Source: Candidatus Ozemibacter sibiricus (GTDB taxonomy: Bacteria; Muiribacteriota; Ozemobacteria; Ozemobacterales; Ozemobacteraceae). Taken from it: 64,000 nucleotides of DNA. The position numbers were made by a program, and so were the translations under genes. Where the stretch lies: NCBI GenBank assembly GCA_003327425.1, contig QOQW01000002.1, forward strand, positions 124,001 through 188,000, written 5' to 3'. Positions 1 to 64,000 of this stretch are shown one piece after another. The notes below the pieces were generated by a model. The model worked only from the letters and a program-made list of their open reading frames with translations, did no database searches and was not told where the DNA came from. Within the stretch, counting starts at the first letter, position 1. The number at the start of each line of letters is the position of its first letter.

Positions 1-741
1 GCCGCCCAGACCCGCCGCGCCGCCGAACTGCTGCCGGCCGAGTTCGCCCCGCGCCGCGAGGCGATCCTGCGCGGCATGACCGTCAACCAGGTCATGAACC
101 TCCTCGAGATCTTCTTCTACGAGAAGCTGCTGGCGGCCCGTCCCGACCTCGTGCAGATCGAAGGCGGCGAGCACCTCGAGCGCGCCCGCCAGGCGGGGCG
201 CGGCCTGATCGTCCTGGCCGCCCATTTCGGCAATTGGGAGTTGCAGGCCTACACCCTGGTCCGCCTCGGACTCCCCCTCCACGTCATCGCCCGCCCCCAG
301 GCCCTCGACCAGATGACCGCCTTCATGAACAGCTTCCGGGAACGGCGCGGCGTGCGCGTGCTGATGGCCAACAATCTGACCGAATCCCTGCGCTTGCTGG
401 GTCAGGGCGCGGCGATCGGCATCGTCTCCGATCTCGACGCCAAGGAACACGGCTTCCTGGTGCCGTTCTTCGGCCGGCCCGCCTCCTTCTACCCGACGCC
501 GGTCATCCTGTCGGTGCGGGGACGCGCGCCGCTGCTGCCGATGTTCATGGAGCGCCAGGCCGATGGCTCGCATCGGTTGTGCATCGAACCGCCCCTCGTC
601 TGGGAACGTGGCGAGTCGATGACCGCCCGCATCCGCCGGTATGTCGAACGGTATGAAGCGGCCTTCCGACGGCGACCCGATCTGTGGGTCTGGTTCCACG
701 AACGCTACGCGCATGCCCACCTGGCGCGAGTCGAACCATGA
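1..741 (+). CDS. LpxL/HtrB-type lipid A acyltransferase, 5'-truncated
   Basis: The reading frame is open from the first base, so the start lies outside the window and 246 residues are visible. The HFGNWE sequence (about residues 75-80) is the H(X4)E/D acyltransferase motif of the LpxL/LpxM/HtrB family, which adds a secondary acyl chain to lipid A at the inner membrane using acyl-ACP. Family members are near 300 residues, so about 50 residues including the N-terminal membrane anchor should be missing. The stop overlaps the start of the lptC-like gene (ATGA), which places it in an LPS biogenesis operon. Family assignment is firm; which acyl chain or position it modifies cannot be told. Confidence 0.85.
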   Translation, partial: AAQTRRAAELLPAEFAPRREAILRGMTVNQVMNLLEIFFYEKLLAARPDLVQIEGGEHLERARQAGRGLIVLAAHFGNWELQAYTLVRLGLPLHVIARPQALDQMTAFMNSFRERRGVRVLMANNLTESLRLLGQGAAIGIVSDLDAKEHGFLVPFFGRPASFYPTPVILSVRGRAPLLPMFMERQADGSHRLCIEPPLVWERGESMTARIRRYVERYEAAFRRRPDLWVWFHERYAHAHLARVEP

Positions 742-1694
742 ACATCTTCGCGAAGGGATGGTTCTGGTTCCTCGTCCTCCTCGTCTTCCTGGTCATCATC
801 CTCAAGGATGACTCTCTCGAGAAGGATCTGCGTTCGACCTATGCCAAGGCCCGCATGCGCCTGCGGCAGGTCCACTTCAGCGAGATCGACCAGGGCTTCG
901 AGCACGCCCGACTCTATGCGGTCGAGGTCGACATGGACGACTCCCAGACCAATATGAACGCCACCCAGGTCCAGACCCTGTTCTTCGACAAGCAGGTGGC
1001 CACCCGCACCGGACAGCTCGTGGCCTCGTGGGCCTTCAAGACCCCCTTCGAAGCCCGCTTCTGGGGCGATGTCCGGTTGCGGTCATCGGATGGTGAACGC
1101 ATGCGCACCGAGGAGCTCCGCTATTTCTTTTCCCGCAAAGAGTTGTATACTTCCATGCCCGTGACCATCTGGAAGGACAACATGATCATCACCGGCCGCG
1201 AGTTCCGCTTCAACACCCAGACCCGCGCCGGTTCCCTCGAGCGCGACGTGCTCATCCGCATCTGGCCGGCCGCCACGAGCACCGTGGCATCGCCCGCCCC
1301 CGCCATCGCGAGCGCGGCCGCGCCCGAGGACGCCGGCCACTTCGTGGAGATTCCTTCTTCCCAGTTCGAAGAGGAAACCACCCCACCGGCCACCGCTCGC
1401 CCCGACGATCGAGAACCGGCCTCCCCCCCCGCCGGCATTCCCAAGCCCACCGCCCGCCCGGTAACAGCTACCTCAGCCGCCACCCTCCCGCCCCGCCATG
1501 CCACGGCCCCCGCCGGCATCACCACTAGCACGGTCAGCCTGACCAGCCCGGCCTCGCCGGCGGCCGCCGCCACGCAGGCCGCATCGGCCAGCTCGCCTCG
1601 GCCGACCGTTCCCCGGGCCGCAATGGCGCCCGCTTCTCCTTCGACCTCGCTGACGCCCGTGCACCCTCGCCCCACCCGGAGGCCCCGCCGCTGA
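738..1694 (+). CDS. lptC: LptC-like LPS export periplasmic protein with Pro/Ala-rich tail
   Basis: 318 residues. One N-terminal membrane helix (about residues 7-25) is followed by a beta-rich LptC/OstA-type domain to about residue 176, then some 140 residues rich in Pro, Ala, Ser and Thr. LptC anchors the periplasmic bridge that passes LPS from the LptBFG transporter to LptA. An upstream in-frame ATG at 684 is inside the previous gene; the ATG at 738 overlaps that gene's stop (ATGA) and begins directly before the anchor helix, so it was chosen. The next gene starts at TGATG. The long low-complexity tail is not part of the usual ~190-residue LptC. Identity rests on anchor, domain pattern and lptA/lptB neighbours. 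Confidence 0.8.
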   Translation: MNIFAKGWFWFLVLLVFLVIILKDDSLEKDLRSTYAKARMRLRQVHFSEIDQGFEHARLYAVEVDMDDSQTNMNATQVQTLFFDKQVATRTGQLVASWAFKTPFEARFWGDVRLRSSDGERMRTEELRYFFSRKELYTSMPVTIWKDNMIITGREFRFNTQTRAGSLERDVLIRIWPAATSTVASPAPAIASAAAPEDAGHFVEIPSSQFEEETTPPATARPDDREPASPPAGIPKPTARPVTATSAATLPPRHATAPAGITTSTVSLTSPASPAAAATQAASASSPRPTVPRAAMAPASPSTSLTPVHPRPTRRPRR

Positions 1695-2830
1695 TGCATC
1701 GACATCCCGTCACCCACACCTGGCTTCTACTGCTGCTCTGCATCTTCGTCGTCGGAGTCGCCCTTCCCCTCGCCTGGGCGCTCACGTCGATCACCGCCGG
1801 CGACATGGTGATCACCAGCCGCTTGATGACCTTCGAGAACAACATCTACGTGGCCCGCGGCGGGCTCAAAGCCACGCAGAAAGACACGGTCCTCACCGCC
1901 GAACGGGGCATCTACGATCGCAACCTCGAGCTGGTCAAAGCCATCGACAACGTCGAGGTCACGCAACCCGGCTCGGTTCTGACCTCCGACTATCTCGAGG
2001 CCTACGTCAAGGAGGACCGCATCCTGGCCAAGGGCAATCCCCGTCTGGTCCGCATCGTCGAGCGCGAGAGCCGCGACGAGAACGGAGTGCTGACCAAGCG
2101 CAAGACCCGGGTCATCCTGACCTGCGACGAGGTCGAAGGCTTCAACAAGGAGAACCGCTTCCTGGCCAAAGGCAACGTCCATGTCATCGAGGTGCCCTAC
2201 CGCGAGGCCGAGACCGAGGAAGAGGCGAAAGCCAACGAGAAGGAGCCACTGTCCGATCTCGTCTGCGAGACCCTCGAGCTCTTCTCGCTGGAAGACAAGG
2301 CGATCGCCCGCAACAACGTGGTCATCGTCACCAAGACCCTGCGGGCCACCGGCGACAAAGCCATCTACCTCGATCGCGAGAATCGATTGATCATCGTCGG
2401 CCACGCCCACGCCTATCAGACCTCGCGGGAGAGCCCGGGCGCCGAAGAGCAGGTCTCGGAACTCTACGCCAACAAGATCATCTACTACCCGAACGAAGAC
2501 CGGACCATCGCCGTCGGCGACGTCCGCGCCACCGTCTACCCCAAAGGTGCCAAAGGCCCCGGCGACAGCAAAGACCAGAAAGAGCGCAAGAAAAAGAAGA
2601 AGAAGGAAGCCGGCGACGGCGAGGAAGGAAAGGCCGAAGAGCCGGCCGCCGGGAAGCCGGCCGACCAGACGGCGCGCCCTGACCAGGCGACACCCCGCCG
2701 TCGCGGTACCCCGCCACCCCTGGCCGAACGCCGATCCACGCCCCCGGAGGGGCTTCCCCCCGGCGACTATACGCCGATCGGGGATGACGCCGGCGAGCCC
2801 GGCACGATCGACGCGACCGCTGACGAGTGA
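1694..2830 (+). CDS. lptA: LptA/OstA-like LPS transport protein
   Basis: 378 residues. A signal or anchor segment (about 8-30) precedes an OstA-type beta-jellyroll region with repeated strands such as ARGGLKATQKDTVLTAERG and LAKGN. LptA proteins polymerise head to tail in the periplasm to form the LPS bridge between LptC and LptD. From about residue 285 the chain turns into a Lys-rich run and then a Pro-rich tail, which is extra to the ~180-residue Proteobacterial protein; the OstA part is also longer and may hold two jellyroll units. The start overlaps the lptC stop (TGATG) and lptB follows after 9 bases. The operon context makes the role secure, though exact partners are inferred. Confidence 0.8.
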   Translation: MHRHPVTHTWLLLLLCIFVVGVALPLAWALTSITAGDMVITSRLMTFENNIYVARGGLKATQKDTVLTAERGIYDRNLELVKAIDNVEVTQPGSVLTSDYLEAYVKEDRILAKGNPRLVRIVERESRDENGVLTKRKTRVILTCDEVEGFNKENRFLAKGNVHVIEVPYREAETEEEAKANEKEPLSDLVCETLELFSLEDKAIARNNVVIVTKTLRATGDKAIYLDRENRLIIVGHAHAYQTSRESPGAEEQVSELYANKIIYYPNEDRTIAVGDVRATVYPKGAKGPGDSKDQKERKKKKKKEAGDGEEGKAEEPAAGKPADQTARPDQATPRRRGTPPPLAERRSTPPEGLPPGDYTPIGDDAGEPGTIDATADE

Positions 2831-2839
2831 GATGTTCCG

Positions 2840-3742
2840 ATGAAAACCGACGGTCTGCCTTCCTCCCACCCGCCAGCCGGCCAGGGCCCCACCTCGATCA
2901 CCTCGCCCGATCACCCGGCGCCGCCCCTGGCCGCGCCCGGAGCCGCTCCCACCCCGACGCCCTCCGGCCCCACCCCGTCGCCCGCTCCTGGGGCCCGCGA
3001 CGAGATCAGGGTCGAAGGCGTGTCGAAGACCTATGCTTCCCGCAAAGTCGTCGACAATGTCTCCCTCGAGATCCGCAAAGGCGAGATCGTCGGTCTGCTC
3101 GGACCCAATGGCGCCGGCAAGACCACCACCTTCTACATGGTCGTCGGCCTCATCAAACCCGACTCCGGAACCATCTGGTACAACAACCGCGACATTGCGC
3201 AACGCTCGATGTACCAGCGGGCCCGCATGGGCATCGGCTACCTGCCGCAGGAGGCCTCGGTCTTCCGCAAACTGACCGTCCAGCAGAACATCGAGCTGAT
3301 CCTGGAGAACCTGCCGATCTCCCCTCAAGAGCAGAAGGAACGCCTCGAACGCCTGCTCGAAGATCTCGACATCGCCCGCATCCGCCATAGCATGGGCTAC
3401 AGCCTCTCCGGCGGCGAGCGGCGCCGCGTCGAGATCGCTCGGGCCCTGGCCGCCGAACCCAGCTTCATCCTGCTCGACGAGCCGTTCGCCGGGGTCGATC
3501 CCATTGCCGTGCAGGATATTCAATCGATCATTCTGCAATTACAGAAGAAGGGCCTGGGCCTGCTGATCACCGACCACAACGTGCGAGAGACCCTCGCCAT
3601 CGTCGACCGCGCCTACATCATGAACCTGGGCCGGATTCTGGTGGCCGGCACCGCCGAGTTCGTGGCCCACGACGAGACGGCCCGCAAATTCTACCTGGGC
3701 GACCGCTTCCGCCTCGATCAGATCGAGAAGGATGTGCTGTGA
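2840..3742 (+). CDS. lptB: LptB, ATPase of the LPS export ABC transporter
   Basis: 300 residues. After a Pro/Ala/Thr-rich N-terminal extension of about 53 residues comes a complete ABC ATPase: Walker A GPNGAGKT (88-95), signature LSGGE (189-193), a Walker B ending LLDEP and a downstream switch His in ITDHN. LptB powers extraction of LPS from the inner membrane with LptF and LptG, which are not in the window. Normal LptB is about 240 residues; the excess is the N-terminal extension, absent from the usual enzyme. The ATG at 2840 lies 9 bases after lptA. The next gene's GTG overlaps the stop. Identity is strong from sequence and neighbours. Confidence 0.9.
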
Positions 3743-4683
3743 TCCCGATTGTCGTCCTGCTCCTGGTCAGCGCGATCATCGCCTACCTCGGCGACGCCCT
3801 CGGCACCTGGGTAGGGAAGCGCCGTCTCACCCTGTTCAACCTCCGGCCCCGACTGACCGCGCTGCTGGTCGCCATCTCCACCGGCATGCTGATCACCCTG
3901 CTGACGCTGGGCGTCTCGGCCTGGCTGTCCGAGCATGTCCGCATCGCCCTGTTCTCGGTCGAACAGCTCGCCCGCGAACGTCGCACGCTCGAACAGGAGC
4001 GCGACCGGCTGCGCGCCGACATCGACAGCCTGCGCGATCAGGTGCGGGTCAAGCAGGAAGAGCTGGTCGTCTTCCGCAAGGACGAACCGCTGGCCGCCAC
4101 CGTCATCCCCGCCGGGCAACCGGTCGAGGTGACGCTGCTCGACCTGCAGCGATTCATCGAAGGCCTGGCCGCCCGCGCCCGCGCCCGCGGCCTGGTGGTC
4201 AAGGCAGACGCCGAATTCCTGCGCGACAATCGCCCGATGCTGGCCAGCATGGCGGCGATGATCGCCAGCAGTTCGGAAGACATGGTGGTCGGCGCGGTGG
4301 CGGCCCGCAACATCAGCATCGGCGAGGCGCTGGGCGACGTGCGGTTCCTCGTGCGGCCCAACGACCTCATCTTCAAGGCCGGGCAGGAGATCGCCAGCAT
4401 CGAGATCGACGGCGCCCTCGACCGGCCGCAGATCGCCCGGATCCTGCGCGACTTCATGGAAGAGATCAACCACGAGGTAGTACGCCTTGGCATGATCGGC
4501 AATCCGTTGACCGGACGCTTCGGCGATCTGTCGTCCGAATCGATGCTGTCGTTCTACGACATGGTCAATCAGATCCGCTCCCTCGGTCGTAAGCTGGTTC
4601 TGATCGCCATCGTCAAAGAAGACACCTACGCGGTCGGCCCGCTCAACGTCTCCTTCCGCCTGGAGGAGGAATCAGGGAGCTGA
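3739..4683 (+). CDS. DUF3084 membrane protein with coiled coil
   Basis: 314 residues starting at a GTG that overlaps the lptB stop (GTGA). Two N-terminal membrane helices (about 2-20 and 40-65) flank a short basic loop, followed by a charged coiled coil (about 75-115) and a soluble alpha/beta region. The pattern, including [17 protein letters not shown] between the helices, fits the DUF3084 family known from cyanobacteria and some other diderms. Its function is unknown. Coupling to lptB suggests an inner-membrane role linked to the envelope or LPS transport, but that is inference from position only. It is the last gene of the operon; no clear forward terminator follows. Confidence 0.75.
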
Positions 4684-5049
4684 GCCGCCGGAATCGTTCG
4701 TTGCCGGCACGCTGGCCAGGCCTGCCAGCTCGGTTCGCCAACCTGGGTTGGTCGCCATCGCAGCCCTGCAGGCGTGCCACCCCAGGCGTCCGACGCTGCT
4801 CGGTTCTGGCGCATCAGCCGCGGCCTTCCCCAAGTGGTCAGGAGCGGGTTAGGCGACAAGCCTCGTCAGGTACCAGGGGGTGGATTCGTCGAGCGATGCT
4901 GGTCGTGAAACGCCCCCTCCTCTCGCGAGCGAGACTCGATGGCCCCGAATGCAGCTTTGATAGCCAGCGAAAAGGCGGCAGGGGCCGCCTCTCGCCAGCC
5001 TCGGCGTCATTCGCGATGGTGAACGGGTGGAGAGAAGAGTGGCCGCGGC
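4684..5049. other. Intergenic stretch between convergent LPS operon and aldo/keto reductase
   Basis: This stretch of 366 bases separates two convergent transcription units. No reading frame with a ribosome-binding site and recognisable protein features was seen. The only clear element is the reverse-strand terminator at 4970-4990. Short inverted repeats near 4709-4750 lack a T-tract, so the forward operon's end remains undefined. Confidence 0.5.
4970..4990 (-). terminator. Rho-independent terminator of the aldo/keto reductase gene
   Basis: On the reverse strand a 7-bp stem AGGCGGC / GCCGCCT with a CCCT loop runs directly into TTTT. It lies about 60 bases past the end of the aldo/keto reductase gene. 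Confidence 0.65.
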
Positions 5050-6021
5050 TCAGATCACGCGAATGGCGAAGACCGGACAATCGGCGGAGCAATAGCCGCA
5101 CAGGACGCACCGCTCGTAGAGGATGCCGATGCGGCCCGCCTCCTCCGCCTCGCCGGGTTGGCGACTGAGCGCCTGCTGGGGACACCGCTCGACGCATCGC
5201 CCGCACCGCTGGCACAGCATCTCATTGATGAACAGCCGGCGGGACTGCTGGGCCACGCGACTCGCCAGCTCGGGCGAGACGGGCTGCCCGCGAGCGACGG
5301 CCAGGTTCAAGGTCACCTCCTCGACCGACGCCATCCCGACCGCCGCCGCGTCGATCTCGGGTTGCTGCAGCACCCAGGCCAGCGCCTGGACCGCCTGGTG
5401 TCGCAGGTGCCCCCCGCCCAGGGGCTTCATGGCGTAGATGCCCTGTCCGGCCGCCCGGGCCCGCTGCAGGATCTGCCGCATCCCATCGAGCGACCCATCG
5501 AGCAGCCCGACCCCCTGCCGATTGAACATGGGGTGGAGAACGTCGATCCGCGGGTCGCCCGCCAGCACCCGCAGGGCGCCGAGCCAATGCGAGGAAGCCC
5601 CCACGGCCCGGATCAACCCCCGGCGGCGCGCCTCGAGCAGAGCCTCCACCGCCCCTTCTCGCGCCCGGAGATCATCGGGATCTTTGACGGCATGCAGACA
5701 GAAGACGTCGATGACCTCGACGTTCAAAGCCATCAGCGCTTCTTCGACCGCCCGCGTCATGCCGGCCGCGTCTTTGGCCGCCGATTTGGAGGCCAGGGTG
5801 GGGCGCGGCCCCCGCCATTCCGCCAGGGCGCGCGCCACTTGAGGATACGAACGGTATCCCTGAGCCGTGTCGACGAAGCCGATACCGCCTTCCAGGGCAG
5901 CGAGGATGACCCGGGCGCCCTCGTCCACGGGCAGGTTCCGCTGCATGGGGCTCATGGTCAGGGTGCCCAGACCGAGGGCGGTGACGGGCAGGCCGGTGCG
6001 GCCCAGCGTGCGACGTTCCAT
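5050..6021 (-). CDS. Aldo/keto reductase with C-terminal 2[4Fe-4S] ferredoxin domain
   Basis: 323 residues. The N-terminal ~250 residues form an aldo/keto reductase barrel with the expected catalytic elements: Asp and Tyr in FVDTAQGY, Lys in ASKS and His in FCLHA. The last ~60 residues hold two ferredoxin clusters, CQRCGRCVERCP and CVLCGYCSADCP, each binding one [4Fe-4S] centre. Such fused enzymes are common in anaerobes and may link NAD(P)H-dependent carbonyl reduction to ferredoxin; the substrate is unknown. The ATG has GGAGG 8 bases upstream. It is a single-gene unit, divergent from the metallo-hydrolase operon, with its own promoter and terminator. Confidence 0.85.
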   Translation of the reverse strand: MERRTLGRTGLPVTALGLGTLTMSPMQRNLPVDEGARVILAALEGGIGFVDTAQGYRSYPQVARALAEWRGPRPTLASKSAAKDAAGMTRAVEEALMALNVEVIDVFCLHAVKDPDDLRAREGAVEALLEARRRGLIRAVGASSHWLGALRVLAGDPRIDVLHPMFNRQGVGLLDGSLDGMRQILQRARAAGQGIYAMKPLGGGHLRHQAVQALAWVLQQPEIDAAAVGMASVEEVTLNLAVARGQPVSPELASRVAQQSRRLFINEMLCQRCGRCVERCPQQALSRQPGEAEEAGRIGILYERCVLCGYCSADCPVFAIRVI

Positions 6022-6039
6022 GGTGATCCCTCCGGCGGC

Positions 6040-6048
6040 ATTCTAGCA
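6040..6048 (-). promoter_or_regulatory. Extended -10 promoter for the aldo/keto reductase
   Basis: On the reverse strand TGcTAGAAT occurs about 20 bases before the start codon, with a second TAGAAT immediately upstream at 6053-6048. The -35 is poor, so the extended -10 carries the call. Confidence 0.4.
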
Positions 6049-6217
6049 TTCTATGCCCGGCAGCGCGAATGGCTTCACCTCTTGGCCTCACCCGGGCCCA
6101 GGAAAAGCACCCGGAGCGGCTGGTCCCTCCCATCAGATTGTGAGGCAGGCGAGCCGACGAGGACCCTTCGCCGGAGATAGATCGTCCACCAATCTGGCCT
6201 CCGCTCGCGATTTGTGG

Positions 6218-6223
6218 CATAAT
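6218..6223 (+). promoter_or_regulatory. Possible -10 element upstream of the metallo-hydrolase operon
   Basis: CATAAT, 38 bases before the ATG at 6262. No convincing -35 at the right distance; the call rests on similarity to other -10 elements in the window and on position. Confidence 0.35.
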
Positions 6224-6261
6224 CGGCACGGTGACGGGGCTGCCCCGCGCCCTGGAGTTGC

Positions 6262-7134
6262 ATGCATCCATCCCCGCTTCCCCACGTCCGGGTCGGTCGC
6301 TACGACGTCTACCTCCTGCCGGAAGGCCCCTTCCGCATGGATGGCGGCGCCGTGTTCGGCTTCATTCCCCGGCCCCAGTGGGAACAGAAACTGCCTCCCG
6401 ATGCCCAGAATCGGGTGGCGCTCGGCGTGAATCAACTGCTGATCAAAGGAGCCGACACGGTGGTGCTCTGCGATACCGGCCTCGGCACCAAGCTCACCCC
6501 GCGACAACGCGAGGTCTACGGCCTGGCCGCCCCCGCACCCTGGGCGGAGCGGCTGGCCCCCCTCGGGCTCGCGCCGACCGACATCACCCATGTCGTGTTC
6601 ACCCATCTGCATTTCGATCACGCGGGGGGCGCGACCATCCTGACCGACGACGGACGCGAAATCCGGCCGGCCTTTCCCCAAGCTGACCACTTTGTGCAAG
6701 CCGGGGAATGGGAAGATGCCTGCCTTCCCCCGGAAGGCGAAACCTTCGCCTACCAGTTCCAGCACTTCCTGCCACTGTATGAGACCGGTCGATTGCACCG
6801 CCTGCGCGGCAACCGCCACCTCCTGCCAGGGATCCAGCTGCACATCACGGGCGGCCACACCCGCTATCATCAGGAGATCAGGGTCAGCGACGAGGGCCGA
6901 ACGGTGATCTTCCCCGGCGATGTCTGCCCGACCCCGTTCCACCTCGAGCTGACGTGGCGCACGTCCTATGACCGGTTTCCCCTCGAGACGATCGCGGCGC
7001 GGCGGCGGCTCCTGGCCAAGGGCTTCCAACCCGAGGTGCTGATCGCCTTCAGCCACGATCCCCAGCCCACCTTCCGCCGCCTGACCGGATCGCCCGACCA
7101 CCCCGAGGCGGTAGCCTGGCATGCCCCTGCGTAG
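6262..7134 (+). CDS. MBL-fold metallo-hydrolase
   Basis: 290 residues. The metal-binding motif HLHFDH (residues 115-120, H115, H117, D119, H120) is followed by a second-half His in GGHTRYHQ, an Asp in FPGDVCPT and a terminal His in FSHDP, together the full ligand set of a dinuclear metallo-beta-lactamase fold. The family hydrolyses esters, lactones, thioesters or phosphodiesters; the layout resembles AHL-lactonase-like members but the substrate cannot be read from sequence. The start has GGAG 8 bases upstream. The last 14 bases overlap the lipid kinase gene, so the two are co-translated. Confidence 0.8.
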   Translation: MHPSPLPHVRVGRYDVYLLPEGPFRMDGGAVFGFIPRPQWEQKLPPDAQNRVALGVNQLLIKGADTVVLCDTGLGTKLTPRQREVYGLAAPAPWAERLAPLGLAPTDITHVVFTHLHFDHAGGATILTDDGREIRPAFPQADHFVQAGEWEDACLPPEGETFAYQFQHFLPLYETGRLHRLRGNRHLLPGIQLHITGGHTRYHQEIRVSDEGRTVIFPGDVCPTPFHLELTWRTSYDRFPLETIAARRRLLAKGFQPEVLIAFSHDPQPTFRRLTGSPDHPEAVAWHAPA

Positions 7135-7993
7135 GATCGCCCTGGTGGTCAACCCCCATTCGCGGGGAGTCAGGCGCGCGGCCATCGAAGCCACGGCCGC
7201 CTTCCTGGCCCAGCACATCGACACCTCGCTCGTCTGGACGACCGGTCCCGGCGATGCGACCATCCAGGCCGCCCGGCTCGGCGCCGATCCCGACACCCTG
7301 GTCACCGCCTGCGGCGGCGATGGTACTGTCTTCGAGGTGCTCAACGGCCTGCCCCCGCAAGGGGTGCTGGGCCTGCTGCCGGCGGGGACCGCCAACGTCA
7401 TCGCCCGCGAGCTGGGCATTCCGCTGGCGTGGCGCGAGGCGGCCAAAGCGCTGTTGACCGGGGCGGTCCGCACCTTCGATACGGGGCGCTGGAACGATCG
7501 ACGGTTCTTCATGGTGGCGGGATGCGAGTTCGATGCCCATGTCGCAGCCGCCGTGCCGCGCCTGCCCAAGCGCTGGCTCGGCCAGTATGCCTACCACCTC
7601 GAAACCCTGCGCCGGTACCCGACCTATGCGCCGCCGCGGCTTCGCGTCGAGATCGACGGCCAGACGACCGTCGAGGGCGCCTTCGTTTTGTTCGCCAACC
7701 TCCGACGGTATGGCGGCGGGCTGTTCTTCGCGCAGGGAGCACGGCCTGACGATGGCCGGCTCGATCTGGTGGCCCTCCGGCGACTGTCGCTGCCGTTCCT
7801 CGTGAAGGGCCTGTGGGGTGCCTGGACCCGTCGCGGGGTGGGCTCCGACATCGCCCACCGTTGCCAGGGCCGCTCCTTCCTCTTGCGCTCCTCCCGGCCC
7901 GTCCGCGTCCAGCTCGACGGCGAGGTGCTGGAGCCGGTGACCGAGGCGCGCATCACGGTCGAACCGGCCAGCCTGCGCCTGGTGGCACCGTGA
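7121..7993 (+). CDS. Diacylglycerol/lipid kinase family protein (YegS/DgkB-like)
   Basis: 290 residues. The N-terminal VNPHSRG and the nucleotide-binding GGDGT (about 65-69) followed by LPAGTANVIARELG are the hallmarks of the DAGK catalytic domain; the C-terminal half forms the beta-sandwich of YegS/DgkB enzymes. These soluble or peripheral kinases phosphorylate diacylglycerol or related lipids with ATP. In an LPS-bearing organism it could recycle diacylglycerol or modify another lipid. The ATG overlaps the preceding gene by 14 bases; the DUF2953 gene starts 4 bases after the stop. Confidence 0.85.
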   Translation: MPLRRIALVVNPHSRGVRRAAIEATAAFLAQHIDTSLVWTTGPGDATIQAARLGADPDTLVTACGGDGTVFEVLNGLPPQGVLGLLPAGTANVIARELGIPLAWREAAKALLTGAVRTFDTGRWNDRRFFMVAGCEFDAHVAAAVPRLPKRWLGQYAYHLETLRRYPTYAPPRLRVEIDGQTTVEGAFVLFANLRRYGGGLFFAQGARPDDGRLDLVALRRLSLPFLVKGLWGAWTRRGVGSDIAHRCQGRSFLLRSSRPVRVQLDGEVLEPVTEARITVEPASLRLVAP

Positions 7994-7997
7994 TCGT

Positions 7998-9443
7998 ATG
8001 AGCGAGCTGGCGGCATGGGCCGCCGGGGCGGGCGACCTCCTGCTCTGGCTGCTGGGCGTTCTGTGGGCTCTGGCCAAAGGGCTCCTGGTCTGGGGCAGCC
8101 TCGGTGCCATCCTCGTCGGGCTCTTCTTCACCTTCCACCCGATCTTCCTGCGCTTCCGCCTGCGTGCCTCGCGCGCGGCCCAACGCGGCGAGGCCTGGAT
8201 CGCCCACGGGTTCGGACTGGTGCGCCTGGGCGCGGTGGCCACCCGTCGAACCCGCCTGGTGATCCTGGAAATCGGCCCCTGGCGGAAGATCCTGCAGCGA
8301 TCGCCTGCCGCGCCCCGGCGTTCTGGCCGGCCGCCCGCCGCCGGTGCGCCCCCGACGCCCGCGGCGGCCCCGATCGATCTGCCGCCCTTCCAGCCCGGCC
8401 CCCCCACGGATGTCGCGCCGCCGGGCCGTTCTGGCCCGCCTGACGATGCCTTCCGCAGCCCGGCCAGCGACCGGCCTTCCCCCGATGCCCCGCCCTCGTC
8501 TGGCCCCGCGGCTTCCACCTCGCCTCGAATTCCGCCCGCTCCCACTCCCCTCACCCCATCTGCCGGTCCCGTTCGGCCCCCCGACACCATTGCGGGAGAC
8601 AGCTATCGATTGCCCCCCCTGGGTTCCTCTGTGCCAGCCGCTGCCACCCATCCGACTCCAGACCGGGCGCTCTCCTCGCCCTCTGGCAGGCCGACCGAGG
8701 AGCGCTCCGACCCCGCTGAGGTCTCGGCGTCAATGGCTTCGGCCTCTGACTCAGCGCCGCCCGTCGGGTGCGAAGCCGAGGCCGAGGCGGCCGACCTGCC
8801 ATCCGGCGCCAGCGTGCGCCACGCCGAAGCTGGCGGCCCGCCCGCTCCCCCCTCCTCTCCGCCTCCACCGCCGCTCGGCTTCGGCCCGCCGCCTCCCTCC
8901 GAGGAAGAAGAGGGGCCGCCCGCCGAAGGCTTGCTCGCCCGCTGGCGAAAGACCCTGCAGCAAGCCCGCCAGCGCGCCCGCCGCCTCTATCGCGCGGCCG
9001 GCCAGCGGCTGCGCCAGGCGCGCGCCGTGTGGCGACGGGCCTGGCCGATCCTGGCCCGGGCCTGGGCCAATGCCCGCGGCACCTTCACCCACCGACAAAC
9101 CCGTGGCCGCCTGCGGATCGGCTTTCCCGAACCCCCGTTGACCGGAGTGTTCGCCGGCCTGTTCTACCAGGCCCAGGGGATGTTCTTCCCCCCGCGCACC
9201 CGCATCGACCTGATCCCCGTCTTTCCGGGCGCCGCGCTCTCCGGCCGGATCGAAACCGACCTCCGGCTCAACCCCTGGCGCCTGGTGTACGCGGGCCTGG
9301 CCTTCCTGCTCGATCGAGAGGTCTGGTCCGCCGGTCTCGACCTCTGGCGATGGTTCCGCACCTCTGCGCATGATTCCCCATTCCCTTCCGGGGCAGACTC
9401 TGGTAAGATGGACTCCCAAAACTCAGGAGGTCGCAAGGGATGA
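7998..9443 (+). CDS. DUF2953-like membrane-associated protein with long Pro-rich insert
   Basis: 481 residues. An N-terminal membrane helix pair (about 10-50) leads into a basic segment. About 200 residues (100-310) are Pro/Ala/Ser-rich low complexity. An Arg-rich helix and a conserved-looking end follow, with PPLTGVFAGLFYQAQGMF and the LNPWRLVYAGLAFL region, which match the C-terminal pattern of DUF2953 (Bacillus YtfI). The strongest support is the next gene, a clear GerW/YtfJ, because ytfI and ytfJ are neighbours in Bacillus. Function is unknown. The stop overlaps the gerW ATG (ATGA). The insert is much longer than in Bacillus YtfI (~220 residues), so the assignment is moderate. Confidence 0.6.
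   Translation: MSELAAWAAGAGDLLLWLLGVLWALAKGLLVWGSLGAILVGLFFTFHPIFLRFRLRASRAAQRGEAWIAHGFGLVRLGAVATRRTRLVILEIGPWRKILQRSPAAPRRSGRPPAAGAPPTPAAAPIDLPPFQPGPPTDVAPPGRSGPPDDAFRSPASDRPSPDAPPSSGPAASTSPRIPPAPTPLTPSAGPVRPPDTIAGDSYRLPPLGSSVPAAATHPTPDRALSSPSGRPTEERSDPAEVSASMASASDSAPPVGCEAEAEAADLPSGASVRHAEAGGPPAPPSSPPPPPLGFGPPPPSEEEEGPPAEGLLARWRKTLQQARQRARRLYRAAGQRLRQARAVWRRAWPILARAWANARGTFTHRQTRGRLRIGFPEPPLTGVFAGLFYQAQGMFFPPRTRIDLIPVFPGAALSGRIETDLRLNPWRLVYAGLAFLLDREVWSAGLDLWRWFRTSAHDSPFPSGADSGKMDSQNSGGRKG
9381..9409 (+). promoter_or_regulatory. Internal promoter for gerW
   Basis: TTCCCT, a 17-base spacer, then TAAGAT preceded by TGg (extended -10). It lies inside the end of the DUF2953 gene, 31 bases before the gerW ATG, and would allow gerW to be expressed separately. 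Confidence 0.5.
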
Positions 9444-9877
9444 GCATTGATTCTCTGGTCAAGACCGTGCTTTCCGAGCTCCAGGTCGCCATCAATTCGA
9501 AGACCGTCTTCGGCGAACCCAAAGCCGTCCAGAACTGGACCATCATCCCCGTCTCCAAGGTCTCCTTCGGGTTCGGCGCCGGAGGCGGCGAGGGGAAGAA
9601 AGACGCCGCCGGCTTCGGTGGCGGGTCGGGGGGAGGCGCCACCATCGATCCGGTGGCCTTCCTCGCGGTCAATGAAAAAGAAGTGAAGCTCATCTCCATG
9701 AAAGGCCCTGATTCGGTCTGGGAAAAGGTCCTCAATATGGAAACCCTGGAAAAGGTCTATCAGAAGGTCATGGGGATCTCCCCTGAATCTCCGACGCCCC
9801 CCCCTGCCCCAGCGACCCCATCGCCTGCCTCCACCGGGCCTGGCGGTGACGAGCCACCGGCCAGCCTCCGGAAATAG
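9440..9877 (+). CDS. GerW/YtfJ-family protein
   Basis: 145 residues. The central part reads GEPKAVQNWTIIPVSKVSFG followed by a Gly-rich loop and IDPVAFLAVNEKEVKL, a textbook GerW (YtfJ) sequence. In Bacillus, GerW is a spore protein needed for normal germination, but family members are widespread in non-spore-formers, where the role is not known. The AGGAGG ribosome-binding site lies 9 bases before the ATG. The C-terminal ~25 residues are Pro/Ala-rich. Here it follows a DUF2953 gene as in Bacillus. No other sporulation gene is visible, so sporulation should not be inferred. Confidence 0.88.
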   Translation: MSIDSLVKTVLSELQVAINSKTVFGEPKAVQNWTIIPVSKVSFGFGAGGGEGKKDAAGFGGGSGGGATIDPVAFLAVNEKEVKLISMKGPDSVWEKVLNMETLEKVYQKVMGISPESPTPPPAPATPSPASTGPGGDEPPASLRK

Positions 9878-9910
9878 CGCCCTCCTTGGAACTGGCAATT
9901 CCGTTCATTT

Positions 9911-9919
9911 TGGTATACT
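9911..9919 (+). promoter_or_regulatory. Extended -10 promoter for the cNMP-binding/ParA gene
   Basis: TGgTATACT, a near-consensus extended -10, about 33 bases before the GTG start. The -35 region (CTGGCA at 9892-9897, 16-base spacer) is weak. Confidence 0.55.
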
Positions 9920-9928
9920 CTGCCCCGT

Positions 9929-9955
9929 ATGGTCCATCTTTTTGAGAGGGAGTGA
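9929..9955 (+). other. Eight-codon leader reading frame overlapping the next start
   Basis: ATG at 9929 reads M-V-H-L-F-E-R-E and stops at TGA 9953-9955, which overlaps the GTG at 9952 (GTGA). The ATG lies within a few bases of the transcription start expected from the promoter at 9911-9919. It may be a coupling leader or chance. Confidence 0.25.
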
Positions 9956-11169
9956 TTCATATTCTGGACATTCTGAAGAAGATAGCCCTGTTCGAAGGCC
10001 TCGAAGATTCCGATCTGGCCAAGGTCGCCCAGGTCACCAAGGAGCGGTTCTGCCCGAAGGGTACCATCCTGTTCAGAGAGGGAGACATCGGCGATGCCTT
10101 CTACCTGATCAAGGAAGGCCAGGTGGAGGTCCTGAAGAAGGACGGCGGCGCCGAGAAGGTCGTCAAGACCATTTCCCACACCGACAAGGACAACTTCTTC
10201 GGCGAGATGTCGCTGGTCGGCGGCGCCCCCCGCAACGCAACGCTGCGCACCTCCACCGATGCCACCTTCCTGGTCATCTCCAAGACCGACTTCGACATGA
10301 TGCTGCGGCTCAATTCGTTCATCGCCCTGCGCATCATGACCGCGCTGTCCAGCCGGTTCCGAGCGGCCACGCCCGAGGCGGCCCAGGAGGTCAAGCTCGG
10401 CAAGCTGGTCGTCATCTTCAGCCCCAAGAGCGGAGCCGGCAAGAGCATCTTCGCGGCCAACCTGGCTTCTGGGCTCGCCAAGCTGGCCAAGGCCAAGACG
10501 CTGCTCGTCGATCTCGACCTGCAGTTCGGCGATCTCGCCTTCATGCTCGGCCTGCAGCCGAAACGAACCATCGCCGATCTCGTCGAGAACCCCACCGACA
10601 AGCTCGAGGTGTTCAAGGAGTATCTGGTCGATCACAAGGCCGGATTCGCCGTCCTGGCCGCCCCCAAGAAACCCGAGCAGTCCGAGATGATCAACTCGAG
10701 CCACCTGCGAGCCTTCGTCGAGCTGGCCCGCAAGCACTACGACTACGTCATCCTCGACACCCACTCCCTCTTCCAGGACCTGACCATCAACGCCATGGAC
10801 ATGGCCGACGCCATCTACCTGCTGATGCTGCCCACATTGAATCACATCAAGAGCATGCATCAGTGCCTCAAGGTCATGGAGAACCTCAAGTACCCTCCCG
10901 ACAAGATCAAGCTCATCCTCAACCGGGACGGCTCGCAGCACGCCCGCTCTCGCGAGGAAATCGAGGGAGGCATGAAGCGGAAGGTCGATTTCACCTTGAA
11001 AGACAGCTGGCCGCAGATCGCCGCCCTGATCGATACCCAGAAGACGGTCTTCGAACAGGACAGCTCGTCCGAGTATACGGCCAACATGGTCGCCATCATG
11101 GAGAAGCTGACCGGCCAGACCTTCGCCAAGGAAGGCAAGAAAGGCTGGCTCAGCAGCCTCTTCGGCTGA
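9952..11169 (+). CDS. Cyclic-nucleotide-binding domain fused to CpaE/MinD-like ATPase
   Basis: 405 residues. Residues ~5-135 form a CRP-type cyclic-nucleotide-binding domain with an intact phosphate-binding cassette FGEMSLVGGAPRNATL (E85, R94). Residues ~150-400 form a ParA/MinD-class ATPase with the deviant Walker A KSGAGKS (159-165) and a Walker A' Asp in LLVDLDLQFGD, most like CpaE, which positions pilus machinery or polar complexes. CpaE normally has a receiver-like N-terminus; here the sensor slot is a cNMP domain, so ATPase localisation may respond to cAMP or cGMP. No pilus genes are nearby. The GTG start is uncertain: the AGAGGG sits only one base upstream. Single-gene unit with its own promoter and terminator. 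Confidence 0.8.
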   Translation: MIHILDILKKIALFEGLEDSDLAKVAQVTKERFCPKGTILFREGDIGDAFYLIKEGQVEVLKKDGGAEKVVKTISHTDKDNFFGEMSLVGGAPRNATLRTSTDATFLVISKTDFDMMLRLNSFIALRIMTALSSRFRAATPEAAQEVKLGKLVVIFSPKSGAGKSIFAANLASGLAKLAKAKTLLVDLDLQFGDLAFMLGLQPKRTIADLVENPTDKLEVFKEYLVDHKAGFAVLAAPKKPEQSEMINSSHLRAFVELARKHYDYVILDTHSLFQDLTINAMDMADAIYLLMLPTLNHIKSMHQCLKVMENLKYPPDKIKLILNRDGSQHARSREEIEGGMKRKVDFTLKDSWPQIAALIDTQKTVFEQDSSSEYTANMVAIMEKLTGQTFAKEGKKGWLSSLFG

Positions 11170-11191
11170 GGATCTTCCAGCGCTCCTGCCC

Positions 11192-11223
11192 GCCCGCGGC
11201 CGATTTCTTTGCCGGCCGCGGGC
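11192..11223 (+). terminator. Hairpin terminator after the CpaE-like gene
   Basis: Perfect 10-bp stem GCCCGCGGCC / GGCCGCGGGC with a 12-base loop, followed by GATGGTTTTC. The short T-run begins five bases after the stem, so this is a likely but imperfect rho-independent terminator. Confidence 0.5.
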
Positions 11224-11348
11224 GATGGTTTTCGGCCGCCACCACACGATAGATAGCCAGCGTCGGCCAGAACCGCCGGGAGCCGGGCCGCCGCCGAATC
11301 ACGTCAGCGGTTCTTCGGCTTCTCGAAGAGGTACGCCGGCATGCTGCT

Positions 11349-11849
11349 TCAGCGCCGGGCCTCTCGCACCATGTGTCCCACCTGCGGCAGGATCAGGCGG
11401 GTGGCGGCCAGACGCACCGCCTTGGTCGACCCGGGCAGGCAGATCAGAATGCGGCCGGCGGCCAGGCCGGCCGTCGCCCGGCTGAGCATGGCGGCCGGAC
11501 CGATCTGATGGTAGGAGACCAGCCGGAACAGTTCGCCGAACCCCTCCAGTTCCTTCTGCATCAGGCGGCGGGCCACTTCGATGGTGCCATCGCGGGAGGT
11601 GAGACCGGTCCCGCCATTGGTGACGATGACATCGAGCGGTTCGCTCAGCCAGGTTCGCAAGGTGGCCTCGATGGTCGCCGGATCTTCGCGGATCACCGCA
11701 TAGCGGACGATCTCGTGACCGGCCTGCCGGAACAGATCCTGCAACAAGGATCCCGAGCGGTCGGTGGCGGCATCGCGGGTATCGGACAGGGTCAGGATGC
11801 CGATCCGCAAATGGCGGGGAGCTTCCGCCTCATGTTCGTGATGGGACAT
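11349..11849 (-). CDS. moaB: MoaB/MogA-family molybdenum cofactor protein
   Basis: 166 residues. The MoCF-binding fold is clear: LRIGILTLSDTRD at the N-terminus, the glycine motif NGGTGLTSRDGT in the middle, and LPGSTKAVRLA near the end. MoaB/MogA proteins act at the molybdopterin adenylation stage. A TTG at 11870 would give 7 more residues, but AGGAGG lies at the right distance before the ATG at 11849, which also overlaps the upstream stop (TGATG), so the shorter form is used. It is the last gene of a four-gene operon with signalling genes; no other molybdenum cofactor gene is present, so its reason for being here is unclear. Confidence 0.85.
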   Translation of the reverse strand: MSHHEHEAEAPRHLRIGILTLSDTRDAATDRSGSLLQDLFRQAGHEIVRYAVIREDPATIEATLRTWLSEPLDVIVTNGGTGLTSRDGTIEVARRLMQKELEGFGELFRLVSYHQIGPAAMLSRATAGLAAGRILICLPGSTKAVRLAATRLILPQVGHMVREARR

Positions 11850-13216
11850 CAGATCGTCCTCCTTCGCCAATGGTGGCGGGCGGGAGGCAGCAAGCCCGCT
11901 CGCCGGCTCGGACGGCGACCAGACCGGCGCCGGCCGGCGGCCTGGCCGCCTCGGCCCGGCCGCGGCGGGGTTTTGATCTCGACGGCCAGCAGCGAGACAT
12001 CATCGTGCAGACCGGCTTCCCCGCACCAGGTTTCGGCCGCCGCCAGCACTCGTTCGACGGCTTCTTTCAGCGGGCACTCGGCGTTCGCGCGCATGGCTTC
12101 GAGCATCGCCCCCTTCCCGAAGGGGACCCGGTCCGGCGACATCGCCTCGGCCAGACCGTCAGAAAACAGGAACATCCGATCGCCCGGATGCAGTCGTGTC
12201 TGCCGGCCGGCGAACTCGGCCTCATCAACGAACCCGATGGGATACCCACCGCCCGGCAGAGTGCGAGCCCGTCCGCGTCGATCGAGCACGATCGGCATCG
12301 GATGCCCGGCCGAGGCATATCGGAACACCCCCGAGCGCAGATCGTAGATACCATACAAGATCGTGAAAAACTCTTTGGTTTCGAGATCGATCGGAAAACT
12401 GCGATTCAATTCGGCCAGCACTTCGGACGGCGAGCGCAAGCGATAGCCAGGCGGGGCTTCGATCAATTCCTTGAGCAGGGTGGACTGGGCGGGAAAGGGC
12501 GACAGCACCCGGCTGAGCGACACCGACAGCAGGGCGGCCGAGGTGCCGCTGCCCGCCACATCGAGCACGTAGAACGCCACCTGATGTTCGTCGAGCCGGA
12601 AGACGTTCAGCCCGTCGCCCGCCAGCTCGGACCGAGGTTTGTAGACCCAGGCAAACTCGGCCTGATCGACCGCCGGCAAGGTGGCCGGCAGCAGGGACGT
12701 CTGGATCTTGGCCACCGCATACAGGTCTTTCTTCATTCGTTCGTTGGCGCGCAGGATCAGGGCGTTGGCCGCGGCCAGGCGCTGCAGGCCGGCCTGCAGA
12801 TCCTGCTGCAGACGAACGACCCGCTCCCAGGTCCGGAGGCGGGCCTGGATCTCCAGAGGTTTCCAGGGGCGCCCAAGCACGTCATCGAACACCCCGATCG
12901 CCGAACTGTCCGCGGTCAGGGTTGTTTCTTCATTCAACAACAACACCAGAAAACAACAGGCCGATTCTCCCGTGGCTTCGCGTAGACGCCGCCCCAGAGC
13001 GAGACCTCCGCCGCCAGGCAGATCTTCCCGGATCACGACCACCCCGGGGCGATGTTCCCAGAACGCGGTTTCCGCCGCCGCCAACGACTCTGCCTGCACC
13101 AGGGTGAACCCCAATCCAGCAAGGATGGGACGAAAAGAAGTCAGGACTTCATCATCACGACCAGCCAACAGGATCGTCAACCCCGGGCGCGCGCGCCCGG
13201 TCATCTCGTTCGTCAT
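11849..13216 (-). CDS. Degenerate receiver domain fused to SpoIIE/PP2C-type phosphatase
   Basis: 455 residues. Residues ~12-130 fold like a response-regulator receiver: acid pair D21-D22 and K119 (GRPWKP) are present, but the phospho-acceptor position before the DLPGG loop is R63 instead of Asp. A helical linker (~130-185) joins a SpoIIE-type PPM phosphatase with metal-binding Asp residues in AGDGLNVF, VLDVAGSG, FSDGLAEA and HDDVSLL. Such enzymes usually dephosphorylate anti-sigma-factor antagonists. Arg at the acceptor site suggests phosphorylation-independent input. The C-terminal 35 residues are Arg/Gly-rich. The ATG at 13216 overlaps the coaE-sseB stop (ATGA); 28 upstream codons lie inside that gene and were excluded. 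Confidence 0.85.
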   Translation of the reverse strand: MTNEMTGRARPGLTILLAGRDDEVLTSFRPILAGLGFTLVQAESLAAAETAFWEHRPGVVVIREDLPGGGGLALGRRLREATGESACCFLVLLLNEETTLTADSSAIGVFDDVLGRPWKPLEIQARLRTWERVVRLQQDLQAGLQRLAAANALILRANERMKKDLYAVAKIQTSLLPATLPAVDQAEFAWVYKPRSELAGDGLNVFRLDEHQVAFYVLDVAGSGTSAALLSVSLSRVLSPFPAQSTLLKELIEAPPGYRLRSPSEVLAELNRSFPIDLETKEFFTILYGIYDLRSGVFRYASAGHPMPIVLDRRGRARTLPGGGYPIGFVDEAEFAGRQTRLHPGDRMFLFSDGLAEAMSPDRVPFGKGAMLEAMRANAECPLKEAVERVLAAAETWCGEAGLHDDVSLLAVEIKTPPRPGRGGQAAGRRRSGRRPSRRAGLLPPARHHWRRRTI

Positions 13217-14670
13217 ACTCTGACTCCGATGGGCTGGACCGTGGTCGAGACGACCTCGACCAGGGCGGGATCGTTCAGCACCAGGAAATCGACGCAGCAT
13301 CGTCCGGCCAGATGAGCCTCGACCCCGTTCATGGCCTCCTGCCAGAACCCCTCGAAGGATTGCTCGGTCACTGCGGCAGCCGGCAGGACGCCCACGAACA
13401 GGCTGGTTTCGCGGCCAGCGACGACGGCATCGAACAGATAGACCTCGGCCACGGCCGGATGACGCCGTCCCACCTGCCGCAGGTGGTCGACCAAGGCCGC
13501 CGGCACCGGAGGATCGGGCGGCGAAATGATCAAGGCGGCCCCCGCCGCGATCTCCACCGTTTCGGGACGGGGATCGCCGCGGCCCTCGGCGCCGGGGCGC
13601 GAAGCCGCCAGAGCCCGCAATTTGTCGACCAGGTCAGCCTCCAGCCGAAGCACGGCGCCCCCCGGCCGCGCGATGACGAACCCCCGGCCGGTGGCGGCAG
13701 CCAGGCCGGTCAGCAGATGCCGCAGCCGGACATGGATGTGCCGTCCAGGATCGATCCCGTGCTCTCGCGCCAGCGCGCGCGACGAGAAGAGAGACACCAT
13801 GCCATCGGGCCCGAGACGGGGGCGGCGTCCGTCGGCCTCGACAGGAACCAGGAACACCCCGTCGAGCAGATGGGACAGGCCGCAATGCGGCAGAGGATCG
13901 ACCTGGGCCAGGTTCTCGACCGCGGCGGCCAGCGCCGGATGGTCGAAGGCGCAGTCGGTATGCGGCTGCCAGTCTTCCGCCGGGGAAGCGGCGGGGGAAG
14001 ACGGACAAGCAGAGAACTCGCGAGCGTCAGTCATGGGTGGATTCTCCGAACAGGCAGTTGGAACGAGGGGAGAGGCGAAGGCGGCGAAGGTTCGATCGAC
14101 CCATTCCCGCAGATGATCGAGCGAGCCGTCATTGTCGCAGAAGATGACCCGGCCATCGCCGACCGGCTCTTGATCCTGGGCGGCCAGGCGGGCCCGCGCC
14201 CGTTCGGGGGACAGCCCCCGTCCGGTCATGATCCGCTGGAGCCGCGTGTCGGCCGCCGCCCGGACATAGATGATCCAGCGGCAGAGGCGGTCGAGCCCCA
14301 TCTGGTACAGGAGGGCAGCATTGATGATCACCCCGGCGCCGCCCCCAGCCAGGGTTTCCCTGACCCGCTGCTCCACCTCGGCGATCATCGGCGGATGGAC
14401 GATCTCGTTGAGACGAGCGCGCGCCACGGGGTCGGCGAAGACCAGCCGGCCCAGCTCGCGCCGATCGACGGCCCCCTGCCCGTCGAGCACGGACGATCCG
14501 AACGCGGCCGCCACCTGCTCTCGAATGTCGGGGCGCTGCAGGACAGCATGTCCGATTTCATCTACTTCCAGGTTGACGAACCCATGCCGGGCGAACAATC
14601 GCCCCACGGTGCTCTTGCCCGCACCGATCTGCCCGGTGATGCCGATGACCGCTGGGCCTGGCTCAGGCAT
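13213..14670 (-). CDS. coaE: Dephospho-CoA kinase (CoaE) fused to an SseB-like protein
   Basis: 485 residues. Residues 1-212 are a complete dephospho-CoA kinase with P-loop GQIGAGKS (13-20) and the lid region typical of CoaE; it phosphorylates dephospho-CoA to CoA. Residues 213-485 match the two SseB domains (SseB_N with DGVFLVPVEADGR and VSLFSSRALAREHG; SseB_C from PVPAALVDHL). SseB in E. coli confers serine tolerance when overproduced; its biochemistry is not known. The join falls exactly before a Met at codon 213 (ATG at 14034) that has GGAG nine bases upstream, so a free SseB could also be made. The start overlaps the kinase gene by 8 bases and the stop overlaps the phosphatase gene. Confidence 0.8.
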   Translation of the reverse strand: MPEPGPAVIGITGQIGAGKSTVGRLFARHGFVNLEVDEIGHAVLQRPDIREQVAAAFGSSVLDGQGAVDRRELGRLVFADPVARARLNEIVHPPMIAEVEQRVRETLAGGGAGVIINAALLYQMGLDRLCRWIIYVRAAADTRLQRIMTGRGLSPERARARLAAQDQEPVGDGRVIFCDNDGSLDHLREWVDRTFAAFASPLVPTACSENPPMTDAREFSACPSSPAASPAEDWQPHTDCAFDHPALAAAVENLAQVDPLPHCGLSHLLDGVFLVPVEADGRRPRLGPDGMVSLFSSRALAREHGIDPGRHIHVRLRHLLTGLAAATGRGFVIARPGGAVLRLEADLVDKLRALAASRPGAEGRGDPRPETVEIAAGAALIISPPDPPVPAALVDHLRQVGRRHPAVAEVYLFDAVVAGRETSLFVGVLPAAAVTEQSFEGFWQEAMNGVEAHLAGRCCVDFLVLNDPALVEVVSTTVQPIGVRV

Positions 14671-16690
14671 GCGGCGCTCCGACCTCTGCCTCGGGGCGAA
14701 GGGGGAGGTGGACGGTGAACGTCGAGCCCACTCCCAGCACGCTGTCGACATCGATCCGGCCGCCATGCTCGTCGACGATGCGCTGGGCCAGCGGCAGGCC
14801 CAGTCCGGTGCCATCTTCCTTGGTGGTCATGAAGGGGTCGAAAATGGCGCGCAGCCACTCCTGGGGAATGCCGACGCCGGTGTCTTGAATGGCGGTGGCG
14901 ACCCAGCCGGGCCGAACCTCCATCGAGATGCGCAGCCGCCCGCCCTGGTGGGAGGCCTGGATGGCATTGGTCAAGATGTTCAGGAACACCTGTTTCAACT
15001 GGTCGGGGTCGCCGATCAACGGCGGGATCTCGGGGGGAAATTCGCGTTCGAGGCGGAGCCCGGCTTTCTTGAGCTGATTCTGCAACAGCAGCAGGCAGGC
15101 CTCGACGACCTCGGGCAGGATCACCTGCACCGCTTTCGGCTTGCTGGGGCGGGCGAAGTCGAGCAGGTTGACGATGATGCGTTCGAGCCGCTCGATCTCG
15201 CGCTGGATGATCTCGATCGGCTCGCGGCGCGGATCGCCGGGTTGCAGTTCGGAGACCTGCAGTTGCACGATCATCTTGATGCCGGTCAACGGATTGCGGA
15301 TCTCGTGGGCGATGCCCGCCGCCAGCACGCCCAGCGCCGAGAGCCGGTCGGCCCGCTTGAGTTGATCCTCGAGGCGGATGATCTGGGTGATGTCCTTGAC
15401 GAAGCAGGCGGTGCCCAGGATCAAGCCATGCTCGTCACGGAAGGGGAAGGCGGTCACCTCGAGGGTCTTGGGCGGATGCGTCTCTTCGAGCCGGATGCGG
15501 GTGTTCTCGAGCGTGACCTTGCGCTCGAGCACGCTGGCGATCACTTCGGCCAGCGGGCCGGGAATCGGCAGCGACGATGATTGCAGGCTCCAGCCCTCCG
15601 GCAGGGGCTGGCCCAGTAGGCGGGTCATTTCGGAGTTGACGAAGGACACCAGGCCGTTGGTATCGAAGATCAGCACCCCCGAATTCATGCTCTCGAGAAT
15701 GTGCTGGGTGAACCCGCGCAACCGCACGAGATCTTTGAACAATTGATCGACCGAGCCGATCTGCGTGGTGATGATGCGCAGGCCGATGATGTCCTCGTCG
15801 CGGTAGGCGTAGGGCTTCTTGCTGGCGATGGTGACCACGCCGACCAGCTTGCCCGACACCACGATCGGCAGGATCAGCACCGAATTGAAATCGGCGGTAT
15901 AGGTCAGATGCGGCTTCATCTCCTGGGCCGCCTTGCCGATCGGCCCCTCGCCGAGGGCGATCTTCAGCGGGAACCCCCCGGTCGCCGACTCCTTGCGGGC
16001 TTCGAGGGTCTTGCCATCGGCCGCCAGCAGGTGCAGCACGTAGGCGTCATAATCGATGAAACTCTGGACCACCTTGCCGAGGGACTCGTAGACATCCCGC
16101 AGGTCGATCAAGGATTCGGTCCGTTGCGAGATCTCATAGAGAGCCGACAGCCGGGAATTCTTGTGGATCATCTCGGTGTGCATCAGGAAGTTCTCGATGA
16201 GCGTGCCCATGAACGGGGTCACCATCTCGAGGAAGTTCTGATGCTCGCTGGTGAAGGTCAGGCCGCCCGCACACCGGTAGATGAACAGCAGGGCGACCGG
16301 ACGCCCGGCCAGTTTGATCGGCAGCACGAGCGCGATGCAGCCATCGGGGCAGGGGCTCTGGAACCCGTGCTGGCGCAGGATTTCGCGATCCCAGAACAGG
16401 GTGTGCCCGTCGAGGAACACTTTGTAGCAGGCTTCCAGGAACGGCTTCTCCCAGGTCGGCCGCTGTCCGTTCGAGGGCAGGTTCTCCAGGAGCGGAACCA
16501 TTTCTCGCAGCTTCTCATGCGGGATCAGAACCAGCCCGCCCCGCGCCTGGGTGAACTCGAGGGCCCGTTCGAGCAGGAACAACACTCCCCGATCGGGGCT
16601 CAGATGCCCGATGACCTGGGCGATCTCCCCGAGCAACAGGCCTCCTCCGGTCAGCGCCGGGGGGACGGGCGGCAGCGTCGGCGTCTCCAT
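14663..16690 (-). CDS. Cytosolic histidine kinase with GAF-GAF-PAS input
   Basis: 675 residues and no membrane helix. Order: GAF-like domain (~25-165), second GAF (~180-325), PAS (~340-450), HisKA with H-box AHEIRNPLTG (His near residue 461), and HATPase_c with N-box LTNAIQAS, G1 DTGVGIP and G2 GTGLGLPL. It should autophosphorylate in response to a small ligand or redox signal bound by the GAF/PAS part. The genes below it include only a receiver lacking its Asp, so the true phosphotransfer partner is probably elsewhere. The ATG at 16690 has GGAG 8 bases upstream; a further 168 upstream codons show no protein features. First gene of the operon. Confidence 0.88.
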   Translation of the reverse strand: METPTLPPVPPALTGGGLLLGEIAQVIGHLSPDRGVLFLLERALEFTQARGGLVLIPHEKLREMVPLLENLPSNGQRPTWEKPFLEACYKVFLDGHTLFWDREILRQHGFQSPCPDGCIALVLPIKLAGRPVALLFIYRCAGGLTFTSEHQNFLEMVTPFMGTLIENFLMHTEMIHKNSRLSALYEISQRTESLIDLRDVYESLGKVVQSFIDYDAYVLHLLAADGKTLEARKESATGGFPLKIALGEGPIGKAAQEMKPHLTYTADFNSVLILPIVVSGKLVGVVTIASKKPYAYRDEDIIGLRIITTQIGSVDQLFKDLVRLRGFTQHILESMNSGVLIFDTNGLVSFVNSEMTRLLGQPLPEGWSLQSSSLPIPGPLAEVIASVLERKVTLENTRIRLEETHPPKTLEVTAFPFRDEHGLILGTACFVKDITQIIRLEDQLKRADRLSALGVLAAGIAHEIRNPLTGIKMIVQLQVSELQPGDPRREPIEIIQREIERLERIIVNLLDFARPSKPKAVQVILPEVVEACLLLLQNQLKKAGLRLEREFPPEIPPLIGDPDQLKQVFLNILTNAIQASHQGGRLRISMEVRPGWVATAIQDTGVGIPQEWLRAIFDPFMTTKEDGTGLGLPLAQRIVDEHGGRIDVDSVLGVGSTFTVHLPLRPEAEVGAPHA

Positions 16691-16709
16691 CTGTCTTGCT
16701 CCGGGAGGG

Positions 16710-16720
16710 AAGGTACCACA
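16710..16720 (-). promoter_or_regulatory. Extended -10 promoter of the histidine kinase operon
   Basis: On the reverse strand TGTGGTACCTT, identical over 11 bases to the -10 region of the promoter at 34680-34708. The hexamer TACCTT lies 20 bases before the start codon. The -35 is weak. Confidence 0.4.
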
Positions 16721-16910
16721 CATTCGGTTCGCCCGCCACCCCCTGCTCATTCCAGCGTGCCAGTTCAACCGGACTGGACGCCAGCGGCTGACCATGGCGA
16801 CCTCGGAAGCTCCCTTGTCGAACCGCCTGGCCTCACGACCGGCCTGCTTGGCCAATCCCCTGCGGTAGCCCCAGGGCGCATGGCTCGATGGCCGACGGCC
16901 GACGGCCTGG

Positions 16911-16940
16911 TTGCCCCCGTCCGATGGTTCATGGTACATT
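16911..16940 (+). promoter_or_regulatory. Promoter of the citF-like gene
   Basis: TTGCCC, an 18-base spacer, then TACATT preceded by TGg (extended -10). It lies 45 bases before the ATG at 16986. Confidence 0.45.
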
Positions 16941-16985
16941 CTGACCAGTTTGCGCACGACCGTTAACTGCAGAGAGAGGGCAATC

Positions 16986-18536
16986 ATGGACTGGACCCAC
17001 AACAGCCTCGGGCGCCGGGTTCCCACCCATCTGGGCAACCGGCCGGTTCGACCTTTCAAGAGCGCCTTCACCGGACAGGTAAGCGGCACCATGGCCACCC
17101 GCCGCCTGGCCACCACCCCGCACCGCGGCCCGATCGACAAGGTCGTCGGCAGTTGGGACGAACTGCTCGACCGGCTGCCGCTCAGGTCGGGCATGACCGT
17201 GTCCTTCCACCATCACCTCCGCAATGGCGATCGTGTGGTGAACGAGGTCATGACCCGCCTGGCCGCCCGCGGTCTGAAAGACCTGGTGGTCGCCCCCTCG
17301 GCCCTGTTCCCGGTCCATGACCAGCTCGTCGACCTCATCAAGAGCGGGGTCATCGCCCATGTCGAAGGCTCGATGAACGGCCAGGTGGGCGTCGCCTGCT
17401 CGAAGGGGCTGATGAAGAACACCGCGGTGCTGCGTTCGCATGGCGGCCGCTACCGCGCCATCCAGGACGGCGACCTGCGCATCGACATCGCCTTCATCGC
17501 CGCCCCCACCGCCGATCCGACCGGCAATGCCACCGGCGTGCTGGGGAAGAGCGCATGCGGCCCCATGTGCTACGCCCTCCCCGATTCCCTGTGGGCGGAT
17601 CAGGTGGTGGTGATCACCGACAATCTCGTGCCCTACCCCTGCATTCCGTGGTCCATCCAGGGCGGCAACGTCGATTACGTCCTGCCGGTCGACACGATCG
17701 GCGACCCCACCCAGATCGTCTCTGGCACCACCCGACTCACAAAGTCTCCCACCCAGCTGTTGATCGCCGAATACACCGCGCAGTTCATCGAGGAAAGCGG
17801 CATCATGAAAGACGGCTTCTCCTTCCAGGCCGGCGCCGGCGGCATCTCGCTGGCAGCCAACGTCTTCCTCGCCGAACGCATGCGCAAGAAGGGCATCAAA
17901 GCCAGTTTCGCCCACGGCGGCGCCAACCAGGTGCTGGTCGACATGCTCAAGGAGGGCCTGCTGGGCGCCATCATCGACCTGCAGAGCTTCGATCTCGCGG
18001 CCGTCCAGTCCTGTCGTGAGAATCCCCGGCATATCGAATCGACGCCCCACACCTCGTACAACCTGCATGCCAAAGGCTGTCTGGCCAACCAGCTCGATGT
18101 GGCCATCCTGGGCGCCACCGAAATCGATCTCGATTTCAACGTCAACGTCAACACCCACAGCGACGGCCTCCTCCTGCATGGCATCGGCGGGCATTCCGAT
18201 GCCGCCGCCGGTTCGACCTGCTGCATCATCACCGCTCCGTCCTTCCGCAAACGGATGCCGATCATCCGCGAAAAGGTGACGACCATTTCGACCCCGGGCG
18301 AGGTCGTCGACGTGGTGGTCACCGAACGCGGCGTCGCCATCAATCCTCGCCGCCCCGATCTGATCGAACGGTTGAAGGGCAGCCGGTTGCCCCAGATCAC
18401 CCTGCCCCAGCTCATGCAGGAGACCTACGCGCTGACGGGGGTGCCCGAGCAACCCCGCCTGGGCGAACGCCCTGTCGCCGTCATCGAATGGCGAGACGGC
18501 ACCATCCTCGACGTCGTCTACCAGGTCCTCGACTGA
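16986..18536 (+). CDS. citF: Citrate lyase alpha subunit (citrate CoA-transferase), orphan
   Basis: 516 residues, the normal length for CitF. The sequence is conserved throughout, including VTRLAARGLKDL-like and SMNGQVG segments and the conserved GIGGHSDAAAGS near the end, matching the alpha subunit that exchanges acetyl-thioester and citryl groups on the lyase's acyl carrier. The ATG at 16986 follows a purine-rich ribosome-binding site (GAGAGAGGG); an earlier in-frame ATG at 16911 lies upstream of the promoter and was rejected. The partner genes citD, citE, citC, citX and citG are absent nearby, so either they are elsewhere or this protein works as a stand-alone CoA-transferase. Confidence 0.85.
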   Translation: MDWTHNSLGRRVPTHLGNRPVRPFKSAFTGQVSGTMATRRLATTPHRGPIDKVVGSWDELLDRLPLRSGMTVSFHHHLRNGDRVVNEVMTRLAARGLKDLVVAPSALFPVHDQLVDLIKSGVIAHVEGSMNGQVGVACSKGLMKNTAVLRSHGGRYRAIQDGDLRIDIAFIAAPTADPTGNATGVLGKSACGPMCYALPDSLWADQVVVITDNLVPYPCIPWSIQGGNVDYVLPVDTIGDPTQIVSGTTRLTKSPTQLLIAEYTAQFIEESGIMKDGFSFQAGAGGISLAANVFLAERMRKKGIKASFAHGGANQVLVDMLKEGLLGAIIDLQSFDLAAVQSCRENPRHIESTPHTSYNLHAKGCLANQLDVAILGATEIDLDFNVNVNTHSDGLLLHGIGGHSDAAAGSTCCIITAPSFRKRMPIIREKVTTISTPGEVVDVVVTERGVAINPRRPDLIERLKGSRLPQITLPQLMQETYALTGVPEQPRLGERPVAVIEWRDGTILDVVYQVLD

Positions 18537-18702
18537 GCGCCCCGGCCCTCGCCCCACGCCTCCGCCCGGGCCCGCCTCGGCGGTTCCCGCGGCGTTGCCC
18601 GCGGCGACCGACCGCCAGCCGCGACGGCCTCGGCAGCGGTGGCCGAGCGCGACGTCTCGCCGCGCCATCGAGTCGGCAGACCGGGGCGCGCTCTGCCCCC
18701 GG

Positions 18703-18721
18703 CCCGGGGATGTTTCCCGGG
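18703..18721. repeat. Inverted repeat just upstream of a -35 element
   Basis: CCCGGG, seven-base spacer, CCCGGG (both arms palindromic). It ends 10 bases before the TTGACC of the next promoter, a suitable place for an operator, but could be a chance G+C-rich hairpin. Confidence 0.25.
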
Positions 18722-18731
18722 AATCAGGCAG

Positions 18732-18760
18732 TTGACCGGCCCGGGAGGGCATCCTATAAT
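18732..18760 (+). promoter_or_regulatory. Strong sigma70-type promoter
   Basis: TTGACC, a 17-base spacer and a perfect TATAAT, followed 48 bases later by the ATG at 18809 with CAGGAGGG between. One of the best promoter matches in the window, and it fixes the start of the secreted-protein gene. Confidence 0.8.
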
Positions 18761-18808
18761 CTGGAGCGAGCCTGCCACCCCCGACTCCCTCAGGAGGGCC
18801 ATTCGACG

Positions 18809-20638
18809 ATGTCGCGTCGCCCCATGCCCGCTGTTCCCCCTGCCCCGGCCAGCGCGCTTCGCCGGCTCCGTTGCCATGGGATGGCCTTTCTCCTGATCTT
18901 CCTGTCCCTGACCTTGGCCATACCGGCCAACGGGCTGCACACCTCCGGCGATCTTTCGATCTGCCTGCTGACCTTCACCCCTCCGGTCAAAGAAGGTGCT
19001 TCGCTGGCCTCTCCCCTCCGCCAGCTCCTCGAGGAAAGCCTGGCCTCGGGACCCGCTCCCACCCTGGGCGAACTCCTGCTCGCCAAGGGCGCGACCTGGT
19101 CGATCCTCGAAACCCCGACCACCCTCCAGCTCGGGTTGTACCTCCCCCTGCCAGGGGCGGAAGCCGCCGAACTTGCCGCCGTCTTCTGCCAGCATCTGGT
19201 CATCCGCTTCCAGACCGCGACATGGCCGGCCCTCGCTCCCAACTGGCTCGATCAACTCAAAGCTTTCTGCCTGCAGCGCTGGCCCTCCCCACGTTCGGCC
19301 CCGTTCCTCACCCTCTATGTCAACCCACCCCTGACCCCGTATCGTGACCGCCTGGCCAGCATCCTCAAGGGGATCGCCGATCCTGTCGAACCCACCTCAC
19401 CCCAGGATGCGCCTCTTTCTCATGAAAAGGTCTGCCCCTCTTCGCCGCCCCGTGTCACCCACCTCGCTGCCTGGCTCCCCGCCTCCCTCGAAGCCATCAC
19501 GGCAGCCCGGTTCCTGGGCGAACGGTTCCTCCGCCTCCCGGGCGGCCAGGGCCACCACTCCTACGACATCTGGACCTTTCCCCAGGCCGTGGTGCTCGCT
19601 CTGTCGGCCACCGCCCCCCTCGATCGCCTCTGGGAACGCGATGCCTTCACCGCCGACTTCCTGGCCCTGAACGATGACCCGGCGTCGGGCCCGGCCTGGA
19701 TCGGCTTTGCCGATCATTGCACACGCATCCACCGGGCCGAACGCGGAGAACTGGAAAAGGGCGCCTTCCTGGAAGCCTGGCGGCACCACCTCGGGCTCAC
19801 CGATCAGAAAACGGATCGGCCGGTCTTCCGCCGGCCCGATCAGCGGGAACGCGTGATCTGCCTGCCCCGTCCGCTCCTTCATCGGCTCGTCGCCCGCCTC
19901 GACTCTCAACCCCGCTATGCGGCCGTGCGCAGCCCGACCGTTCCCGCCTCGGGAAGCAGGCCTGACCAGCCCTACCCAGAGGGCACGGCGGCTCCGCCCG
20001 ACCTCACCCAGGATCCCGACCTCACCCAGGATATCGACGTGGTCGTCGCCATCCGCGGCTCTGGCCCCGCCCTGGAAACCCTCGCCCGGAGCATCGTCCA
20101 GGCTCCCGTCCCCGAGCTGGCCGGCTCGACCTTCCAACCGGCCTCCCACGGCATCTGGATCTGGCGGTGGTCCGTCCCGCGCGCCGGCCTGACCTATTCC
20201 CTGTCGGCGGCCCGGGCCCTGGTCGACGCGACTTGCGGTCTGTCCGCCCCGGATCGTGCAGGTTCGGCGACGCCGCCAGCCCCGGCCGGGCCAGCGATCG
20301 AGGTCGCCGTGGTCGCAGCCAGTCCCCTTCCGCCCTATGAATTGTTCGGCCTCCTGCAGCAGGGCTGGCCTCCTGCCGCCCCATTCTCTGAGGCGGGCTC
20401 CAGCCCAGGAACCAGCCCCGCCACCCCGCCAGCGCCTCCCCCCACCGCGGCCCGCTCTCTCGACCAGGCCACCCTGCGCACGCTCCTGGGCCTGCCGACC
20501 GCCAGCCCAGCCGCTCTGCAAGGCCGCTGGACCATCCAGACCGCGACCGGCAGCGGCCTGGCCCGCATCGTCGCCAGCCTGCTGCTGCTGAACATTGCCC
20601 CCGAGAGCATCGAGTCCGTCGACTCCCTCTTCTTCTAG
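18809..20638 (+). CDS. Secreted protein of unknown function, faintly M16-peptidase-like
   Basis: 609 residues. An N-terminal signal segment (about 24-46, MAFLLIFLSLTLAIPANG) predicts export. The mature part has spaced alpha/beta blocks; residues ~50-130 (LRQLLEESL, LGELLLAKGATWSI, LQLGLYLPLPG) recall the outline of M16/insulinase domains, but no HxxEH or HxxEE zinc motif is present, so any peptidase would be inactive. Several Pro/Ser-rich linkers follow. I do not recognise the family. The in-frame region upstream to 18488 overlaps citF and precedes the promoter, so the ATG at 18809 with its AGGAGGG site is the start. The membrane sensor gene begins 86 bases downstream. Confidence 0.7.
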   Translation: MSRRPMPAVPPAPASALRRLRCHGMAFLLIFLSLTLAIPANGLHTSGDLSICLLTFTPPVKEGASLASPLRQLLEESLASGPAPTLGELLLAKGATWSILETPTTLQLGLYLPLPGAEAAELAAVFCQHLVIRFQTATWPALAPNWLDQLKAFCLQRWPSPRSAPFLTLYVNPPLTPYRDRLASILKGIADPVEPTSPQDAPLSHEKVCPSSPPRVTHLAAWLPASLEAITAARFLGERFLRLPGGQGHHSYDIWTFPQAVVLALSATAPLDRLWERDAFTADFLALNDDPASGPAWIGFADHCTRIHRAERGELEKGAFLEAWRHHLGLTDQKTDRPVFRRPDQRERVICLPRPLLHRLVARLDSQPRYAAVRSPTVPASGSRPDQPYPEGTAAPPDLTQDPDLTQDIDVVVAIRGSGPALETLARSIVQAPVPELAGSTFQPASHGIWIWRWSVPRAGLTYSLSAARALVDATCGLSAPDRAGSATPPAPAGPAIEVAVVAASPLPPYELFGLLQQGWPPAAPFSEAGSSPGTSPATPPAPPPTAARSLDQATLRTLLGLPTASPAALQGRWTIQTATGSGLARIVASLLLLNIAPESIESVDSLFF

Positions 20639-20724
20639 GGTCTCCTCCTTCGGAATCGCCCTGATCCTGCCGATACTCAGGCTGGATTGTCGTTTCGTTC
20701 GTCTGATTTCGGAGGAGGCGCCCT

Positions 20725-23163
20725 ATGGAACCATCCAATCGCTCGGGCCTGAGGGAACTGCAGATCGCCCAGGGGCTGGTCACCCTGCGATGGGCGGCCA
20801 TTCCCATCCTGTTCGGGTTCGGCATGCTGGCCACTCGCGGTTTCGGGATGAGCTTCGGCATCACCCCCATCTACCTGCTGTGCTGCCTCCTGGCGCTCCT
20901 CAACGTCTTCTTCACCATCCACATCGCCATGCTGTCGCGCCAGTTGGTCCTGCGGCGGGGCACCGCCGCCCTCAAGCGGTACCTGCTGGCCGTCATCAAT
21001 CATTTCCAGGCGAGCGTCAAGGAACGGGGGGTCTCGGCCCTCTTCAGTCTGCCCCGGCTGTTCCTCCGACTTTTCTTCATCCTTTTCCTCTTCCTCCTCG
21101 AAAGCCTCAAGGGCGTGCGATTCAATCCCCTCTCGCTCGACAACATCATGCACACCCAGGTGACCGGCGACATCCTGTTGCTGACCCTGCTGGTCCGTTT
21201 CACCGGCTCGCCGGAAAGCCCCCTCATCTTCCTGGCCGTCGTTCCCGTCATCGTAGCCGGGGCCGTTCTCGGTTTCTATACGGGCGCCGTTTACGCCACC
21301 CTGGCTGCCGCCGCGTACCTGGCCCTCAGCCTTCTGGTCAATGCCCGCCTGCTGACCCACATCAAGTTCTACGGGCCTCAGATCGGCGATCTCAGCAACT
21401 CGCCAGAGTGGGCCATCTCGAGCTTCTTCACGCTGATGACCGCCCTGCTCGGGGCCGCCTATCTCGCCCACAATCTGACGTCCGTGTTCAAGGAACGGAT
21501 CTTCTTCCTGCATCAACTGCTGGAGAAGAGCCGCCGGGAAGGACTGGCCTATGCCGCGGTGGCCGAGGCGGTGCCGGCCGCCTGGTTCTTGTTGGATGCC
21601 CAAGGGAATGTCCTCAAATACAAACGGGGGAAAATCTCCATTCTGCCTGGGAACCTCCTCGGCCAGAATATCCTGGAAGCATTCCCCGCCTTCAAGCAAT
21701 ATGGCATGGGCTATGTGATCCAGTCCGTCATTACCGGAGGACGAGCCCGCGAGGTCGAACGGATCAAGTTCCAGACCCCCGAAGGGACCTCCCACACCCT
21801 GGCCTGCCGGCTTCTTCCGCTGATCGATGCCGAAAAACGCCCGCTCGTCATGCTGCTGGCCGAGGATATCACCGAGTCGCTCTTCCTCCGCGAGCGCGTC
21901 GAGGAACTCAAACAGGCCCTCGATGCCACCCAGATCGAACTCGAAAAGACCGCCCTCGAGGGCAAGGAAACCAACCAGCAATTGATGAAGACCCTCAAAG
22001 TGGCGAGCGAACGCACGATCGAAGTGGAAACGCTCAGCCAGCGCGTGCGCGACCTGGAGGCCCAGAAACTGGCCATGGAAGACAGGATCTCCGGCCTGCT
22101 CACCGAGACCGCCGCGCTGAAAGCCACCAACGACGCCATCGTCACCGACCTCAACCACAAACAGGTGATCCTCGAGGAGGTCGTCGAGCTGCTGCGCCAT
22201 TCGACCCAGATCGACGCCCTCGCGGCCCTCATCGAACGCCGCACCAAGAGCCTCTTCAAACTCGACAATACCTGCCTGCACGTCTTCCGCAGCCCGGCCC
22301 TGCCCACGCGCACGAACGAGATCCTCGACACCCGCAAGGCCTCCCCCCGCCTGCTGGATCTGCCCCGCAAGAATCCCAAGGTGCTCGAGCCGGTGCTCAA
22401 CGAAGGCCAGCCGGTCGTCATCAAGGCCGAGGTCCATCCCGACCACTCCGCCTCGGTGGCCATCAGCAACGGCCCCGTCCAGCGCCTGGTCGCCTACATC
22501 CCCGTGCGGCACGGCAAGGAGATCCTCGGCATGATGATGCTCGAGCGCTACGGCCCCGAAGAGAATCCCGAACGGCTGATCAGCATGCTGACCTACTACC
22601 TGTCGCACACCGCCATCGCCCTGAAGAATGCGCTCGCCACCCGCTCGCTCGAGACCCAGCAGCAGAACCTCACCGCCACCATCAAGACCCTCGACGCCCA
22701 GATCGAAAGCTTCCTCGATCTGGCTCGCATCTCGATGACGGAAGGCGATCAGCCCTTCCAGAAATATCTGCAGGCCCTCGGCCGCATCTGTGGCGCCGCC
22801 GACGGCATCATCCTCCGCCTCCACAGCGACGGCACCATCCAGCCCCTGGCCCGGCTCGACTCGACCCGCCGGCTCGAACTGCGACCTCTCGAAGAGAAGG
22901 TATTCAAGACGCTCCGCGCCAATCCTTCGCACAAGGCGGTCATCAAGGAGCCCACCGAAGGGGTCACCCTGCTGGGCTACCCGCTCAACCAGGGCAATCG
23001 CCTGGTTGGCGCGCTCTTCCTGCAGATCCCCAACCCCGACCCTGCTCTACTGAGCATCGTCGACGTCGGCGCCAAAATGGCCGCCGATAGCCTCGGCCTC
23101 TTCGTCCTCAACGAAGAGAAAGAGCTATGGGAAAACTTCTACAAGGCCAATCTGACCGCCTGA
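20725..23163 (+). CDS. Membrane sensor with PAS, coiled coil and two GAF-like domains, no output domain
   Basis: 812 residues. Six to seven hydrophobic helices occupy about residues 15-255, then a PAS-like domain (~275-390, with LLDAQGNVLKYKRG), a long coiled coil (~390-475), a GAF-like domain (~480-640), a short coil and a second GAF-like domain (~660-805). No kinase, cyclase, GGDEF, phosphatase or methyl-accepting module follows, so the protein must signal through a partner, or act as a scaffold. GGAGGAGG lies just before the ATG. The secreted-protein gene upstream may supply the periplasmic input. Architecture is well supported; function is unknown. Confidence 0.75.
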   Translation: MEPSNRSGLRELQIAQGLVTLRWAAIPILFGFGMLATRGFGMSFGITPIYLLCCLLALLNVFFTIHIAMLSRQLVLRRGTAALKRYLLAVINHFQASVKERGVSALFSLPRLFLRLFFILFLFLLESLKGVRFNPLSLDNIMHTQVTGDILLLTLLVRFTGSPESPLIFLAVVPVIVAGAVLGFYTGAVYATLAAAAYLALSLLVNARLLTHIKFYGPQIGDLSNSPEWAISSFFTLMTALLGAAYLAHNLTSVFKERIFFLHQLLEKSRREGLAYAAVAEAVPAAWFLLDAQGNVLKYKRGKISILPGNLLGQNILEAFPAFKQYGMGYVIQSVITGGRAREVERIKFQTPEGTSHTLACRLLPLIDAEKRPLVMLLAEDITESLFLRERVEELKQALDATQIELEKTALEGKETNQQLMKTLKVASERTIEVETLSQRVRDLEAQKLAMEDRISGLLTETAALKATNDAIVTDLNHKQVILEEVVELLRHSTQIDALAALIERRTKSLFKLDNTCLHVFRSPALPTRTNEILDTRKASPRLLDLPRKNPKVLEPVLNEGQPVVIKAEVHPDHSASVAISNGPVQRLVAYIPVRHGKEILGMMMLERYGPEENPERLISMLTYYLSHTAIALKNALATRSLETQQQNLTATIKTLDAQIESFLDLARISMTEGDQPFQKYLQALGRICGAADGIILRLHSDGTIQPLARLDSTRRLELRPLEEKVFKTLRANPSHKAVIKEPTEGVTLLGYPLNQGNRLVGALFLQIPNPDPALLSIVDVGAKMAADSLGLFVLNEEKELWENFYKANLTA

Positions 23164-23390
23164 ACGGGAACGCCCCCTCTTCTCAGACGGCGTCCGCCTC
23201 GGGGATCGCGACCAGGCGCGACCTTGGCGACGGCAGGACTGCCCAGCCCTGAGCCTGGACAGCCGCTCGGCGGCCCCACCTACGTTCGCCGCTCAGCTCG
23301 CCGCGCGCTGGCCCCCTGGCTTTCTCGGCCCTGGCAGAATGAAGCCAGCGTTCGAGGCCAGCCAGCATAGATCCCGAGCGGATCTCGCCG

Positions 23391-24407
23391 TCACCCGCCG
23401 GCCGGGCGATAATACTCCCGGTACCAGGCGACGAACCGTTCGATGCCGGTTTCCAGCGGAGTGGCCGGCGCGAAGCCGACATCGCGACGCAGGTCCTCGA
23501 CATCGGCATAGGTGGCCGGCACATCGCCGGCCTGCATCGGCAGGAACACCTTCTGGGCCTTCCGTCCCAGTTTCTCTTCGAGGATCTCGATGAAGCGGAG
23601 CAACTCGACCGGCTGGTGGTTGCCGATGTTGTAGACCCGATAGGGGGCGCGGCTGCTGGCCGGGTCGGGCCGCTCGCCGCTCCAGTCGGGGTTGGGCGTG
23701 GCGATGCGGTCGGTGACCCGCACCACGCCCTCGACGATGTCATCGATGTAGGTGAAGTCGCGACGCATCTTCCCCTCGTTGAAGACCTGGATCGGCCGGC
23801 CCTCCAGGATGGCTCGCGTGAACAGGAACAGGGCCATGTCAGGCCGTCCCCAGGGCCCATAGACGGTGAAGAAGCGCAGCCCTGTCACCGGCAGGCCGTA
23901 GAGATGGGCATAGGTATGGGCCATCAGCTCGTTGGCTTTCTTGGTCGCAGCGTAGAGCGAGACCGGGTGGTCGACGTTGTGATGGACCGAGAACGGCATC
24001 GCCGTGTTGGCGCCGTAGACCGAACTCGAGCTGGCATAGACGAGATGCGGCACGCGGGCGTGGCGGCACCCTTCGAGGATATTGAGGAACCCGACGAGGT
24101 TGGCATCGACGTAGGCATGCGGGTTCTGCAGGCTGTAGCGCACGCCCGCCTGGGCGGCCAGATTGACCACCCGATCGAACCGGTACTGCTGGAAGAGGTC
24201 GGCGATCCGCGCCCGATCGGCCAGATCGGCCTTGATGAAGGTGAACCCGGGCGTCTGTTCGAGCTGTTTCAGACGGTCGAGTTTGAGCTGCACCTCGTAG
24301 TAGTCGTTCAGATTGTCGAGTCCGACCACGGTGTCGCCCCGGGCCAGCAGGGCGCGGGACAGATGGAAGCCGATGAAGCCGGCGGCGCCGGTGACCAGGA
24401 TCTGCAT
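23391..24407 (-). CDS. NAD-dependent epimerase, UDP-glucuronate 4-epimerase-like
   Basis: 338 residues. Extended SDR fold with the Rossmann motif [10 protein letters not shown] (6-15), the catalytic Ser/Thr region YASSSSVYG and the catalytic YAATKK (Y-x-x-x-K). The pattern, including GLDNLNDYY and [14 protein letters not shown], is that of UDP-glucuronate 4-epimerases, which make UDP-galacturonate for surface polysaccharides. The ATG at 24407 has GAGG 7 bases upstream and its own promoter; the frame stays open far upstream but that part is antisense to iorA. It is a single gene, convergent with the sensor gene. Exact sugar specificity is inferred. Confidence 0.85.
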
Positions 24408-24439
24408 GCGTGAACCTCGCCCACGATCAGGATGGGACG

Positions 24440-24468
24440 ATGGTAGCCGAACCGGGAGGAATTCACAA
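24440..24468 (-). promoter_or_regulatory. Promoter of the epimerase gene
   Basis: Reverse strand: TTGTGA, 17-base spacer, TACCAT, ending 33 bases before the ATG. Its -35 overlaps the region where the -35 of the divergent iorA promoter must lie. Confidence 0.55.
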
Positions 24469-24484
24469 GGGCGGCCGGTCGATA

Positions 24485-24493
24485 TGCTATAAT
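24485..24493 (+). promoter_or_regulatory. Extended -10 promoter of the ior-znu operon
   Basis: TGcTATAAT, a perfect extended -10, 53 bases before the iorA ATG. The -35 is poor (TTCACA at 24462-24467 would need a 20-base spacer), typical for extended -10 promoters. Confidence 0.65.
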
Positions 24494-24545
24494 CGCCACG
24501 TTTCCGCCCTTCAGCAACGCACACAGGAAAGGAACGACTGCCGAC

Positions 24546-26333
24546 ATGGAACCCACCACCTCGCCCGGCCGGGCCGTCCTGTCCGGGAATGCCGCGATCG
24601 CCCGCGGCGCCTGGGAGGCCGGGGTCCGCTTCGCTGCGGCCTACCCGGGCACCCCCTCCACCGAGATCCTCGAACACTGCGGGACCTATCCCGAGATCGA
24701 CGCCCAGTGGGCGGTCAACGAGAAGACCGCGCTCGAAACCGCCCTGGGCGCCTGTTACGGCGGGGCCCGCGCCCTCTGCGCCCAGAAGCACGTCGGTCTC
24801 AACGTCGCCGCCGACCCCTTCTTCACCGCCTCCTATACCGGGGTGAACGGCGGCTTCGTCATCGTCAGCGCCGACGATCCCGGCATGCACAGCTCGCAGA
24901 ACGAGCAGGACAACCGCTTCTACGCTCGCATGGCCAAGGTGCCGCTGTTCGAGCCCAGCAGCAGTCAGGAGGCGAAAGACATGACCGCCGCCGCCTTCCT
25001 GCTCAGCGAGCAGTTCGATACGCCGGTCCTGCTGCGCACCACCACGCGCATCTCCCATTCCGAAGGCATCGTCACGCTCGGCCCCCGCCAGGAAGCCCCG
25101 GCCCGCGAGTTCACCCGCAACATGGCCAAATACTGTGTCCTGCCTTCGAATGCCCGTCAGCTCCATGTTAAAGTCGAGGAGCGGATGAAGGCCCTGGAGG
25201 ACTGGGCCTGCACCTGCCCCTGGAACCGCATCGAGAAGGGCGACCCGGCGGTCGGCATCATCACCTCGGGCATCAGCTACGCCTACGCCCGCGAGGTCTT
25301 TCCCCAGGCCAGCTATCTGAAGCTCGGCTTCACCAACCCCTTCCCCGCGAAGCTGGTGCGCGAGTTCGCCGCCACCGTCAAGACCCTGATCGTCATCGAA
25401 GAGAACGATCCCTTCCTCGAAGAGAAGGTGCGCGCCCTCGGGCTGGCCTGCATCGGCAAAGATCGCATCCCCATCTGCGGGGAACTGAACCCCGACATCC
25501 TGGCCCGCGCGCTGCCGGAATTCACCGTGGCCCCGCCCCCCGCCCGCGTCACCATGCCGTCGGTCGAGATCCCGGTGCGGCCGCCGGTGCTCTGCCCGGG
25601 CTGCCCCCATCGCGGCGTCTTCTTCCTGCTGCGCAAGCTCGACGTGCATGTCACCGGCGACATCGGCTGCTACAGCCTCGGCGCGCTGCCGCCCCACCAT
25701 GCCATGCACACCATCGTCTGCATGGGCGCGGCCATCACCAACGCCCTCGGCATCGAGAAGGCGATGCATGAAAAGGTCCATGGCAAGCTGGTGGCCGTGC
25801 TCGGCGAGTCGACCTTCATCCATTCGGGCATCACCGGCCTGATCGACACCGTCTACAACCAGGGCCGCCACCTCACCATCATCCTCGACAATTCGATCAC
25901 GGCCATGACCGGCCACCAGCACAATCCGGCCAGCGGCTACACCTTGAAAGGGAAGCCCACGCATCGGCTCAACCTCGCGAAGATCTGCGAGGCCGCCGGC
26001 GTCAAGCACGTCACCACCGTCGATCCCTTCGACCTCAAGGCGCTCGAAGCCGCCATCAAAGAAGGCCTGGCCGCTCCCGAGCCCTCGGTGCTGATCACCA
26101 AGCGCCCCTGCATCCTGCTCAAGGGTTACAAACCCGAGCAGCATGTCGTCCGCCTCAATCGCGTCAAGTGCGTCAAGTGCGGCCAATGCTGGAAGGCCGG
26201 CTGTCCCGCCATCGAGCGCGACCCGGTCGACGGCAAGACGGTCATCAACGCCACCCTGTGCGTCCACTGCGGGGTCTGCGCCCGCATCTGCCGCCCCGGC
26301 GCCATCACCCAGGACAATGGAGGCCAGTCATGA
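24546..26333 (+). CDS. iorA: Indolepyruvate:ferredoxin oxidoreductase, alpha subunit
   Basis: 595 residues, full length. The N-terminal pyrimidine-binding part ([31 protein letters not shown]) and the thiamine-pyrophosphate part ([24 protein letters not shown]) are both present, and the C-terminus carries two ferredoxin clusters, [12 protein letters not shown] and [11 protein letters not shown]. IorA with IorB oxidatively decarboxylates aryl pyruvates from aromatic amino acid breakdown to aryl-acetyl-CoA, reducing ferredoxin; the enzyme is oxygen-sensitive, pointing to an anaerobic lifestyle. The stop overlaps iorB (ATGA). First gene of a five-gene operon. Confidence 0.93.
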
Positions 26334-26905
26334 TCACGAACATCCTGCTCTGCGGCGTCGGCGGCCAGGGCACCCTGCTGGCCAGCAATCTGCTGGCCGA
26401 GTGCACCATGCGCGCCGGCTTCGACGTCAAGAAATCCGAGGTCCATGGCATGGCCCAGCGCGGCGGCAGCGTCGTCAGCCACGTCCGCTTCGGGCCGGCC
26501 ATCCATGCTCCGCTCATCCGGCAGGGCGAAGCCGACATCCTGCTGGCCTTCGAGGAACTCGAAGCCCTGCGCTGGGCGGAATACCTCAAGCCGAACGGCC
26601 TCGTGCTGGTCAACCGCCAGCGCATCCTCCCCATGTCGGTTTCGGCGGGTTCGTCGGTCTACCCCACCGAGATCATCAGCCTGCTCGAGAAGCTGCCGGC
26701 CAGGGTCCGCGCCGTGCCGGCCCTCGACATCGCCAAGGAGCTGGGCAATCAGAAATGCGTCAACGTCGTGCTGCTCGGCGTGCTGGCCCGCCAGTTGCCG
26801 GCCATCGACCGCCCCACCTGGGATGCCGCCCTGCGCGAGCGCATCCCGGCCAAGCTCCTCGATCTCAACGTCAAAGCCTTCGAGCGAGGCTGGAACGCCG
26901 CATGA
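26330..26905 (+). CDS. iorB: Indolepyruvate:ferredoxin oxidoreductase, beta subunit
   Basis: 191 residues. LLCGVGGQGTLLASNLLAE at the start and KKSEVHGMAQRGGSVVSHVR are the conserved segments of the IorB/gamma-type subunit of 2-oxoacid:ferredoxin oxidoreductases. It completes the IorA active site. The ATG at 26330 overlaps the iorA stop and has GGAGG upstream; an in-frame ATG at 26168 is inside iorA and was rejected. The stop overlaps the znuA-like start (ATGA), so enzyme and metal transporter are translated together. Confidence 0.92.
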   Translation: MITNILLCGVGGQGTLLASNLLAECTMRAGFDVKKSEVHGMAQRGGSVVSHVRFGPAIHAPLIRQGEADILLAFEELEALRWAEYLKPNGLVLVNRQRILPMSVSAGSSVYPTEIISLLEKLPARVRAVPALDIAKELGNQKCVNVVLLGVLARQLPAIDRPTWDAALRERIPAKLLDLNVKAFERGWNAA

Positions 26906-27912
26906 CGCCCTTGTTTCCGCCGGCCGGGCCGGCCCCGCGCGCCCTCGGCTTGCTCCTGGTCCCCGTCCTGGTCCTGGCGCTGGCCGTCGCCCGGCCGGCG
27001 GGCGGCACCCCGCCGACCACCACACCGACCTCCTCGCCCTCGACCTCGCTCGGTGCCGACAGCCGCGTTCTGTGCACCGTCTTCCCCGTCTATGCCCTGA
27101 CCCGGGAACTGCTCGCCGGCACGCCCATCGCGGTCGATCTGCTGCTGCCCGCCGGCCTCGGCTGCCCGCATTCCTATTCGCTGACGCCCACCGATCTGCA
27201 GACCATCGCCAAGGCCAGTTGTCTGATCTGCCTGGGGCTGGGGTTCGAGCCGTTCCTGGAGCGCATCACCCGGGAATATCCTGTGCCGGTCTTGCGCAGC
27301 GCCGAAGGCTTTCCGGTGCTTTCCAGCGTGGTCGCCCACGGCGACCATGCTCATGAGCAGGCCAACGCCCATCTGTTCACCACGCCGGCAGGGCTGAAGC
27401 ACCTGACGGAGCGTATCGCCGGCTTCCTGCAGGAACGCTGGGCGATCCATCGCGACCTCATCGGGGCCAATGCCCAGCGGCTCCTGGCGACCTTCGCCGA
27501 CCTCGACACCGCCTGGCAGGAAGCCCGCCGGCGGGGCGAGGGCACGCCGGTCCTGCTCGCCCAGGATTCCCTCGACTACATCGCACGCGATCTCGGCCTG
27601 CGGGTGGTCGGACGGGTAGGCGGCGGCGAAGGCGCCTCTCTGTCGGCCGGGGAGATGGTGGTCCTGATCAAAACGATTCGGGAACAACGCCCCGTCGCCA
27701 TCGTCGTCGATGCCCAGGCGCGGGTCCCGGCCGCCGAAACGCTGGCGAACGAGACCGGGCTGCCCCTTGTCGCCCTCGACACGCTGGCCCGCGGCCCGGA
27801 CCCCTTGCCTTCGGGCTATCTGGCCTCGACCTTGCGGCGGACGCTGGACCAACTGCAGACCTTCTTCCCCGCCGAGGCCACCGGGTCCGCTCCCCTCCAG
27901 GAGTTTCGGTGA
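26902..27912 (+). CDS. Zn/Mn ABC transporter substrate-binding protein (ZnuA/TroA family)
   Basis: 336 residues. A hydrophobic export segment (about 13-35) precedes a cluster A-I binding protein. Metal ligands can be placed: His in GCPHSYSLTPTD, His in NAHLFTTP, and Asp in IVVDAQARVPAAETLA. The third His of the family (usually in an FHDAF-like motif) is replaced by Gln in LLAQDSLDY. Only a short HGDHAHEQ stretch represents the His-rich loop of zinc-specific members. It should capture zinc or manganese in the periplasm for the ZnuC/ZnuB pair that follows. The start overlaps the iorB stop and the end overlaps the ATPase gene. The missing ligand makes the metal uncertain. Confidence 0.82.
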   Translation: MTPLFPPAGPAPRALGLLLVPVLVLALAVARPAGGTPPTTTPTSSPSTSLGADSRVLCTVFPVYALTRELLAGTPIAVDLLLPAGLGCPHSYSLTPTDLQTIAKASCLICLGLGFEPFLERITREYPVPVLRSAEGFPVLSSVVAHGDHAHEQANAHLFTTPAGLKHLTERIAGFLQERWAIHRDLIGANAQRLLATFADLDTAWQEARRRGEGTPVLLAQDSLDYIARDLGLRVVGRVGGGEGASLSAGEMVVLIKTIREQRPVAIVVDAQARVPAAETLANETGLPLVALDTLARGPDPLPSGYLASTLRRTLDQLQTFFPAEATGSAPLQEFR

Positions 27913-28805
27913 TGGATACGCCCCAGGGGAGGGAGCCTGCCAGCCAACCGCTCCCCCCGACCTCAGGCGGGAATGACGGCCCGTCGGCCAGCTCGGCGCC
28001 CCTCGCCCCCGCGCTGCGCCTTCAGGATGTCTCCGTCACGCTGGGCGGGGTTTCCATCCTGGAACATGTCGATGCCACCATCGCCCGCGGCCAGACCACC
28101 GCCATCATCGGCCCGAATGGCGCCGGCAAGACCACGTTGCTGCAGACCATCCTCGGCGTCCTGCCCTACACCGGCCGCATCGAGTTCCTCGACCCCGCCG
28201 GCCGGCCGACGCCGCCCCGGCTGGGCTACGTGCCGCAATTGCTCAACATCGACCGCCAGGCCGCCCTCTCGGTCGTCGAGTTCATGGCCCTCGATACCCA
28301 GATCCGGCCGGTCTGGCTGGGCATCTCCGAGGAAGTCCGCGAGACCGCGGCCCGGGCGCTCGACCGACTCGAAGCCCGCCACCTGCTCGATCGGCCCCTC
28401 GGCCGGCTCTCCGGCGGGGAACTGCAGCGGGTGCTGCTCGCCGCCGCCCTCCACCGCCAGCCCGAGGTGATCCTGCTCGATGAGCCGGTGTCGGGGGTCG
28501 ATGTGGCCGGCGGGCACCTGTTCTGCGACATCCTGGCCGACCTCGCCCACGACCGCCAGCTGACCATCCTGATGGTCAGCCATGACCTGTCGGTCGTCAC
28601 CCAGCATGCCTCCTATGTGCTCTGCCTCAACCGCACCATCACCTGTCAGGGCGCGGCCATCGAGGTCCTCACCTCCGAACGGTTGCTCGACCTGTTCGGC
28701 CAGCACTCCGGTCTCTACCACCATACCCCGCATCGGGCCGAGCACCAATGCAGCCATCACCACCGCCCGACCCACCCTCCCCCTTCCCCCGCCGCCCATG
28801 CGTGA
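27909..28805 (+). CDS. Metal ABC transporter ATPase (ZnuC-like) with His-rich tail
   Basis: 298 residues. Complete ABC ATPase: Walker [11 protein letters not shown]-loop YVPQ, signature LSGGELQR, Walker B ILLDEP and switch His in VSHD, arranged as in ZnuC/TroB. The last ~30 residues carry nine His and one Cys (including YHH, EHQCSHHH and PTH), which is unusual for the ATPase and could bind the transported metal in the cytosol. The start may be the GTG at 27909 (GTGA overlap with the previous stop) or the next codon, ATG at 27912; GGAG lies 5 and 8 bases upstream respectively. It drives metal import with the permease that overlaps its end. Confidence 0.87.
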   Translation: MMDTPQGREPASQPLPPTSGGNDGPSASSAPLAPALRLQDVSVTLGGVSILEHVDATIARGQTTAIIGPNGAGKTTLLQTILGVLPYTGRIEFLDPAGRPTPPRLGYVPQLLNIDRQAALSVVEFMALDTQIRPVWLGISEEVRETAARALDRLEARHLLDRPLGRLSGGELQRVLLAAALHRQPEVILLDEPVSGVDVAGGHLFCDILADLAHDRQLTILMVSHDLSVVTQHASYVLCLNRTITCQGAAIEVLTSERLLDLFGQHSGLYHHTPHRAEHQCSHHHRPTHPPPSPAAHA

Positions 28806-29698
28806 CCACCGCCCCCGCCTCTCCTCCCGACCGGCTCGCCGGCCGGCGATGCGCCATGGCTGAATCCCTGCTCCCTCCGTTGTACGGCCTGCTGGCGCGG
28901 CTGCCCTTCGAGGTCCTGCAACTGGCCTTCCTGCAGCGGGCGGTCAGCGCCGCGGCCTGTCTCGCCGTGGTCTGCGCCCTGCTCGGGGTGCTGGTGGTGC
29001 AGTTCCGGATGGCCTTCTTTTCGGATGCCGTCTCCCATTCCGCCTTCACCGGCATCGCCCTCGGTCTGCTGCTGGGCGTCGATCCCTGGCTTTCCGTGCT
29101 GGCCTTCGGCGTCGGCATCGGCATGCTGGCGGTGCGGTTGCGACGGCAGGCCGACCTCGCCATGGATACCGCCCTGGGCGTGCTGTTCTCGGCCACCATC
29201 GCCCTCGGGCTGGCCATCATCAGCGCCCGCAAAGAGCTGGCGCGCGTCCTGCCCGGCTTCCTCTACGGCGATATCCTCGCCCTCACCGACCGCGACCTGC
29301 TCTGGATCATCCTCCTGACCGTCGCCGAGATCGGCTTCCTGCTGCGGTTCTTCAACCAGCTGCTGTTCGTCAGCCTGCATGACCATCTCGCCCGGTCGGC
29401 GGGGGTGCCCGCCCAGACCCTCGAAATGGCCTTCGCCGCCGCGCTCGCCCTGCTGGTCGGCTTCGCCATCAAGATCGTCGGCCTGTTGCTGGTCACCGCC
29501 CTGCTGGTCATCCCGGCCGCCACCGCCCGGAACCTGGCCGGCACGATCCGCGGCCAGGTCTGGCTGTCGGTCGGCCTGTCGCTGCTGGCGACGATCGCCG
29601 GGCTCATCACCTCGTTGCACTTCGATGCCGCCCCGGGCGCCGCCATCATCCTGTGGGCAGCCGGCCTGTTCGGCCTGTCGTTGCTGCGACCCCGCTGA
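28802..29698 (+). CDS. Metal ABC transporter permease (ZnuB-like)
   Basis: 298 residues from the GTG at 28802, which overlaps the previous stop in the same GTGA manner as the other joints of the operon; the ATG at 28856 is an alternative and begins nearer the first membrane helix. Eight or nine hydrophobic helices and conserved FSDAVSHSAFTG and FAIKIVGLLLVTALLVIPAATA segments identify the ABC-3 family permease of zinc/manganese importers. It forms the membrane channel for the preceding binding protein and ATPase. Last gene of the ior-znu operon; a CCCTCC/GGAGGG hairpin downstream lacks a T-tract. Confidence 0.87.
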   Translation: MTTAPASPPDRLAGRRCAMAESLLPPLYGLLARLPFEVLQLAFLQRAVSAAACLAVVCALLGVLVVQFRMAFFSDAVSHSAFTGIALGLLLGVDPWLSVLAFGVGIGMLAVRLRRQADLAMDTALGVLFSATIALGLAIISARKELARVLPGFLYGDILALTDRDLLWIILLTVAEIGFLLRFFNQLLFVSLHDHLARSAGVPAQTLEMAFAAALALLVGFAIKIVGLLLVTALLVIPAATARNLAGTIRGQVWLSVGLSLLATIAGLITSLHFDAAPGAAIILWAAGLFGLSLLRPR

Positions 29699-29823
29699 AG
29701 ATTTGTCGTTGGCCCCCTCCTTCCCGCCTTGGAGGGTGATTGATCCCTGGCTTGGGCATGGGCAATGGCTTCCAGGCTTCGAAGGCGCCCGCTCAAATCT
29801 CGCCGGGCGAACGTCGCAACCGT

Positions 29824-32106
29824 TCAGGCGGCGGTCGGAGTCTGCAGGCGTTCCAGCAGTTCGCGCAGGGTCTTGAGCCCGGCCGCGCCGGGCGGCACGG
29901 CCTGCAAGGCGTTCTTGACCACGTCCCGCGCCTGGTCTTTCTTCCCCTGCCTGATGAGGATCAGCGCCCAGTTGTAGTAGACGCCGGGGTCGCGGGGATC
30001 GGCCTGGACCGAGGCCTCGTAGGCAGCCAACGCCTTCTCGTACTGGCCGGTCTTCTGATAGGCGAAGCCGAGATTGGCCAGCACCCGAGCGGGCGCCTTC
30101 TGGTAGCGTCGGCCTTCCTCATACTGCGCGATGGCCTCTTCCCATTTGTTTTCCTTGAGCAGCAGGTTGGCCAGATTGAACCGGATCGACGACAGGTCGG
30201 GCTGGATCTTCAGCGCCTGTCGGAAGTAGTGCATGGCCTCTTGCAGACGCCCCGTGCGGAAACAGGCGATCCCCATGTTGCTGTAGGCCTGCACATGGAA
30301 GGGATCGAGCTCGACGACCTTCTTGAAGGCATCGATGGCGGCATCGAATCGGCTCAGCTGCAGATTCAGGTTGCCCAGGAAGAAATTGGCCATCAGATCG
30401 AAGGGGAACTGGGCCACATACGCCGTGACCCCATCCAGGGCTTCTTTGAAGCGGCCCGCGTTGTAGTGCGCCAGGAAGGCTTCCCGCATCGCTTCCTTTC
30501 CCACCGGCTTGCGAACCTCGGGAACGGCCGCATTGGGCGGCCTGGCCACGGCGGTCGCTCCTCTGGCGGCGGGGGCGGCCGCCGGCGGCTGCACTTTGAC
30601 CGTGGTCAACGACGATTTGAGCGGTTCGAGCAAGGGCGAGACCTCGAGTTCCTTCAGGGCCAACCCGATCTGCCCGAGGGCATAGATGGCCGACAGGCGG
30701 GTGGCGGTCTCCTTGTCCTGCAGCATCTTCTCCAGATCCCCCAGCACCGCCACATCGCCGATCCGGAACAGCGCCTTGGCGGCATTCGATCGCGTGCGAT
30801 TGTCGGGATCGGCCAGCATCGGCCGCAGCAACAGCCCGGCCGCTTCCCCCAGCAGGTTTTCCAGCGATTCGACCGCGTTGGCCCGCACCCGCGAGTCGCG
30901 GTCGCGCAACGACGCCTGCAGCAGGGGCACCGCGGCCTGATCGCCGATGGCCCCCAGCGCCGTCACGATGGCGGAGCGGATCTTGAAGTTGCGTTCGGTG
31001 GCGAAAATGCGCCCCAGGCTGGCCACCGCCGCCACCGCCTTGATCTTGCCCAGGGTCTGCACCGCCTGCAAACGGACGAAGGGGGTCGGGTCGTCGAGCA
31101 GGTGGATCAGCACATCGGTCTGACGGTCGGTGGCCCGCGCCGCCAGAGCGCGGGCGGCGTTCTTCTTGACATCGCCGTCCTCATCCTTCAGCAGGTCGAC
31201 GATCAGCGTGAGGGCCTGCGGATAATCGATGGTCGCCAGCACATACCCCAGGGTGGCGCGCACCCATTTGTCGGGATCCTGCCGCATCGGCTCGATGATC
31301 GGACGCAGATCGAGCAGCTTGAGCGCCGCCACCGTGACGATGGTATTGCCGCGCACGCGGTTGTTGGCATGCTTGAGGAACGGCTGGATCAAATTCAGCA
31401 TCTTTTCCTTGGGCAGGTCGAGCCGCCGCAAGGCCTCGATGGCATTGGCCTTGACCCGGTCGTCGGGATCGCGCAACGCCTTGGTCAGGGTCGGCACGGC
31501 GGTCAGATCCTTCAGCTCGCCGAGGGCGGTGATGATGGCGGCCCGTTTGCGTTCGTTGCCCTCCTTCAAGTAGAAGGCGACGAGCGGATTGGTGGCCCGG
31601 TGATCGCCGATCCGCGACAAGGCCTCGACCACCGACAGGAAGATCCATTCGTTGGCCTCGCCCAGACAGCCGAGCAAGTGCGAGACCGCCGCCGGATCGC
31701 GCTGGCGCCCCAGCGCGGCGATGCTGTGGAACCGCACATTGGGGTCGGGATCGGACAGACCGCTGATCAGGCAGGCCACCGCCTTGGGATCCTTGAAGGC
31801 GCCCAGGGCGGCGCAGATGTTGGGCCGGACCTCGCGATCGGCCTGGTTGAAGGCCTCGATCAGAGGAGGCAAGGCCGTCGGATCACCGATCTCGGCCAGG
31901 GCGAGCGGCATCTGCTCGTCCTGCTTCTCCTTCATCAGGGCCTCGACCAGGGGCGCCACCGCCTCGGGGTCGGCGATCTGGCCCAGGGCGCGGGCGGCCT
32001 CCCCGCGCACATGCGGATCCTGGTTGCCGAGGAAGCCGATCAGCCGCCTCGTGCACGGTTTGAGGAGCCACAACCCTCGGCTCCGAAGATCGGTACCACC
32101 TGCCAC
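29824..32106 (-). CDS. HEAT-repeat and TPR scaffold protein
   Basis: 760 residues. Residues ~10-495 consist of about 15 HEAT/PBS-lyase-like repeats of ~31 residues (typical unit: DPDPNVRFHSIAALGRQRD). After a Pro/Ala-rich linker come five to six TPR units (~560-750). Both repeat types make protein-binding solenoids; no catalytic motif is seen and there is no signal peptide, so a cytosolic scaffold is likely. A TTG at 32175 would give 23 more residues, but GGAGG lies exactly 8 bases before the GTG at 32106, which was chosen. It lies downstream of typA on the same strand with 260 bases between. Confidence 0.8.
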   Translation of the reverse strand: MAGGTDLRSRGLWLLKPCTRRLIGFLGNQDPHVRGEAARALGQIADPEAVAPLVEALMKEKQDEQMPLALAEIGDPTALPPLIEAFNQADREVRPNICAALGAFKDPKAVACLISGLSDPDPNVRFHSIAALGRQRDPAAVSHLLGCLGEANEWIFLSVVEALSRIGDHRATNPLVAFYLKEGNERKRAAIITALGELKDLTAVPTLTKALRDPDDRVKANAIEALRRLDLPKEKMLNLIQPFLKHANNRVRGNTIVTVAALKLLDLRPIIEPMRQDPDKWVRATLGYVLATIDYPQALTLIVDLLKDEDGDVKKNAARALAARATDRQTDVLIHLLDDPTPFVRLQAVQTLGKIKAVAAVASLGRIFATERNFKIRSAIVTALGAIGDQAAVPLLQASLRDRDSRVRANAVESLENLLGEAAGLLLRPMLADPDNRTRSNAAKALFRIGDVAVLGDLEKMLQDKETATRLSAIYALGQIGLALKELEVSPLLEPLKSSLTTVKVQPPAAAPAARGATAVARPPNAAVPEVRKPVGKEAMREAFLAHYNAGRFKEALDGVTAYVAQFPFDLMANFFLGNLNLQLSRFDAAIDAFKKVVELDPFHVQAYSNMGIACFRTGRLQEAMHYFRQALKIQPDLSSIRFNLANLLLKENKWEEAIAQYEEGRRYQKAPARVLANLGFAYQKTGQYEKALAAYEASVQADPRDPGVYYNWALILIRQGKKDQARDVVKNALQAVPPGAAGLKTLRELLERLQTPTAA

Positions 32107-32217
32107 TCGACAATCCTCCACTTCGTCTATCGGCAGGTTGGCATGATTCCGAAAGGGAGATCGCTCCGCCCGCAACGGAGGGCCCCTTCATTCAACAAGT
32201 CGAGGGAAGGGACGTAG

Positions 32218-32245
32218 CGCCCTGGCCTCGGCGAATGCCAGGGCG
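32218..32245. repeat. Perfect 9-bp inverted repeat between typA and the HEAT/TPR gene
   Basis: CGCCCTGGC, ten-base loop, GCCAGGGCG. There is no T-tract on either side, so it is a structured element rather than a standard terminator. The 260-base gap (32107-32366) otherwise holds the repeat at 32309-32332 and no gene that I can support. Confidence 0.4.
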
Positions 32246-32308
32246 GGGTCAGGCGTTGAACGGCTCGGCTCCCCGGCCCGAAGGTCGACCGCGCCGAAGG
32301 CCGGGGGG

Positions 32309-32366
32309 CACCCCCGGCGCTGGGAGGCCACCATCACGAGGCTCCGTCGGGGTGGCGAGCTGGCGG

Positions 32367-32391
<25 letters not shown>
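32309..32391. repeat. Imperfect direct repeat of the typA 3' end
   Basis: The 24 bases 32368-32391, which encode the TypA C-terminus, recur at 32309-32332 with 22 of 24 identical: CACCCCCGGCGCT, three bases, AGGCCACC. The offset is 59 bases. It looks like a small tandem duplication of the gene end. Confidence 0.5.
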
Positions 32392-34190
<1,799 letters not shown>

Positions 34191-34238
34191 GGACGGCTCC
34201 TCGTGAAGGTGGCTGGGGCAGCGGAGGGAGGAGCGCTC

Positions 34239-34267
34239 AGTCTACTCCCCCCTCCGTTCGGAAGCAA
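34239..34267 (-). promoter_or_regulatory. Promoter of typA
   Basis: Reverse strand: TTGCTT, 17-base spacer, TAGACT, ending 48 bases before the GTG. Confidence 0.5.
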
Positions 34268-34278
34268 CTCGGAAAATG

Positions 34279-34317
34279 CCATCCCCCCGGGTCGATGCAT
34301 CCGACCTGGGGGGATGG
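34279..34317 (-). terminator. Long hairpin terminator between the small gene and typA
   Basis: Sixteen-base-pair stem (34279-34294 with 34302-34317) containing one G-T wobble and a seven-base loop. On the reverse strand the stem is followed by CATTTTCC, so it can end transcription of the 88-residue gene. On the forward strand no T-run follows. Confidence 0.6.
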
Positions 34318-34376
34318 TCTGGGCGATCTCTTGATCAGAACATCAGCAAATCAGATCGCCCCAAGATGGGGCAGGG

Positions 34377-34643
34377 TCAGCCCACCTGTCCCATGCGGAG
34401 GCTCTTGACCCCCACCTTCTCGAAATGGACTTTCATCTTGCGAATGCCATCATCGGTGGTACCCACTTCCAGGACTTCGCCGGTATCGTCCCAGATTTTG
34501 TGGTAGATCATTTCCCCTTCTTCGTAGACTTCCGCCTGGTCGTATTCGCGTGGGGCACCCTGTGCAATCTTTTCCTTCTCTTTCTTCCGAGGGGGTTCGG
34601 GTTGCTTGGTTTCGGCCTTTTTGATGGTTTTGGCGCGCGCCAT
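34377..34643 (-). CDS. Small basic protein with a Tudor/DUF3553-like C-terminus
   Basis: 88 residues. The first ~30 are Lys/Pro-rich and probably disordered. The remainder (GEMIYHKIWDDTGEVLEV to VHFEKVGVKSLRM) follows the pattern V-x-H-x-x-x-G-x-V ... V-x-F-x-x-x-G-x-K-x-L seen in DUF3553 and in the C-terminal Tudor-like domain of UvrD helicases, which contacts RNA polymerase. The ATG has AGGAGG 8 bases upstream and a clear promoter; a CTG/ATG seven codons earlier was rejected. It is a monocistronic gene. The domain likeness is by eye and needs a profile search; function is unknown. Confidence 0.65.
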   Translation of the reverse strand: MARAKTIKKAETKQPEPPRKKEKEKIAQGAPREYDQAEVYEEGEMIYHKIWDDTGEVLEVGTTDDGIRKMKVHFEKVGVKSLRMGQVG

Positions 34644-34679
34644 TCGACATTCCTCCTGTGGCATTCAAACAGTTGCAGC

Positions 34680-34708
34680 AAGGTACCACAAAGCCCTCGC
34701 CAAGTCAA
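34680..34708 (-). promoter_or_regulatory. Promoter of the small Tudor-like gene
   Basis: Reverse strand: TTGACT, 17-base spacer, TACCTT preceded by TGg. The -10 context TGTGGTACCTT is the same as upstream of the histidine kinase operon. Confidence 0.65.
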
Positions 34709-34750
34709 TTCCACGCCCGCTTCCGGCCGCCCTCCTCTCCATCCTGTCCA

Positions 34751-34780
34751 TTGACGCCTCCCCTCGTCGGTCGCTATAAT
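34751..34780 (+). promoter_or_regulatory. Strong promoter of the clostripain-like gene
   Basis: TTGACG, 18-base spacer, perfect TATAAT, 41 bases before the ATG at 34822. It is back-to-back with the promoter at 34680-34708. Confidence 0.75.
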
Positions 34781-34821
34781 CGAAGAAACCGTCGACCATT
34801 CGCCCGAAGGGGGGCCATTGC

Positions 34822-37521
34822 ATGATCTGTCAAACACATCGTTCGCGGTCACCGCTCCTGCTTTTGCTCTGCCTCTTCGCGTTCCTCGGCGCCTTCGCCC
34901 TCGAAGCCGCTCCTCGAGCGGCGGCACCTACCCGCCAAGGGCCGCCCCCCGCCAAGAGGAAATGGACGATCATGGTCTTCATGGCGGCCGACAACAACCT
35001 CGAAGGCGGTACCGAGGTCGACGTCAACGAAATGGAAGCAGTCGGCTCCACCGACGACGTCGCCATCCTCGTCGAAGCCGACCGCATCGGCAAGTATTCC
35101 CAGCACAGCGAATGGCAATGGGAAGGAACCAAACGCTTCTACATCCAGAAGGATTCCAACCCCAAGATGGTTTCCTCGCCTGTCCTGCAAGACGTGGGCG
35201 AGATCGACTCCGCCTCCCCCGAGGCTCTCCTGGACTTCGTGCGATGGTGCAAACAAATCGCACCGGCCGAGCGGTATGCCCTCATCCTCTGGAACCATGG
35301 CACCGGTTGGAAGGAGATTTCCCCCGACGTCTACGCCTCCATGGACGAGGCCCCCGTCCTTTCCCCCGAACTGACGGCGGCCATGCACAGCATTTCCTAC
35401 AACATCTCCTATGATAATTCCTCGAACACTTCGATGGATATCCCTTCTCTGCAGACAACGCTGGCGAAAGTCGCCGACATTCTCGGCCAGCCCATCGACC
35501 TGCTGGGATTCGACGCCTGCCTGATGCAGATGCTCGAGGTCGCCTATGCGGCGGCCCCCGTCGCCCGTTTCCAGGTCGGGTCCACCGATCTCGAACCCGA
35601 TCGCGGCTGGCCGTATGACACCATCCTCCGTGCGCTGGCCGCTCAACCGACCATGGACGGCCGCAAACTGGGCGAACTCATCGTTTCCAGCTACAAAGCC
35701 TCCTACCAGTCGGGCAGCCAGGGCAACGTCGCCGTCACCCTCTCCCTCCTAGACCTCAGCAAGGTGAAAGAGTTCACCCAGACCCTCGGCCGCCTGACCG
35801 CCGCCATGAAAAGCGGCATCGCCGAGATCGACACCTTCGAACAGGCCCGCGACGAGACCCTCAAGTACGTGTACAAAGACTACCTCGACCTGGGGCATTT
35901 CCTGAAACTGCTGAGCAGCCGCTCCAACAACCCCGACGTGAAAAAGGAAGCCGCCGCCACCTACGAGGCCCTGGTCGGCAGCAGCGGTTCCCCCGGGCTC
36001 GTCGCGGCCAATGCCTACACCGGCGTCAAATACAAAGAGGCCCGTGGCCTCTCGATCTTCTTTCCCGAGCGCTCTGGGTTCCGGGCCTACAAAAAGCGCT
36101 ATGCGGCCCTGAGCTTTGCCCGCCAAGGCGGTTGGTTCGATTTCCTCGAGGAGTTCGAGACCCCCAGTCTGCCCTATCTGAAGATCGTCGAGGCCATGTT
36201 CGTCGATGCCAACCAGGACGGCCGCATCGCGGCCGGCGAAGAAGTCAAAGTCAAGCTCAAAGTCAAGAATTTCGGGAAAAAAGCGGCCAGCGCGGTCAGC
36301 CTGACGGCCCAGACGAGCAGCAGCCTCCTCGACCGCAAATCCTACGCCGCCTCCCCCAGTGGACTCCCCGCCCCAGGCAAGGAAGCCATCATCGACGCCT
36401 TCAGCTTCACGGTCGACGGCAACGCCCCCGAGAATTCCGAAGTTTCCTTGCTTTTCACCCTCTCCGGCGAAGGGATCCCCCCCTCGACCTTCCGCAGCAC
36501 CTTCTTCATCAAGACCCCGTTCTCCACTTCCGGGCATGTGCTCCTCGTTCTGACCGACGGATTTTCGCCGGCCAGCCCCGTTCTGCAGGCCATGTTCACG
36601 GAAGCGAAGATCAAATTCGACCTGTGGGACCGCATGCTCGACGGCGATCTCAAGCCCGAGGTCCTCAAGCGCTACCTCGATGGCTGGGTGTTCATCTCGT
36701 CCCAGGATTCCTCCGACCAGCAGCAATTGACCAAATCTGAGATCGAAGCCCTATCCGGATTCCTCAAACTGGGCGGCAAAGTGGTCCTCTCCGGCCAGGA
36801 TCTGGCCTTCTCCCTCCGCGACAATGCCTTCCTGCGCGATTTCTGTCGCATCGCCTTCGTCCAGGACGACATCAACGTCCATGTCCTCTCAGGGGTCGGG
36901 GGGTTCGCCAAGAATGCCACCTTCCAGATCTTCGGAGGGGACGGGGCCAATAATCAGAAGTGGCCCGACGAAGTCGACCCCGTCGGCGGGGCCAAAGTGC
37001 TGATGAAATACAACGAGGGCGCCCGCGACATCGCCAACGACAAAGACATGAACGGGCCCGATCTCAAACCCGGCTCGCTCTCGCGCGGCATCAAATCCTC
37101 CGGCGCGGCCGCCGTCGCGGTCAACGATGGCTATCGGCTGATGTTCTTCGCCTTCGGCATCGAAGCGATCAATGCGGCCTCCCAGCGCCAGTCCCTCCTG
37201 GCCGATATCCAGACCTTCATGAATCCCCCGGTCGAAACCCAGGTCCGCGATCTGGCCGCCACGTCGCATCGGCGCACCACCCGCGCGCCCCGCTCCTCCC
37301 GGGAGCGCCTCGAGGACATCGATCTGCTGTCGAGCCTCGAAAGCCGCCTGACCCGCACCATCAAACAACGGATGGAAACCGACCCCTCCTTCGGTCGGCG
37401 CATCCTGGAAACCATCGAGGGATTGCCGGCAGCTTCCCGCGGCAGCATCCCGCAGTTCGAAAAAACCATCCGTACCCTCTTGGAATTTCAAAATCAGCAT
37501 GGTACGGTGAATTCGCGGTAA
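34822..37521 (+). CDS. Clostripain-like (C11 family) secreted cysteine peptidase
   Basis: 899 residues. A signal peptide (~10-33) is followed by the C11 peptidase domain (~47-420): WTIMVFMAADNNLE at its start, the catalytic His in LILWNHGTGW and the catalytic Cys in LLGFDACLMQMLEVA. Next come a Ca-binding-looking DANQDGRIAAGE, an Ig-like/CARDB-type region (~450-565), and a Rossmann-like domain (HVLLVLTDGF onward, ~570-800) resembling GATase-type accessory domains, ending in a helical tail. C11 enzymes cleave after Arg or Lys. The protein is exported and may act on surface or host proteins. It has its own promoter and a terminator directly downstream. Confidence 0.85.
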   Translation: MICQTHRSRSPLLLLLCLFAFLGAFALEAAPRAAAPTRQGPPPAKRKWTIMVFMAADNNLEGGTEVDVNEMEAVGSTDDVAILVEADRIGKYSQHSEWQWEGTKRFYIQKDSNPKMVSSPVLQDVGEIDSASPEALLDFVRWCKQIAPAERYALILWNHGTGWKEISPDVYASMDEAPVLSPELTAAMHSISYNISYDNSSNTSMDIPSLQTTLAKVADILGQPIDLLGFDACLMQMLEVAYAAAPVARFQVGSTDLEPDRGWPYDTILRALAAQPTMDGRKLGELIVSSYKASYQSGSQGNVAVTLSLLDLSKVKEFTQTLGRLTAAMKSGIAEIDTFEQARDETLKYVYKDYLDLGHFLKLLSSRSNNPDVKKEAAATYEALVGSSGSPGLVAANAYTGVKYKEARGLSIFFPERSGFRAYKKRYAALSFARQGGWFDFLEEFETPSLPYLKIVEAMFVDANQDGRIAAGEEVKVKLKVKNFGKKAASAVSLTAQTSSSLLDRKSYAASPSGLPAPGKEAIIDAFSFTVDGNAPENSEVSLLFTLSGEGIPPSTFRSTFFIKTPFSTSGHVLLVLTDGFSPASPVLQAMFTEAKIKFDLWDRMLDGDLKPEVLKRYLDGWVFISSQDSSDQQQLTKSEIEALSGFLKLGGKVVLSGQDLAFSLRDNAFLRDFCRIAFVQDDINVHVLSGVGGFAKNATFQIFGGDGANNQKWPDEVDPVGGAKVLMKYNEGARDIANDKDMNGPDLKPGSLSRGIKSSGAAAVAVNDGYRLMFFAFGIEAINAASQRQSLLADIQTFMNPPVETQVRDLAATSHRRTTRAPRSSRERLEDIDLLSSLESRLTRTIKQRMETDPSFGRRILETIEGLPAASRGSIPQFEKTIRTLLEFQNQHGTVNSR

Positions 37522-37542
37522 CCCGACCGCCCGGACGACCAG

Positions 37543-37569
37543 GGGAGAAACCTGCGGGTTTCTCCCTTT
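37543..37569 (+). terminator. Terminator after the clostripain-like gene
   Basis: Perfect 10-bp stem GGGAGAAACC / GGTTTCTCCC with a TGCG loop, followed by TTT. Confidence 0.6.
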
Positions 37570-37615
37570 GGCTGTACGGATCTCCTGGCAACCCGCACCC
37601 AAGGAGGATGCCCCC

Positions 37616-38101
37616 ATGAACGGCCGTTTCCCTCGGCTCCGGTCCCGCTCCCTGATCGCCCTGATCGTGATCGTCTGCCTGGCCGGCGGCCTCGCTCCCG
37701 CCCAGGCCATCAAACTTCCCGAACTCAAGCTGGGGCGACAGAACACCCTCGGCAAGGTCTTGACCGGCGCCGGCATCATCCTGCTGATCAAGCAGTTCGG
37801 CGGCGCTCTCAACGATTTCATCAACACCCTGTTGCTCAACAAAGGCGCCGCCAACCGAGAGGCCACCAAGGTGGTGCCCATCCTCACCCTCGGCCAGGGC
37901 ATCGAAGCCGGCGCCTGCCAGGTGTCCGGTCCTCCCGACGCCGTCGCGAAAGTGCAGGTCGTCCTCGCCATCGCCGCCACCTTCGACAAGGGCAAGCGGT
38001 TCAACATCCAGGCGCTGATCCCCAGCGCCTCCCTCAATCCGGCCAAGCTCGACCGGGTCTACGGGGTCGGCATCACGGCGATCATCGACTACCGGCTGTG
38101 A
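37616..38101 (+). CDS. Small secreted protein of unknown function
   Basis: 161 residues. A typical signal peptide (about 8-30, ending APAQA) is followed by an amphipathic region (VLTGAGIILLIKQFGGALNDFINTLL) and a predicted beta-rich remainder (VQVVLAIAATF, GVGITAIIDYRL). The ATG at 37616 has AAGGAGG at good spacing; the 16 in-frame codons upstream lie across the preceding terminator's flank and were excluded. I do not recognise the family. It sits between the protease gene and the division cluster and may be a periplasmic lipid- or membrane-associated protein; that is a guess from composition. Confidence 0.7.
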   Translation: MNGRFPRLRSRSLIALIVIVCLAGGLAPAQAIKLPELKLGRQNTLGKVLTGAGIILLIKQFGGALNDFINTLLLNKGAANREATKVVPILTLGQGIEAGACQVSGPPDAVAKVQVVLAIAATFDKGKRFNIQALIPSASLNPAKLDRVYGVGITAIIDYRL

Positions 38102-38140
38102 CGATTTCTGAGCCCTCAGGAAAACCCCGCCGATCGCCGA

Positions 38141-38149
38141 TGGTATTCC
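38141..38149 (+). promoter_or_regulatory. Possible extended -10 for the division cluster
   Basis: TGgTATTCC, 41 bases before the ftsL-like ATG, with no clear -35. Listed because the cluster needs a promoter here and no better match was seen. Confidence 0.3.
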
Positions 38150-38190
38150 TGATCCAGTCAGAAGTTCGTCATTCCCCGAGGCATTGAGCG

Positions 38191-38571
38191 ATGCGACGCC
38201 CCCGCAACCTCGAATTCACCGGTTCTCGCGAGGCCGCCGGCCTTCCGCCGAGCCGTCCCGACGCGCTCGACCGCACCGCCCCCGCTCGCCGCCGCCTGAT
38301 CCGCTTGTATCTGACCGCGATCCTGCTGCTCAGCATGATGCTCACCGTCTACATCTGGCAGTCCACCAAGATGGTCGAGATCAAGTTCCGCTTGAAAGAC
38401 CTCGATCGCTCGACGGCCTCCCTGCAGACCAACAACGACGTGCTGCGCGCCGAGATCTCGAAGCTGCAATCGCTGTCTCGCGTCGAGAAGGTGGCTCGCG
38501 AACAGCTCGGCATGGTCGTTCCCACCAAGATGTGCTATCTCCCGATGCCGGAGCACCTGTTGCGGAAATGA
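38191..38571 (+). CDS. ftsL: FtsL-like cell division protein
   Basis: 126 residues. A basic cytoplasmic N-terminus (~1-33), one membrane helix (~36-55) and a periplasmic leucine-rich coiled coil with the ending LSRVEKVAREQLGMVVPT, the typical FtsL/DivIC pattern (helix followed by RVEKIAREKLGM-like). FtsL bridges FtsB/FtsQ to FtsI-FtsW in the divisome. The stop overlaps rsmH (ATGA). In most bacteria ftsL follows rsmH; here it precedes it. Sequence conservation in this family is low, so the call rests on topology, the terminal motif and neighbours. Confidence 0.75.
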   Translation: MRRPRNLEFTGSREAAGLPPSRPDALDRTAPARRRLIRLYLTAILLLSMMLTVYIWQSTKMVEIKFRLKDLDRSTASLQTNNDVLRAEISKLQSLSRVEKVAREQLGMVVPTKMCYLPMPEHLLRK

Positions 38572-39665
38572 GCCAGCCGGCCTCGCCTCCCGTCCATCGA
38601 CCGGTCCTGGTCGACCCGTTCCTGGCGCTCGGCTTTCCCGAAGAAGGCACGATCTTCGTCGATGCCACCTTCGGCCTGGGCGGGCACACCCGCGCCCTGC
38701 TCAGCCGCTTTCCCCGTCTCGAACGCGTCATCGGCCTCGACCGCGACGGGGAGATCCTCGACTGGGCTCGCCGCGAATGGGCGGCCGAGCCGCGAGTGGT
38801 CCTCGTCCATGAGCGGTTTTCCCGCTTGCCTGCCGTCCTGGCCGGCATGGGCATCGCTGCCGTCGACGGCATCCTGCTCGACCTGGGCGTCTCCTCCTGG
38901 CAGCTCGAAGAGCCCGGGCGCGGTTTTTCCTTTTCCCGCCCGGGCCCGCTGGATATGCGCATGGATCGCCGCACGGAGGGACCGACCGCCCGCGATCTGG
39001 TCAACACCCTGCCCGAGGAAGAACTGGCCCGCCTGTTCGCCGAATTCGGCGAGGAGCGCTTTGCCCGGCGCATCGCCCAGGCCATCGTCCGGCGCCGGAC
39101 CACCGCCGCCTTCACCACCACCGCCGATCTCGCCGCCCTCATCGAGGGGGCCATCCCCGCTCGCCTGCGAGCCACCAGCCCGATCCATCCAGCCACCAGG
39201 GTCTTCCAGGCCCTGCGGATCGCCGTCAACGATGAGCTGACCGAACTCGAGCAGGCGCTGACCAAAGCCATCGATCTGCTGCGCCCTGACGGACGGCTGA
39301 CCGTGATCTCCTTCCATTCCCTCGAAGACCGCCGGGTCAAGCAGGCCATGGCCATGGCCGCCCGCGGGTGCCGATGCCCGCCGCGGTTCCCCGTCTGCAC
39401 CTGCGGGCAGCAGCCGACCGTCGAACTCCTGACACGCAAACCGATCGGGCCGACCCCCGCCGAGCAGGCGGCCAACCCCCGCTGCCGGTCCGCCCGCTTG
39501 CGGGTGGCTCGACGCCTGCCGCCGGCTCCGGCCAGGGAAGGTTCCGCCTCGAGCGGGCGGCCGCCGGCGACCAGGGAGGTTGCCCCGGCGCGGCGAGAGC
39601 GGGCTCGCCGCCCATCCCGGCCCGATGGCTCGCTCTGGCCAGGCACCCCGGAGAACGACGCATGA
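38568..39665 (+). CDS. rsmH: 16S rRNA (cytosine-1402-N4)-methyltransferase
   Basis: 365 residues. SAM-binding DATFGLGGHTRALL and GLDRDGEIL, the family signature DGILLDLGVSSWQLEEPGRGFSF with PLDMRMD, and the late VISFHSLEDRRVK identify RsmH (MraW), which methylates N4 of C1402 in 16S rRNA using SAM. The HRPVLVDPFLALGF start matches the family. The last ~45 residues are an Arg/Ala/Pro-rich extension beyond the usual ~310. The ATG overlaps the ftsL stop and the TGA overlaps the ftsI ATG. Confidence 0.95.
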   Translation: MSQPASPPVHRPVLVDPFLALGFPEEGTIFVDATFGLGGHTRALLSRFPRLERVIGLDRDGEILDWARREWAAEPRVVLVHERFSRLPAVLAGMGIAAVDGILLDLGVSSWQLEEPGRGFSFSRPGPLDMRMDRRTEGPTARDLVNTLPEEELARLFAEFGEERFARRIAQAIVRRRTTAAFTTTADLAALIEGAIPARLRATSPIHPATRVFQALRIAVNDELTELEQALTKAIDLLRPDGRLTVISFHSLEDRRVKQAMAMAARGCRCPPRFPVCTCGQQPTVELLTRKPIGPTPAEQAANPRCRSARLRVARRLPPAPAREGSASSGRPPATREVAPARRERARRPSRPDGSLWPGTPENDA

Positions 39666-41752
39666 AACCTGCTTCCCTGCGCCCACGCGCGGTACGTACC
39701 ATCGTTCTGTTCGCTGCCATGAGCCTGGTCCTGCTGCTGTACATGGGACGCCTCGTCCAGTTGCAGGTCTTCCAGTACGAGGACTGGGCCCGACGCTCCG
39801 CCCGCAATCATCAATCGAAGCGCGTCCTCGAGATGAAACGCGGCACCATCACCGACCGCAACGGGCTCGAACTCGCCCTGTCGGTCGAGACCTATTCGGT
39901 CTACCTGTTCACCCGCGAGGTGAAGAACCTCAACGAAACCGCCAATCTGCTGGCCACCGTTCTGCCGATGACGCGCGACCAGATCCTGCAGAAGATCGGC
40001 AACCGAAAGGGCTACCTGCCCATCATCCAGAAGCTCGATCGCAACCTGGCCCAGAAGGTCATGGCTCTCAATCTTCCCGGGGTCAACCTCGAAGAGAACT
40101 ACCGACGGTTCTACCCGCAGAACTCCCTGGCCGCCAACCTGATCGGATTCTGCGGAGCCGACGGGCACGGGCTCGAAGGGCTCGAGCTGAGTTTCGACAA
40201 GACCCTGCGCGGCTATGCCGGTCTCGCCGTCCAGGAGGACGTCAGCTTCGGGGAGGACGGCCCCGCCCGCATGCGGATCGTCCAACCGCCGATGGGCGGC
40301 AGCAACATGGTTTTGACCATCGATTCGTTCATCCAGCACATTCTCGAGACCGAGCTGGCCAATCTGGTCAACAAGTTCAAACCGATCGATGCCACCGCCA
40401 TCGCCATGGATCCGATGACCGGCGAGATCCTGGGCATGGCGTGCCTGCCGACCTACGACCTCAACCAATTCGCCAGCTCGACCCCGGACAGCCACCGCAA
40501 CCGGCCCATCACCGACATCTACGAACCGGGATCCTGCATGAAGATCTTCCCCACGGCCGTCGCCCTGCAGACCGGACGCATCCGCAGCGATACCCGCTTC
40601 TACTGCAAAGGGTATGGCGAATTGCCCAACCGCCGGGTGAAATGCCATGGCCAGCACGGTCTGGTCGATATCGACAAGGGGATTGCCGAATCGTGCAATG
40701 CCACCATGGTGCAGATCTCCCAGATGATCGACGGCCAGGACCTGTATCGCATGTACAAGAACCTGGGATTCGGCGAACCGACCGGGCTCGAAGTGCCAGG
40801 GGAAAGCGCCGGCATTTTGTATCCGCCTTCCCGCTGGTCGGGGTTTTCGGCAGCCTCGCTCTGCATCGGCCAGGAGATCGCCGTGACCGGATTGCAGCTG
40901 GTGCGCGCCTACTCGGCCATCGCCAATGGCGGGTGGCTGATGCAGCCACGGATCGTCAAGAAGCTGTATTCCCCCAACCATGACATCCAGGAAGAATTCG
41001 GGCCTCAGCCGATCCGGCGCGTGTTCGGCCCGAACGTGGCCCATCGCCTGCGCAAGATGCTGGCCAGCGTGGTGGAGAACGGCACGGGGCGCCTGGCCGC
41101 TCTGCCTGAATACACGGTGGGCGGCAAGACCAGCACCGCCCAGAAACCCAATCCCCGTGGCGGCTACTTCTGGGAGAAGGTGATCACCTCGTTCATCGGG
41201 ATCGCCCCGATCCAGGAGCCCCGCATCGTCCTCTACGTCGCGGTCAACGAGCCCAAAGGCGACGAAAAGACCCTGTATGGCGGGAAAGTCGCGGCCCCGG
41301 CGTTCGCGGCCATTCTCGATCGCATTCTGAAGCATCTGAAGGTCCCCCCTGACAAAACACCGCCGCCCGCGCTGGCCACCGCCACTCCCCAGATCGCCCA
41401 GGCCTCGACCGCGCGCGAGATCTCCTTCCTCAGCCTGATGAGCGCCCCGGTCCTGCCCGTGGCCGAGGCCGCCGAGCCCCCGCCCGGCCCCCCCGCCATC
41501 GTCACCGCCCCCCAGCCGGCCTCCCCCGCCTCCGGCCCCGCGTCGGGATCGGCCGACACCCTCCCAGGCGTCGTGCCCGATGTGCGTGGCATGCCCTTGC
41601 GCGAGGCGGCCCGCCGACTGGCCGGCTTGCACCTTCCCGTCGCCTATGAAGGGGACGGCCTGGCCGTGGCCCAGACGCCGCCACCGGGCACCCCCTTGGC
41701 ACAATGCTCCCAGATCGTCGTCCGGTTTTCCCCCCAGCCGACGGGCCCATGA
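39662..41752 (+). CDS. ftsI: Penicillin-binding protein FtsI-type transpeptidase with PASTA domain
   Basis: 696 residues. Membrane anchor (~12-30), pedestal domain, transpeptidase with S291-x-x-K (SCMK) and S344-C-N346, and, where class B enzymes have KTG, K489-T490-S491 (GGKTSTAQ). A Pro/Ala linker (~560-635) leads to one C-terminal PASTA domain (VPDVRGMPLREAARRL). It cross-links septal peptidoglycan from the periplasmic side with FtsW. PASTA domains on FtsI are typical of Firmicutes PBP2x/SpoVD and some other phyla. The Gly-to-Ser change in the third motif is unusual. Overlaps rsmH by ATGA and is followed by murE. Confidence 0.92.
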   Translation: MKPASLRPRAVRTIVLFAAMSLVLLLYMGRLVQLQVFQYEDWARRSARNHQSKRVLEMKRGTITDRNGLELALSVETYSVYLFTREVKNLNETANLLATVLPMTRDQILQKIGNRKGYLPIIQKLDRNLAQKVMALNLPGVNLEENYRRFYPQNSLAANLIGFCGADGHGLEGLELSFDKTLRGYAGLAVQEDVSFGEDGPARMRIVQPPMGGSNMVLTIDSFIQHILETELANLVNKFKPIDATAIAMDPMTGEILGMACLPTYDLNQFASSTPDSHRNRPITDIYEPGSCMKIFPTAVALQTGRIRSDTRFYCKGYGELPNRRVKCHGQHGLVDIDKGIAESCNATMVQISQMIDGQDLYRMYKNLGFGEPTGLEVPGESAGILYPPSRWSGFSAASLCIGQEIAVTGLQLVRAYSAIANGGWLMQPRIVKKLYSPNHDIQEEFGPQPIRRVFGPNVAHRLRKMLASVVENGTGRLAALPEYTVGGKTSTAQKPNPRGGYFWEKVITSFIGIAPIQEPRIVLYVAVNEPKGDEKTLYGGKVAAPAFAAILDRILKHLKVPPDKTPPPALATATPQIAQASTAREISFLSLMSAPVLPVAEAAEPPPGPPAIVTAPQPASPASGPASGSADTLPGVVPDVRGMPLREAARRLAGLHLPVAYEGDGLAVAQTPPPGTPLAQCSQIVVRFSPQPTGP

Positions 41753-41820
41753 TCCGGTTGGGGCTTCGTGTCGCCCGGCTTACCATCCGGCGCACCATCC
41801 TATCCGCGAGGGACGAATCC

Positions 41821-43314
41821 ATGCTCCCCCTTCCCTTTCGGCAGCTTCATCCGCGCACCGTCCTCGCCAGCCGTGGCCACCAGGACGTCCCCATCTCATC
41901 GGTGACCTTCGATTCCCGTCAGGTCAGCCCTGGCAGCCTGTTCGTCGCCCTGCCGGGGGCGACGGTCGATGGCGCGACCTTCATCGACGATGCCATCCGA
42001 CGAGGAGCGGCCGCCATCGTGACCGAAATCCCCATCGATGGCCTGCCGGTTCCGGCCATCCAGGTCCCTGATGCTCGTCGCGCCCTGTCCGAGATCGCCT
42101 GCACGTTCTACGGCCATCCCAGTTCGCGCATGACAGTGATCGGCATCACCGGCACCAAGGGCAAGACCACCACCACCTACCTCATCCAGAGCATCCTGCG
42201 GCGCGCGCACGGTCAGGCCTTCCGCCTGGGCACCGTCGAGTATGACCTCGGCTTCACCCGGCTGCCGGCGCGCAATACCACTCCGGAGAGCCTCGAACTG
42301 GTCTCGCTCCTGGCCCAGGCCCTGAAGAAAGGGGTCACGGCCGGTGTCATGGAGGTCAGCTCCCATGCCCTCAAGACCTGGCGCGTGGAAGATCTGACCT
42401 TCGCCGCGGCGGGGTTCACCAACCTTTCGCTCGAGCACTCCGAGTTCCATCCCACCATGGAGGACTACTACCAGGCCAAGCGACGGTTGTTCCTCGAGTT
42501 GCTGCCGCGAGGCCGGCCCGCCGTCATCGGCATCGACGATGAATGGGGCCGCCGCCTGGCGGAAGACTGTCGCCAGGCCGGCATCCGATTCCGCACGCTC
42601 AGCCTCACCAACCCGCAAGCCGATTTCGTGGCCGCCGATCTGGCGCCGAATGCGGTGAGCCAGCGCTTCACCCTGGTGGCCCAAGGCCAGCGCATCCCGA
42701 TCGACCTTCCGCTGGTGGGAAGCTTCAACGTCGCCAACGCCATGATGGCGGCCGCTCTCTGCCAGGGACTGGGCATTCCCTGGGCTGCCATCACCGAAGG
42801 TCTGGCCACCGTCGGTACGGTGCCAGGGCGCTTCGAAACCATCCCCAACGCCAGAGGACTCACCGTCATCGTCGACTATGCGCATTCGCCCGCCGCGCTG
42901 CAGAACGTCCTGGCGGCGGCCCGGCCGCTGACCAAAGGCCGGCTGATCACCGTCTTCGGCTGCGGCGGCAACCGCTCCCGCGAGAAGCGGCCGGTGATGG
43001 GACGCTTGTCGGCCACCCTGTCCGACATCACCGTGGTCACCTCGGACAACCCACGCAAAGAGAAACCAGAAGACATCATCGCCGAAATCATGGCCGGCAT
43101 CACCCCCCTCGCCCCGACCGAACGGGGGGAGGTCCAGGTCGAGCCCGACCGCCGCAAAGCCATCGCCCTCGCCATCGGGCTGGCCCGCCCCGGCGATCTG
43201 GTGCTGATCGCCGGGAAAGGGCACGAAACCGGCCAGACCTTCGCCGATCGCACCATTCCTTTCGATGATCGCGAAGTGGCTCGCGAATACCTGGAGGGAC
43301 CAACCCATGCTTGA
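41821..43314 (+). CDS. murE: UDP-MurNAc-tripeptide synthetase (meso-DAP type)
   Basis: 497 residues. P-loop GITGTKGKTTTT, the conserved MEVSSHAL and the signature DNPR in TSDNPRKEKPEDI. DNPR indicates meso-diaminopimelate as the third residue added to UDP-MurNAc-Ala-Glu. The cytoplasmic enzyme uses ATP. Two starts are possible: ATG 41749, which overlaps the ftsI stop (ATGA) and would add 24 residues, and ATG 41821, preceded by GAGGGA and matching the usual N-terminus of MurE; the latter is given. The end overlaps murF by 8 bases. Confidence 0.93.
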   Translation: MLPLPFRQLHPRTVLASRGHQDVPISSVTFDSRQVSPGSLFVALPGATVDGATFIDDAIRRGAAAIVTEIPIDGLPVPAIQVPDARRALSEIACTFYGHPSSRMTVIGITGTKGKTTTTYLIQSILRRAHGQAFRLGTVEYDLGFTRLPARNTTPESLELVSLLAQALKKGVTAGVMEVSSHALKTWRVEDLTFAAAGFTNLSLEHSEFHPTMEDYYQAKRRLFLELLPRGRPAVIGIDDEWGRRLAEDCRQAGIRFRTLSLTNPQADFVAADLAPNAVSQRFTLVAQGQRIPIDLPLVGSFNVANAMMAAALCQGLGIPWAAITEGLATVGTVPGRFETIPNARGLTVIVDYAHSPAALQNVLAAARPLTKGRLITVFGCGGNRSREKRPVMGRLSATLSDITVVTSDNPRKEKPEDIIAEIMAGITPLAPTERGEVQVEPDRRKAIALAIGLARPGDLVLIAGKGHETGQTFADRTIPFDDREVAREYLEGPTHA

Positions 43315-44758
43315 CTGGACGCACGAGGAGCTGGCTATCGGCACGGGCGGCACCTGGGTCACCGACGCTCGCCCCAGCGCCACCGGGTTTTCCATCGATA
43401 CGCGCACGCTCGCTCCCGGCGACGCCTTCTTCGCCATCCGGGGGGAACGCTTCGACGGGCACGATTTTCTGCCTCAGGCGGTGCAAAAAGGGGCCAGCGT
43501 CCTGATTGGCTCCCGGTTTCCCGCTTCCTTGCTTGCCATGAAACCAACAGTGGAAGAAATCTTGCCCACCCTCGATGGCCGGTCGCCACCTGCCCTGCCA
43601 GAACCCCCAGGATTCCTGCAAGTCGATGACCCGCTGCTGGCCCTCCAGCGCCTGGCCCGCTTCCATCGGGCCCGGCACCCCGGGCTGTTCCTCGGCGTGA
43701 CCGGCAGCAACGGCAAGACCACGACCAAAGAGATGCTGCGCCATCTGTTTTCCAGCGTGGCCGAAACCCGCGCGACCTCGGGCAATCTCAACAACCACAT
43801 CGGCCTGCCGCTCGAACTGGTGCGTCTTCCCCTTTCCACGCGGGTGGCAGTCATCGAAATGGGCATGAACCATGCCGGGGAGATCCGCTTCCTGGCGAGC
43901 TTGGCGCGGCCCACCGCTGCCGTGATCACCAACATCGGACCGGCGCATATCGGCAACCTCGGCTCACTAGAAAACATCGCCCACGCCAAGGCCGAGATCC
44001 TGGAGGAGCTCCCCCCCTCGGGAACCGCCGTCGTCGATGGCGACAGCAAGTTCCTGCCTATATTCCGAGCGGCCACGCGCGCCCGGGTGGCGACCTTCGG
44101 CGTCGGTCCCGATTGCGACCTGCGAGCCTTGGACCTGACCAGCGGCCCAGACGGCAGCCGAATGCGGGTTGCCTGGCATGGCCAAGAGGCAGAAGTGCAC
44201 CTGTCCTTGCTGGGTCGCCATAATGCCCTGAACGCCCTGGCTGCCCTGGCCCTGTTCGTCAGTCAAGGACATGATCTGGCCACCGGCGCCGCCCGCTTGG
44301 CCAGGTTCGCCCCGGTGGGAGCCCGCATGGAATCGCATGTAATCGAGGGGCGTCGAATCATTCTCGATTGTTACAATGCCAACCCCGCGTCGATGGCGCA
44401 GGCGATCGAATTCTTGCGACAATGCCCCGGCCAGCGTCTGGCGGTGCTGGGTGACATGCGGGAACTGGGCGCCGACACGGCGCGGTTCCATACCGAGCTG
44501 GGTGCCCAGGTGGCTCGGGCCGGCATCGATCGTCTGATCGCCGTCGGTCACGATGCGGCCGCGATCGCCGAGGGGGCCCGGCAGGCCGGAATGCCGCACG
44601 AGAGCATCCACCATTGCGAAGATACCATCCAGGCGATACGGCTGTTGCCGAATCTGCTGACGGCGGGTCAGACCGTGCTGCTGAAAGCCAGCCGGGGCAT
44701 GCACTTCGAGACCATCGTCAAGGCCCTGTGGCCGACGCTTCCCGTGGACCTGCATTGA
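43307..44758 (+). CDS. murF: UDP-MurNAc-tripeptide:D-Ala-D-Ala ligase
   Basis: 483 residues. ATP-binding GVTGSNGKTTTKEM, MGMNHAGEI and the Mur-ligase C-terminal domain with DCYNANPASM and GDMRELG, all diagnostic for MurF, which adds D-Ala-D-Ala to complete the cytoplasmic pentapeptide precursor. The ATG at 43307 has GGAGGG upstream and overlaps the murE stop by 8 bases; 14 codons of earlier frame lie inside murE. mraY follows after 66 bases or less. Confidence 0.94.
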   Translation: MLDWTHEELAIGTGGTWVTDARPSATGFSIDTRTLAPGDAFFAIRGERFDGHDFLPQAVQKGASVLIGSRFPASLLAMKPTVEEILPTLDGRSPPALPEPPGFLQVDDPLLALQRLARFHRARHPGLFLGVTGSNGKTTTKEMLRHLFSSVAETRATSGNLNNHIGLPLELVRLPLSTRVAVIEMGMNHAGEIRFLASLARPTAAVITNIGPAHIGNLGSLENIAHAKAEILEELPPSGTAVVDGDSKFLPIFRAATRARVATFGVGPDCDLRALDLTSGPDGSRMRVAWHGQEAEVHLSLLGRHNALNALAALALFVSQGHDLATGAARLARFAPVGARMESHVIEGRRIILDCYNANPASMAQAIEFLRQCPGQRLAVLGDMRELGADTARFHTELGAQVARAGIDRLIAVGHDAAAIAEGARQAGMPHESIHHCEDTIQAIRLLPNLLTAGQTVLLKASRGMHFETIVKALWPTLPVDLH

Positions 44759-44776
44759 CCCTCATTCCGACGACTC

Positions 44777-44782
44777 AGGAGG
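44777..44782 (+). promoter_or_regulatory. Strong ribosome-binding site without a standard start codon at normal spacing
   Basis: AGGAGG followed six bases later by ACG at 44789, which is in frame with mraY. The first GTG in frame is 44825, 42 bases downstream of the site and without a good site of its own. Either translation starts at ACG or another near-cognate codon, or the GTG is used weakly. Confidence 0.5.
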
Positions 44783-44824
44783 CCTTCTACGCTTAGCGCC
44801 ATCATTCCAGCCCTGTCGATCAGG

Positions 44825-45895
44825 GTGTTGCTGTCCGTCCTCACGTCCTTCGTCCTGGCTCTCATCATCGGGCCTCGCGTGATCGCCAACCTGAAGCAGC
44901 GGCAGATCGGCCAGACCATTCGGGAGGAGGGCGTCCAGGAGCACAAGAAGAAAGCCGGCGTGCCCACCATGGGCGGGCTCATCTTCCTCGTGCCCATGGT
45001 CATCACCATTCTGACCTATGCCAGCCTCAATGCCTACGTCGGCCTGGCTCTGCTGTTGGGATTGGGCATGGGCTTGCTGGGCATGATGGATGACCTGACC
45101 AAAGTCATCAAGGCCAGATCGTTGGGCCTGACTCCTCGCCAGAAATTGGCTGGCCAGATCGTGCTCGGCCTGGTCGCCGCACTGGTGCTGCGCTACCTGC
45201 CGGGATTGCGCCAGGAATTGCCCCTGCCCGCCAGCGCCAGCGGCGGCAACCTGCTGCTGCCTCCCAGTTTCATCCAGGTGCCGATCTGGGGAGTTGTCGA
45301 TGTGGGCCTGCTCTACCTGCCCTTCGTCACCTTCGTGGTCGTGGCCTTCACCAACGCCGTCAACCTGACCGACGGTCTGGATGGACTGGCGGCCGGAACG
45401 GTCGGGGTGAGCGTTCTGCCGTTTCTGGTCATCGCCTGGGTGACCGGTCACCTCGTCTTCGCCCGCCATCTCGGGGTGGCCTTTGTGCCAGGGGCAAGCG
45501 AACTGGCCATCGTCTGCGCCTCGTTGTTCGGGGGATGCCTGGGATTCTTATGGTTCAACGCCCATCCCGCCGAGGTGTTCATGGGCGATACGGGCTCGAT
45601 GGCTCTCGGTGGCACGGTGGCGGCTCTGGCCATCGGCACCCGCACCGAGCTTTTCTCGGTGGTCATCGGTGGGCTGTTCGTCATCGAGGCGCTATCAGTG
45701 ATCCTGCAGGTCAGCTATTTCAAATGGACCCACGGGCAGCGAATCTTCCGCATGAGTCCGATCCATCATCATTTCGAGTTGACCGGCTGGCCGGAAGAGA
45801 AGGTGGTGATCCGGTTCTGGATCATCAATCTGATGCTGGCCCTCACGGGGCTCGCCCTGTTCGCCAGCCGGCTCTTCTCGGGGCCCCAGGGCTGA
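44825..45895 (+). CDS. mraY: Phospho-N-acetylmuramoyl-pentapeptide transferase
   Basis: 356 residues from the GTG. Ten or so membrane helices, with the family's KKAGVPTMGGL, the catalytic DD in MMDDLTK, NLTDGLDGLAAG, FMGDTGSMALGG and the SPIHHHFEL loop. MraY moves phospho-MurNAc-pentapeptide onto undecaprenyl phosphate, giving lipid I. The start is uncertain: a perfect AGGAGG at 44777-44782 points to the in-frame ACG at 44789, which would add 12 residues before the first helix. It is the last gene of the cluster; murD, ftsW and murG, which usually follow, are missing. Confidence 0.92.
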   Translation: MLLSVLTSFVLALIIGPRVIANLKQRQIGQTIREEGVQEHKKKAGVPTMGGLIFLVPMVITILTYASLNAYVGLALLLGLGMGLLGMMDDLTKVIKARSLGLTPRQKLAGQIVLGLVAALVLRYLPGLRQELPLPASASGGNLLLPPSFIQVPIWGVVDVGLLYLPFVTFVVVAFTNAVNLTDGLDGLAAGTVGVSVLPFLVIAWVTGHLVFARHLGVAFVPGASELAIVCASLFGGCLGFLWFNAHPAEVFMGDTGSMALGGTVAALAIGTRTELFSVVIGGLFVIEALSVILQVSYFKWTHGQRIFRMSPIHHHFELTGWPEEKVVIRFWIINLMLALTGLALFASRLFSGPQG

Positions 45896-45954
45896 TCTAC
45901 GCTCGCTTCCCGAACGGCACTCACGATCTGAGCAGGGGCTTTTGATTCAGAATG

Positions 45955-45976
45955 AAAAAACCCGGCACCTGCCGGG
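45955..45976 (-). terminator. Rho-independent terminator of the DUF4382-like gene
   Basis: Reverse strand: CCCGGC, AGGT loop, GCCGGG, then TTTTTT. It lies 46 bases past that gene's stop. There is no T-tract on the forward strand, so mraY termination is not explained by it. Confidence 0.75.
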
Positions 45977-46021
45977 AAAAGCAATTGGGATGTTTGGATG
46001 TAGAACAGGTCTTCAGAAAGC

Positions 46022-47437
46022 TTACCGGTAGTAGATGGTCATCTGGATATTGGACAACTGGAGATCGGCGAGAGAGAGATTCTTGGCAGCCAAGTAGTAG
46101 AAACTGCTGGGGTTGTTGCGGACATAGTCGGTGACATTGACCACGTAGCGGGTCGCCGGAGTGGTGGAATAGTATTCCCCGATGAACTGACCCAGGGTCG
46201 CATTGTTGCCGACCCACCACCCACCGAGGTTCGTGATGATCTGGACCTGCTGCGAGGAACTGAGGAAAGTGTGGAAGCGGCCGATCCCTGGAGCATGGTA
46301 GGCGGCCTCGAACGCCAATTCGACCTTGGTGAACGCCAGACTGACGAAATCGATGGTGACCGGAGTCTCGAGGGCGACTTCCCCATAAAGGCCTTTGGCG
46401 TCAGCTAGAGGATAGCGCTCGGAGAACCATCCCGTGTTGGCAACTGAGCTCTGAATGACCGCGGGGTTCATTTCTGCCTGAACCTCGCTTACTTGACCGA
46501 CCGCCACCTCGACCGTAAAGGATTTATCTAGATAATCGGGATGGGCAAGGGAGAGGGAATAGTTGCCAGGAGGGAGGTCTTTGAAGGAGAAGGTACCGGC
46601 GGCGTCGGTGGTCGCCGACTGGGTGACCGGACCAGTCAAAGCGACCATCACCCCTGAAAGTGGAGTCTTTTTCACGTAGTCCCCGACCGAACCAGAAATG
46701 TCACCAGTGGTAACGGCCGGGGGAGAGGACCGGGGAACCAGGGTAGAGGAAATACGGACGATCGGGATGAGAATGAACTGAGGATCTTTATGTTTACCTC
46801 TCTCTCTAACCAATGTATGCATGAATTTGATGGTCAGTTCAGTGTCATAACCATCTTTGATTTCGAATTTTCCAAGGAATCGAATGCGATTCGAAGGAAT
46901 TTTTACAGGATAAGATTTTCCTGATTCGACCACACGACCGCTTTCAACTCGGAATTCGAGGTAGTTATAAGACCCTGGGGGGAGTTCCAATTCGGCCAAC
47001 AAGAGAGAAAGAGCCTCGGGCGATTTCAGATCGATTTCTTTCGGGGGGAGAGGGACGGGGAAAGGTTTCCCGGAAACTTGCTTGACCTTGGCATCTTTCA
47101 GCACCAAATACAAGTTATCGACGGATTTGCAATGGAACCTCAATCGGAATCGCCCACCGAGGAGACGGCCAAGCCCTTCTTTCGCCTTTAGCCGGCATTG
47201 ATGGGGAGGAGCGGCATAGGAATACTTCCTGGCCGGGACACTAGGCAAGCCTGATTTGGCCATCACTTTAGCCCCGGCCACCTCCGCTGGTACCGCTTCG
47301 GCCAGGAGCACGCTTTCTTCCTGCATAGTAGGATTCACCGCCAGGGGATTGCCCCCGCCACTGGTGAAACAACCAGCGACAAAGGGCAGCACGACCAGAG
47401 TTGCCAACAGGATGGCGCTTCTGCTAGTGTACCTCAT
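46022..47437 (-). CDS. DUF4382-like lipoprotein with carboxypeptidase-regulatory domain
   Basis: 471 residues. A lipoprotein signal with lipobox LPFVAGC (Cys near residue 22) predicts membrane anchoring. Residues ~85-240 resemble DUF4382 (VDNLYLVLKDAKV, PPGSYNYLEFRVES); ~245-330 is a CarboxypepD_reg-like beta-sandwich (GDISGSVGDYV ... GTFSFKDLPPGNYSL); the last ~140 residues are beta-rich and resemble a DNRLRE-type module. No enzyme motif is seen, so it is probably a surface or periplasmic structural/adhesion protein. The ATG at 47437 has GGGAGG upstream; 40 earlier codons were rejected. Its 5' half is lower in G+C than the neighbourhood. Divergent from the giant protein gene. Confidence 0.7.
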   Translation of the reverse strand: MRYTSRSAILLATLVVLPFVAGCFTSGGGNPLAVNPTMQEESVLLAEAVPAEVAGAKVMAKSGLPSVPARKYSYAAPPHQCRLKAKEGLGRLLGGRFRLRFHCKSVDNLYLVLKDAKVKQVSGKPFPVPLPPKEIDLKSPEALSLLLAELELPPGSYNYLEFRVESGRVVESGKSYPVKIPSNRIRFLGKFEIKDGYDTELTIKFMHTLVRERGKHKDPQFILIPIVRISSTLVPRSSPPAVTTGDISGSVGDYVKKTPLSGVMVALTGPVTQSATTDAAGTFSFKDLPPGNYSLSLAHPDYLDKSFTVEVAVGQVSEVQAEMNPAVIQSSVANTGWFSERYPLADAKGLYGEVALETPVTIDFVSLAFTKVELAFEAAYHAPGIGRFHTFLSSSQQVQIITNLGGWWVGNNATLGQFIGEYYSTTPATRYVVNVTDYVRNNPSSFYYLAAKNLSLADLQLSNIQMTIYYR

Positions 47438-48880
47438 GATCTGGCCTCCCCAGGTGGTGAAATGATGGCTTGGCAAGCTGGAAATTGCAAGAACCGTACC
47501 CAGCTGGCGTCGGCGCCTCTGGCCGCTGAAAGCCTTTATTGATGAGGGTTTTTGCACACCCGCACGGTTCTCTGGGCGGCCGCGTAGGGATAATTTCCCT
47601 GCTCCTAATTTCCGTGTTAGGGATTTTTTCCCCGGCTGTTCGGGGAGAGAAGGTGGTTACCTATGCCACCTCCTCCAGTGACCTTCTCGTAGCCTCTTTC
47701 ACCCTGTCCTCCGTCCCCGAATTTCAAGGACGACGGGTGTTCATCGACAAACTGACATTCAACGCTTCAGGGGCATTCTTCACTCTCACTCCCGTTCCCG
47801 CGTCTACGACCCCATACCCACCCTGGATCGAGCGGTACCCTATTGATGCCCCCTGGGCAGCAGCGGTGACCTCGACCACGACGAATCTTAGCCACCTAAC
47901 CCCTATGCAGATGGGCCAGGTTCCCGAAGATTCGGCAATGGTTGCCCTGCGGGGACGCTTTATTATTTCCCGGAATGATTTTTTGACCAATGAAATCTGG
48001 GTCACCATTTTTTCTGATCAATCGAAGCTTTTCGAAGGCCCCTCCGAATATTCATTTAAAGCATCTCCCGGCCCGGTGGGAAACATTCTCCCACATGCTC
48101 TGGTCATCACAAAAACCCGCTGTTATCTTCTCTGGCATGCTCCTGGGCAGCAAATCAAGGGGTGTTTTTTCTCCCACCCTTCAGCGATTACCCAATTTGA
48201 TCTAGGAGTGACCGACGCTTCGGCGTTATATGGAGTAACAGGGATTTCTGCAACAGACGGATGGAATGAATGGGTGGTCGTCGGTTATCCCAAGACAGAC
48301 AATGATCTAGCAATAAGGGCCTTCCCTGCAACCGATTCCATTCTAGCCAACGGCTCTCCGCCAGGAAGAACAGATTCCCCTCTCATTCCTGTCGCGACTT
48401 TGACTTGCAGCAAGGTCGTCATGGTCCAGAATCCTCGCACTCGACAGGTTTTCGTGGGATATACCAATCCCACCAATCAATTTGAAAGCTATGTTGCCAC
48501 CTTTTCACCTACAGGGATCCTCACTCCCACAGAAGGTCCAACATTGATCAGCCTATCTGGCTCTCCCACGCCTTCCAATTCCACCCTTGAACTCGCCGGA
48601 TGTACGAATTTCGAGACGTTCCTGGCCATCAACCGGGGGACAAGCCTAACCGGATTCAGCCGGCGAAGCACTTTCGAATTCGTTCGTACCTTTCCTGGCG
48701 ATACCCCCTATCCGTCTTGCTTCCAATTCAAAACTGCTGGTCGGGATTATCTGGGGCTTCTCATTTTTGAAAACTTCAATCAGATGAGTTTCTTCCATCG
48801 GCCCCTCATCTATCCCTCCGCAGGAGCGTGGAATCCGCAAACCAAGGAAATCTATCTGGAAGGCCCGCCTTGGCCAGGCA
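46750..48880. other. Patch of lower G+C spanning two divergent gene starts
   Basis: Codon third positions and base composition change visibly; for example the 60 bases from 46861 hold 20 G or C, against 36 of 60 from 55561. The patch covers the 5' halves of the lipoprotein gene and of the giant repeat protein and their 104-base shared upstream region. It ends where the Big_5 repeats begin. No convincing promoter was found in the shared region. Confidence 0.6.
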
Positions 48881-51800
48881 CACCCGTCACCGTCGAAGTG
48901 ACCTTCCCTGAGCTGGCCACTGGACAATGCCAGGTTTCCGCCGCCAATGCGGCAGGTGGCATGATCGCCCTGGAGAACGCGGTCGGCGTGATCGCCAGTC
49001 AGAGCCTGGCCACGTTCACCCTGGCCTTCGATATGGACATGCGCCAGGCCTCGTATTCCGAATGGGTCGGGTCTTCCCCTGGCCACTTGATTCGACTGCT
49101 CGGCCCCGGCGACCAGCCGGCGTCCATCACCTACCGCAGCGGAACCGCTCGCACGATTTCGATCGGCTTGCTGGCCGACCTCGCCCTTGAGACGACGTAC
49201 AGATTTTCCATCGCCAGCGGTGTGATCACCCCCTCAGGCACCCAGCTCTGGGGGCCGGCCACCCTCTCTTTCACCACCCAAGCCGGGCAGACAAGCACCC
49301 TCGCCAGCGAAGTCGTGAGCCTGACCACGTTCAGCGATGCCGCACGAACCATCGTCATTCCCGATGGTTCTGAAATCAATGCCACCACGACGCTGTACTT
49401 CCGAATGTCCGCGCTCGATCCCGCACCCAACACGTTCGATGTAGCGACGTTAACGGTGTCTCGCAACGGATCACCCCTGGGAACTCTTCCCCTGGAGCAA
49501 CCCGTCATCGCCACCACCTCATTTTTCGGCACCACAACGACGTCGGTCCCCTGGGGGGGCAATCACACTCTGCGGTTCGAGACTGCCTCTCCGACCGTCG
49601 CCAATACGTTCACCGTGACCTTCCCAGGATTGGTTTCGCACACACCCGAACCCGGCTCGACCGGCGTTCGCCTCGACACACCGATCGTGCTGACCTTCAC
49701 CGAGGCGATGAGCCCTGCCACCATCAACTCAGGCACCATCAGGCTGCATCGCTCCGGCACGCCGGTCTCCTTCGTGGTTTCTTCGATCGTCGGAGCCACC
49801 GTGACGCTGCGACCTGACGATATCGAAACCAACCGACTGCGCCCCGAAACCACCTACACCCTCGAGGTCGGGAAATGGGTCACCGACCTGGTTGGCAATC
49901 CCTTCGTGCATTCGCCGGCCACGTATACGGCGACGTTCACAACGCAGGCCTCGCAGACACCGCCGCTCTCGATCTCGAGCGTGAGTTTGTTCGCCGATGC
50001 CGCCTTCACCCAACCGCTGGCCGCCGAGGCCGATTGGTTCGCCACCGGCACGGTCTACATCCAGATGGTGGGGGCGGATGGCGAACCGCTGACCCGCGAT
50101 TCGACCGTAGCCTCGATCAGCGGCAATACGTTCGTGACGTTGACCGAGATCGCTTCAGCTTCCGGCATTTATCGCGGATCGTACACGTTCGCGGGGTGGC
50201 CCGACCGGGTTCCTCTGCGGGTGCAATCGGTGGTGACCCCGACGGCCAGCCAGGCGCTGCTGATCACCTATCCGCGGTTGAGCCCGCAGGTTCCAGCGTC
50301 GGACAGCACCGATGTTCCCGTCGGCACCACCATCCGGATCCGAGCGGATGAGGAGCTGGCGGCCGGCACGGTGACCGGCACCGCCGCCCGCCTGTTGCTC
50401 GGGGGCACCCCGGTCAGCGCCACCGTCTCGTATGATGGCGGCGCGCGGGAAGTGGTCATCGATCCCACGGCCGATCTGGTCAGCGAGGGTGTGTATACCG
50501 TCCAGGTGGAAGGCGTGCGCGACACGTTCGACAATCCGCTTCTGCAGCCACTGGTCTTCACCTTCCAGGCCGCCGATGTCATCCGCCCGACCTTGGTGGG
50601 ACAGCTTCCGCCGGCGGGCGCGACCGGAGTCACCATCGACCAATGGATCCGGCTGACGTTCTCCGAGCCTATCTTGCCGGCATCAGTGAATGCCAGCCAT
50701 GTGCGGCTGTTGCGCAATGGCAGTCTGGCCTCTTTCATCCTGTCTACTTCCGGGGCCACGGTGACCATCGACCCCGATGATGCCCCCGACGGCGGCCTGC
50801 GCGTGGAAACGACGTATCGAGTCGAGGTCGGCCCCGGCGTCACCGATCTCAAGGGGAATCCCTTCTTCAACACCCCTGCCACCTACGCCACCATCTTCAG
50901 CACCCAAGATGCCCACACGCCTCCGCCAACCATCGATTCGTTCTCTCTCTATCGTGATCCGCTGCGCCTGTCGGGGTATCCGGCCAATGCCGCCATGCCG
51001 GGAACGGCGGCGGTGTATCTGAAAGTCACCGGCACCGACGGCGCCACACAGACCCGAGATGTGACGACCGCCACGTTGCGCCTGTCCTGGAGTGGAACAC
51101 CTATCACCATTCCATTGATGGAAACAGCTTCCAACTCAGGGGGACTCTATCACGGTGAATTCTTCCTCGCTTCGCTTCCGGTGTATGGATTTCCCAGCCC
51201 GGCCCCGCCCGCTCCGGTCGGCACCCTGAGCTGGATTCCCAACATCCAACCCGGGCTGGCCGCCACCTCGACCGTGCGCTTCCCCGCCTGGGTGCCTGCT
51301 GCCAGCCGCCTGGAAACCCTGGCAGGAACGACCCTGGCGAGCGGGGCCAGCGGCGTCCGCCTCGACACCACGATCGACCTCGGCTTCGATTCCGAGATCG
51401 ATATCGACTCGATCACCCCCACCGCCTTGCGTTTGACGACCGGCGGGGCGCCGGTGCCCTATTCCATCACCTGGGACGCGGGAGGAAGCCTGGTGACAGT
51501 GATCCCTGATGACTGGCTCCTGCCCGGCACCACGTATCAGATGGAAGGCCCGTATGCCGCCTCTGGACTGCGCAATCCTCAAGGGAACCCACTGGCGCAG
51601 CCCTTCGCCTTCACCTTCCAGACCCAGGCCTCGCAAACTCCGCCCGTGAGCATCCAGCGCGTCACCTTGTACAGCAACAGCGGATTCACGCCCGCCAGCC
51701 GTCTGGCAACTGGGGCCGATTATCCTGCAACCGGAACGGTCTACATCGAGATGGCCGGGGTCGATGGCTCGCCACTCACCGTCGATCGCACCATCGCCTC

Positions 51801-54800
51801 GCTGTCGACCGGCGTGCAAGTACCGCTGACGGAAACCGGGGCAGCGACCGGCCTGTTTCGGGGCAGCAGCTCGTTTGCGGGGTTGCCCGATCGCTTCGCC
51901 CTGACGGTGCAATCGCTGGTGTCCCCGACCGCCAGCCAGAGCCTGTTCGTGACCTATCCTCGACTGACGCCCCTCATTCCCGCTTCGGGTGCTTCGGCGG
52001 TCTCGGTGTTCACGACCGTGGTCATCGAAGCCGATGAGCCGCTTGATCCCGATTCCGTGTCGACCGCTGGAATCAGGATTCTGGCGGGGGGAAGTCCGGT
52101 GGCGGCCGGCTTGTCCTATGAGGCTGCGACCAGGCGCTTGATCCTGACGCCTGCCGCGGCGCTTCCCTATGCCACGACCCTGGTGGTGGTGGCCAGCGGA
52201 GTTCGCGACCTGGTCGGCAACCCCCAGGCCACGCGGTTGGCCTTCCAATTCACGACCCAGGCCACGTCGTTGCCCCCCACCACCATCACGGCGCTGCGGG
52301 TGGCCACTTCCCCGACCTATCTGCCCGCCCTGGCGCCCGACACGGCCGTCGGGCCCGGTCAGCCCCTCTACATCGAGGTCGAGGGGACCGACCGCTCGGC
52401 GACCACCGTCGATTATACCGATGTCGAGCTGCTTTCCGATCTGCGGCCAGATGTCGCCACGGCCACCCTCATCGAAGTCGGCGGCAACAGCGGGGTGTTT
52501 CGCGGCTCGCTGAACGCTTTTCCGGAAGAAGGGGCGAGACTGACCATCCGTTCGGTCACCGATCCGACCTATCGCCTCGACCTGCGAACGCTGGCCAGAC
52601 CGAGATTCGCAGTGCTCGATCCGGCCTCGGGGTCGAGCGATCTGCCGCTCGACACTTTGTTCACCATCACCACCACCAAGCCGGTCGATCCGGCCACCGC
52701 CCTGGGAGCGACCCTCTCCCTGGTCGACCAGACCGGCGAGGTAGTAGCGAGCGCCACCTGGGTGACACCGACCCGGTTGGTGGTGGAAGGAGCGCTGGCC
52801 ACCGCCAGCCCCGTCCACCTGGGTATCAGCGGATGGCGAGACACCGATGGGTTGGCGTTCCCCGATCTGCGGGCCGATTTCACGACGCGAGCCGCGTCGT
52901 TCTCCCGCCTGGAAGTATTCAGCGACGCCGCCTGGAGCGCGCCAGTCGCCTCGGGCAGCACGATCGAACCGGGGGTCACGCTGTGGGTCAGACTGACCGG
53001 CCGCGATCTGCGCACCCGTCAGATCGAAACCACCACGGTGCAAGTGCGTACCGGGCCGGCCAGCGCCCTCTCTTTCCCCCTTACCGAAACGGCGGGCGGC
53101 CGCTTCGAGGGCACCGTGACCGCGCCTACCCAAGCCGCCGTGGCGTTCGCCATCGTGCCGGTGGCGGCTCCCAGCCTGGCGCAGACCTTCCGAACGATGG
53201 AAGAGTTCGCCGTCACCTCGGTCACGCCAGCCAGCGGAGCGACCGGCGTGCCGGCCGACACCTGGCCGACCTGGACCTTCTCGCATCCGCTGACCCCGGC
53301 GTGGGATCCAACAGCCCCCGGAGGATGGTTCCAACTGACCAAGACCTTCTCGCCAGGCGGGTTGCCGCTGGGCGTTCCCGTGGAAGCCACCTACACCATC
53401 TCGCTCGATCGCCGGCAGGTCGAACTCCGGCCGTGGGCGATCATGGAACTGCTGGCCGAGTACGAGCTTCGGGTATCGGGAACCGTGCGAGACGAGCGCG
53501 ATCGTCTCCTGGGCACCCCCTTCATCACCCGATTCAGAGTGCAATCCCCGCCTCCGCCCCCACAAGAAGTCAGCGCCCTGCGCCATTATCGCGACGGCAC
53601 CTTCACCCGCACGACCGACCGGGTCGCGCCAGACGGAACCCTCTTCCTCGAAGTGGTCGCGCGAGATCAGTCGTTCTCGACCGTCGATACGACCCGCGTG
53701 CGCATCACCTCGTCCGACGGCAGCCTGCCGGGCAACGAATTTACCCTGGTTGAAACCAGCGCCAATTCAGGAATCTACCGCGGGGCCCTGCCGGTCCGGC
53801 TGCCGCTCGGCACGACGATTTCCATCCAGTCGCAAGGCCGGCCGATCTTCCTGATCACGGTGACGGTCGAGGCGCGGCCCCGGTTGATCGACATCACGCC
53901 GGCCTCGGGCGCCGCGGATCTGTACCTGGATCAAAGCATCGCTCTGACCTTCGACCAAGACATGGACCCGACGACCCTCGCCAGCGGCGTGCTGGTCACC
54001 GATGCCGCAGGTCTGCTCCTGCCGGTCACGCGCGCCCTCGGCCCCACCAATCGCGTCATCCGGGTGGCTCCGACGACCGCCTGGCCGATGGTAGCCCCGT
54101 TGCGGGTCGCCTTGACCGCCGACCTGTTCGGGGCGACCGGCATCGCCCCGGTTTCCACCGCCATCGGGTTCTCGACGCGGGCCCCGACGGCGGCCACGGT
54201 GGAAGCCCTCTCAGGCCTGCCCCCCCGATCGAATCAGGCGGTCAGCAGGTTGGGGGAAGCTCTGCCAGGGCCGCTCACCGTGGTCGCCACCACGACCGAT
54301 CTGTACCAGACGATTCCCGAAACGCGCCGGATCGAGCTGCACGTCGACGGCACCCTGACCACGCTCGATCTGGCTGAGGTGGCTACCCAGCCGGGCACCT
54401 TCCAGGGCACCGCGGTGCTGCCCGACACCCGTGGAGCCGCCGCCAGTCTGACCCTCGACTTCGCCGCCCGACCGGGGTTTCCCTTCACGATCGCCGCGCT
54501 GCCAGGTCTGCGCGGGGTGACGCCGGCCTCAGGCGCAACCGGCGTCGGGGAACTGCCGATCATCGAAGCCAGCTTCACCCGGCCGATTCCCCTGGAAGTG
54601 GCGGCTGGGGCGCTCGAACTCAGCGTGCGCGGCCAGGCGGCGCCGGTCAGATTGCTGACCAGCGGCGGCACGACCGCCACGCGCTTGCAATGGGAGCCCA
54701 CCAGTTCATTGCCTCCAGGGTCGGTGGTGCGCGCAACCTTCCGAGGGCTCGTCGATCAGCTGGGGCAACCGGTGACCGTGCCCGATACCATGTTCACCAT

Positions 54801-55803
54801 CGTGGGGTCGGATGGCATCGTGATCTACGAGGATCCCGAGTTCCAACGACCGATTCTCGGTGCCGTGGTGACCGTGCCCACGATCTTCGTCGAGGCCACC
54901 GCCTCGGGGCCCTGGACCAGCCCTGCCCATCCGGTGCTGACCGTGACCACGCAGCTGGCCGCCACGGCACCCCGGCGCCTGGCCCTGGAAGGGGCGGCTC
55001 GACCGACCCGGCGCTTCCAGTGCCAGATCGATCTCGAGGCCAGTCGACGGCCGCCCATCCATCTGGTGCCACTGGCCCCGGGCGAGCGCGCCGAATTGTC
55101 CAGTCCATTCCTGACTCCGCATCGTCGGGTGTTCCACTACAAGGTGCGGGGCGACACGCCACCCGCCACCATCCAGGGCCTGGCGCTGTTCAGAGATGGG
55201 CATTACCAGCAACGAATCGAGGGCGATCTCCATCAGGCGCAGGTATTCGTGCAGATCGCCGCGGAAGACCTGAACTGGGTGTTTCCTGATACCACCGTCA
55301 TACGCGCGACCAGCGAGGCCGACCCTTCTGGTCTCGAGCTGGTGCTGCGCGAATCGGGCATCCACACGGGGCTGTTCCGGAACGGGTTCACGCTGGGCGC
55401 CATGACCATCGCGACGGGCAGCCCGGTGCTTCGAGCGCGCCCCGGCGATGTCATCACCCTGACGTCGATCACCGATCCGCGGGTGGCCGTGCGTGTGCGC
55501 TACCTTCCCGAGACACGTCTGGAACACGCCATCGCCTGGCCCAGTCCAGCCCGCGGAGACACGGTGACGTTCAGCTTCTACCTGACCTTCCCGGCCGATG
55601 TCGAGCTGTCGGTCTACGACACGGCCGGCGACGAGGTGCACTTCGCCGTGATCCGGGGACGGGCCGGCGAGAACCGCTACGCCTGGCGGCTGCCGCGGCG
55701 AGTGGCCAACGGGGTCTATTTCTTCGAACTCCGGCCGACCCCGCACACCGAGTATCAGACGAAACAGAAGAAGGTCCGGGGCCGGTTTGCGGTTTTGCGC
55801 TGA
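47542..55803 (+). CDS. Giant secreted repeat protein with alternating Big_5 and ETxxNSGxYRG modules
   Basis: 2,753 residues. A signal peptide (~15-35) precedes a ~430-residue beta-rich region encoded by lower-G+C DNA. From about residue 470 roughly ten Big_5/SbsA Ig-like domains occur (starts near 473, 698, 913, 1017, 1257, 1475, 1688, 1889, 2114, 2324; typical PASGATGV opening). Most are followed by a second ~90-residue module carrying TVYIxMxGxDG, a T-x-D pair and an ETxxNSGxYRG-like ending. The C-terminus (WPSPARGDTVTFSFYL, VANGVYFFELR) is a FlgD-type Ig/sorting-like domain. It should be an extended cell-surface or S-layer-like fibre. The ATG at 47542 follows a TTG; no good ribosome-binding site is visible. 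Confidence 0.75.
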   Translation: MRVFAHPHGSLGGRVGIISLLLISVLGIFSPAVRGEKVVTYATSSSDLLVASFTLSSVPEFQGRRVFIDKLTFNASGAFFTLTPVPASTTPYPPWIERYPIDAPWAAAVTSTTTNLSHLTPMQMGQVPEDSAMVALRGRFIISRNDFLTNEIWVTIFSDQSKLFEGPSEYSFKASPGPVGNILPHALVITKTRCYLLWHAPGQQIKGCFFSHPSAITQFDLGVTDASALYGVTGISATDGWNEWVVVGYPKTDNDLAIRAFPATDSILANGSPPGRTDSPLIPVATLTCSKVVMVQNPRTRQVFVGYTNPTNQFESYVATFSPTGILTPTEGPTLISLSGSPTPSNSTLELAGCTNFETFLAINRGTSLTGFSRRSTFEFVRTFPGDTPYPSCFQFKTAGRDYLGLLIFENFNQMSFFHRPLIYPSAGAWNPQTKEIYLEGPPWPGTPVTVEVTFPELATGQCQVSAANAAGGMIALENAVGVIASQSLATFTLAFDMDMRQASYSEWVGSSPGHLIRLLGPGDQPASITYRSGTARTISIGLLADLALETTYRFSIASGVITPSGTQLWGPATLSFTTQAGQTSTLASEVVSLTTFSDAARTIVIPDGSEINATTTLYFRMSALDPAPNTFDVATLTVSRNGSPLGTLPLEQPVIATTSFFGTTTTSVPWGGNHTLRFETASPTVANTFTVTFPGLVSHTPEPGSTGVRLDTPIVLTFTEAMSPATINSGTIRLHRSGTPVSFVVSSIVGATVTLRPDDIETNRLRPETTYTLEVGKWVTDLVGNPFVHSPATYTATFTTQASQTPPLSISSVSLFADAAFTQPLAAEADWFATGTVYIQMVGADGEPLTRDSTVASISGNTFVTLTEIASASGIYRGSYTFAGWPDRVPLRVQSVVTPTASQALLITYPRLSPQVPASDSTDVPVGTTIRIRADEELAAGTVTGTAARLLLGGTPVSATVSYDGGAREVVIDPTADLVSEGVYTVQVEGVRDTFDNPLLQPLVFTFQAADVIRPTLVGQLPPAGATGVTIDQWIRLTFSEPILPASVNASHVRLLRNGSLASFILSTSGATVTIDPDDAPDGGLRVETTYRVEVGPGVTDLKGNPFFNTPATYATIFSTQDAHTPPPTIDSFSLYRDPLRLSGYPANAAMPGTAAVYLKVTGTDGATQTRDVTTATLRLSWSGTPITIPLMETASNSGGLYHGEFFLASLPVYGFPSPAPPAPVGTLSWIPNIQPGLAATSTVRFPAWVPAASRLETLAGTTLASGASGVRLDTTIDLGFDSEIDIDSITPTALRLTTGGAPVPYSITWDAGGSLVTVIPDDWLLPGTTYQMEGPYAASGLRNPQGNPLAQPFAFTFQTQASQTPPVSIQRVTLYSNSGFTPASRLATGADYPATGTVYIEMAGVDGSPLTVDRTIASLSTGVQVPLTETGAATGLFRGSSSFAGLPDRFALTVQSLVSPTASQSLFVTYPRLTPLIPASGASAVSVFTTVVIEADEPLDPDSVSTAGIRILAGGSPVAAGLSYEAATRRLILTPAAALPYATTLVVVASGVRDLVGNPQATRLAFQFTTQATSLPPTTITALRVATSPTYLPALAPDTAVGPGQPLYIEVEGTDRSATTVDYTDVELLSDLRPDVATATLIEVGGNSGVFRGSLNAFPEEGARLTIRSVTDPTYRLDLRTLARPRFAVLDPASGSSDLPLDTLFTITTTKPVDPATALGATLSLVDQTGEVVASATWVTPTRLVVEGALATASPVHLGISGWRDTDGLAFPDLRADFTTRAASFSRLEVFSDAAWSAPVASGSTIEPGVTLWVRLTGRDLRTRQIETTTVQVRTGPASALSFPLTETAGGRFEGTVTAPTQAAVAFAIVPVAAPSLAQTFRTMEEFAVTSVTPASGATGVPADTWPTWTFSHPLTPAWDPTAPGGWFQLTKTFSPGGLPLGVPVEATYTISLDRRQVELRPWAIMELLAEYELRVSGTVRDERDRLLGTPFITRFRVQSPPPPPQEVSALRHYRDGTFTRTTDRVAPDGTLFLEVVARDQSFSTVDTTRVRITSSDGSLPGNEFTLVETSANSGIYRGALPVRLPLGTTISIQSQGRPIFLITVTVEARPRLIDITPASGAADLYLDQSIALTFDQDMDPTTLASGVLVTDAAGLLLPVTRALGPTNRVIRVAPTTAWPMVAPLRVALTADLFGATGIAPVSTAIGFSTRAPTAATVEALSGLPPRSNQAVSRLGEALPGPLTVVATTTDLYQTIPETRRIELHVDGTLTTLDLAEVATQPGTFQGTAVLPDTRGAAASLTLDFAARPGFPFTIAALPGLRGVTPASGATGVGELPIIEASFTRPIPLEVAAGALELSVRGQAAPVRLLTSGGTTATRLQWEPTSSLPPGSVVRATFRGLVDQLGQPVTVPDTMFTIVGSDGIVIYEDPEFQRPILGAVVTVPTIFVEATASGPWTSPAHPVLTVTTQLAATAPRRLALEGAARPTRRFQCQIDLEASRRPPIHLVPLAPGERAELSSPFLTPHRRVFHYKVRGDTPPATIQGLALFRDGHYQQRIEGDLHQAQVFVQIAAEDLNWVFPDTTVIRATSEADPSGLELVLRESGIHTGLFRNGFTLGAMTIATGSPVLRARPGDVITLTSITDPRVAVRVRYLPETRLEHAIAWPSPARGDTVTFSFYLTFPADVELSVYDTAGDEVHFAVIRGRAGENRYAWRLPRRVANGVYFFELRPTPHTEYQTKQKKVRGRFAVLR

Positions 55804-55815
55804 GGATGCTATGAT
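55787..55815 (+). promoter_or_regulatory. Promoter of ybaB
   Basis: TTGCGG, 17-base spacer, TATGAT preceded by TGc (extended -10). It overlaps the end of the giant gene and lies 43 bases before the ATG. Confidence 0.6.
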
Positions 55816-55857
55816 GAGCCGATTCTCGAACCCACATCCAGACAAGGAGGAGCAGCC

Positions 55858-56181
55858 ATGTTCAAAGGCGGCCCCAATCTGCAGGGCTTGATGAAGCAGG
55901 CCCAGAAGATGCAGGAGAAGATCGCGAAAGCCCAGGAAGAACTGAAGACCAAGACGGTCGAGACCTCGGTCGGCGGCGGCATGGTCACTGTCGTCTTCAA
56001 CGGCGCGCAGGAACTGCTCTCGATCAAGATCAATCCCGAGGCCGTCGACCCCGAAGATGTGCAGACCCTGCAAGAACTGGTGATGTCAGCCGTGAATGCC
56101 GGTTTGAAGAAATCTCAGGAAATGGTCCAGCAGGAAATGTCGCAGATCACCGGGGGCCTGAACATTCCCGGCATGTTCTGA
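55858..56181 (+). CDS. YbaB/EbfC family nucleoid-associated protein
   Basis: 107 residues. The sequence MLKQAQ-like start (LMKQAQKMQEKI), ETSVGGGMVTVVFNG and INPEAVDPEDVQTLQELV are typical of YbaB/EbfC, a small dimeric DNA-binding protein. It has AGGAGG before the ATG, its own promoter and a terminator. In many bacteria ybaB lies between dnaX and recR; neither is present here. Confidence 0.92.
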   Translation: MFKGGPNLQGLMKQAQKMQEKIAKAQEELKTKTVETSVGGGMVTVVFNGAQELLSIKINPEAVDPEDVQTLQELVMSAVNAGLKKSQEMVQQEMSQITGGLNIPGMF

Positions 56182-56289
56182 CGGGCCTTGGCTGCCGGTT
56201 CGGCGAACCACTGGTGATGTCCCCACCGGACGCCACCGGCAGCCGGCAGAGTTCGGTCATTTTCAGGAAAAAGACGTCACAGCATCGAT

Positions 56290-56314
56290 GCCTCCTGTTC
56301 GGAGGCGTTTTTTT
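56290..56314 (+). terminator. Rho-independent terminator downstream of ybaB
   Basis: GCCTCC, TGTTC loop, GGAGGC, then G and seven T. A textbook terminator about 110 bases past the ybaB stop. Confidence 0.85.
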
Positions 56315-56445
56315 GCGTGCCGCCACAGGCCGACTCGCCCGATCTGGTCCGCTGACGGGGTCACCCGTCACCCAACCGCGACCTGGCATACCGGGTGGGG
56401 CCGATCTTCGTGGGGCCGGTCTTCCCGACCAAGCCACCCGTTCGG

Positions 56446-56916
56446 TCACTTGATTTTGTCGATGAAACAACTGCCGGTCTCATCGGGCTGCAGGTAGCCC
56501 TTGAGGAGGCTGGCCCCTCGACGGATCTTCTTGATCTCCTCGCTGAGCTGCGCGCGAGCCTGGTCGAGCACGGCGGCCACGTCGCGATCGGTCGCCACCA
56601 CGGCCGCCACAGCCTGGCGCCACTCCTCGACCAGCCGGGGGCCTTCGGGGAGTTCCCGGGCGAGGAGGGCGGCGAGGGCGGACAGCCCGGCCGTGGCTTC
56701 CCCGGGAAGAACTTCGGCGAGCGTGACCGCCAGGTCGTTTTCGAGATCGCGGGCCAGGGCGAACGTGACCTCCCGTTGATCGAGGAGCGGCGCCAGGCGG
56801 TCGGCGGTCGGCGGACCGGCGAGGAATTCCTGATGGGCGGCCGCCAGATCGCGGTGTGTGCTGATCAGCCGTTCGAGGGCCTGGACCAGGAAGGCCTGGA
56901 CATCGGGGGCGATCAC
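56446..56916 (-). CDS. Helical protein of unknown function, possibly FlgN/FliT-like
   Basis: 156 residues starting at a GTG that overlaps the kinase stop (GTGA). Almost entirely helical with heptad leucines; the ending KKIRRGASLLKGYLQPDETGSCFIDKIK (here quoted only in its first and last parts: SLLKGYLQ and FIDKIK) resembles the C-terminal pattern of FlgN/FliT-type flagellar chaperones. No flagellar gene is in the window, so this likeness may be fold-level only. Position as the last gene of the PP2C-TPR-kinase operon suggests a partner or target of that signalling unit. Confidence 0.55.
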   Translation of the reverse strand: MIAPDVQAFLVQALERLISTHRDLAAAHQEFLAGPPTADRLAPLLDQREVTFALARDLENDLAVTLAEVLPGEATAGLSALAALLARELPEGPRLVEEWRQAVAAVVATDRDVAAVLDQARAQLSEEIKKIRRGASLLKGYLQPDETGSCFIDKIK

Positions 56917-58634
56917 GGTCGCGTTCCGGGAGAGCCGCCGGGAGGCCGGCCGGGGCCTCCCGGGGGTGGCTTGTCAGGAGACGGTGGGGCAGCCGCCGGA
57001 GCCGGCGGCTTGACGAACCGCTCGAACAGGTTCTGCGAAAAGAGGATGGTCTCGCGATGCTGGGCGAAAATGGCCTGGCCGTTGCGATCGACGCCGGTGA
57101 AGGTCTCGACGATGGCCACGCCGGTGCGGCCGATCTTGTGGATGGCCACAATGAACTCGAAAGGCCAGAAGAAGCCCTTGAACCCTTGCGGGGCGTGGGG
57201 CATCTTCTGATCGCCGACCATGACGAAGATAGGGAAATCTTTTTCCTCGTAGGAATTCAGGAACCAGTTCGATTGGTCCCAGGTGAGGAAGTTGTCTTTC
57301 TGATTGATCGAGTAGGTGCGTTTGGCCCGCTCGGTGAAATTGATCGAACCAACGACGATATCGGAACCATCGGTGTGAGCCAGCTTCTGTTCGATGATAT
57401 TGATCTGAAGAGGAATGCCGCGCTTTTCGAAGGCGATGGTCTCGAGCTTGAAGATCGAGTTGAAACGATCGATGACCAGAGGCTGGCTCTTGAACCCGAT
57501 GGCCATCTTCAATTGCTGCTGGAGGCGGTCGTACTCCTGCTGCAAGGTATGGCACAGGGCTTTGAGCTGCTCGATCTGATCAGGATCGGTGCGGACCTTC
57601 AGACTGGCCTGCCGGAGCCGGTCCTTGGCTTCCAGGAATTCGGCCCGGGCCCGCTTGACCATGGCCTGCTCATCGGCGAGAGTGCGTTTCTTGAAGGCTT
57701 TGCGCAGCCCTGAGACCCCGCCCACCTCGCGGATCTCTTCGCTGATGCCGCTCATGGTCAACCCCTGGCGACCCTGGCGAACGACGGTGAGCAGCTTGTC
57801 GAGTTCGCCCTGGACCATCTGGGCGGTGGGATAGCGGGCGGCGGGATCCTTGGCCAGCAGCTTCAAGACGATCTGTTCGAGTTTCTGGGGAATCTCGGGG
57901 ACCAGTTGCCGCGGCGGCGGGAACTGCCATTTGGTCTGCGCCAGGAAGATATCCATGGCCCGCTTCCCTTCGAAGGGAAGGCGGCCGGTCAGCTTCTCGT
58001 ACATGACGACCCCGAACGAGAACAGGTCGGACAACGCATCGACCGGTTTGTTGGTCAACTGTTCGGGGCTGGCATAGACCACGGTGAACAGGTTCTCGCC
58101 GGTGGCGGTGAGGTCGTCATCGTCGCGGACGTATTTGGCGATGCCGAAATCGATCAGGCAAGGCGAATAATCGCTGCCCTTGAGGATGATGTTCTGCGGT
58201 TTGATGTCGCGATGGACGAGGCCGGATTTGTGGATGTAGCTGAGGGCGTCGAAGCACCGGATGAAGATGCTCAGGTATTCCTCGATGGAAGGAATGGACT
58301 GCTTGACCCCGAGCGTGGTGACCGAATGGCTGCGCGGAAAGGCATCCATCGACAGCCCTTTGACATACTCCATGGCGAGGTAGTGGTATTCCCCGTCCTG
58401 GCCGGCATCGACGAATTTCACGATGTGGGGGTGGTTGAGCGATTTGAGGATCTTCCCCTCGAGGATGAACCGCTCGAGAACGGCGGGAATGGCGGCACAT
58501 TCGGGAGACAGGATCTTGATGGCGACCATCCGCTCCGTCTTCACCTCGTACCCGATGTAGACGTAGCCCATGCCCCCGCATCCGATCAGATCCAGGAGGG
58601 TGTATTTCTTGAGAACCGGCGGGGTGTATGGCAC
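56913..58634 (-). CDS. Serine/threonine protein kinase (Hanks type)
   Basis: 573 residues. Kinase domain ~10-285: Gly loop GCGGMGYVY, Lys40 in VAIK, Glu60 in the C-helix, catalytic HRD 141-143 with HRDIKPQN, DFG 162-164 and SPEQL in place of APE. A coiled-coil segment (~330-385) leads to a ~150-residue beta-rich C-terminal domain and a Pro/Gly tail. There is no membrane helix, unlike PknB-type kinases, so it is cytosolic. The start is a GTG. It follows a TPR gene by 38 bases and is co-transcribed with a PP2C phosphatase, the usual antagonist. Confidence 0.9.
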   Translation of the reverse strand: MPYTPPVLKKYTLLDLIGCGGMGYVYIGYEVKTERMVAIKILSPECAAIPAVLERFILEGKILKSLNHPHIVKFVDAGQDGEYHYLAMEYVKGLSMDAFPRSHSVTTLGVKQSIPSIEEYLSIFIRCFDALSYIHKSGLVHRDIKPQNIILKGSDYSPCLIDFGIAKYVRDDDDLTATGENLFTVVYASPEQLTNKPVDALSDLFSFGVVMYEKLTGRLPFEGKRAMDIFLAQTKWQFPPPRQLVPEIPQKLEQIVLKLLAKDPAARYPTAQMVQGELDKLLTVVRQGRQGLTMSGISEEIREVGGVSGLRKAFKKRTLADEQAMVKRARAEFLEAKDRLRQASLKVRTDPDQIEQLKALCHTLQQEYDRLQQQLKMAIGFKSQPLVIDRFNSIFKLETIAFEKRGIPLQINIIEQKLAHTDGSDIVVGSINFTERAKRTYSINQKDNFLTWDQSNWFLNSYEEKDFPIFVMVGDQKMPHAPQGFKGFFWPFEFIVAIHKIGRTGVAIVETFTGVDRNGQAIFAQHRETILFSQNLFERFVKPPAPAAAPPSPDKPPPGGPGRPPGGSPGTRP

Positions 58635-58672
58635 GGTGGTCAGATCCTGGTCAGCAGGCGTTTTTCACAAGG

Positions 58673-59224
58673 TCATTTCTTGTTCGAAACGATGTAATCG
58701 ATGCGCTCCTGGGCGTTCTTGGCAATCTTGGAGTTGGGTTTGAGCCGGATGACTTCGCTCCATTCCTTCTTGGCCTCTTCGAACATGCCCTTCTTGAAGT
58801 AGCTGTTGCCCAGATAGTAGTGCTGGTTCTCATTGGTCGGCTTGATGGACAAGGCTTTTTTGTAGGTCTCGATGGCCTTGTCGATCTCATTGTTGCTGTA
58901 ATACATGAACGCCAGCCAATCGAGAAGGTCGACATTGTTGGGATCGGAGACCAGCAGCTTCTCGACCTCGGCGATGCCCTCGCCCGTGCCGGCGGTGTAT
59001 TGGGTGAGCAGCTCCTGCTCCTCCTTCTTCATCTGGTTCTGGAGATCGGAGCCGGACAGCACCGATTTGAACCGTTTGGCCGTGACGGTCTCTTTCTTTT
59101 CAGTGCTCTCTTCGGCTGGGGGCGTTTCCAACGTCGGCCCCTTGTCCTTGGAGACGACCAGGACCACGACGATCGCCACCAGAACCACCACACCACCAAT
59201 GATCAAGATCGTTACCATATCCAT
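58673..59224 (-). CDS. Membrane-anchored TPR protein
   Basis: 183 residues. One N-terminal membrane helix (~5-24), a charged linker and two to three TPR units (~85-175: NVDLLDWLAFMYYSNNEIDKA, NQHYYLGNSYFKKGMFEEA). It probably serves as a membrane adaptor for the kinase and phosphatase encoded on either side. The ATG has AGGAGG 7 bases upstream. It lies 36 bases after the phosphatase gene and 38 before the kinase gene. Confidence 0.8.
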   Translation of the reverse strand: MDMVTILIIGGVVVLVAIVVVLVVSKDKGPTLETPPAEESTEKKETVTAKRFKSVLSGSDLQNQMKKEEQELLTQYTAGTGEGIAEVEKLLVSDPNNVDLLDWLAFMYYSNNEIDKAIETYKKALSIKPTNENQHYYLGNSYFKKGMFEEAKKEWSEVIRLKPNSKIAKNAQERIDYIVSNKK

Positions 59225-59260
59225 CGCGCAACCTCCTGGATCGCATTTTGCCGGAAAGGA

Positions 59261-60082
59261 TCAGGATGCACCCGCGCATCCCCAGTATGTGAACCATTGT
59301 TTCAACCGCTGGAAGGAAAAACGCCCCGGAACAGTGACCGGAATCTCATCGAAGAGCACCGCGATGACGGTGGAATTGTCGGTCCCTCCGGCCTGATTGG
59401 CCTCTCCGACGATGGCCCGCCCGACCTTCCGAAAGGCCGGCTGAGCCAGGGCTTCCGCCAACCGCTGGTCGGAGACCATCCCGGTCACCCCATCGGTGCA
59501 GAGCAAGATGACATCCCCCTGCTGCAGGTCGAGCAGGTGGGTGTCGATGGTGATGAACTCCCGGACGCCCATGGCCCGGCTGAGAATGTGACGGGCCGGA
59601 TGGGTGTGGGCCTCTTCCGGCTTCAGCCGGCCCGCGCGCACCTGTTCCGCCACCAGGGTATGGTCATGGGTGACCTGGGTGAAAACCCCGCGTCGGAGCA
59701 GGTAGGCACGGGAATCGCCGACGTGACCGATCAGCGCCTGGGCCCCTTTGACCAGCATCGCGGTCAGGGTCGTTCCCATTCCCGACAGTTCGGGATGCGC
59801 TTTGGCATAAGCGAAGACGGCGACACTGGCTTCCCCGAAGGCGGCTTCAAACAACTCGCCGGCCAAGGGTTCGCCGCGATAATTGCCGAGCCACCGCTTC
59901 AAAGTATTGATGGCCAAGGCCGAGGCGATCTCCCCGCCGGCGTGCCCTCCCATGCCATCGGCGACCGCGAAGAGGGCGACGCCCGCCGATAGCGCCGGTT
60001 CGCACCACGGAGGAATGGCCAGATAGCTGTCCTCGTTCAGGGTGCGGACTCGCCCGACATCGGTACAGATCGAAAGTTCCAA
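59261..60082 (-). CDS. PP2C-family protein phosphatase
   Basis: 273 residues. All PPM metal-site motifs are present: NEDSY, ADGMGGHAGGE (D42), HVGDSRAYLLR, CTDGVTGM and GTDNSTVI. It should remove phosphate from Ser/Thr residues, opposing the kinase two genes downstream. A TTG at 60148 would lengthen the frame, but that triplet is part of the TTGACC -35 box; the transcription start must lie after 60120. The TTG at 60082, with AGGA before it and followed by ELSICTDVG as in the family, is therefore the start. Confidence 0.88.
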   Translation of the reverse strand: MELSICTDVGRVRTLNEDSYLAIPPWCEPALSAGVALFAVADGMGGHAGGEIASALAINTLKRWLGNYRGEPLAGELFEAAFGEASVAVFAYAKAHPELSGMGTTLTAMLVKGAQALIGHVGDSRAYLLRRGVFTQVTHDHTLVAEQVRAGRLKPEEAHTHPARHILSRAMGVREFITIDTHLLDLQQGDVILLCTDGVTGMVSDQRLAEALAQPAFRKVGRAIVGEANQAGGTDNSTVIAVLFDEIPVTVPGRFSFQRLKQWFTYWGCAGAS

Positions 60083-60119
60083 GGGATTCCTGTCGTGTGA
60101 GGTCTTGGTACAGAGGTGG

Positions 60120-60148
60120 ATTATAGCCTTCAGAAAAGTTCCGGTCAA
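60120..60148 (-). promoter_or_regulatory. Strong promoter of the PP2C-TPR-kinase operon
   Basis: Reverse strand: TTGACC, 17-base spacer, perfect TATAAT. One of the two best sigma70 matches in the window. About 38 bases before the chosen TTG start. Confidence 0.8.
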
Positions 60149-60163
60149 GGAACGCCGCGGAGG

Positions 60164-60190
60164 AAAAAGGGCGGCTCCACGCCTCGCCGC
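60164..60190 (-). terminator. Probable terminator of the DHH-GIDE operon
   Basis: Reverse strand: GCGGC, ten-base loop, GCCGC, CC, then TTTTT. Short stem but a good T-run, placed between the GIDE gene's end and the next promoter. Confidence 0.5.
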
Positions 60191-60223
60191 GGGCGACCCA
60201 AGCCAACGAAAGGGCAGGCACGA

Positions 60224-61042
60224 TCAGCGAAAACCCAGCAGGAAGATGAGCAGTCCCAGGAGACAGGCGCCACCGCCGGCAATCAGCCAGAATCGCGCCG
60301 CCTTCTGGGCGGCCCCGACGAGATCTTCCAGGGAACGCTCGGTGATGAGGAAGAGACTGCCGGCGCTCGGCGATTTCGCGAGCATGCGCTTTCCCTCGCG
60401 CTCTTGCAGGGAGCCGATGACGCCGATGGTCGCTCCGAGCGGCAACCAGCTCTCCCATTGCTGGGTGCCCAGCACCCGCCGTTCGGGAGGCGGGGGCTTC
60501 CGGTCGGGGGAGCTGGCAGGTTCGCCGGGCGTCCCCACCGACGCGGCGAAGGAGCGAGCCTGGTCAGGGGGAGGAGGCCGGGGAGGAAGCTCGGCAGGCA
60601 GGAACCGATCGACGGCCGTTTTCCCTTCGATCTCGGCGCCATGGGGATCGACGAAGAGGCGGTGCTCCTGGTCGACGAGCCAGAACGGCACACGGTCGGT
60701 CCGTTCTTCGAGCAGGCGATGGACGATGCGCACCTGCCGCTCGAGCTGGCCGGTGCGTCGATTCTCCTCCCAGGTCGTCTCTTCGACCCGTTCGCGGACC
60801 GAACTGGCGAAAAAGGCGCAGGGCTGTCGGCTGAGGGCGGCCGTGACAGGGGCATCGCAAGCGATGGTGCCGCGGACTTCCACCAGGGTGTCGGGCGGGG
60901 GTGGGGTGTCGGCGATCTCGCGCAGCGAGAGTTGGCGGACCGACAGGAAGCGTTCCCCGACCGCCCGCTGCACGGCGGAAAAATACAGCAGGAGCATGCC
61001 GAGCAGGAAGAGCATCCCGCCGAGGAGCAGGTACCATCCCAT
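60224..61042 (-). CDS. GIDE-domain (MULAN-like) double-membrane-helix protein
   Basis: 272 residues. Membrane helices at both ends (~2-24 and ~245-268) flank a soluble domain with GTIACDAPVTAALSRQPCAF, an aromatic/charged stretch (VEETTWEE) and FWLVDQEHRLFVDPHGAEIE, the pattern of the GIDE (BAM/MULAN) domain. In eukaryotes this domain sits between two helices in the mitochondrial E3 ligase MUL1; bacterial forms have no RING finger, and none is seen here. Function in bacteria is unknown. It follows the DHH phosphoesterase gene by 21 bases and is probably co-transcribed. Confidence 0.75.
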   Translation of the reverse strand: MGWYLLLGGMLFLLGMLLLYFSAVQRAVGERFLSVRQLSLREIADTPPPPDTLVEVRGTIACDAPVTAALSRQPCAFFASSVRERVEETTWEENRRTGQLERQVRIVHRLLEERTDRVPFWLVDQEHRLFVDPHGAEIEGKTAVDRFLPAELPPRPPPPDQARSFAASVGTPGEPASSPDRKPPPPERRVLGTQQWESWLPLGATIGVIGSLQEREGKRMLAKSPSAGSLFLITERSLEDLVGAAQKAARFWLIAGGGACLLGLLIFLLGFR

Positions 61043-61063
61043 GGTCAGGCGGTGGGAGCGGAC

Positions 61064-62002
61064 TCAGCCGTCGCGCGTGATGGCCTCGATCAGTTCTTGC
61101 AGAACGGCCGGCGCCTTGTCGTGGTCGATCTGGCAGGTGCCGGCGTTCTGATGGCCGCCACCGCCGTATTTCAGCATCAGGGCACCGATGTTGGTGCGGG
61201 ACGTGCGATTGACGATGGATTTGCCCGTGGCGAACACGGTGTTCTGATTGCGGAACCCCTGCAGAATGTGGATGGAAATGTTGGTCTCGGGGAAGAGGGC
61301 ATACAGCATGAACCGGTTGGTCGGCCAGATGGGATCTTCCTTGCGCAGATCGAGGACGACGAGGTTCTTGTGAACCTGCGAGCAGCGTTTGATCTGCTCT
61401 TTGGCTTTCTCTTCGTGCTCGAAATAGAGGTCGACCCGCTCTTTCACATCGGGCAGCGCGAGGATCTGGTCGATCGACATGTTCTTGCAGCAATCGATCA
61501 GATCCATCATCAGCTGGTAGTTCGAGATGCGGAAATTCCGGAAGCGGCCCAGGCCGGTGCGGGGGTCCATCAGGTAGTTGAGCAAGACCCAGCCGGTCGG
61601 ATGCAGGATCTCGTCGATGGTGAACCGCGCCGCATCAGCCTTGTCGACGGCGGTCATCATTTCCTCGGAGACGTTGGGGAAGCGGGCCGCGCCCCCGTAG
61701 TAATTGTAGACCACGCGAGCCGCCGACATCGCTTCCGGATCGATGATGTGATTGGGCTTGCGTTCGGTATTGCGCAGGGTCTCGCTGAGGTGATGGTCGA
61801 ACGCCAGGTGGGCGGCTGGTACATACGGCAGATTGGTGGTGATATCCGCATCGGTGATCTCCACCTTCCCGTCCTGCATGTCCTTGGGATGGACGAACTT
61901 GATCTCGTCGATCATGTCGAGTTCTTTGAAAAGCACCCCACAGACCAGTCCGTCGAAATCGCTGCGGGTCACCAGACGGAATTTGCCATTCGCCTTGGGC
62001 AT
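61064..62002 (-). CDS. DHH/DHHA1-type phosphoesterase
   Basis: 312 residues. Metal-binding D15-F-D17 in TRSDFDG, the DHH motif D69-H70-H71 in FDHHLSE, and a DHHA1 C-terminus with GGGGHQNAGTC. The family includes nanoRNases, pAp phosphatases, c-di-AMP phosphodiesterases and exopolyphosphatases; the sequence does not decide among them. The ATG at 62002 has GAGG 7 bases upstream (GTG at 62008 is less likely). It has its own promoter and precedes the GIDE gene. Confidence 0.82.
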   Translation of the reverse strand: MPKANGKFRLVTRSDFDGLVCGVLFKELDMIDEIKFVHPKDMQDGKVEITDADITTNLPYVPAAHLAFDHHLSETLRNTERKPNHIIDPEAMSAARVVYNYYGGAARFPNVSEEMMTAVDKADAARFTIDEILHPTGWVLLNYLMDPRTGLGRFRNFRISNYQLMMDLIDCCKNMSIDQILALPDVKERVDLYFEHEEKAKEQIKRCSQVHKNLVVLDLRKEDPIWPTNRFMLYALFPETNISIHILQGFRNQNTVFATGKSIVNRTSRTNIGALMLKYGGGGHQNAGTCQIDHDKAPAVLQELIEAITRDG

Positions 62003-62025
62003 GGGCACACCTCACAGAGAGATTT

Positions 62026-62049
62026 GTCACACCGGATCGTTCGGGTGAC
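62026..62049. repeat. Inverted repeat at the transcription start of the DHH gene
   Basis: GTCAC-a-CCG, seven bases, CGG-GTGAC. It lies between the -10 and the start codon, overlapping the expected transcription start, so it could be an operator or a 5' leader hairpin. Confidence 0.35.
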
Positions 62050-62078
62050 ACTCTACCACGAAACCAGCCTCGGACCAA
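62050..62078 (-). promoter_or_regulatory. Promoter of the DHH-GIDE operon
   Basis: Reverse strand: TTGGTC, 17-base spacer, TAGAGT preceded by TGg (extended -10), ending 48 bases before the ATG. Confidence 0.55.
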
Positions 62079-62211
62079 GGGGACAATGGGGCCACGCCCA
62101 ATCTGGGCGATGGCGACCCCGCCGGGGACAACCCCCGTCCGAAGGTTCACCGACAGGGTCCGACCGGCGACGACCCTGACCAGGCGGGCATCGCCGCGGC
62201 GGCTGGCGGCC

Positions 62212-62931
62212 TCAGGAGCGCTTCTGGACGTTCTGCGGCGGCTTCTCGTCGAGGATCAGCGCCATCACCCACAACAGACAGTCCAGGGTCAGGATGAACC
62301 CCTTGCGGACGCCGAGCCGCAGGCCGCCCCGCCGCGAGACGGTGACGGTCATCGGGCCGAGAGGAGAATCGACGATGCCCGACACGCTCTCGATCCCGTG
62401 ATTGCGGGGATCGATGACGTTGTATTCGGTATAGCTTTCGATGTGGCCGGTGAGCCGGGCTCGCCGGATTTCACGATCCTTGGGGTTGGAGAGGGCGATC
62501 GATTTCAATTGACTGAGCCGGTCATGGAACTGGCTGAGGTGCTGGAACTCGAACTCCTGCAGGGCGACCCCGTAGCCGGTCAACAGGGACAGGCTGTGGG
62601 AAAGAGGCTTCTGGGGCGCGGCTTTGCCAGTGGTGAACAAAAAGTTCTTGACGGCCAGGAACTCGCAATGCTCGATGCGTTTCATGGCCTCTTTGGTCAT
62701 CATCCCATCGACGAGGTGCTCGACTTCGAACGGCACCACCGCTGAGTAGAACCCCCGGATCAGTCGGTCATTGCCATCGCAATCATGGAACCCAGGGATT
62801 TCCGCGGCGATGTCGAAGACGTCCCCTTCCTTCATCATCTTCTGGAAGAGCTTGGGCATCGAATCGGCCTGGAACCGCCAGACCTTGAACGAGATGCTCG
62901 ATCCTGGGACTTCGATTTCGTCAATGGGCAT
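62212..62931 (-). CDS. Conserved-looking cytosolic protein of unknown function
   Basis: 239 residues. No signal peptide; one hydrophobic stretch near the C-terminus (FILTLDCLLWVMALIL) could be a membrane helix. Recognisable blocks are FKVWRFQADSMPKLFQKMM, CEFLAVKNFLFTTGKAAPQK and IESYTEYNVIDPRNHG. I cannot match it to a named family. The ATG at 62931 has GGAGG 6 bases upstream; 27 earlier in-frame codons lie across the promoter and were rejected. Its leader (GGAGGTGTGCC before ATGCCCA) resembles that of the downstream DHH gene. Single gene with its own promoter. Confidence 0.65.
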   Translation of the reverse strand: MPIDEIEVPGSSISFKVWRFQADSMPKLFQKMMKEGDVFDIAAEIPGFHDCDGNDRLIRGFYSAVVPFEVEHLVDGMMTKEAMKRIEHCEFLAVKNFLFTTGKAAPQKPLSHSLSLLTGYGVALQEFEFQHLSQFHDRLSQLKSIALSNPKDREIRRARLTGHIESYTEYNVIDPRNHGIESVSGIVDSPLGPMTVTVSRRGGLRLGVRKGFILTLDCLLWVMALILDEKPPQNVQKRS

Positions 62932-62955
62932 GGCACACCTCCGGAAAGTGGGGCC

Positions 62956-62984
62956 ATGGTACAGCATGCCGGCCACCGAGGCAA
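62956..62984 (-). promoter_or_regulatory. Promoter of the unknown gene
   Basis: Reverse strand: TTGCCT, 17-base spacer, TACCAT, ending 25 bases before the ATG. Confidence 0.45.
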
Positions 62985-63058
62985 CGGGGCCGCCACGCTC
63001 CCTGGCAGGCACGCGCAGAGAGGGGCGGTCATCGGGCAGGCCGTGCGGTGGATGAGGC

Positions 63059-63088
63059 TTCCCCTTCGCCCCTGAGGTATGGTACCCT
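63059..63088 (+). promoter_or_regulatory. Possible promoter of the secreted-protein/DUF5693 pair
   Basis: TTCCCC, 18-base spacer, TACCCT preceded by TGg. Weak hexamers; position 38 bases before the ATG supports it. Confidence 0.35.
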
Positions 63089-63125
63089 GCCGCGGTCTGC
63101 CAATCCCCTTGTCTGGAGGTCCCCC

Positions 63126-63557
63126 ATGAACCTGCCGCACCTGCGGGCTCGGCCCGACTGGCCCCAGCTCATTCTGGCGATTCCGGTCACCCTGATAACG
63201 CTGTCGATGCTGTGGACAGCGCGGCCCGCCGCCGCCCAGGCCCCTGGGACGGCCGGCGATCCGCTGGTGACGAAGAGCTATCTGGAACAGATGTTCCGGT
63301 TCCATACGATGGTCATTCCCGCCGGCGAGACGCTGGCGGTGGGCGTGGGCGACCTGCTGGTCTTGCGGTCGGGACGCTTGAAGCTGCGGGCCCCCAGAGG
63401 GAAGGGCCTGGTCGATCTGACCACGGGCGAGGAGATCCCCCCCGACGCGTTCATCCCGGCCAACCACCTGATTCTGGTCCCTGATTCGGCGGCCTACGTA
63501 TTGGAAGCGCAGAGTCTGACCCTGCTGCTGGGGCAAGGGATCGGGGCCGCCAAGTAA
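63126..63557 (+). CDS. Small secreted protein of a Firmicutes-type family
   Basis: 143 residues. Signal peptide ~14-39 (ending AAAQA). The mature part begins GDPLVTKSYLEQMF and continues with VIPAGETLAVGVGDLLVLRSGRLKL, LVDLTTGEEIP and IPANHLILVP, a pattern I know from uncharacterised secreted proteins of Firmicutes (DPLVTKSYVD ... ILRSGKA ... DVTAGKDL ... NHLLIVPR). Function is unknown; a surface-layer or wall role is a guess. GGAGG precedes the ATG. The DUF5693 gene follows 12 bases after the stop. Confidence 0.7.
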   Translation: MNLPHLRARPDWPQLILAIPVTLITLSMLWTARPAAAQAPGTAGDPLVTKSYLEQMFRFHTMVIPAGETLAVGVGDLLVLRSGRLKLRAPRGKGLVDLTTGEEIPPDAFIPANHLILVPDSAAYVLEAQSLTLLLGQGIGAAK

Positions 63558-63569
63558 AGGGAGGCCGGG

Positions 63570-64000
63570 GTGTCGCGCCGTCGCCTGACCACCGCCCTGC
63601 TGCTCTTTCTGCCGCTCTTCCTGCCTGGGCTGCTGGCCGCCCTGTGGCGGTGCCAACTGCGCTGGGAAGCGGAGCGGCGGGACCGGTTCGTCGAGACGGT
63701 GCTCGATTTCGAGGAGATGCGGCGACTGGCTCGTGAGGAGGGGTGGTCGCTCGCCAAGATGCTGGAGGAAGCGCGACACCAGGGGGCCAGCTCGATCGGC
63801 CTGTCGGAAGACACGCTGGCCACGCTGGAGGCCGAGGGCCGGATCACCGTCCTGACCTATGAGGACGTGCTGGAACTCTCGCTGGAGTCGCTGATCGCCT
63901 CGCCCACCACGGTCCTACCCGAAGCGCCGGGGGCGTTGTGGGTCCATTCCCGGCAGGAGGAGCTGCTGGACCGCATCGAACACCACCTGGTCTGGAAGCT
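63570..64000 (+). CDS. DUF5693 family membrane protein, 3'-truncated by the window edge
   Basis: 143 codons are visible from a GTG with GGGAGG upstream; the frame is open to the end. An N-terminal membrane helix (~7-25) is followed by VLDFEEMRRLAREEG, LAKMLEEARHQGASSIGLSEDTLATLEAEG and a VLTYEDVLEL segment, which match the N-terminal part of DUF5693 proteins. In Firmicutes and several diderm phyla DUF5693 genes neighbour csaB (polysaccharide pyruvyl transferase), so a surface-polymer role is plausible and csaB may lie just beyond the window. Most of the protein, including its membrane helices, is cut off. Confidence 0.7.
   Translation, partial: MSRRRLTTALLLFLPLFLPGLLAALWRCQLRWEAERRDRFVETVLDFEEMRRLAREEGWSLAKMLEEARHQGASSIGLSEDTLATLEAEGRITVLTYEDVLELSLESLIASPTTVLPEAPGALWVHSRQEELLDRIEHHLVWK

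Follow-up and report, generated by a model that had tools for sequence, protein, structure and literature searches.

Genes and domains at the locus

The window (the whole stretch of DNA analysed, 64,000 nt from Candidatus Ozemibacter sibiricus) carries on its minus strand the genes of a histidine kinase (HK), of a CoaE protein continued in frame by an SseB-like part, of a receiver-SpoIIE phosphatase (PPM) and of MoaB (Table 1). The four genes proposed in a preliminary description of this DNA are real and were correctly placed; they overlap by 8, 4 and 1 nt, and the set is as unusual as was then remarked, a GAF-PAS kinase being combined with CoaE-SseB, a PPM and MoaB. The GAF/PAS, CoaE, SpoIIE and MoCF_biosynth assignments were borne out; the SseB label proved weak on the window copy, though better founded for the group of copies, and the list of domains was incomplete: neither the receiver-like N-terminal domain of PPM nor a second GAF domain, probably present at the N-terminus of HK, had been noted.

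Table 1. Features of the locus (nucleotide positions in the window, save for the HK domains, which are given in residues)
Feature	Position	Strand	Basis or remark
HK	14663-16690	minus	frame confirmed
HK domains (residues)	GAF 196-313, PAS 328-434, HisKA 454-515, HATPase_c 560-665		Pfam
HK probable N-terminal GAF (residues)	about 13-178		fold comparison only, low-confidence model
CoaE-SseB frame	13213-14670	minus	frame confirmed
CoaE part of this frame	14071-14670	minus	Pfam 7e-31; P-loop GITGQIGAGKS
SseB-like part, same frame as CoaE	13213-14034	minus	SseB_C, after low-confidence linker
PPM	11849-13216	minus	frame confirmed
Degenerate receiver domain of PPM	12833-13216	minus	Response_reg 0.0021; alignment with G007 and G016 receivers
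PP2C/SpoIIE domain of PPM	11849-12832	minus	Pfam SpoIIE 4.6e-42; alignment
MoaB	11349-11849	minus	Pfam, TIGR00177 and genome search
Intergenic region, operon to divergent citF	16691-16985	no strand	operon promoter presumed here, none detected

Signals for expression did not rise above chance: a scan gave one promoter-like site (0.6 expected) and four terminator-like sites (2.9 expected), and a sigma-54-type site in front of HK, looked for in 17 genomes, was nowhere above background (in the best cases 14 of 200 shuffles reached the observed score). Among the papers listed, no account of an HK-coaE operon was found, as judged by title or the start of the abstract. A defence island was also considered and rejected, the four proteins being without PADLOC match at E <=0.001.

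By Pfam, HK scores 4e-15 for HisKA, 3e-28 for HATPase_c, 3e-14 for GAF_2 and 5e-12 for PAS. Its H box and its G1 and G2 motifs are present (AHEIRNPL, FLNILTNA, DTGVGI and GTGLGL were found), and from these motifs it is predicted to be an active HisKA histidine kinase; an N-box pattern, which matched 8 of 20 kinases including this one, was probably too narrow and is disregarded for the other kinases. The N-terminus superposes on a GAF fold (Z 14.7 over 149 residues, rmsd 3.0) from a model with a pLDDT of only 59, which makes a second GAF domain probable. The best NCBIfam matches are AtoS and ZraS, with NR(II) lower down, kinases that pair with NtrC-type regulators. The PAS-HisKA-HATPase core is common to all of them, but the scores are well below the curated cut-offs, and the window HK has GAF domains in front and is without an adjacent NtrC-type regulator.

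CoaE is a dephospho-CoA kinase: besides its P-loop, it scores 108.2 bits with TIGR00152 (cut-off 65.55), and its best Foldseek match is the CoaE structure 4i1u (E 1.4e-13), CoaE and other small kinases being found among the best 50 matches listed for the whole frame. It is the sole CoaE match in the genome. The linker that follows (residues 201-231) has a pLDDT <50. Beyond it, SseB_C was matched at 0.0013 with the full protein and at 5e-4 with this part alone (20.6 bits versus a cut-off of 22.5, PF14581). Nine of the 10 SseB copies were aligned and scanned (G004 was left out): all nine match SseB_C at E <=1 (best 1.2e-6), none matches at that threshold PF07179, which we take to be the SseB N-terminal domain, and four hold the C-half only. 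Run against PDB sequences, the SseB profile gave chance-level matches only. Two genera have SseB sequence joined in frame to CoaE. In the window an in-frame ATG (14034) with an upstream GGAG, at the same position in two congeners, opens the SseB-like part, which from this arrangement could also be made alone. The window frame matches PRK03333, presumably the two-domain form of CoaE, over positions 4-196 of 395 only and below cut-off. Mycobacteria are known to have a CoaE that continues into an additional C-terminal part on the same chain, CoaE-UPF0157 (PMC2765170); as compared with that protein, the extra part is here SseB-like and, in the window genus, has its own start site.

MoaB matches MoCF_biosynth at 1.5e-31 and TIGR00177 at 110.3 bits (cut-off 85.35), and does not reach the narrower TIGR02667, moaB_proteo (158.8 versus 222.4). 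There are four MoCF matches in the genome, this one being the only stand-alone protein of MoaB size, and MoaC is present (G000). The window protein thus qualifies as MoaB/MogA: it stands alone, and the genome encodes the cofactor pathway.

Conservation of the locus among relatives

The closest named records belong to Candidatus Ozemobacteraceae (Riflebacteria). CoaE was detected in 20 genomes of the family, and in each of them HK lies directly before coaE, whose start codon falls between 8 bases upstream and 3 bases downstream of the last base of the HK stop codon. A junction that recurs in 20 of 20 genomes argues against a chance arrangement. Four family genomes are without a CoaE match (E <=1e-3), and these four are also the ones without an HK match (E <=1e-100). 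Outside the family no HK match was seen at CoaE loci, be it in other families of the phylum (0 of 11; 12 loci were given, L122 was without CoaE match, and two of the 11 reach no further than about 450 and 730 bases upstream of CoaE) or in other phyla (0 of 7). The genes flanking the pair are rearranged, both sides differing in several genera, and the tail of the 20 operons is variable: SseB or its C-half is present in 10, PPM in 7 and MoaB in 12. When the HK+CoaE tree is midpoint-rooted, each of its two clades includes all three. Gene order is conserved among relatives, HK and CoaE alone forming the fixed core of the operon. The relatives are draft metagenome assemblies: the G015 contig ends inside coaE so that its tail is unseen, the G011 HK is split over two contigs, the G022 HK is truncated where its contig stops and the G008 HK contains an N run.

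The presence of MoaB in the operon follows the molybdenum-cofactor pathway. MoaC was detected in 10 of the 12 genomes with an operon MoaB and in none of the 8 without (Fisher p 0.0007, relatedness not counted), or in none of 7 if G015 is set aside. Outside this comparison, MoaC is present in G003, G009, G010 and G023, where no HK-coaE locus was found; no MoaB-sized match was detected in the first three, and G023 has a partial one at a contig start. A repurposed signalling role for MoaB could be ruled out, the gene being the only stand-alone one of its size and tracking MoaC.

Pairwise identity over the 20 genomes is 59.9% for HK and 46.3% for CoaE, and reaches 79.5% for the DHp region of HK (18 genomes). 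A plain reading is that the genes share a promoter for the sake of expression balance, without joint function, and that HK and coaE remain linked because coaE depends on translation from the HK frame. The tight junctions in all 20 genomes and the free variation of the appended genes fit such simple co-transcription, as does the single CoaE match in the genome, which means that CoaE must be expressed. What speaks against it is that the HK-coaE pair came through a reshuffling of the other neighbours in several genera, and that HK shows the higher conservation of the two; we regard it as possible but rather unlikely.

The phosphatase and the probable output of the kinase

The SpoIIE/PP2C domain of the window PPM retains in the alignment its conserved Asp residues, presumably the metal-binding positions, and in this respect would qualify as part of an RsbY/RsfR-type receiver-PP2C regulator. 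Its receiver, judged likewise by alignment, would not: the acceptor Asp is replaced by Arg and the conserved Lys by Arg. None of the three genomes of the window's genus has kept the acceptor (Arg in G000, His in G001, Arg in G002), and the G014 PPM has Asn in its place. Response_reg scores follow the same trend, with 1.6e-27 for G007 and 3.7e-24 for G016, two relatives where the receiver is intact and the Asp present, 0.0008-0.0021 within the window's genus and no match for the G004 PPM. The best NCBIfam match of PPM is RssB of Pseudomonas (NF045505, 1.9e-32), also a receiver followed by a PP2C-like domain, at 112.8 bits for a cut-off of 700; here the degenerate part is the receiver, not the phosphatase.

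The preliminary description had suggested that cofactor status may be linked to a partner-switching pathway. In mechanistic terms, HK would phosphorylate the receiver of PPM, which would act on a STAS target and so free or trap an anti-sigma factor. Domains of the partner-switching type do exist elsewhere in the genome, with 20 STAS matches and 18 HATPase_c_2 matches (10 above cut-off, the window HK being among the other 8). Kinases paired with a partner-switching receiver-PP2C phosphatase are also known, RsfS-RsfR in Mycobacterium smegmatis and RsbK-RsbY in Bacillus cereus, (PMC10950880), and the G007 and G016 receivers are intact. Compared with these pairs, the window receiver is without acceptor Asp, the operon is without STAS or anti-sigma gene, coaE stands between kinase and phosphatase, and the kinase has GAF and PAS in place of CHASE3. 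Loss of the acceptor rules out PPM as a canonical phospho-target of HK in the window's genus. Only 7 of the 20 operons, moreover, include PPM, and MoaB tracks MoaC and occurs without PPM in five (G005, G012, G017, G021 and G022). The proposed link is not supported in this genus, and a switch of this kind is improbable.

HK is conserved above CoaE also in the genomes without PPM, from which it follows that its main partner should lie elsewhere. The most likely candidate, on conservation only, is an NtrC-type regulator encoded as an orphan at the era-ptsN locus (G000:C54:133552-134946). Of the 24 family genomes, 23 gave a single match to it, and no kinase H-box motif was flagged among the frames listed around it in five genomes. 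It is present in the four genomes where HK and CoaE were not detected, which fits assembly gaps and also independence, and was not found in G013, though G013 has HK. In 18 of the 24 genomes there is also another NtrC-type regulator that is likewise without an H-box neighbour. In a survey of HisKA kinases only, HK was the one kinase that is a close reciprocal best match throughout a set of three small genomes (52-59%), which have 9, 7 and 4 such kinases; a hybrid-kinase group also recurs there (about 28%), and a kinase without adjacent receiver match is common to G006 and G011 (39.6%), G006 having one more.

Proposed origin and present role of the operon

We favour, at about an even chance, a family-ancestral operon of sensor and coaE that formerly had its own receiver-phosphatase and is now eroding, with HK signalling mainly elsewhere. 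The ancestral operon would have had as fixed core a GAF-GAF-PAS sensor kinase directly before coaE, and would also have encoded the output of that kinase, a receiver-PP2C phosphatase, along with SseB and MoaB. The substrate of this phosphatase may have been a STAS anti-sigma antagonist, as with RsbY or RsfR. In the window lineage the receiver would no longer be phosphorylatable in the usual way, and the phosphatase should for that reason now be constitutive or controlled by binding. The main target of HK would be a regulator encoded outside the operon, the orphan NtrC-type one of the era-ptsN locus being the likeliest; CoaE and MoaB would be ordinary enzymes whose dosage is set by co-expression with HK.

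A closer tie between kinase and enzyme was weighed. PII is a co-sensor for NtrB, and CoaE (or the SseB tail) could similarly be a physical co-sensor of HK, reading CoA synthesis through a complex formed from the same mRNA. The unbroken HK-coaE linkage, the PAS-HisKA core with NR(II) among the NCBIfam matches and the in-frame SseB of two genera are in its favour; against it, HK has GAF and PAS domains of its own, the interaction is putative only, and 10 of the 20 operons showed no SseB (with the G015 tail unseen). We hold it to be very improbable. An extended form, in which the HK-coaE core is a CoA-status sensor with CoaE as co-sensor and with output through the orphan NtrC-type regulator near era and ptsN, SseB being a tuning module joined to CoaE more than once, is very doubtful, and the analysed data gave no sign that HK senses CoA or the molybdenum cofactor.

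To conclude on the favoured reading of an eroding ancestral operon, known parts appear here in a new arrangement, of moderate interest, in a little-studied phylum. The operons form a natural series, from an intact receiver-phosphatase through a receiver-dead one to none, which is useful for seeing how a kinase outlives the loss of a neighbouring output. Across the family HK was not seen apart from the essential coaE and is better conserved than it, which suggests that CoA supply and a global regulator are connected.

The HK-coaE pair

The four minus-strand genes between 11349 and 16690 overlap successively by 8, 4 and 1 nt and have as Pfam assignments a GAF-PAS-HisKA-HATPase kinase (HK), CoaE, a SpoIIE phosphatase (PPM) and a MoCF-domain protein (MoaB). 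HK starts at 16690, 295 bp from citF. The preliminary description of a four-gene operon was borne out, the gene order being kept in relatives. With thresholds of E up to 1e-100 for HK and 1e-3 for CoaE, CoaE was matched in 20 of the 24 family (Ozemobacteraceae) genomes, the window's included, and neither protein had a match in the same four (G003, G009, G010 and G023). Each of these 20 has its coaE start codon at -8 to +3 bases relative to the end of the HK stop codon, the arrangement expected for translational coupling. The genes upstream differ among genomes (citF, a 5'-nucleotidase-like and peptidase-like pair, so labelled from sequence reading without family search, or unrelated genes), as do the various genes downstream. 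HK was not matched at the CoaE loci of the phylum's other families (0/11; 12 loci were taken, 11 with a CoaE match) or of other phyla (0/7). The real regularity is the HK-coaE pair, not seen apart within the family, plus an eroding tail.

In the 64%-complete assembly of G008, the HK orthologue shares a single reading frame with an N-terminal part resembling thioredoxin reductase (labelled likewise); a run of N occupies L086 2486-2491. The convergent neighbour of the operon in the window belongs to a cluster found at 11 of the 21 loci compared.

Coordinates of features in the window and in compared loci
Feature	Coordinates	Remarks
Cyclic-nucleotide-binding domain fused to ParA/MinD-like ATPase	window 9952-11169	convergent with operon
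citF, citrate lyase alpha subunit	window 16986-18536	divergent from operon; CitF 1.5e-151
812-residue protein	window 20725-23163	PAS and GAF matches, weak PilS-like membrane match; no kinase domain match
Clostripain-family (C11) peptidase	window 34822-37521	899 residues
Frame with repeated Big_5 immunoglobulin-like domains	window 47539-55803	2754 residues
HK orthologue, G008	L086 433-2541	
MoaC, window's genome	G000:C14:3290-3694	
era-block NtrC-type regulator	L145 1489-2880	
era-block NtrC-type regulator, window's genome	L182 7553-8947	= G000:C54:133552-134946

The tail and the CoaE-SseB frame

Among the 20 HK-coaE genomes (counting G015, whose tail is unseen), SseB follows in 6, the SseB C-half in frame with CoaE in 4, PPM in 7 and MoaB in 12. 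Because SseB, PPM and MoaB each occur in both main clades of the midpoint-rooted HK+CoaE tree, in which two deep nodes are poorly supported (0.23 and 0.29), we read the ancestral operon as complete, its tail genes having probably been lost later.

The single CoaE match of the window's genome has its P-loop, and the CoaE-SseB model (mean pLDDT 74.2, pTM 0.41) shows CoaE folded with confidence, then a linker of low confidence (residues 201-231) and a C-terminal half that is also folded. In the window and its congener G002 the open frame runs from CoaE into SseB, with an ATG preceded by GGAG where a separate SseB gene begins in G001, the other congener; because of this GGAG-ATG, the window's 'fusion' may still give free SseB. 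The C-half alone is attached to CoaE in G005, G012, G017 and G021; GGAG-ATG was not seen in the three of these junctions looked at, two of which have an in-frame ATG.

Phosphatase and molybdenum-cofactor genes

The N-terminal receiver of PPM is intact in G007 (Response_reg 1.6e-27) and G016 (3.7e-24). In the window and the two congeners its acceptor Asp is replaced by Arg, Arg or His, with the Response_reg match down to 0.0008-0.0021; ordinary phospho-control of PPM by HK is therefore unlikely in that genus, and the proposed coupling of cofactor status to a partner switch is not supported there. The acceptor position is Asn in G014 (2.5e-14). G004 keeps Asp in that column, but its conserved Lys is replaced by Ile and Response_reg is not matched. 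In the alignment, the phosphatase domain retains its conserved Asp residues. Such control is plausible in G007 and G016, where HK and PPM would resemble RsfS-RsfR and RsbK-RsbY (PMC10950880).

MoaC is present in 10 of the 12 genomes with MoaB in the HK-coaE operon versus none of the 8 without. Of four MoCF-domain matches in the window's genome, that of the window is the only stand-alone MoaB-sized one. MoaB is best read as an ordinary cofactor enzyme. A stand-alone MoaB-sized gene lies elsewhere in G015 (C258), G018 (C162) and G020 (C79), next to a MoeA-sized gene in the first two; MoaC had no match in these three genomes. The family MoaC frames, 308-389 residues long against 155-245 in the phylum's other families, suggest an extra domain.

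A candidate partner of HK

Pairwise identity over the 20 genomes (three HK partial) is 59.9% for HK and 46.3% for CoaE. Within HK, the DHp region reaches 79.5% in 18 genomes and looks no different in those without PPM. In NCBIfam, HK matches AtoS and ZraS best and NR(II) lower down, every one below cut-off.

Three small genomes, G011, G006 and G020, have 9, 7 and 4 HisKA kinases and 13, 11 and 7 response regulator matches, respectively. HK is the sole close reciprocal best hit across them (52-59%); a hybrid-kinase group also recurs, at about 28%, and a further kinase without adjacent receiver match is common to G006 and G011 (39.6%). One NtrC-type regulator is common to the three and has a single match in 23 of the 24 family genomes, being missing from G013 alone; a second is found in 18. 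The former sits in a conserved block, with era on one side and, on the other, a PTS EIIA gene, after which come genes for an RsbW-like ATPase and an ndk-like product. Sigma-54 activators usually carry the motif GAFTGA; in this regulator it reads GAFTDA in three extracted loci (L145, L152 and L137). No H-box motif was flagged in the frames listed around the regulator in five genomes. We infer that this orphan regulator of the era block is the likely partner of HK.

Follow-up and report, generated by a model that had tools for sequence, protein, structure and literature searches.

RESULTS

A giant protein of alternating Big_5 and M domains

A single gene of Candidatus Ozemibacter sibiricus encodes a giant protein built of Big_5 domains that take turns with another module, here called M, for which Pfam has no model. 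Taken as a whole, the evidence is best explained if the giant is a secreted structural protein of the cell surface, a rod or a coat, and we consider that reading probable. The window, the whole stretch of DNA that was analyzed, comprises 64,000 nucleotides of contig QOQW01000002.1. Within it, the gene is an uninterrupted open reading frame of 2754 codons on the plus strand (47539-55803) that opens with TTG at 47539, and the ATG at 47542 is the likelier start (Table 1).

Ten Big_5 stretches were found in the open reading frame by Pfam (E 1.3e-101), and the segments between them had no family. Self-BLASTP of the entire protein returned the trivial match alone and missed the repeats, and for that reason domain HMMs were used. 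The M HMM was built from the clearest inter-Big_5 segments, and each copy was scored with itself left out and compared with 200 shuffles of its own. M1 to M8 and M10 scored 20.8 to 92.6 bits, and the best shuffle reached no more than 9.2 bits. M9 scored 3.7 bits versus 2.7 for its best shuffle and is unsupported from the window protein alone, but one relative has, in the correct position, a module whose best match is M9. As judged by these scores, the giant carries nine well-supported M copies and one, M9, that is degenerate or lost.

The domain order is B1-M1-B2-M2-B3-B4-M3-B5-M4-B6-M5-B7-M6-B8-M7-B9-M8-B10-M9-M10, and thus the alternation is regular with two exceptions, B3-B4 and M9-M10. The original prediction, made from the letters of the window, had called for about ten alternating two-domain units. 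The number held for Big_5 and, counting the degenerate M9, for M, whereas strict alternation did not. The five motifs predicted to end near 50180, 51160, 51880, 52510 and 53780 were all located, and a sixth, ESGIHTGLFRNG, lies in M10. The predicted module length of about 90 residues was too short, as M spans about 105 to 125.

Table 1. Features of the giant gene and its neighbors in the window
Feature	Position	Strand	Evidence
Predicted lipoprotein gene, divergent; lipobox LPFVAGC, DUF4382 and CarboxypepD_reg	46022..47437	-	Pfam, lipobox, co-occurrence
Giant protein, 2753 aa from ATG: signal peptide, head, ~20 Ig-like domains, C-terminal sorting-like domain	47542..55803	+	Single ORF; orthologs in matching gene order
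Predicted signal peptide, hydrophobic core LLLISVLGIF	47542..47646	+	Hydropathy; alignment of ortholog heads
N-terminal head, ~440 aa	47647..48963	+	~25% identity among most orthologs; no Pfam or PDB match
Big_5 B1, divergent	48967..49302	+	Pfam; ortholog comparison
M1	49291..49620	+	34.0 bits, leave-one-out HMM
Big_5 B2, best Pfam stretch	49621..49944	+	Pfam
M2, EIASASGIYRG at 50146-50178	49942..50265	+	92.6 bits, leave-one-out HMM
Big_5 B3	50260..50586	+	Pfam
Big_5 B4, immediately 3' of B3; CopC-like match at residues 1018-1087	50581..50916	+	Pfam
M3, ETASNSGGLYHG at 51121-51156	50902..51279	+	50.4 bits, leave-one-out HMM
Big_5 B5	51304..51636	+	Pfam
M4, ETGAATGLFRG at 51832-51864	51622..51954	+	82.4 bits, leave-one-out HMM
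Big_5 B6	51949..52269	+	Pfam; part of B6-M5-B7 model
M5, EVGGNSGVFRG at 52474-52506	52255..52593	+	55.8 bits, leave-one-out; part of B6-M5-B7 model
Big_5 B7	52591..52887	+	Pfam; part of B6-M5-B7 model
M6, short motif loop ETAGGRFEG	52882..53199	+	34.1 bits, leave-one-out HMM
Big_5 B8	53197..53547	+	Pfam
M7, ETSANSGIYRG at 53752-53784	53542..53871	+	57.6 bits, leave-one-out; AlphaFold2 model
Big_5 B9	53869..54192	+	Pfam
M8, looser copy	54184..54504	+	20.8 bits vs shuffles <=5.5; positional orthologs
Big_5 B10	54493..54798	+	Pfam
M9, putatively degenerate or lost copy	54790..55128	+	3.7 bits; one positional match in relative
M10, ESGIHTGLFRNG at 55351-55386	55144..55506	+	37.0 bits, leave-one-out HMM
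C-terminal FlgD_ig / Por_Secre_tail-like domain, terminal GRFAVLR before stop	55471..55800	+	Profile matches, orthologs
Ser/Thr protein kinase gene, convergent, conserved neighbor	56913..58634	-	Pfam; ortholog loci

The giant is poor in lysine (0.7%), rich in threonine (12.9%) and acidic (pI 5.1). In its predicted signal peptide, S19, L20 and I28 (S-L-x7-I) are invariant in 12 orthologs in the head alignment, and an approximate motif, FSLxxxxxLGIFxP, is shared by the window protein and orthologs L040 and L042 to L052. Signal peptides are seldom so well conserved, and the heads are otherwise only about 25% identical.

M is a separate domain with a predicted Ig-like fold

That the inter-Big_5 segment is a module of its own, with no Pfam name, was borne out. 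We rejected the possibility that M is a Big_5 domain or half of one: hhalign gave a probability of 1.3%, Big_5 copies scored no more than 0.3 bits under the M model, and Big_5 models (PF13205) matched none of the M members. When 79 M copies were compared with Pfam, no family matched more than two members, at E values no better than 0.0019, and thus no named family was found. Weak one-member matches to RNase_II_C_S1 and STIV_turret_2nd were taken as chance. A literature search for the M motif string returned nothing relevant.

Structure prediction, which had been proposed as a check, gave an AlphaFold2 model of M7 as a seven-stranded beta-sandwich (pLDDT 92.3, pTM 0.82), and B6-M5-B7 was modeled as three consecutive domains (pLDDT 92.5). 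An all-beta sandwich of about seven strands, as predicted, places M in the Ig-like beta-sandwich superfamily. Strands 65-73 and 80-86 of the M7 model are joined by a hairpin that carries the ET..NSG.YRG motif, and the loop joining strands 35-42 and 52-59 carries D44..T49.D51. Conservation over the 79 copies was high at D44 (77/79), E73 (71/79) and D51 (66/79). That the loop and the hairpin form a metal site is only a guess.

Foldseek with M alone retrieved Ig, filamin and carbohydrate-binding sandwiches, all at E > 0.001. With the B6-M5-B7 tandem, the S-layer protein SbsC ranked first (E 1.7e-8), although TM-scores were low, about 0.3. The best matches of the tandem were mostly chains of Ig-like domains, with Bacillus anthracis Sap and filamin rod domains near the top.

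M resembles domains of an archaeal S-layer protein

The M profile matched several stretches of NmSLP, the S-layer protein of Nitrosopumilus maritimus, at E 5.3e-6 when built from 9 rows, the copies of the window giant, and at E 2.7e-10 when built from 79. NmSLP was the one solved protein of note found by the profile, and the matched stretches contain ETG..TGxF hairpins. A control profile, built from the Big_5 copies of the giant, matched L,D-transpeptidases, TssM and SbsC in the PDB but not NmSLP. The significant profile match indicates that M and the Ig-like domains of NmSLP belong to the same domain family, and the resemblance to S-layer motifs proposed in the original prediction is thereby supported. 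NF052345, the model of an anammox S-layer protein, gave weak matches to 14 of the 79 M copies, at E 1.3e-4 for the best.

The C terminus resembles a sorting domain

The last ~95 residues of the window giant match FlgD_ig only (E 0.004), and in 8 of 10 orthologs the same domain matches Por_Secre_tail (PF18962; best E 5.2e-6). As in T9SS substrates, the sorting-like domain is the last part of the chain. The domain ends six proteins in the window genome, including five further large ones, and its matches in those five reach the stop codon or come within 4 residues of it. The five (981 to 4245 codons; contigs C23, C45 and C54; L075 to L079) terminate in L/I-A-V-L/M-R. Matches to the domain were present in all 23 family genomes searched. 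We think it probable, on the strength of the shared domain and its common ending, that this C terminus is a genome-wide sorting signal.

The SprA model found a partial match of 38 bits in the window genome (curated cutoff, 200) at G000:C14:76273-76659. The PorU model reached at most 70 bits (curated cutoff, 420), and its best matches spanned only its C-terminal region. A further stretch, G000:C55:149451-150347, is a subthreshold partial match to the peptidase part of the T9SS sortase PorU. This stretch and the SprA match might belong to a diverged exporter of T9SS-like type. An outer membrane is likely because Omp85 is present in the window genome.

Orthologs of the giant and the spread of M

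Orthologs of the giant were found in Candidatus Ozemobacteraceae / Riflebacteria. The Big_5/M array occurs in 17 of 24 Ozemobacteraceae genomes, almost always within one gene, and since the other 7 lack the giant gene, members of the family can do without it. In 14 orthologs, the modules match the window copies in the order M1, (M2), M3 to M8, M10, although individual lineages have lost or multiplied some of them. One ortholog of 4418 residues (L042 in G003) has eight copies of an M3-type Big_5-plus-M unit, 76 to 95% identical and spaced about 240 residues apart, and another relative repeats a B-B-M unit. The eightfold array has the appearance of a recent tandem expansion, whereas the copies within the window giant are old and diverged. 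Because relatives repeat such units, the Big_5-M pair is a unit of duplication, and the two-domain unit of the original prediction is real in the evolutionary sense. Three entries titled Methylomirabilis, Neomarinimicrobiota and Erysipelotrichia (L063, L067 and L072) also contain loci that match the giant gene of the Ozemobacteraceae, and two of them, L063 and L072, have its conserved neighbors as well; the titles are probably mislabeled.

Outside the phylum, M was matched at E <=1e-5 in 32 of ~342 sampled genomes, about 9% of the bacterial genomes sampled. In the proteins examined, its neighbors were right-handed beta-helix, GH8, PKD, Big_9, cadherin-like, and FlgD_ig or Por_Secre_tail domains. 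Two giant proteins from distant genomes consist of about 25 M (L115; 3-10145, minus strand) and about 18 M (L117; 2-6709, minus strand), with neither Big_5 nor any Pfam match.

The giant gene lies beside a lipoprotein gene

A predicted lipoprotein gene is divergent from the giant gene, and a pattern search recovered lipobox-type cysteine motifs in seven of its orthologs, LPFVAGC being that of the window copy. Among the family genomes, 15 of the 16 that carry the giant gene also have the lipoprotein, matched at full or near full length, whereas the 7 that lack the giant gene have no such match (Fisher p 3.3e-5, in a test that ignores shared ancestry). In the sole giant-positive genome lacking a match, the contig begins within the giant gene. 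The lipoprotein is perhaps a partner or anchor of the giant.

The order murE-murF-mraY-lipoprotein-giant-kinase recurs in most relatives with contigs that span the locus. Upstream of the lipoprotein and giant genes in the window lies a dcw cluster, rsmH-ftsI-murE-murF-mraY (38184-45895, plus strand), and in both the window genome and relatives these two genes, not murD or ftsW, come after mraY. Upstream of the dcw cluster is an 899-codon open reading frame with a clostripain-family (C11) peptidase domain (34822-37521, plus strand). Three plus-strand open reading frames downstream of the giant gene (56395-57210, 58628-59992 and 60116-62179) had no family and are probably spurious, and the first overlaps the kinase gene.

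DISCUSSION

The giant is most likely a long rod or coat protein of the cell surface. Its N-terminal signal peptide would export it across the inner membrane, and its C-terminal Por_Secre_tail/FlgD_ig-like domain would bring it to the outer surface and probably hold it there, perhaps with the assistance of the adjacent lipoprotein. About twenty beta-sandwich domains stacked head to tail would make a semirigid rod of very roughly 70 nm, if each Ig-like domain is taken to span ~3.5 nm. Big_5 and M would be two sequence-unrelated Ig-like beads that form one repeating pair, and the conserved D..T.D loop and ET..(N)SG.(Y/F)RG hairpin may stabilize the M sandwich, possibly by enclosing a metal ion. 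Such a rod might carry the variable N-terminal head outward from the cell, or rods might pack laterally into a coat. The rod-like surface fiber of the original prediction is consistent with the predicted chain of domains.

A more specific possibility is that the giant is an S-layer protein whose monomers pack laterally into a two-dimensional lattice, as in N. maritimus. Such a role could account for the homology of M to the NmSLP domains, the weak matches to the anammox model, the rank of SbsC in the tandem search, the concentration of M matches in one gene per family genome, and the acidic, lysine-poor composition. M, however, is also found in right-handed beta-helix proteins, a GH8 protein, and PKD and cadherin-like arrays. 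Because it spans so many genomes and surface architectures, we regard M as a general extracellular module rather than an S-layer marker, and an S-layer role cannot be read from the M motif when many non-S-layer surface proteins carry it. Moreover, a Pfam scan of the full giant found neither SLH nor another S-layer anchor domain, though SLH is not universal among S-layer proteins, and the gene is missing from part of the family. We therefore consider an S-layer unlikely.

The giant might instead be an adhesin. The ~440-residue head would then bind to a substrate, a polymer or a second cell, and the repeats would serve only as its passive stalk. Identity between most orthologs falls to ~25% in the head and is 32 to 81% in the C-terminal region, a pattern expected for a binding tip. 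Moreover, the copy number of stalk units is altered in two relatives, and the MpAFP ice adhesin is a precedent for a long Ig-like stalk (PMC4083281). A Pfam scan and a PDB search with the head, however, found no match and thus no recognizable ligand-binding domain, and each repeat is conserved by position, beyond the needs of a passive spacer. An adhesin is about as unlikely as an S-layer. Finally, the gene lies near mraY, where the dcw cluster ends, in an order conserved in many relatives, and Ig domains from L,D-transpeptidases are among the PDB relatives of Big_5, as might be expected if the giant acted directly in cell wall synthesis or division. Such a role is very improbable, as the giant has no catalytic domain among the families scanned, an opposite-strand gene stands between it and the dcw genes, and seven family genomes dispense with it. 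A structural rod or coat remains our preferred reading.

Three things are new: a widespread M family, absent from Pfam; the regular way in which a conserved giant pairs it with Big_5; and the linked lipoprotein. The fold class of M is ordinary. About one tenth of the bacterial genomes sampled contain M, as does an archaeal S-layer of solved structure, yet because Pfam has no model for it, proteins built wholly of M appear featureless to annotation. With an M profile, a class of surface proteins could be annotated and given a structural template. For a phylum known mainly from metagenomes, the conserved locus of giant and lipoprotein offers a concrete candidate for what makes up the cell surface, and a literature search for Riflebacteria surface proteins found none. 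We speculate, with considerable doubt, that M is an Ig-like family that builds the coats of both bacteria and archaea and that the Ozemobacteraceae giant and its lipoprotein form a surface-coat system, exported by a T9SS-like route and encoded beside the dcw genes.

Several known systems share parts of this design. NmSLP (Nmar_1547; PDB 8c8k) has 1734 residues, ten Ig-like domains and a proven capacity to form a lattice (PMC11153153), and our best M-profile match, at residues 1529-1582, falls inside the ninth Ig-like domain in the numbering of that study. Like the giant, NmSLP is a tandem Ig-like array with very little lysine; unlike the giant, it is archaeal, neither a T9SS-type tail nor Big_5 alternation has been reported for it, and the lattice is proven for NmSLP alone. 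Kustd1514, the S-layer glycoprotein of Kuenenia stuttgartiensis (NF052345; PMC5088730), resembles the giant through a weak match of some M copies, marginal and limited to M, and the full-length giant does not match the model. Big_5 itself (PF13205) accounts for the other half of the unit, in ten copies, and M has no detectable sequence or profile similarity to it. Among T9SS sorting domains (PF18962 Por_Secre_tail, PF13585 CHU_C and PF13860 FlgD_ig), PF18962 matches the tails of the orthologs, and the C-terminal position is alike, but the window tail reaches only the level of FlgD_ig and the SprA and PorU matches of its genome fall below cutoff. Region II of MpAFP, like the giant, lengthens a Gram-negative surface protein by tandem Ig-like domains, in that case one identical, Ca-dependent repeat present ~120 times (PMC4083281). 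Where the MpAFP repeats are identical, the giant instead has two alternating domain types, each copy of which is individually conserved.
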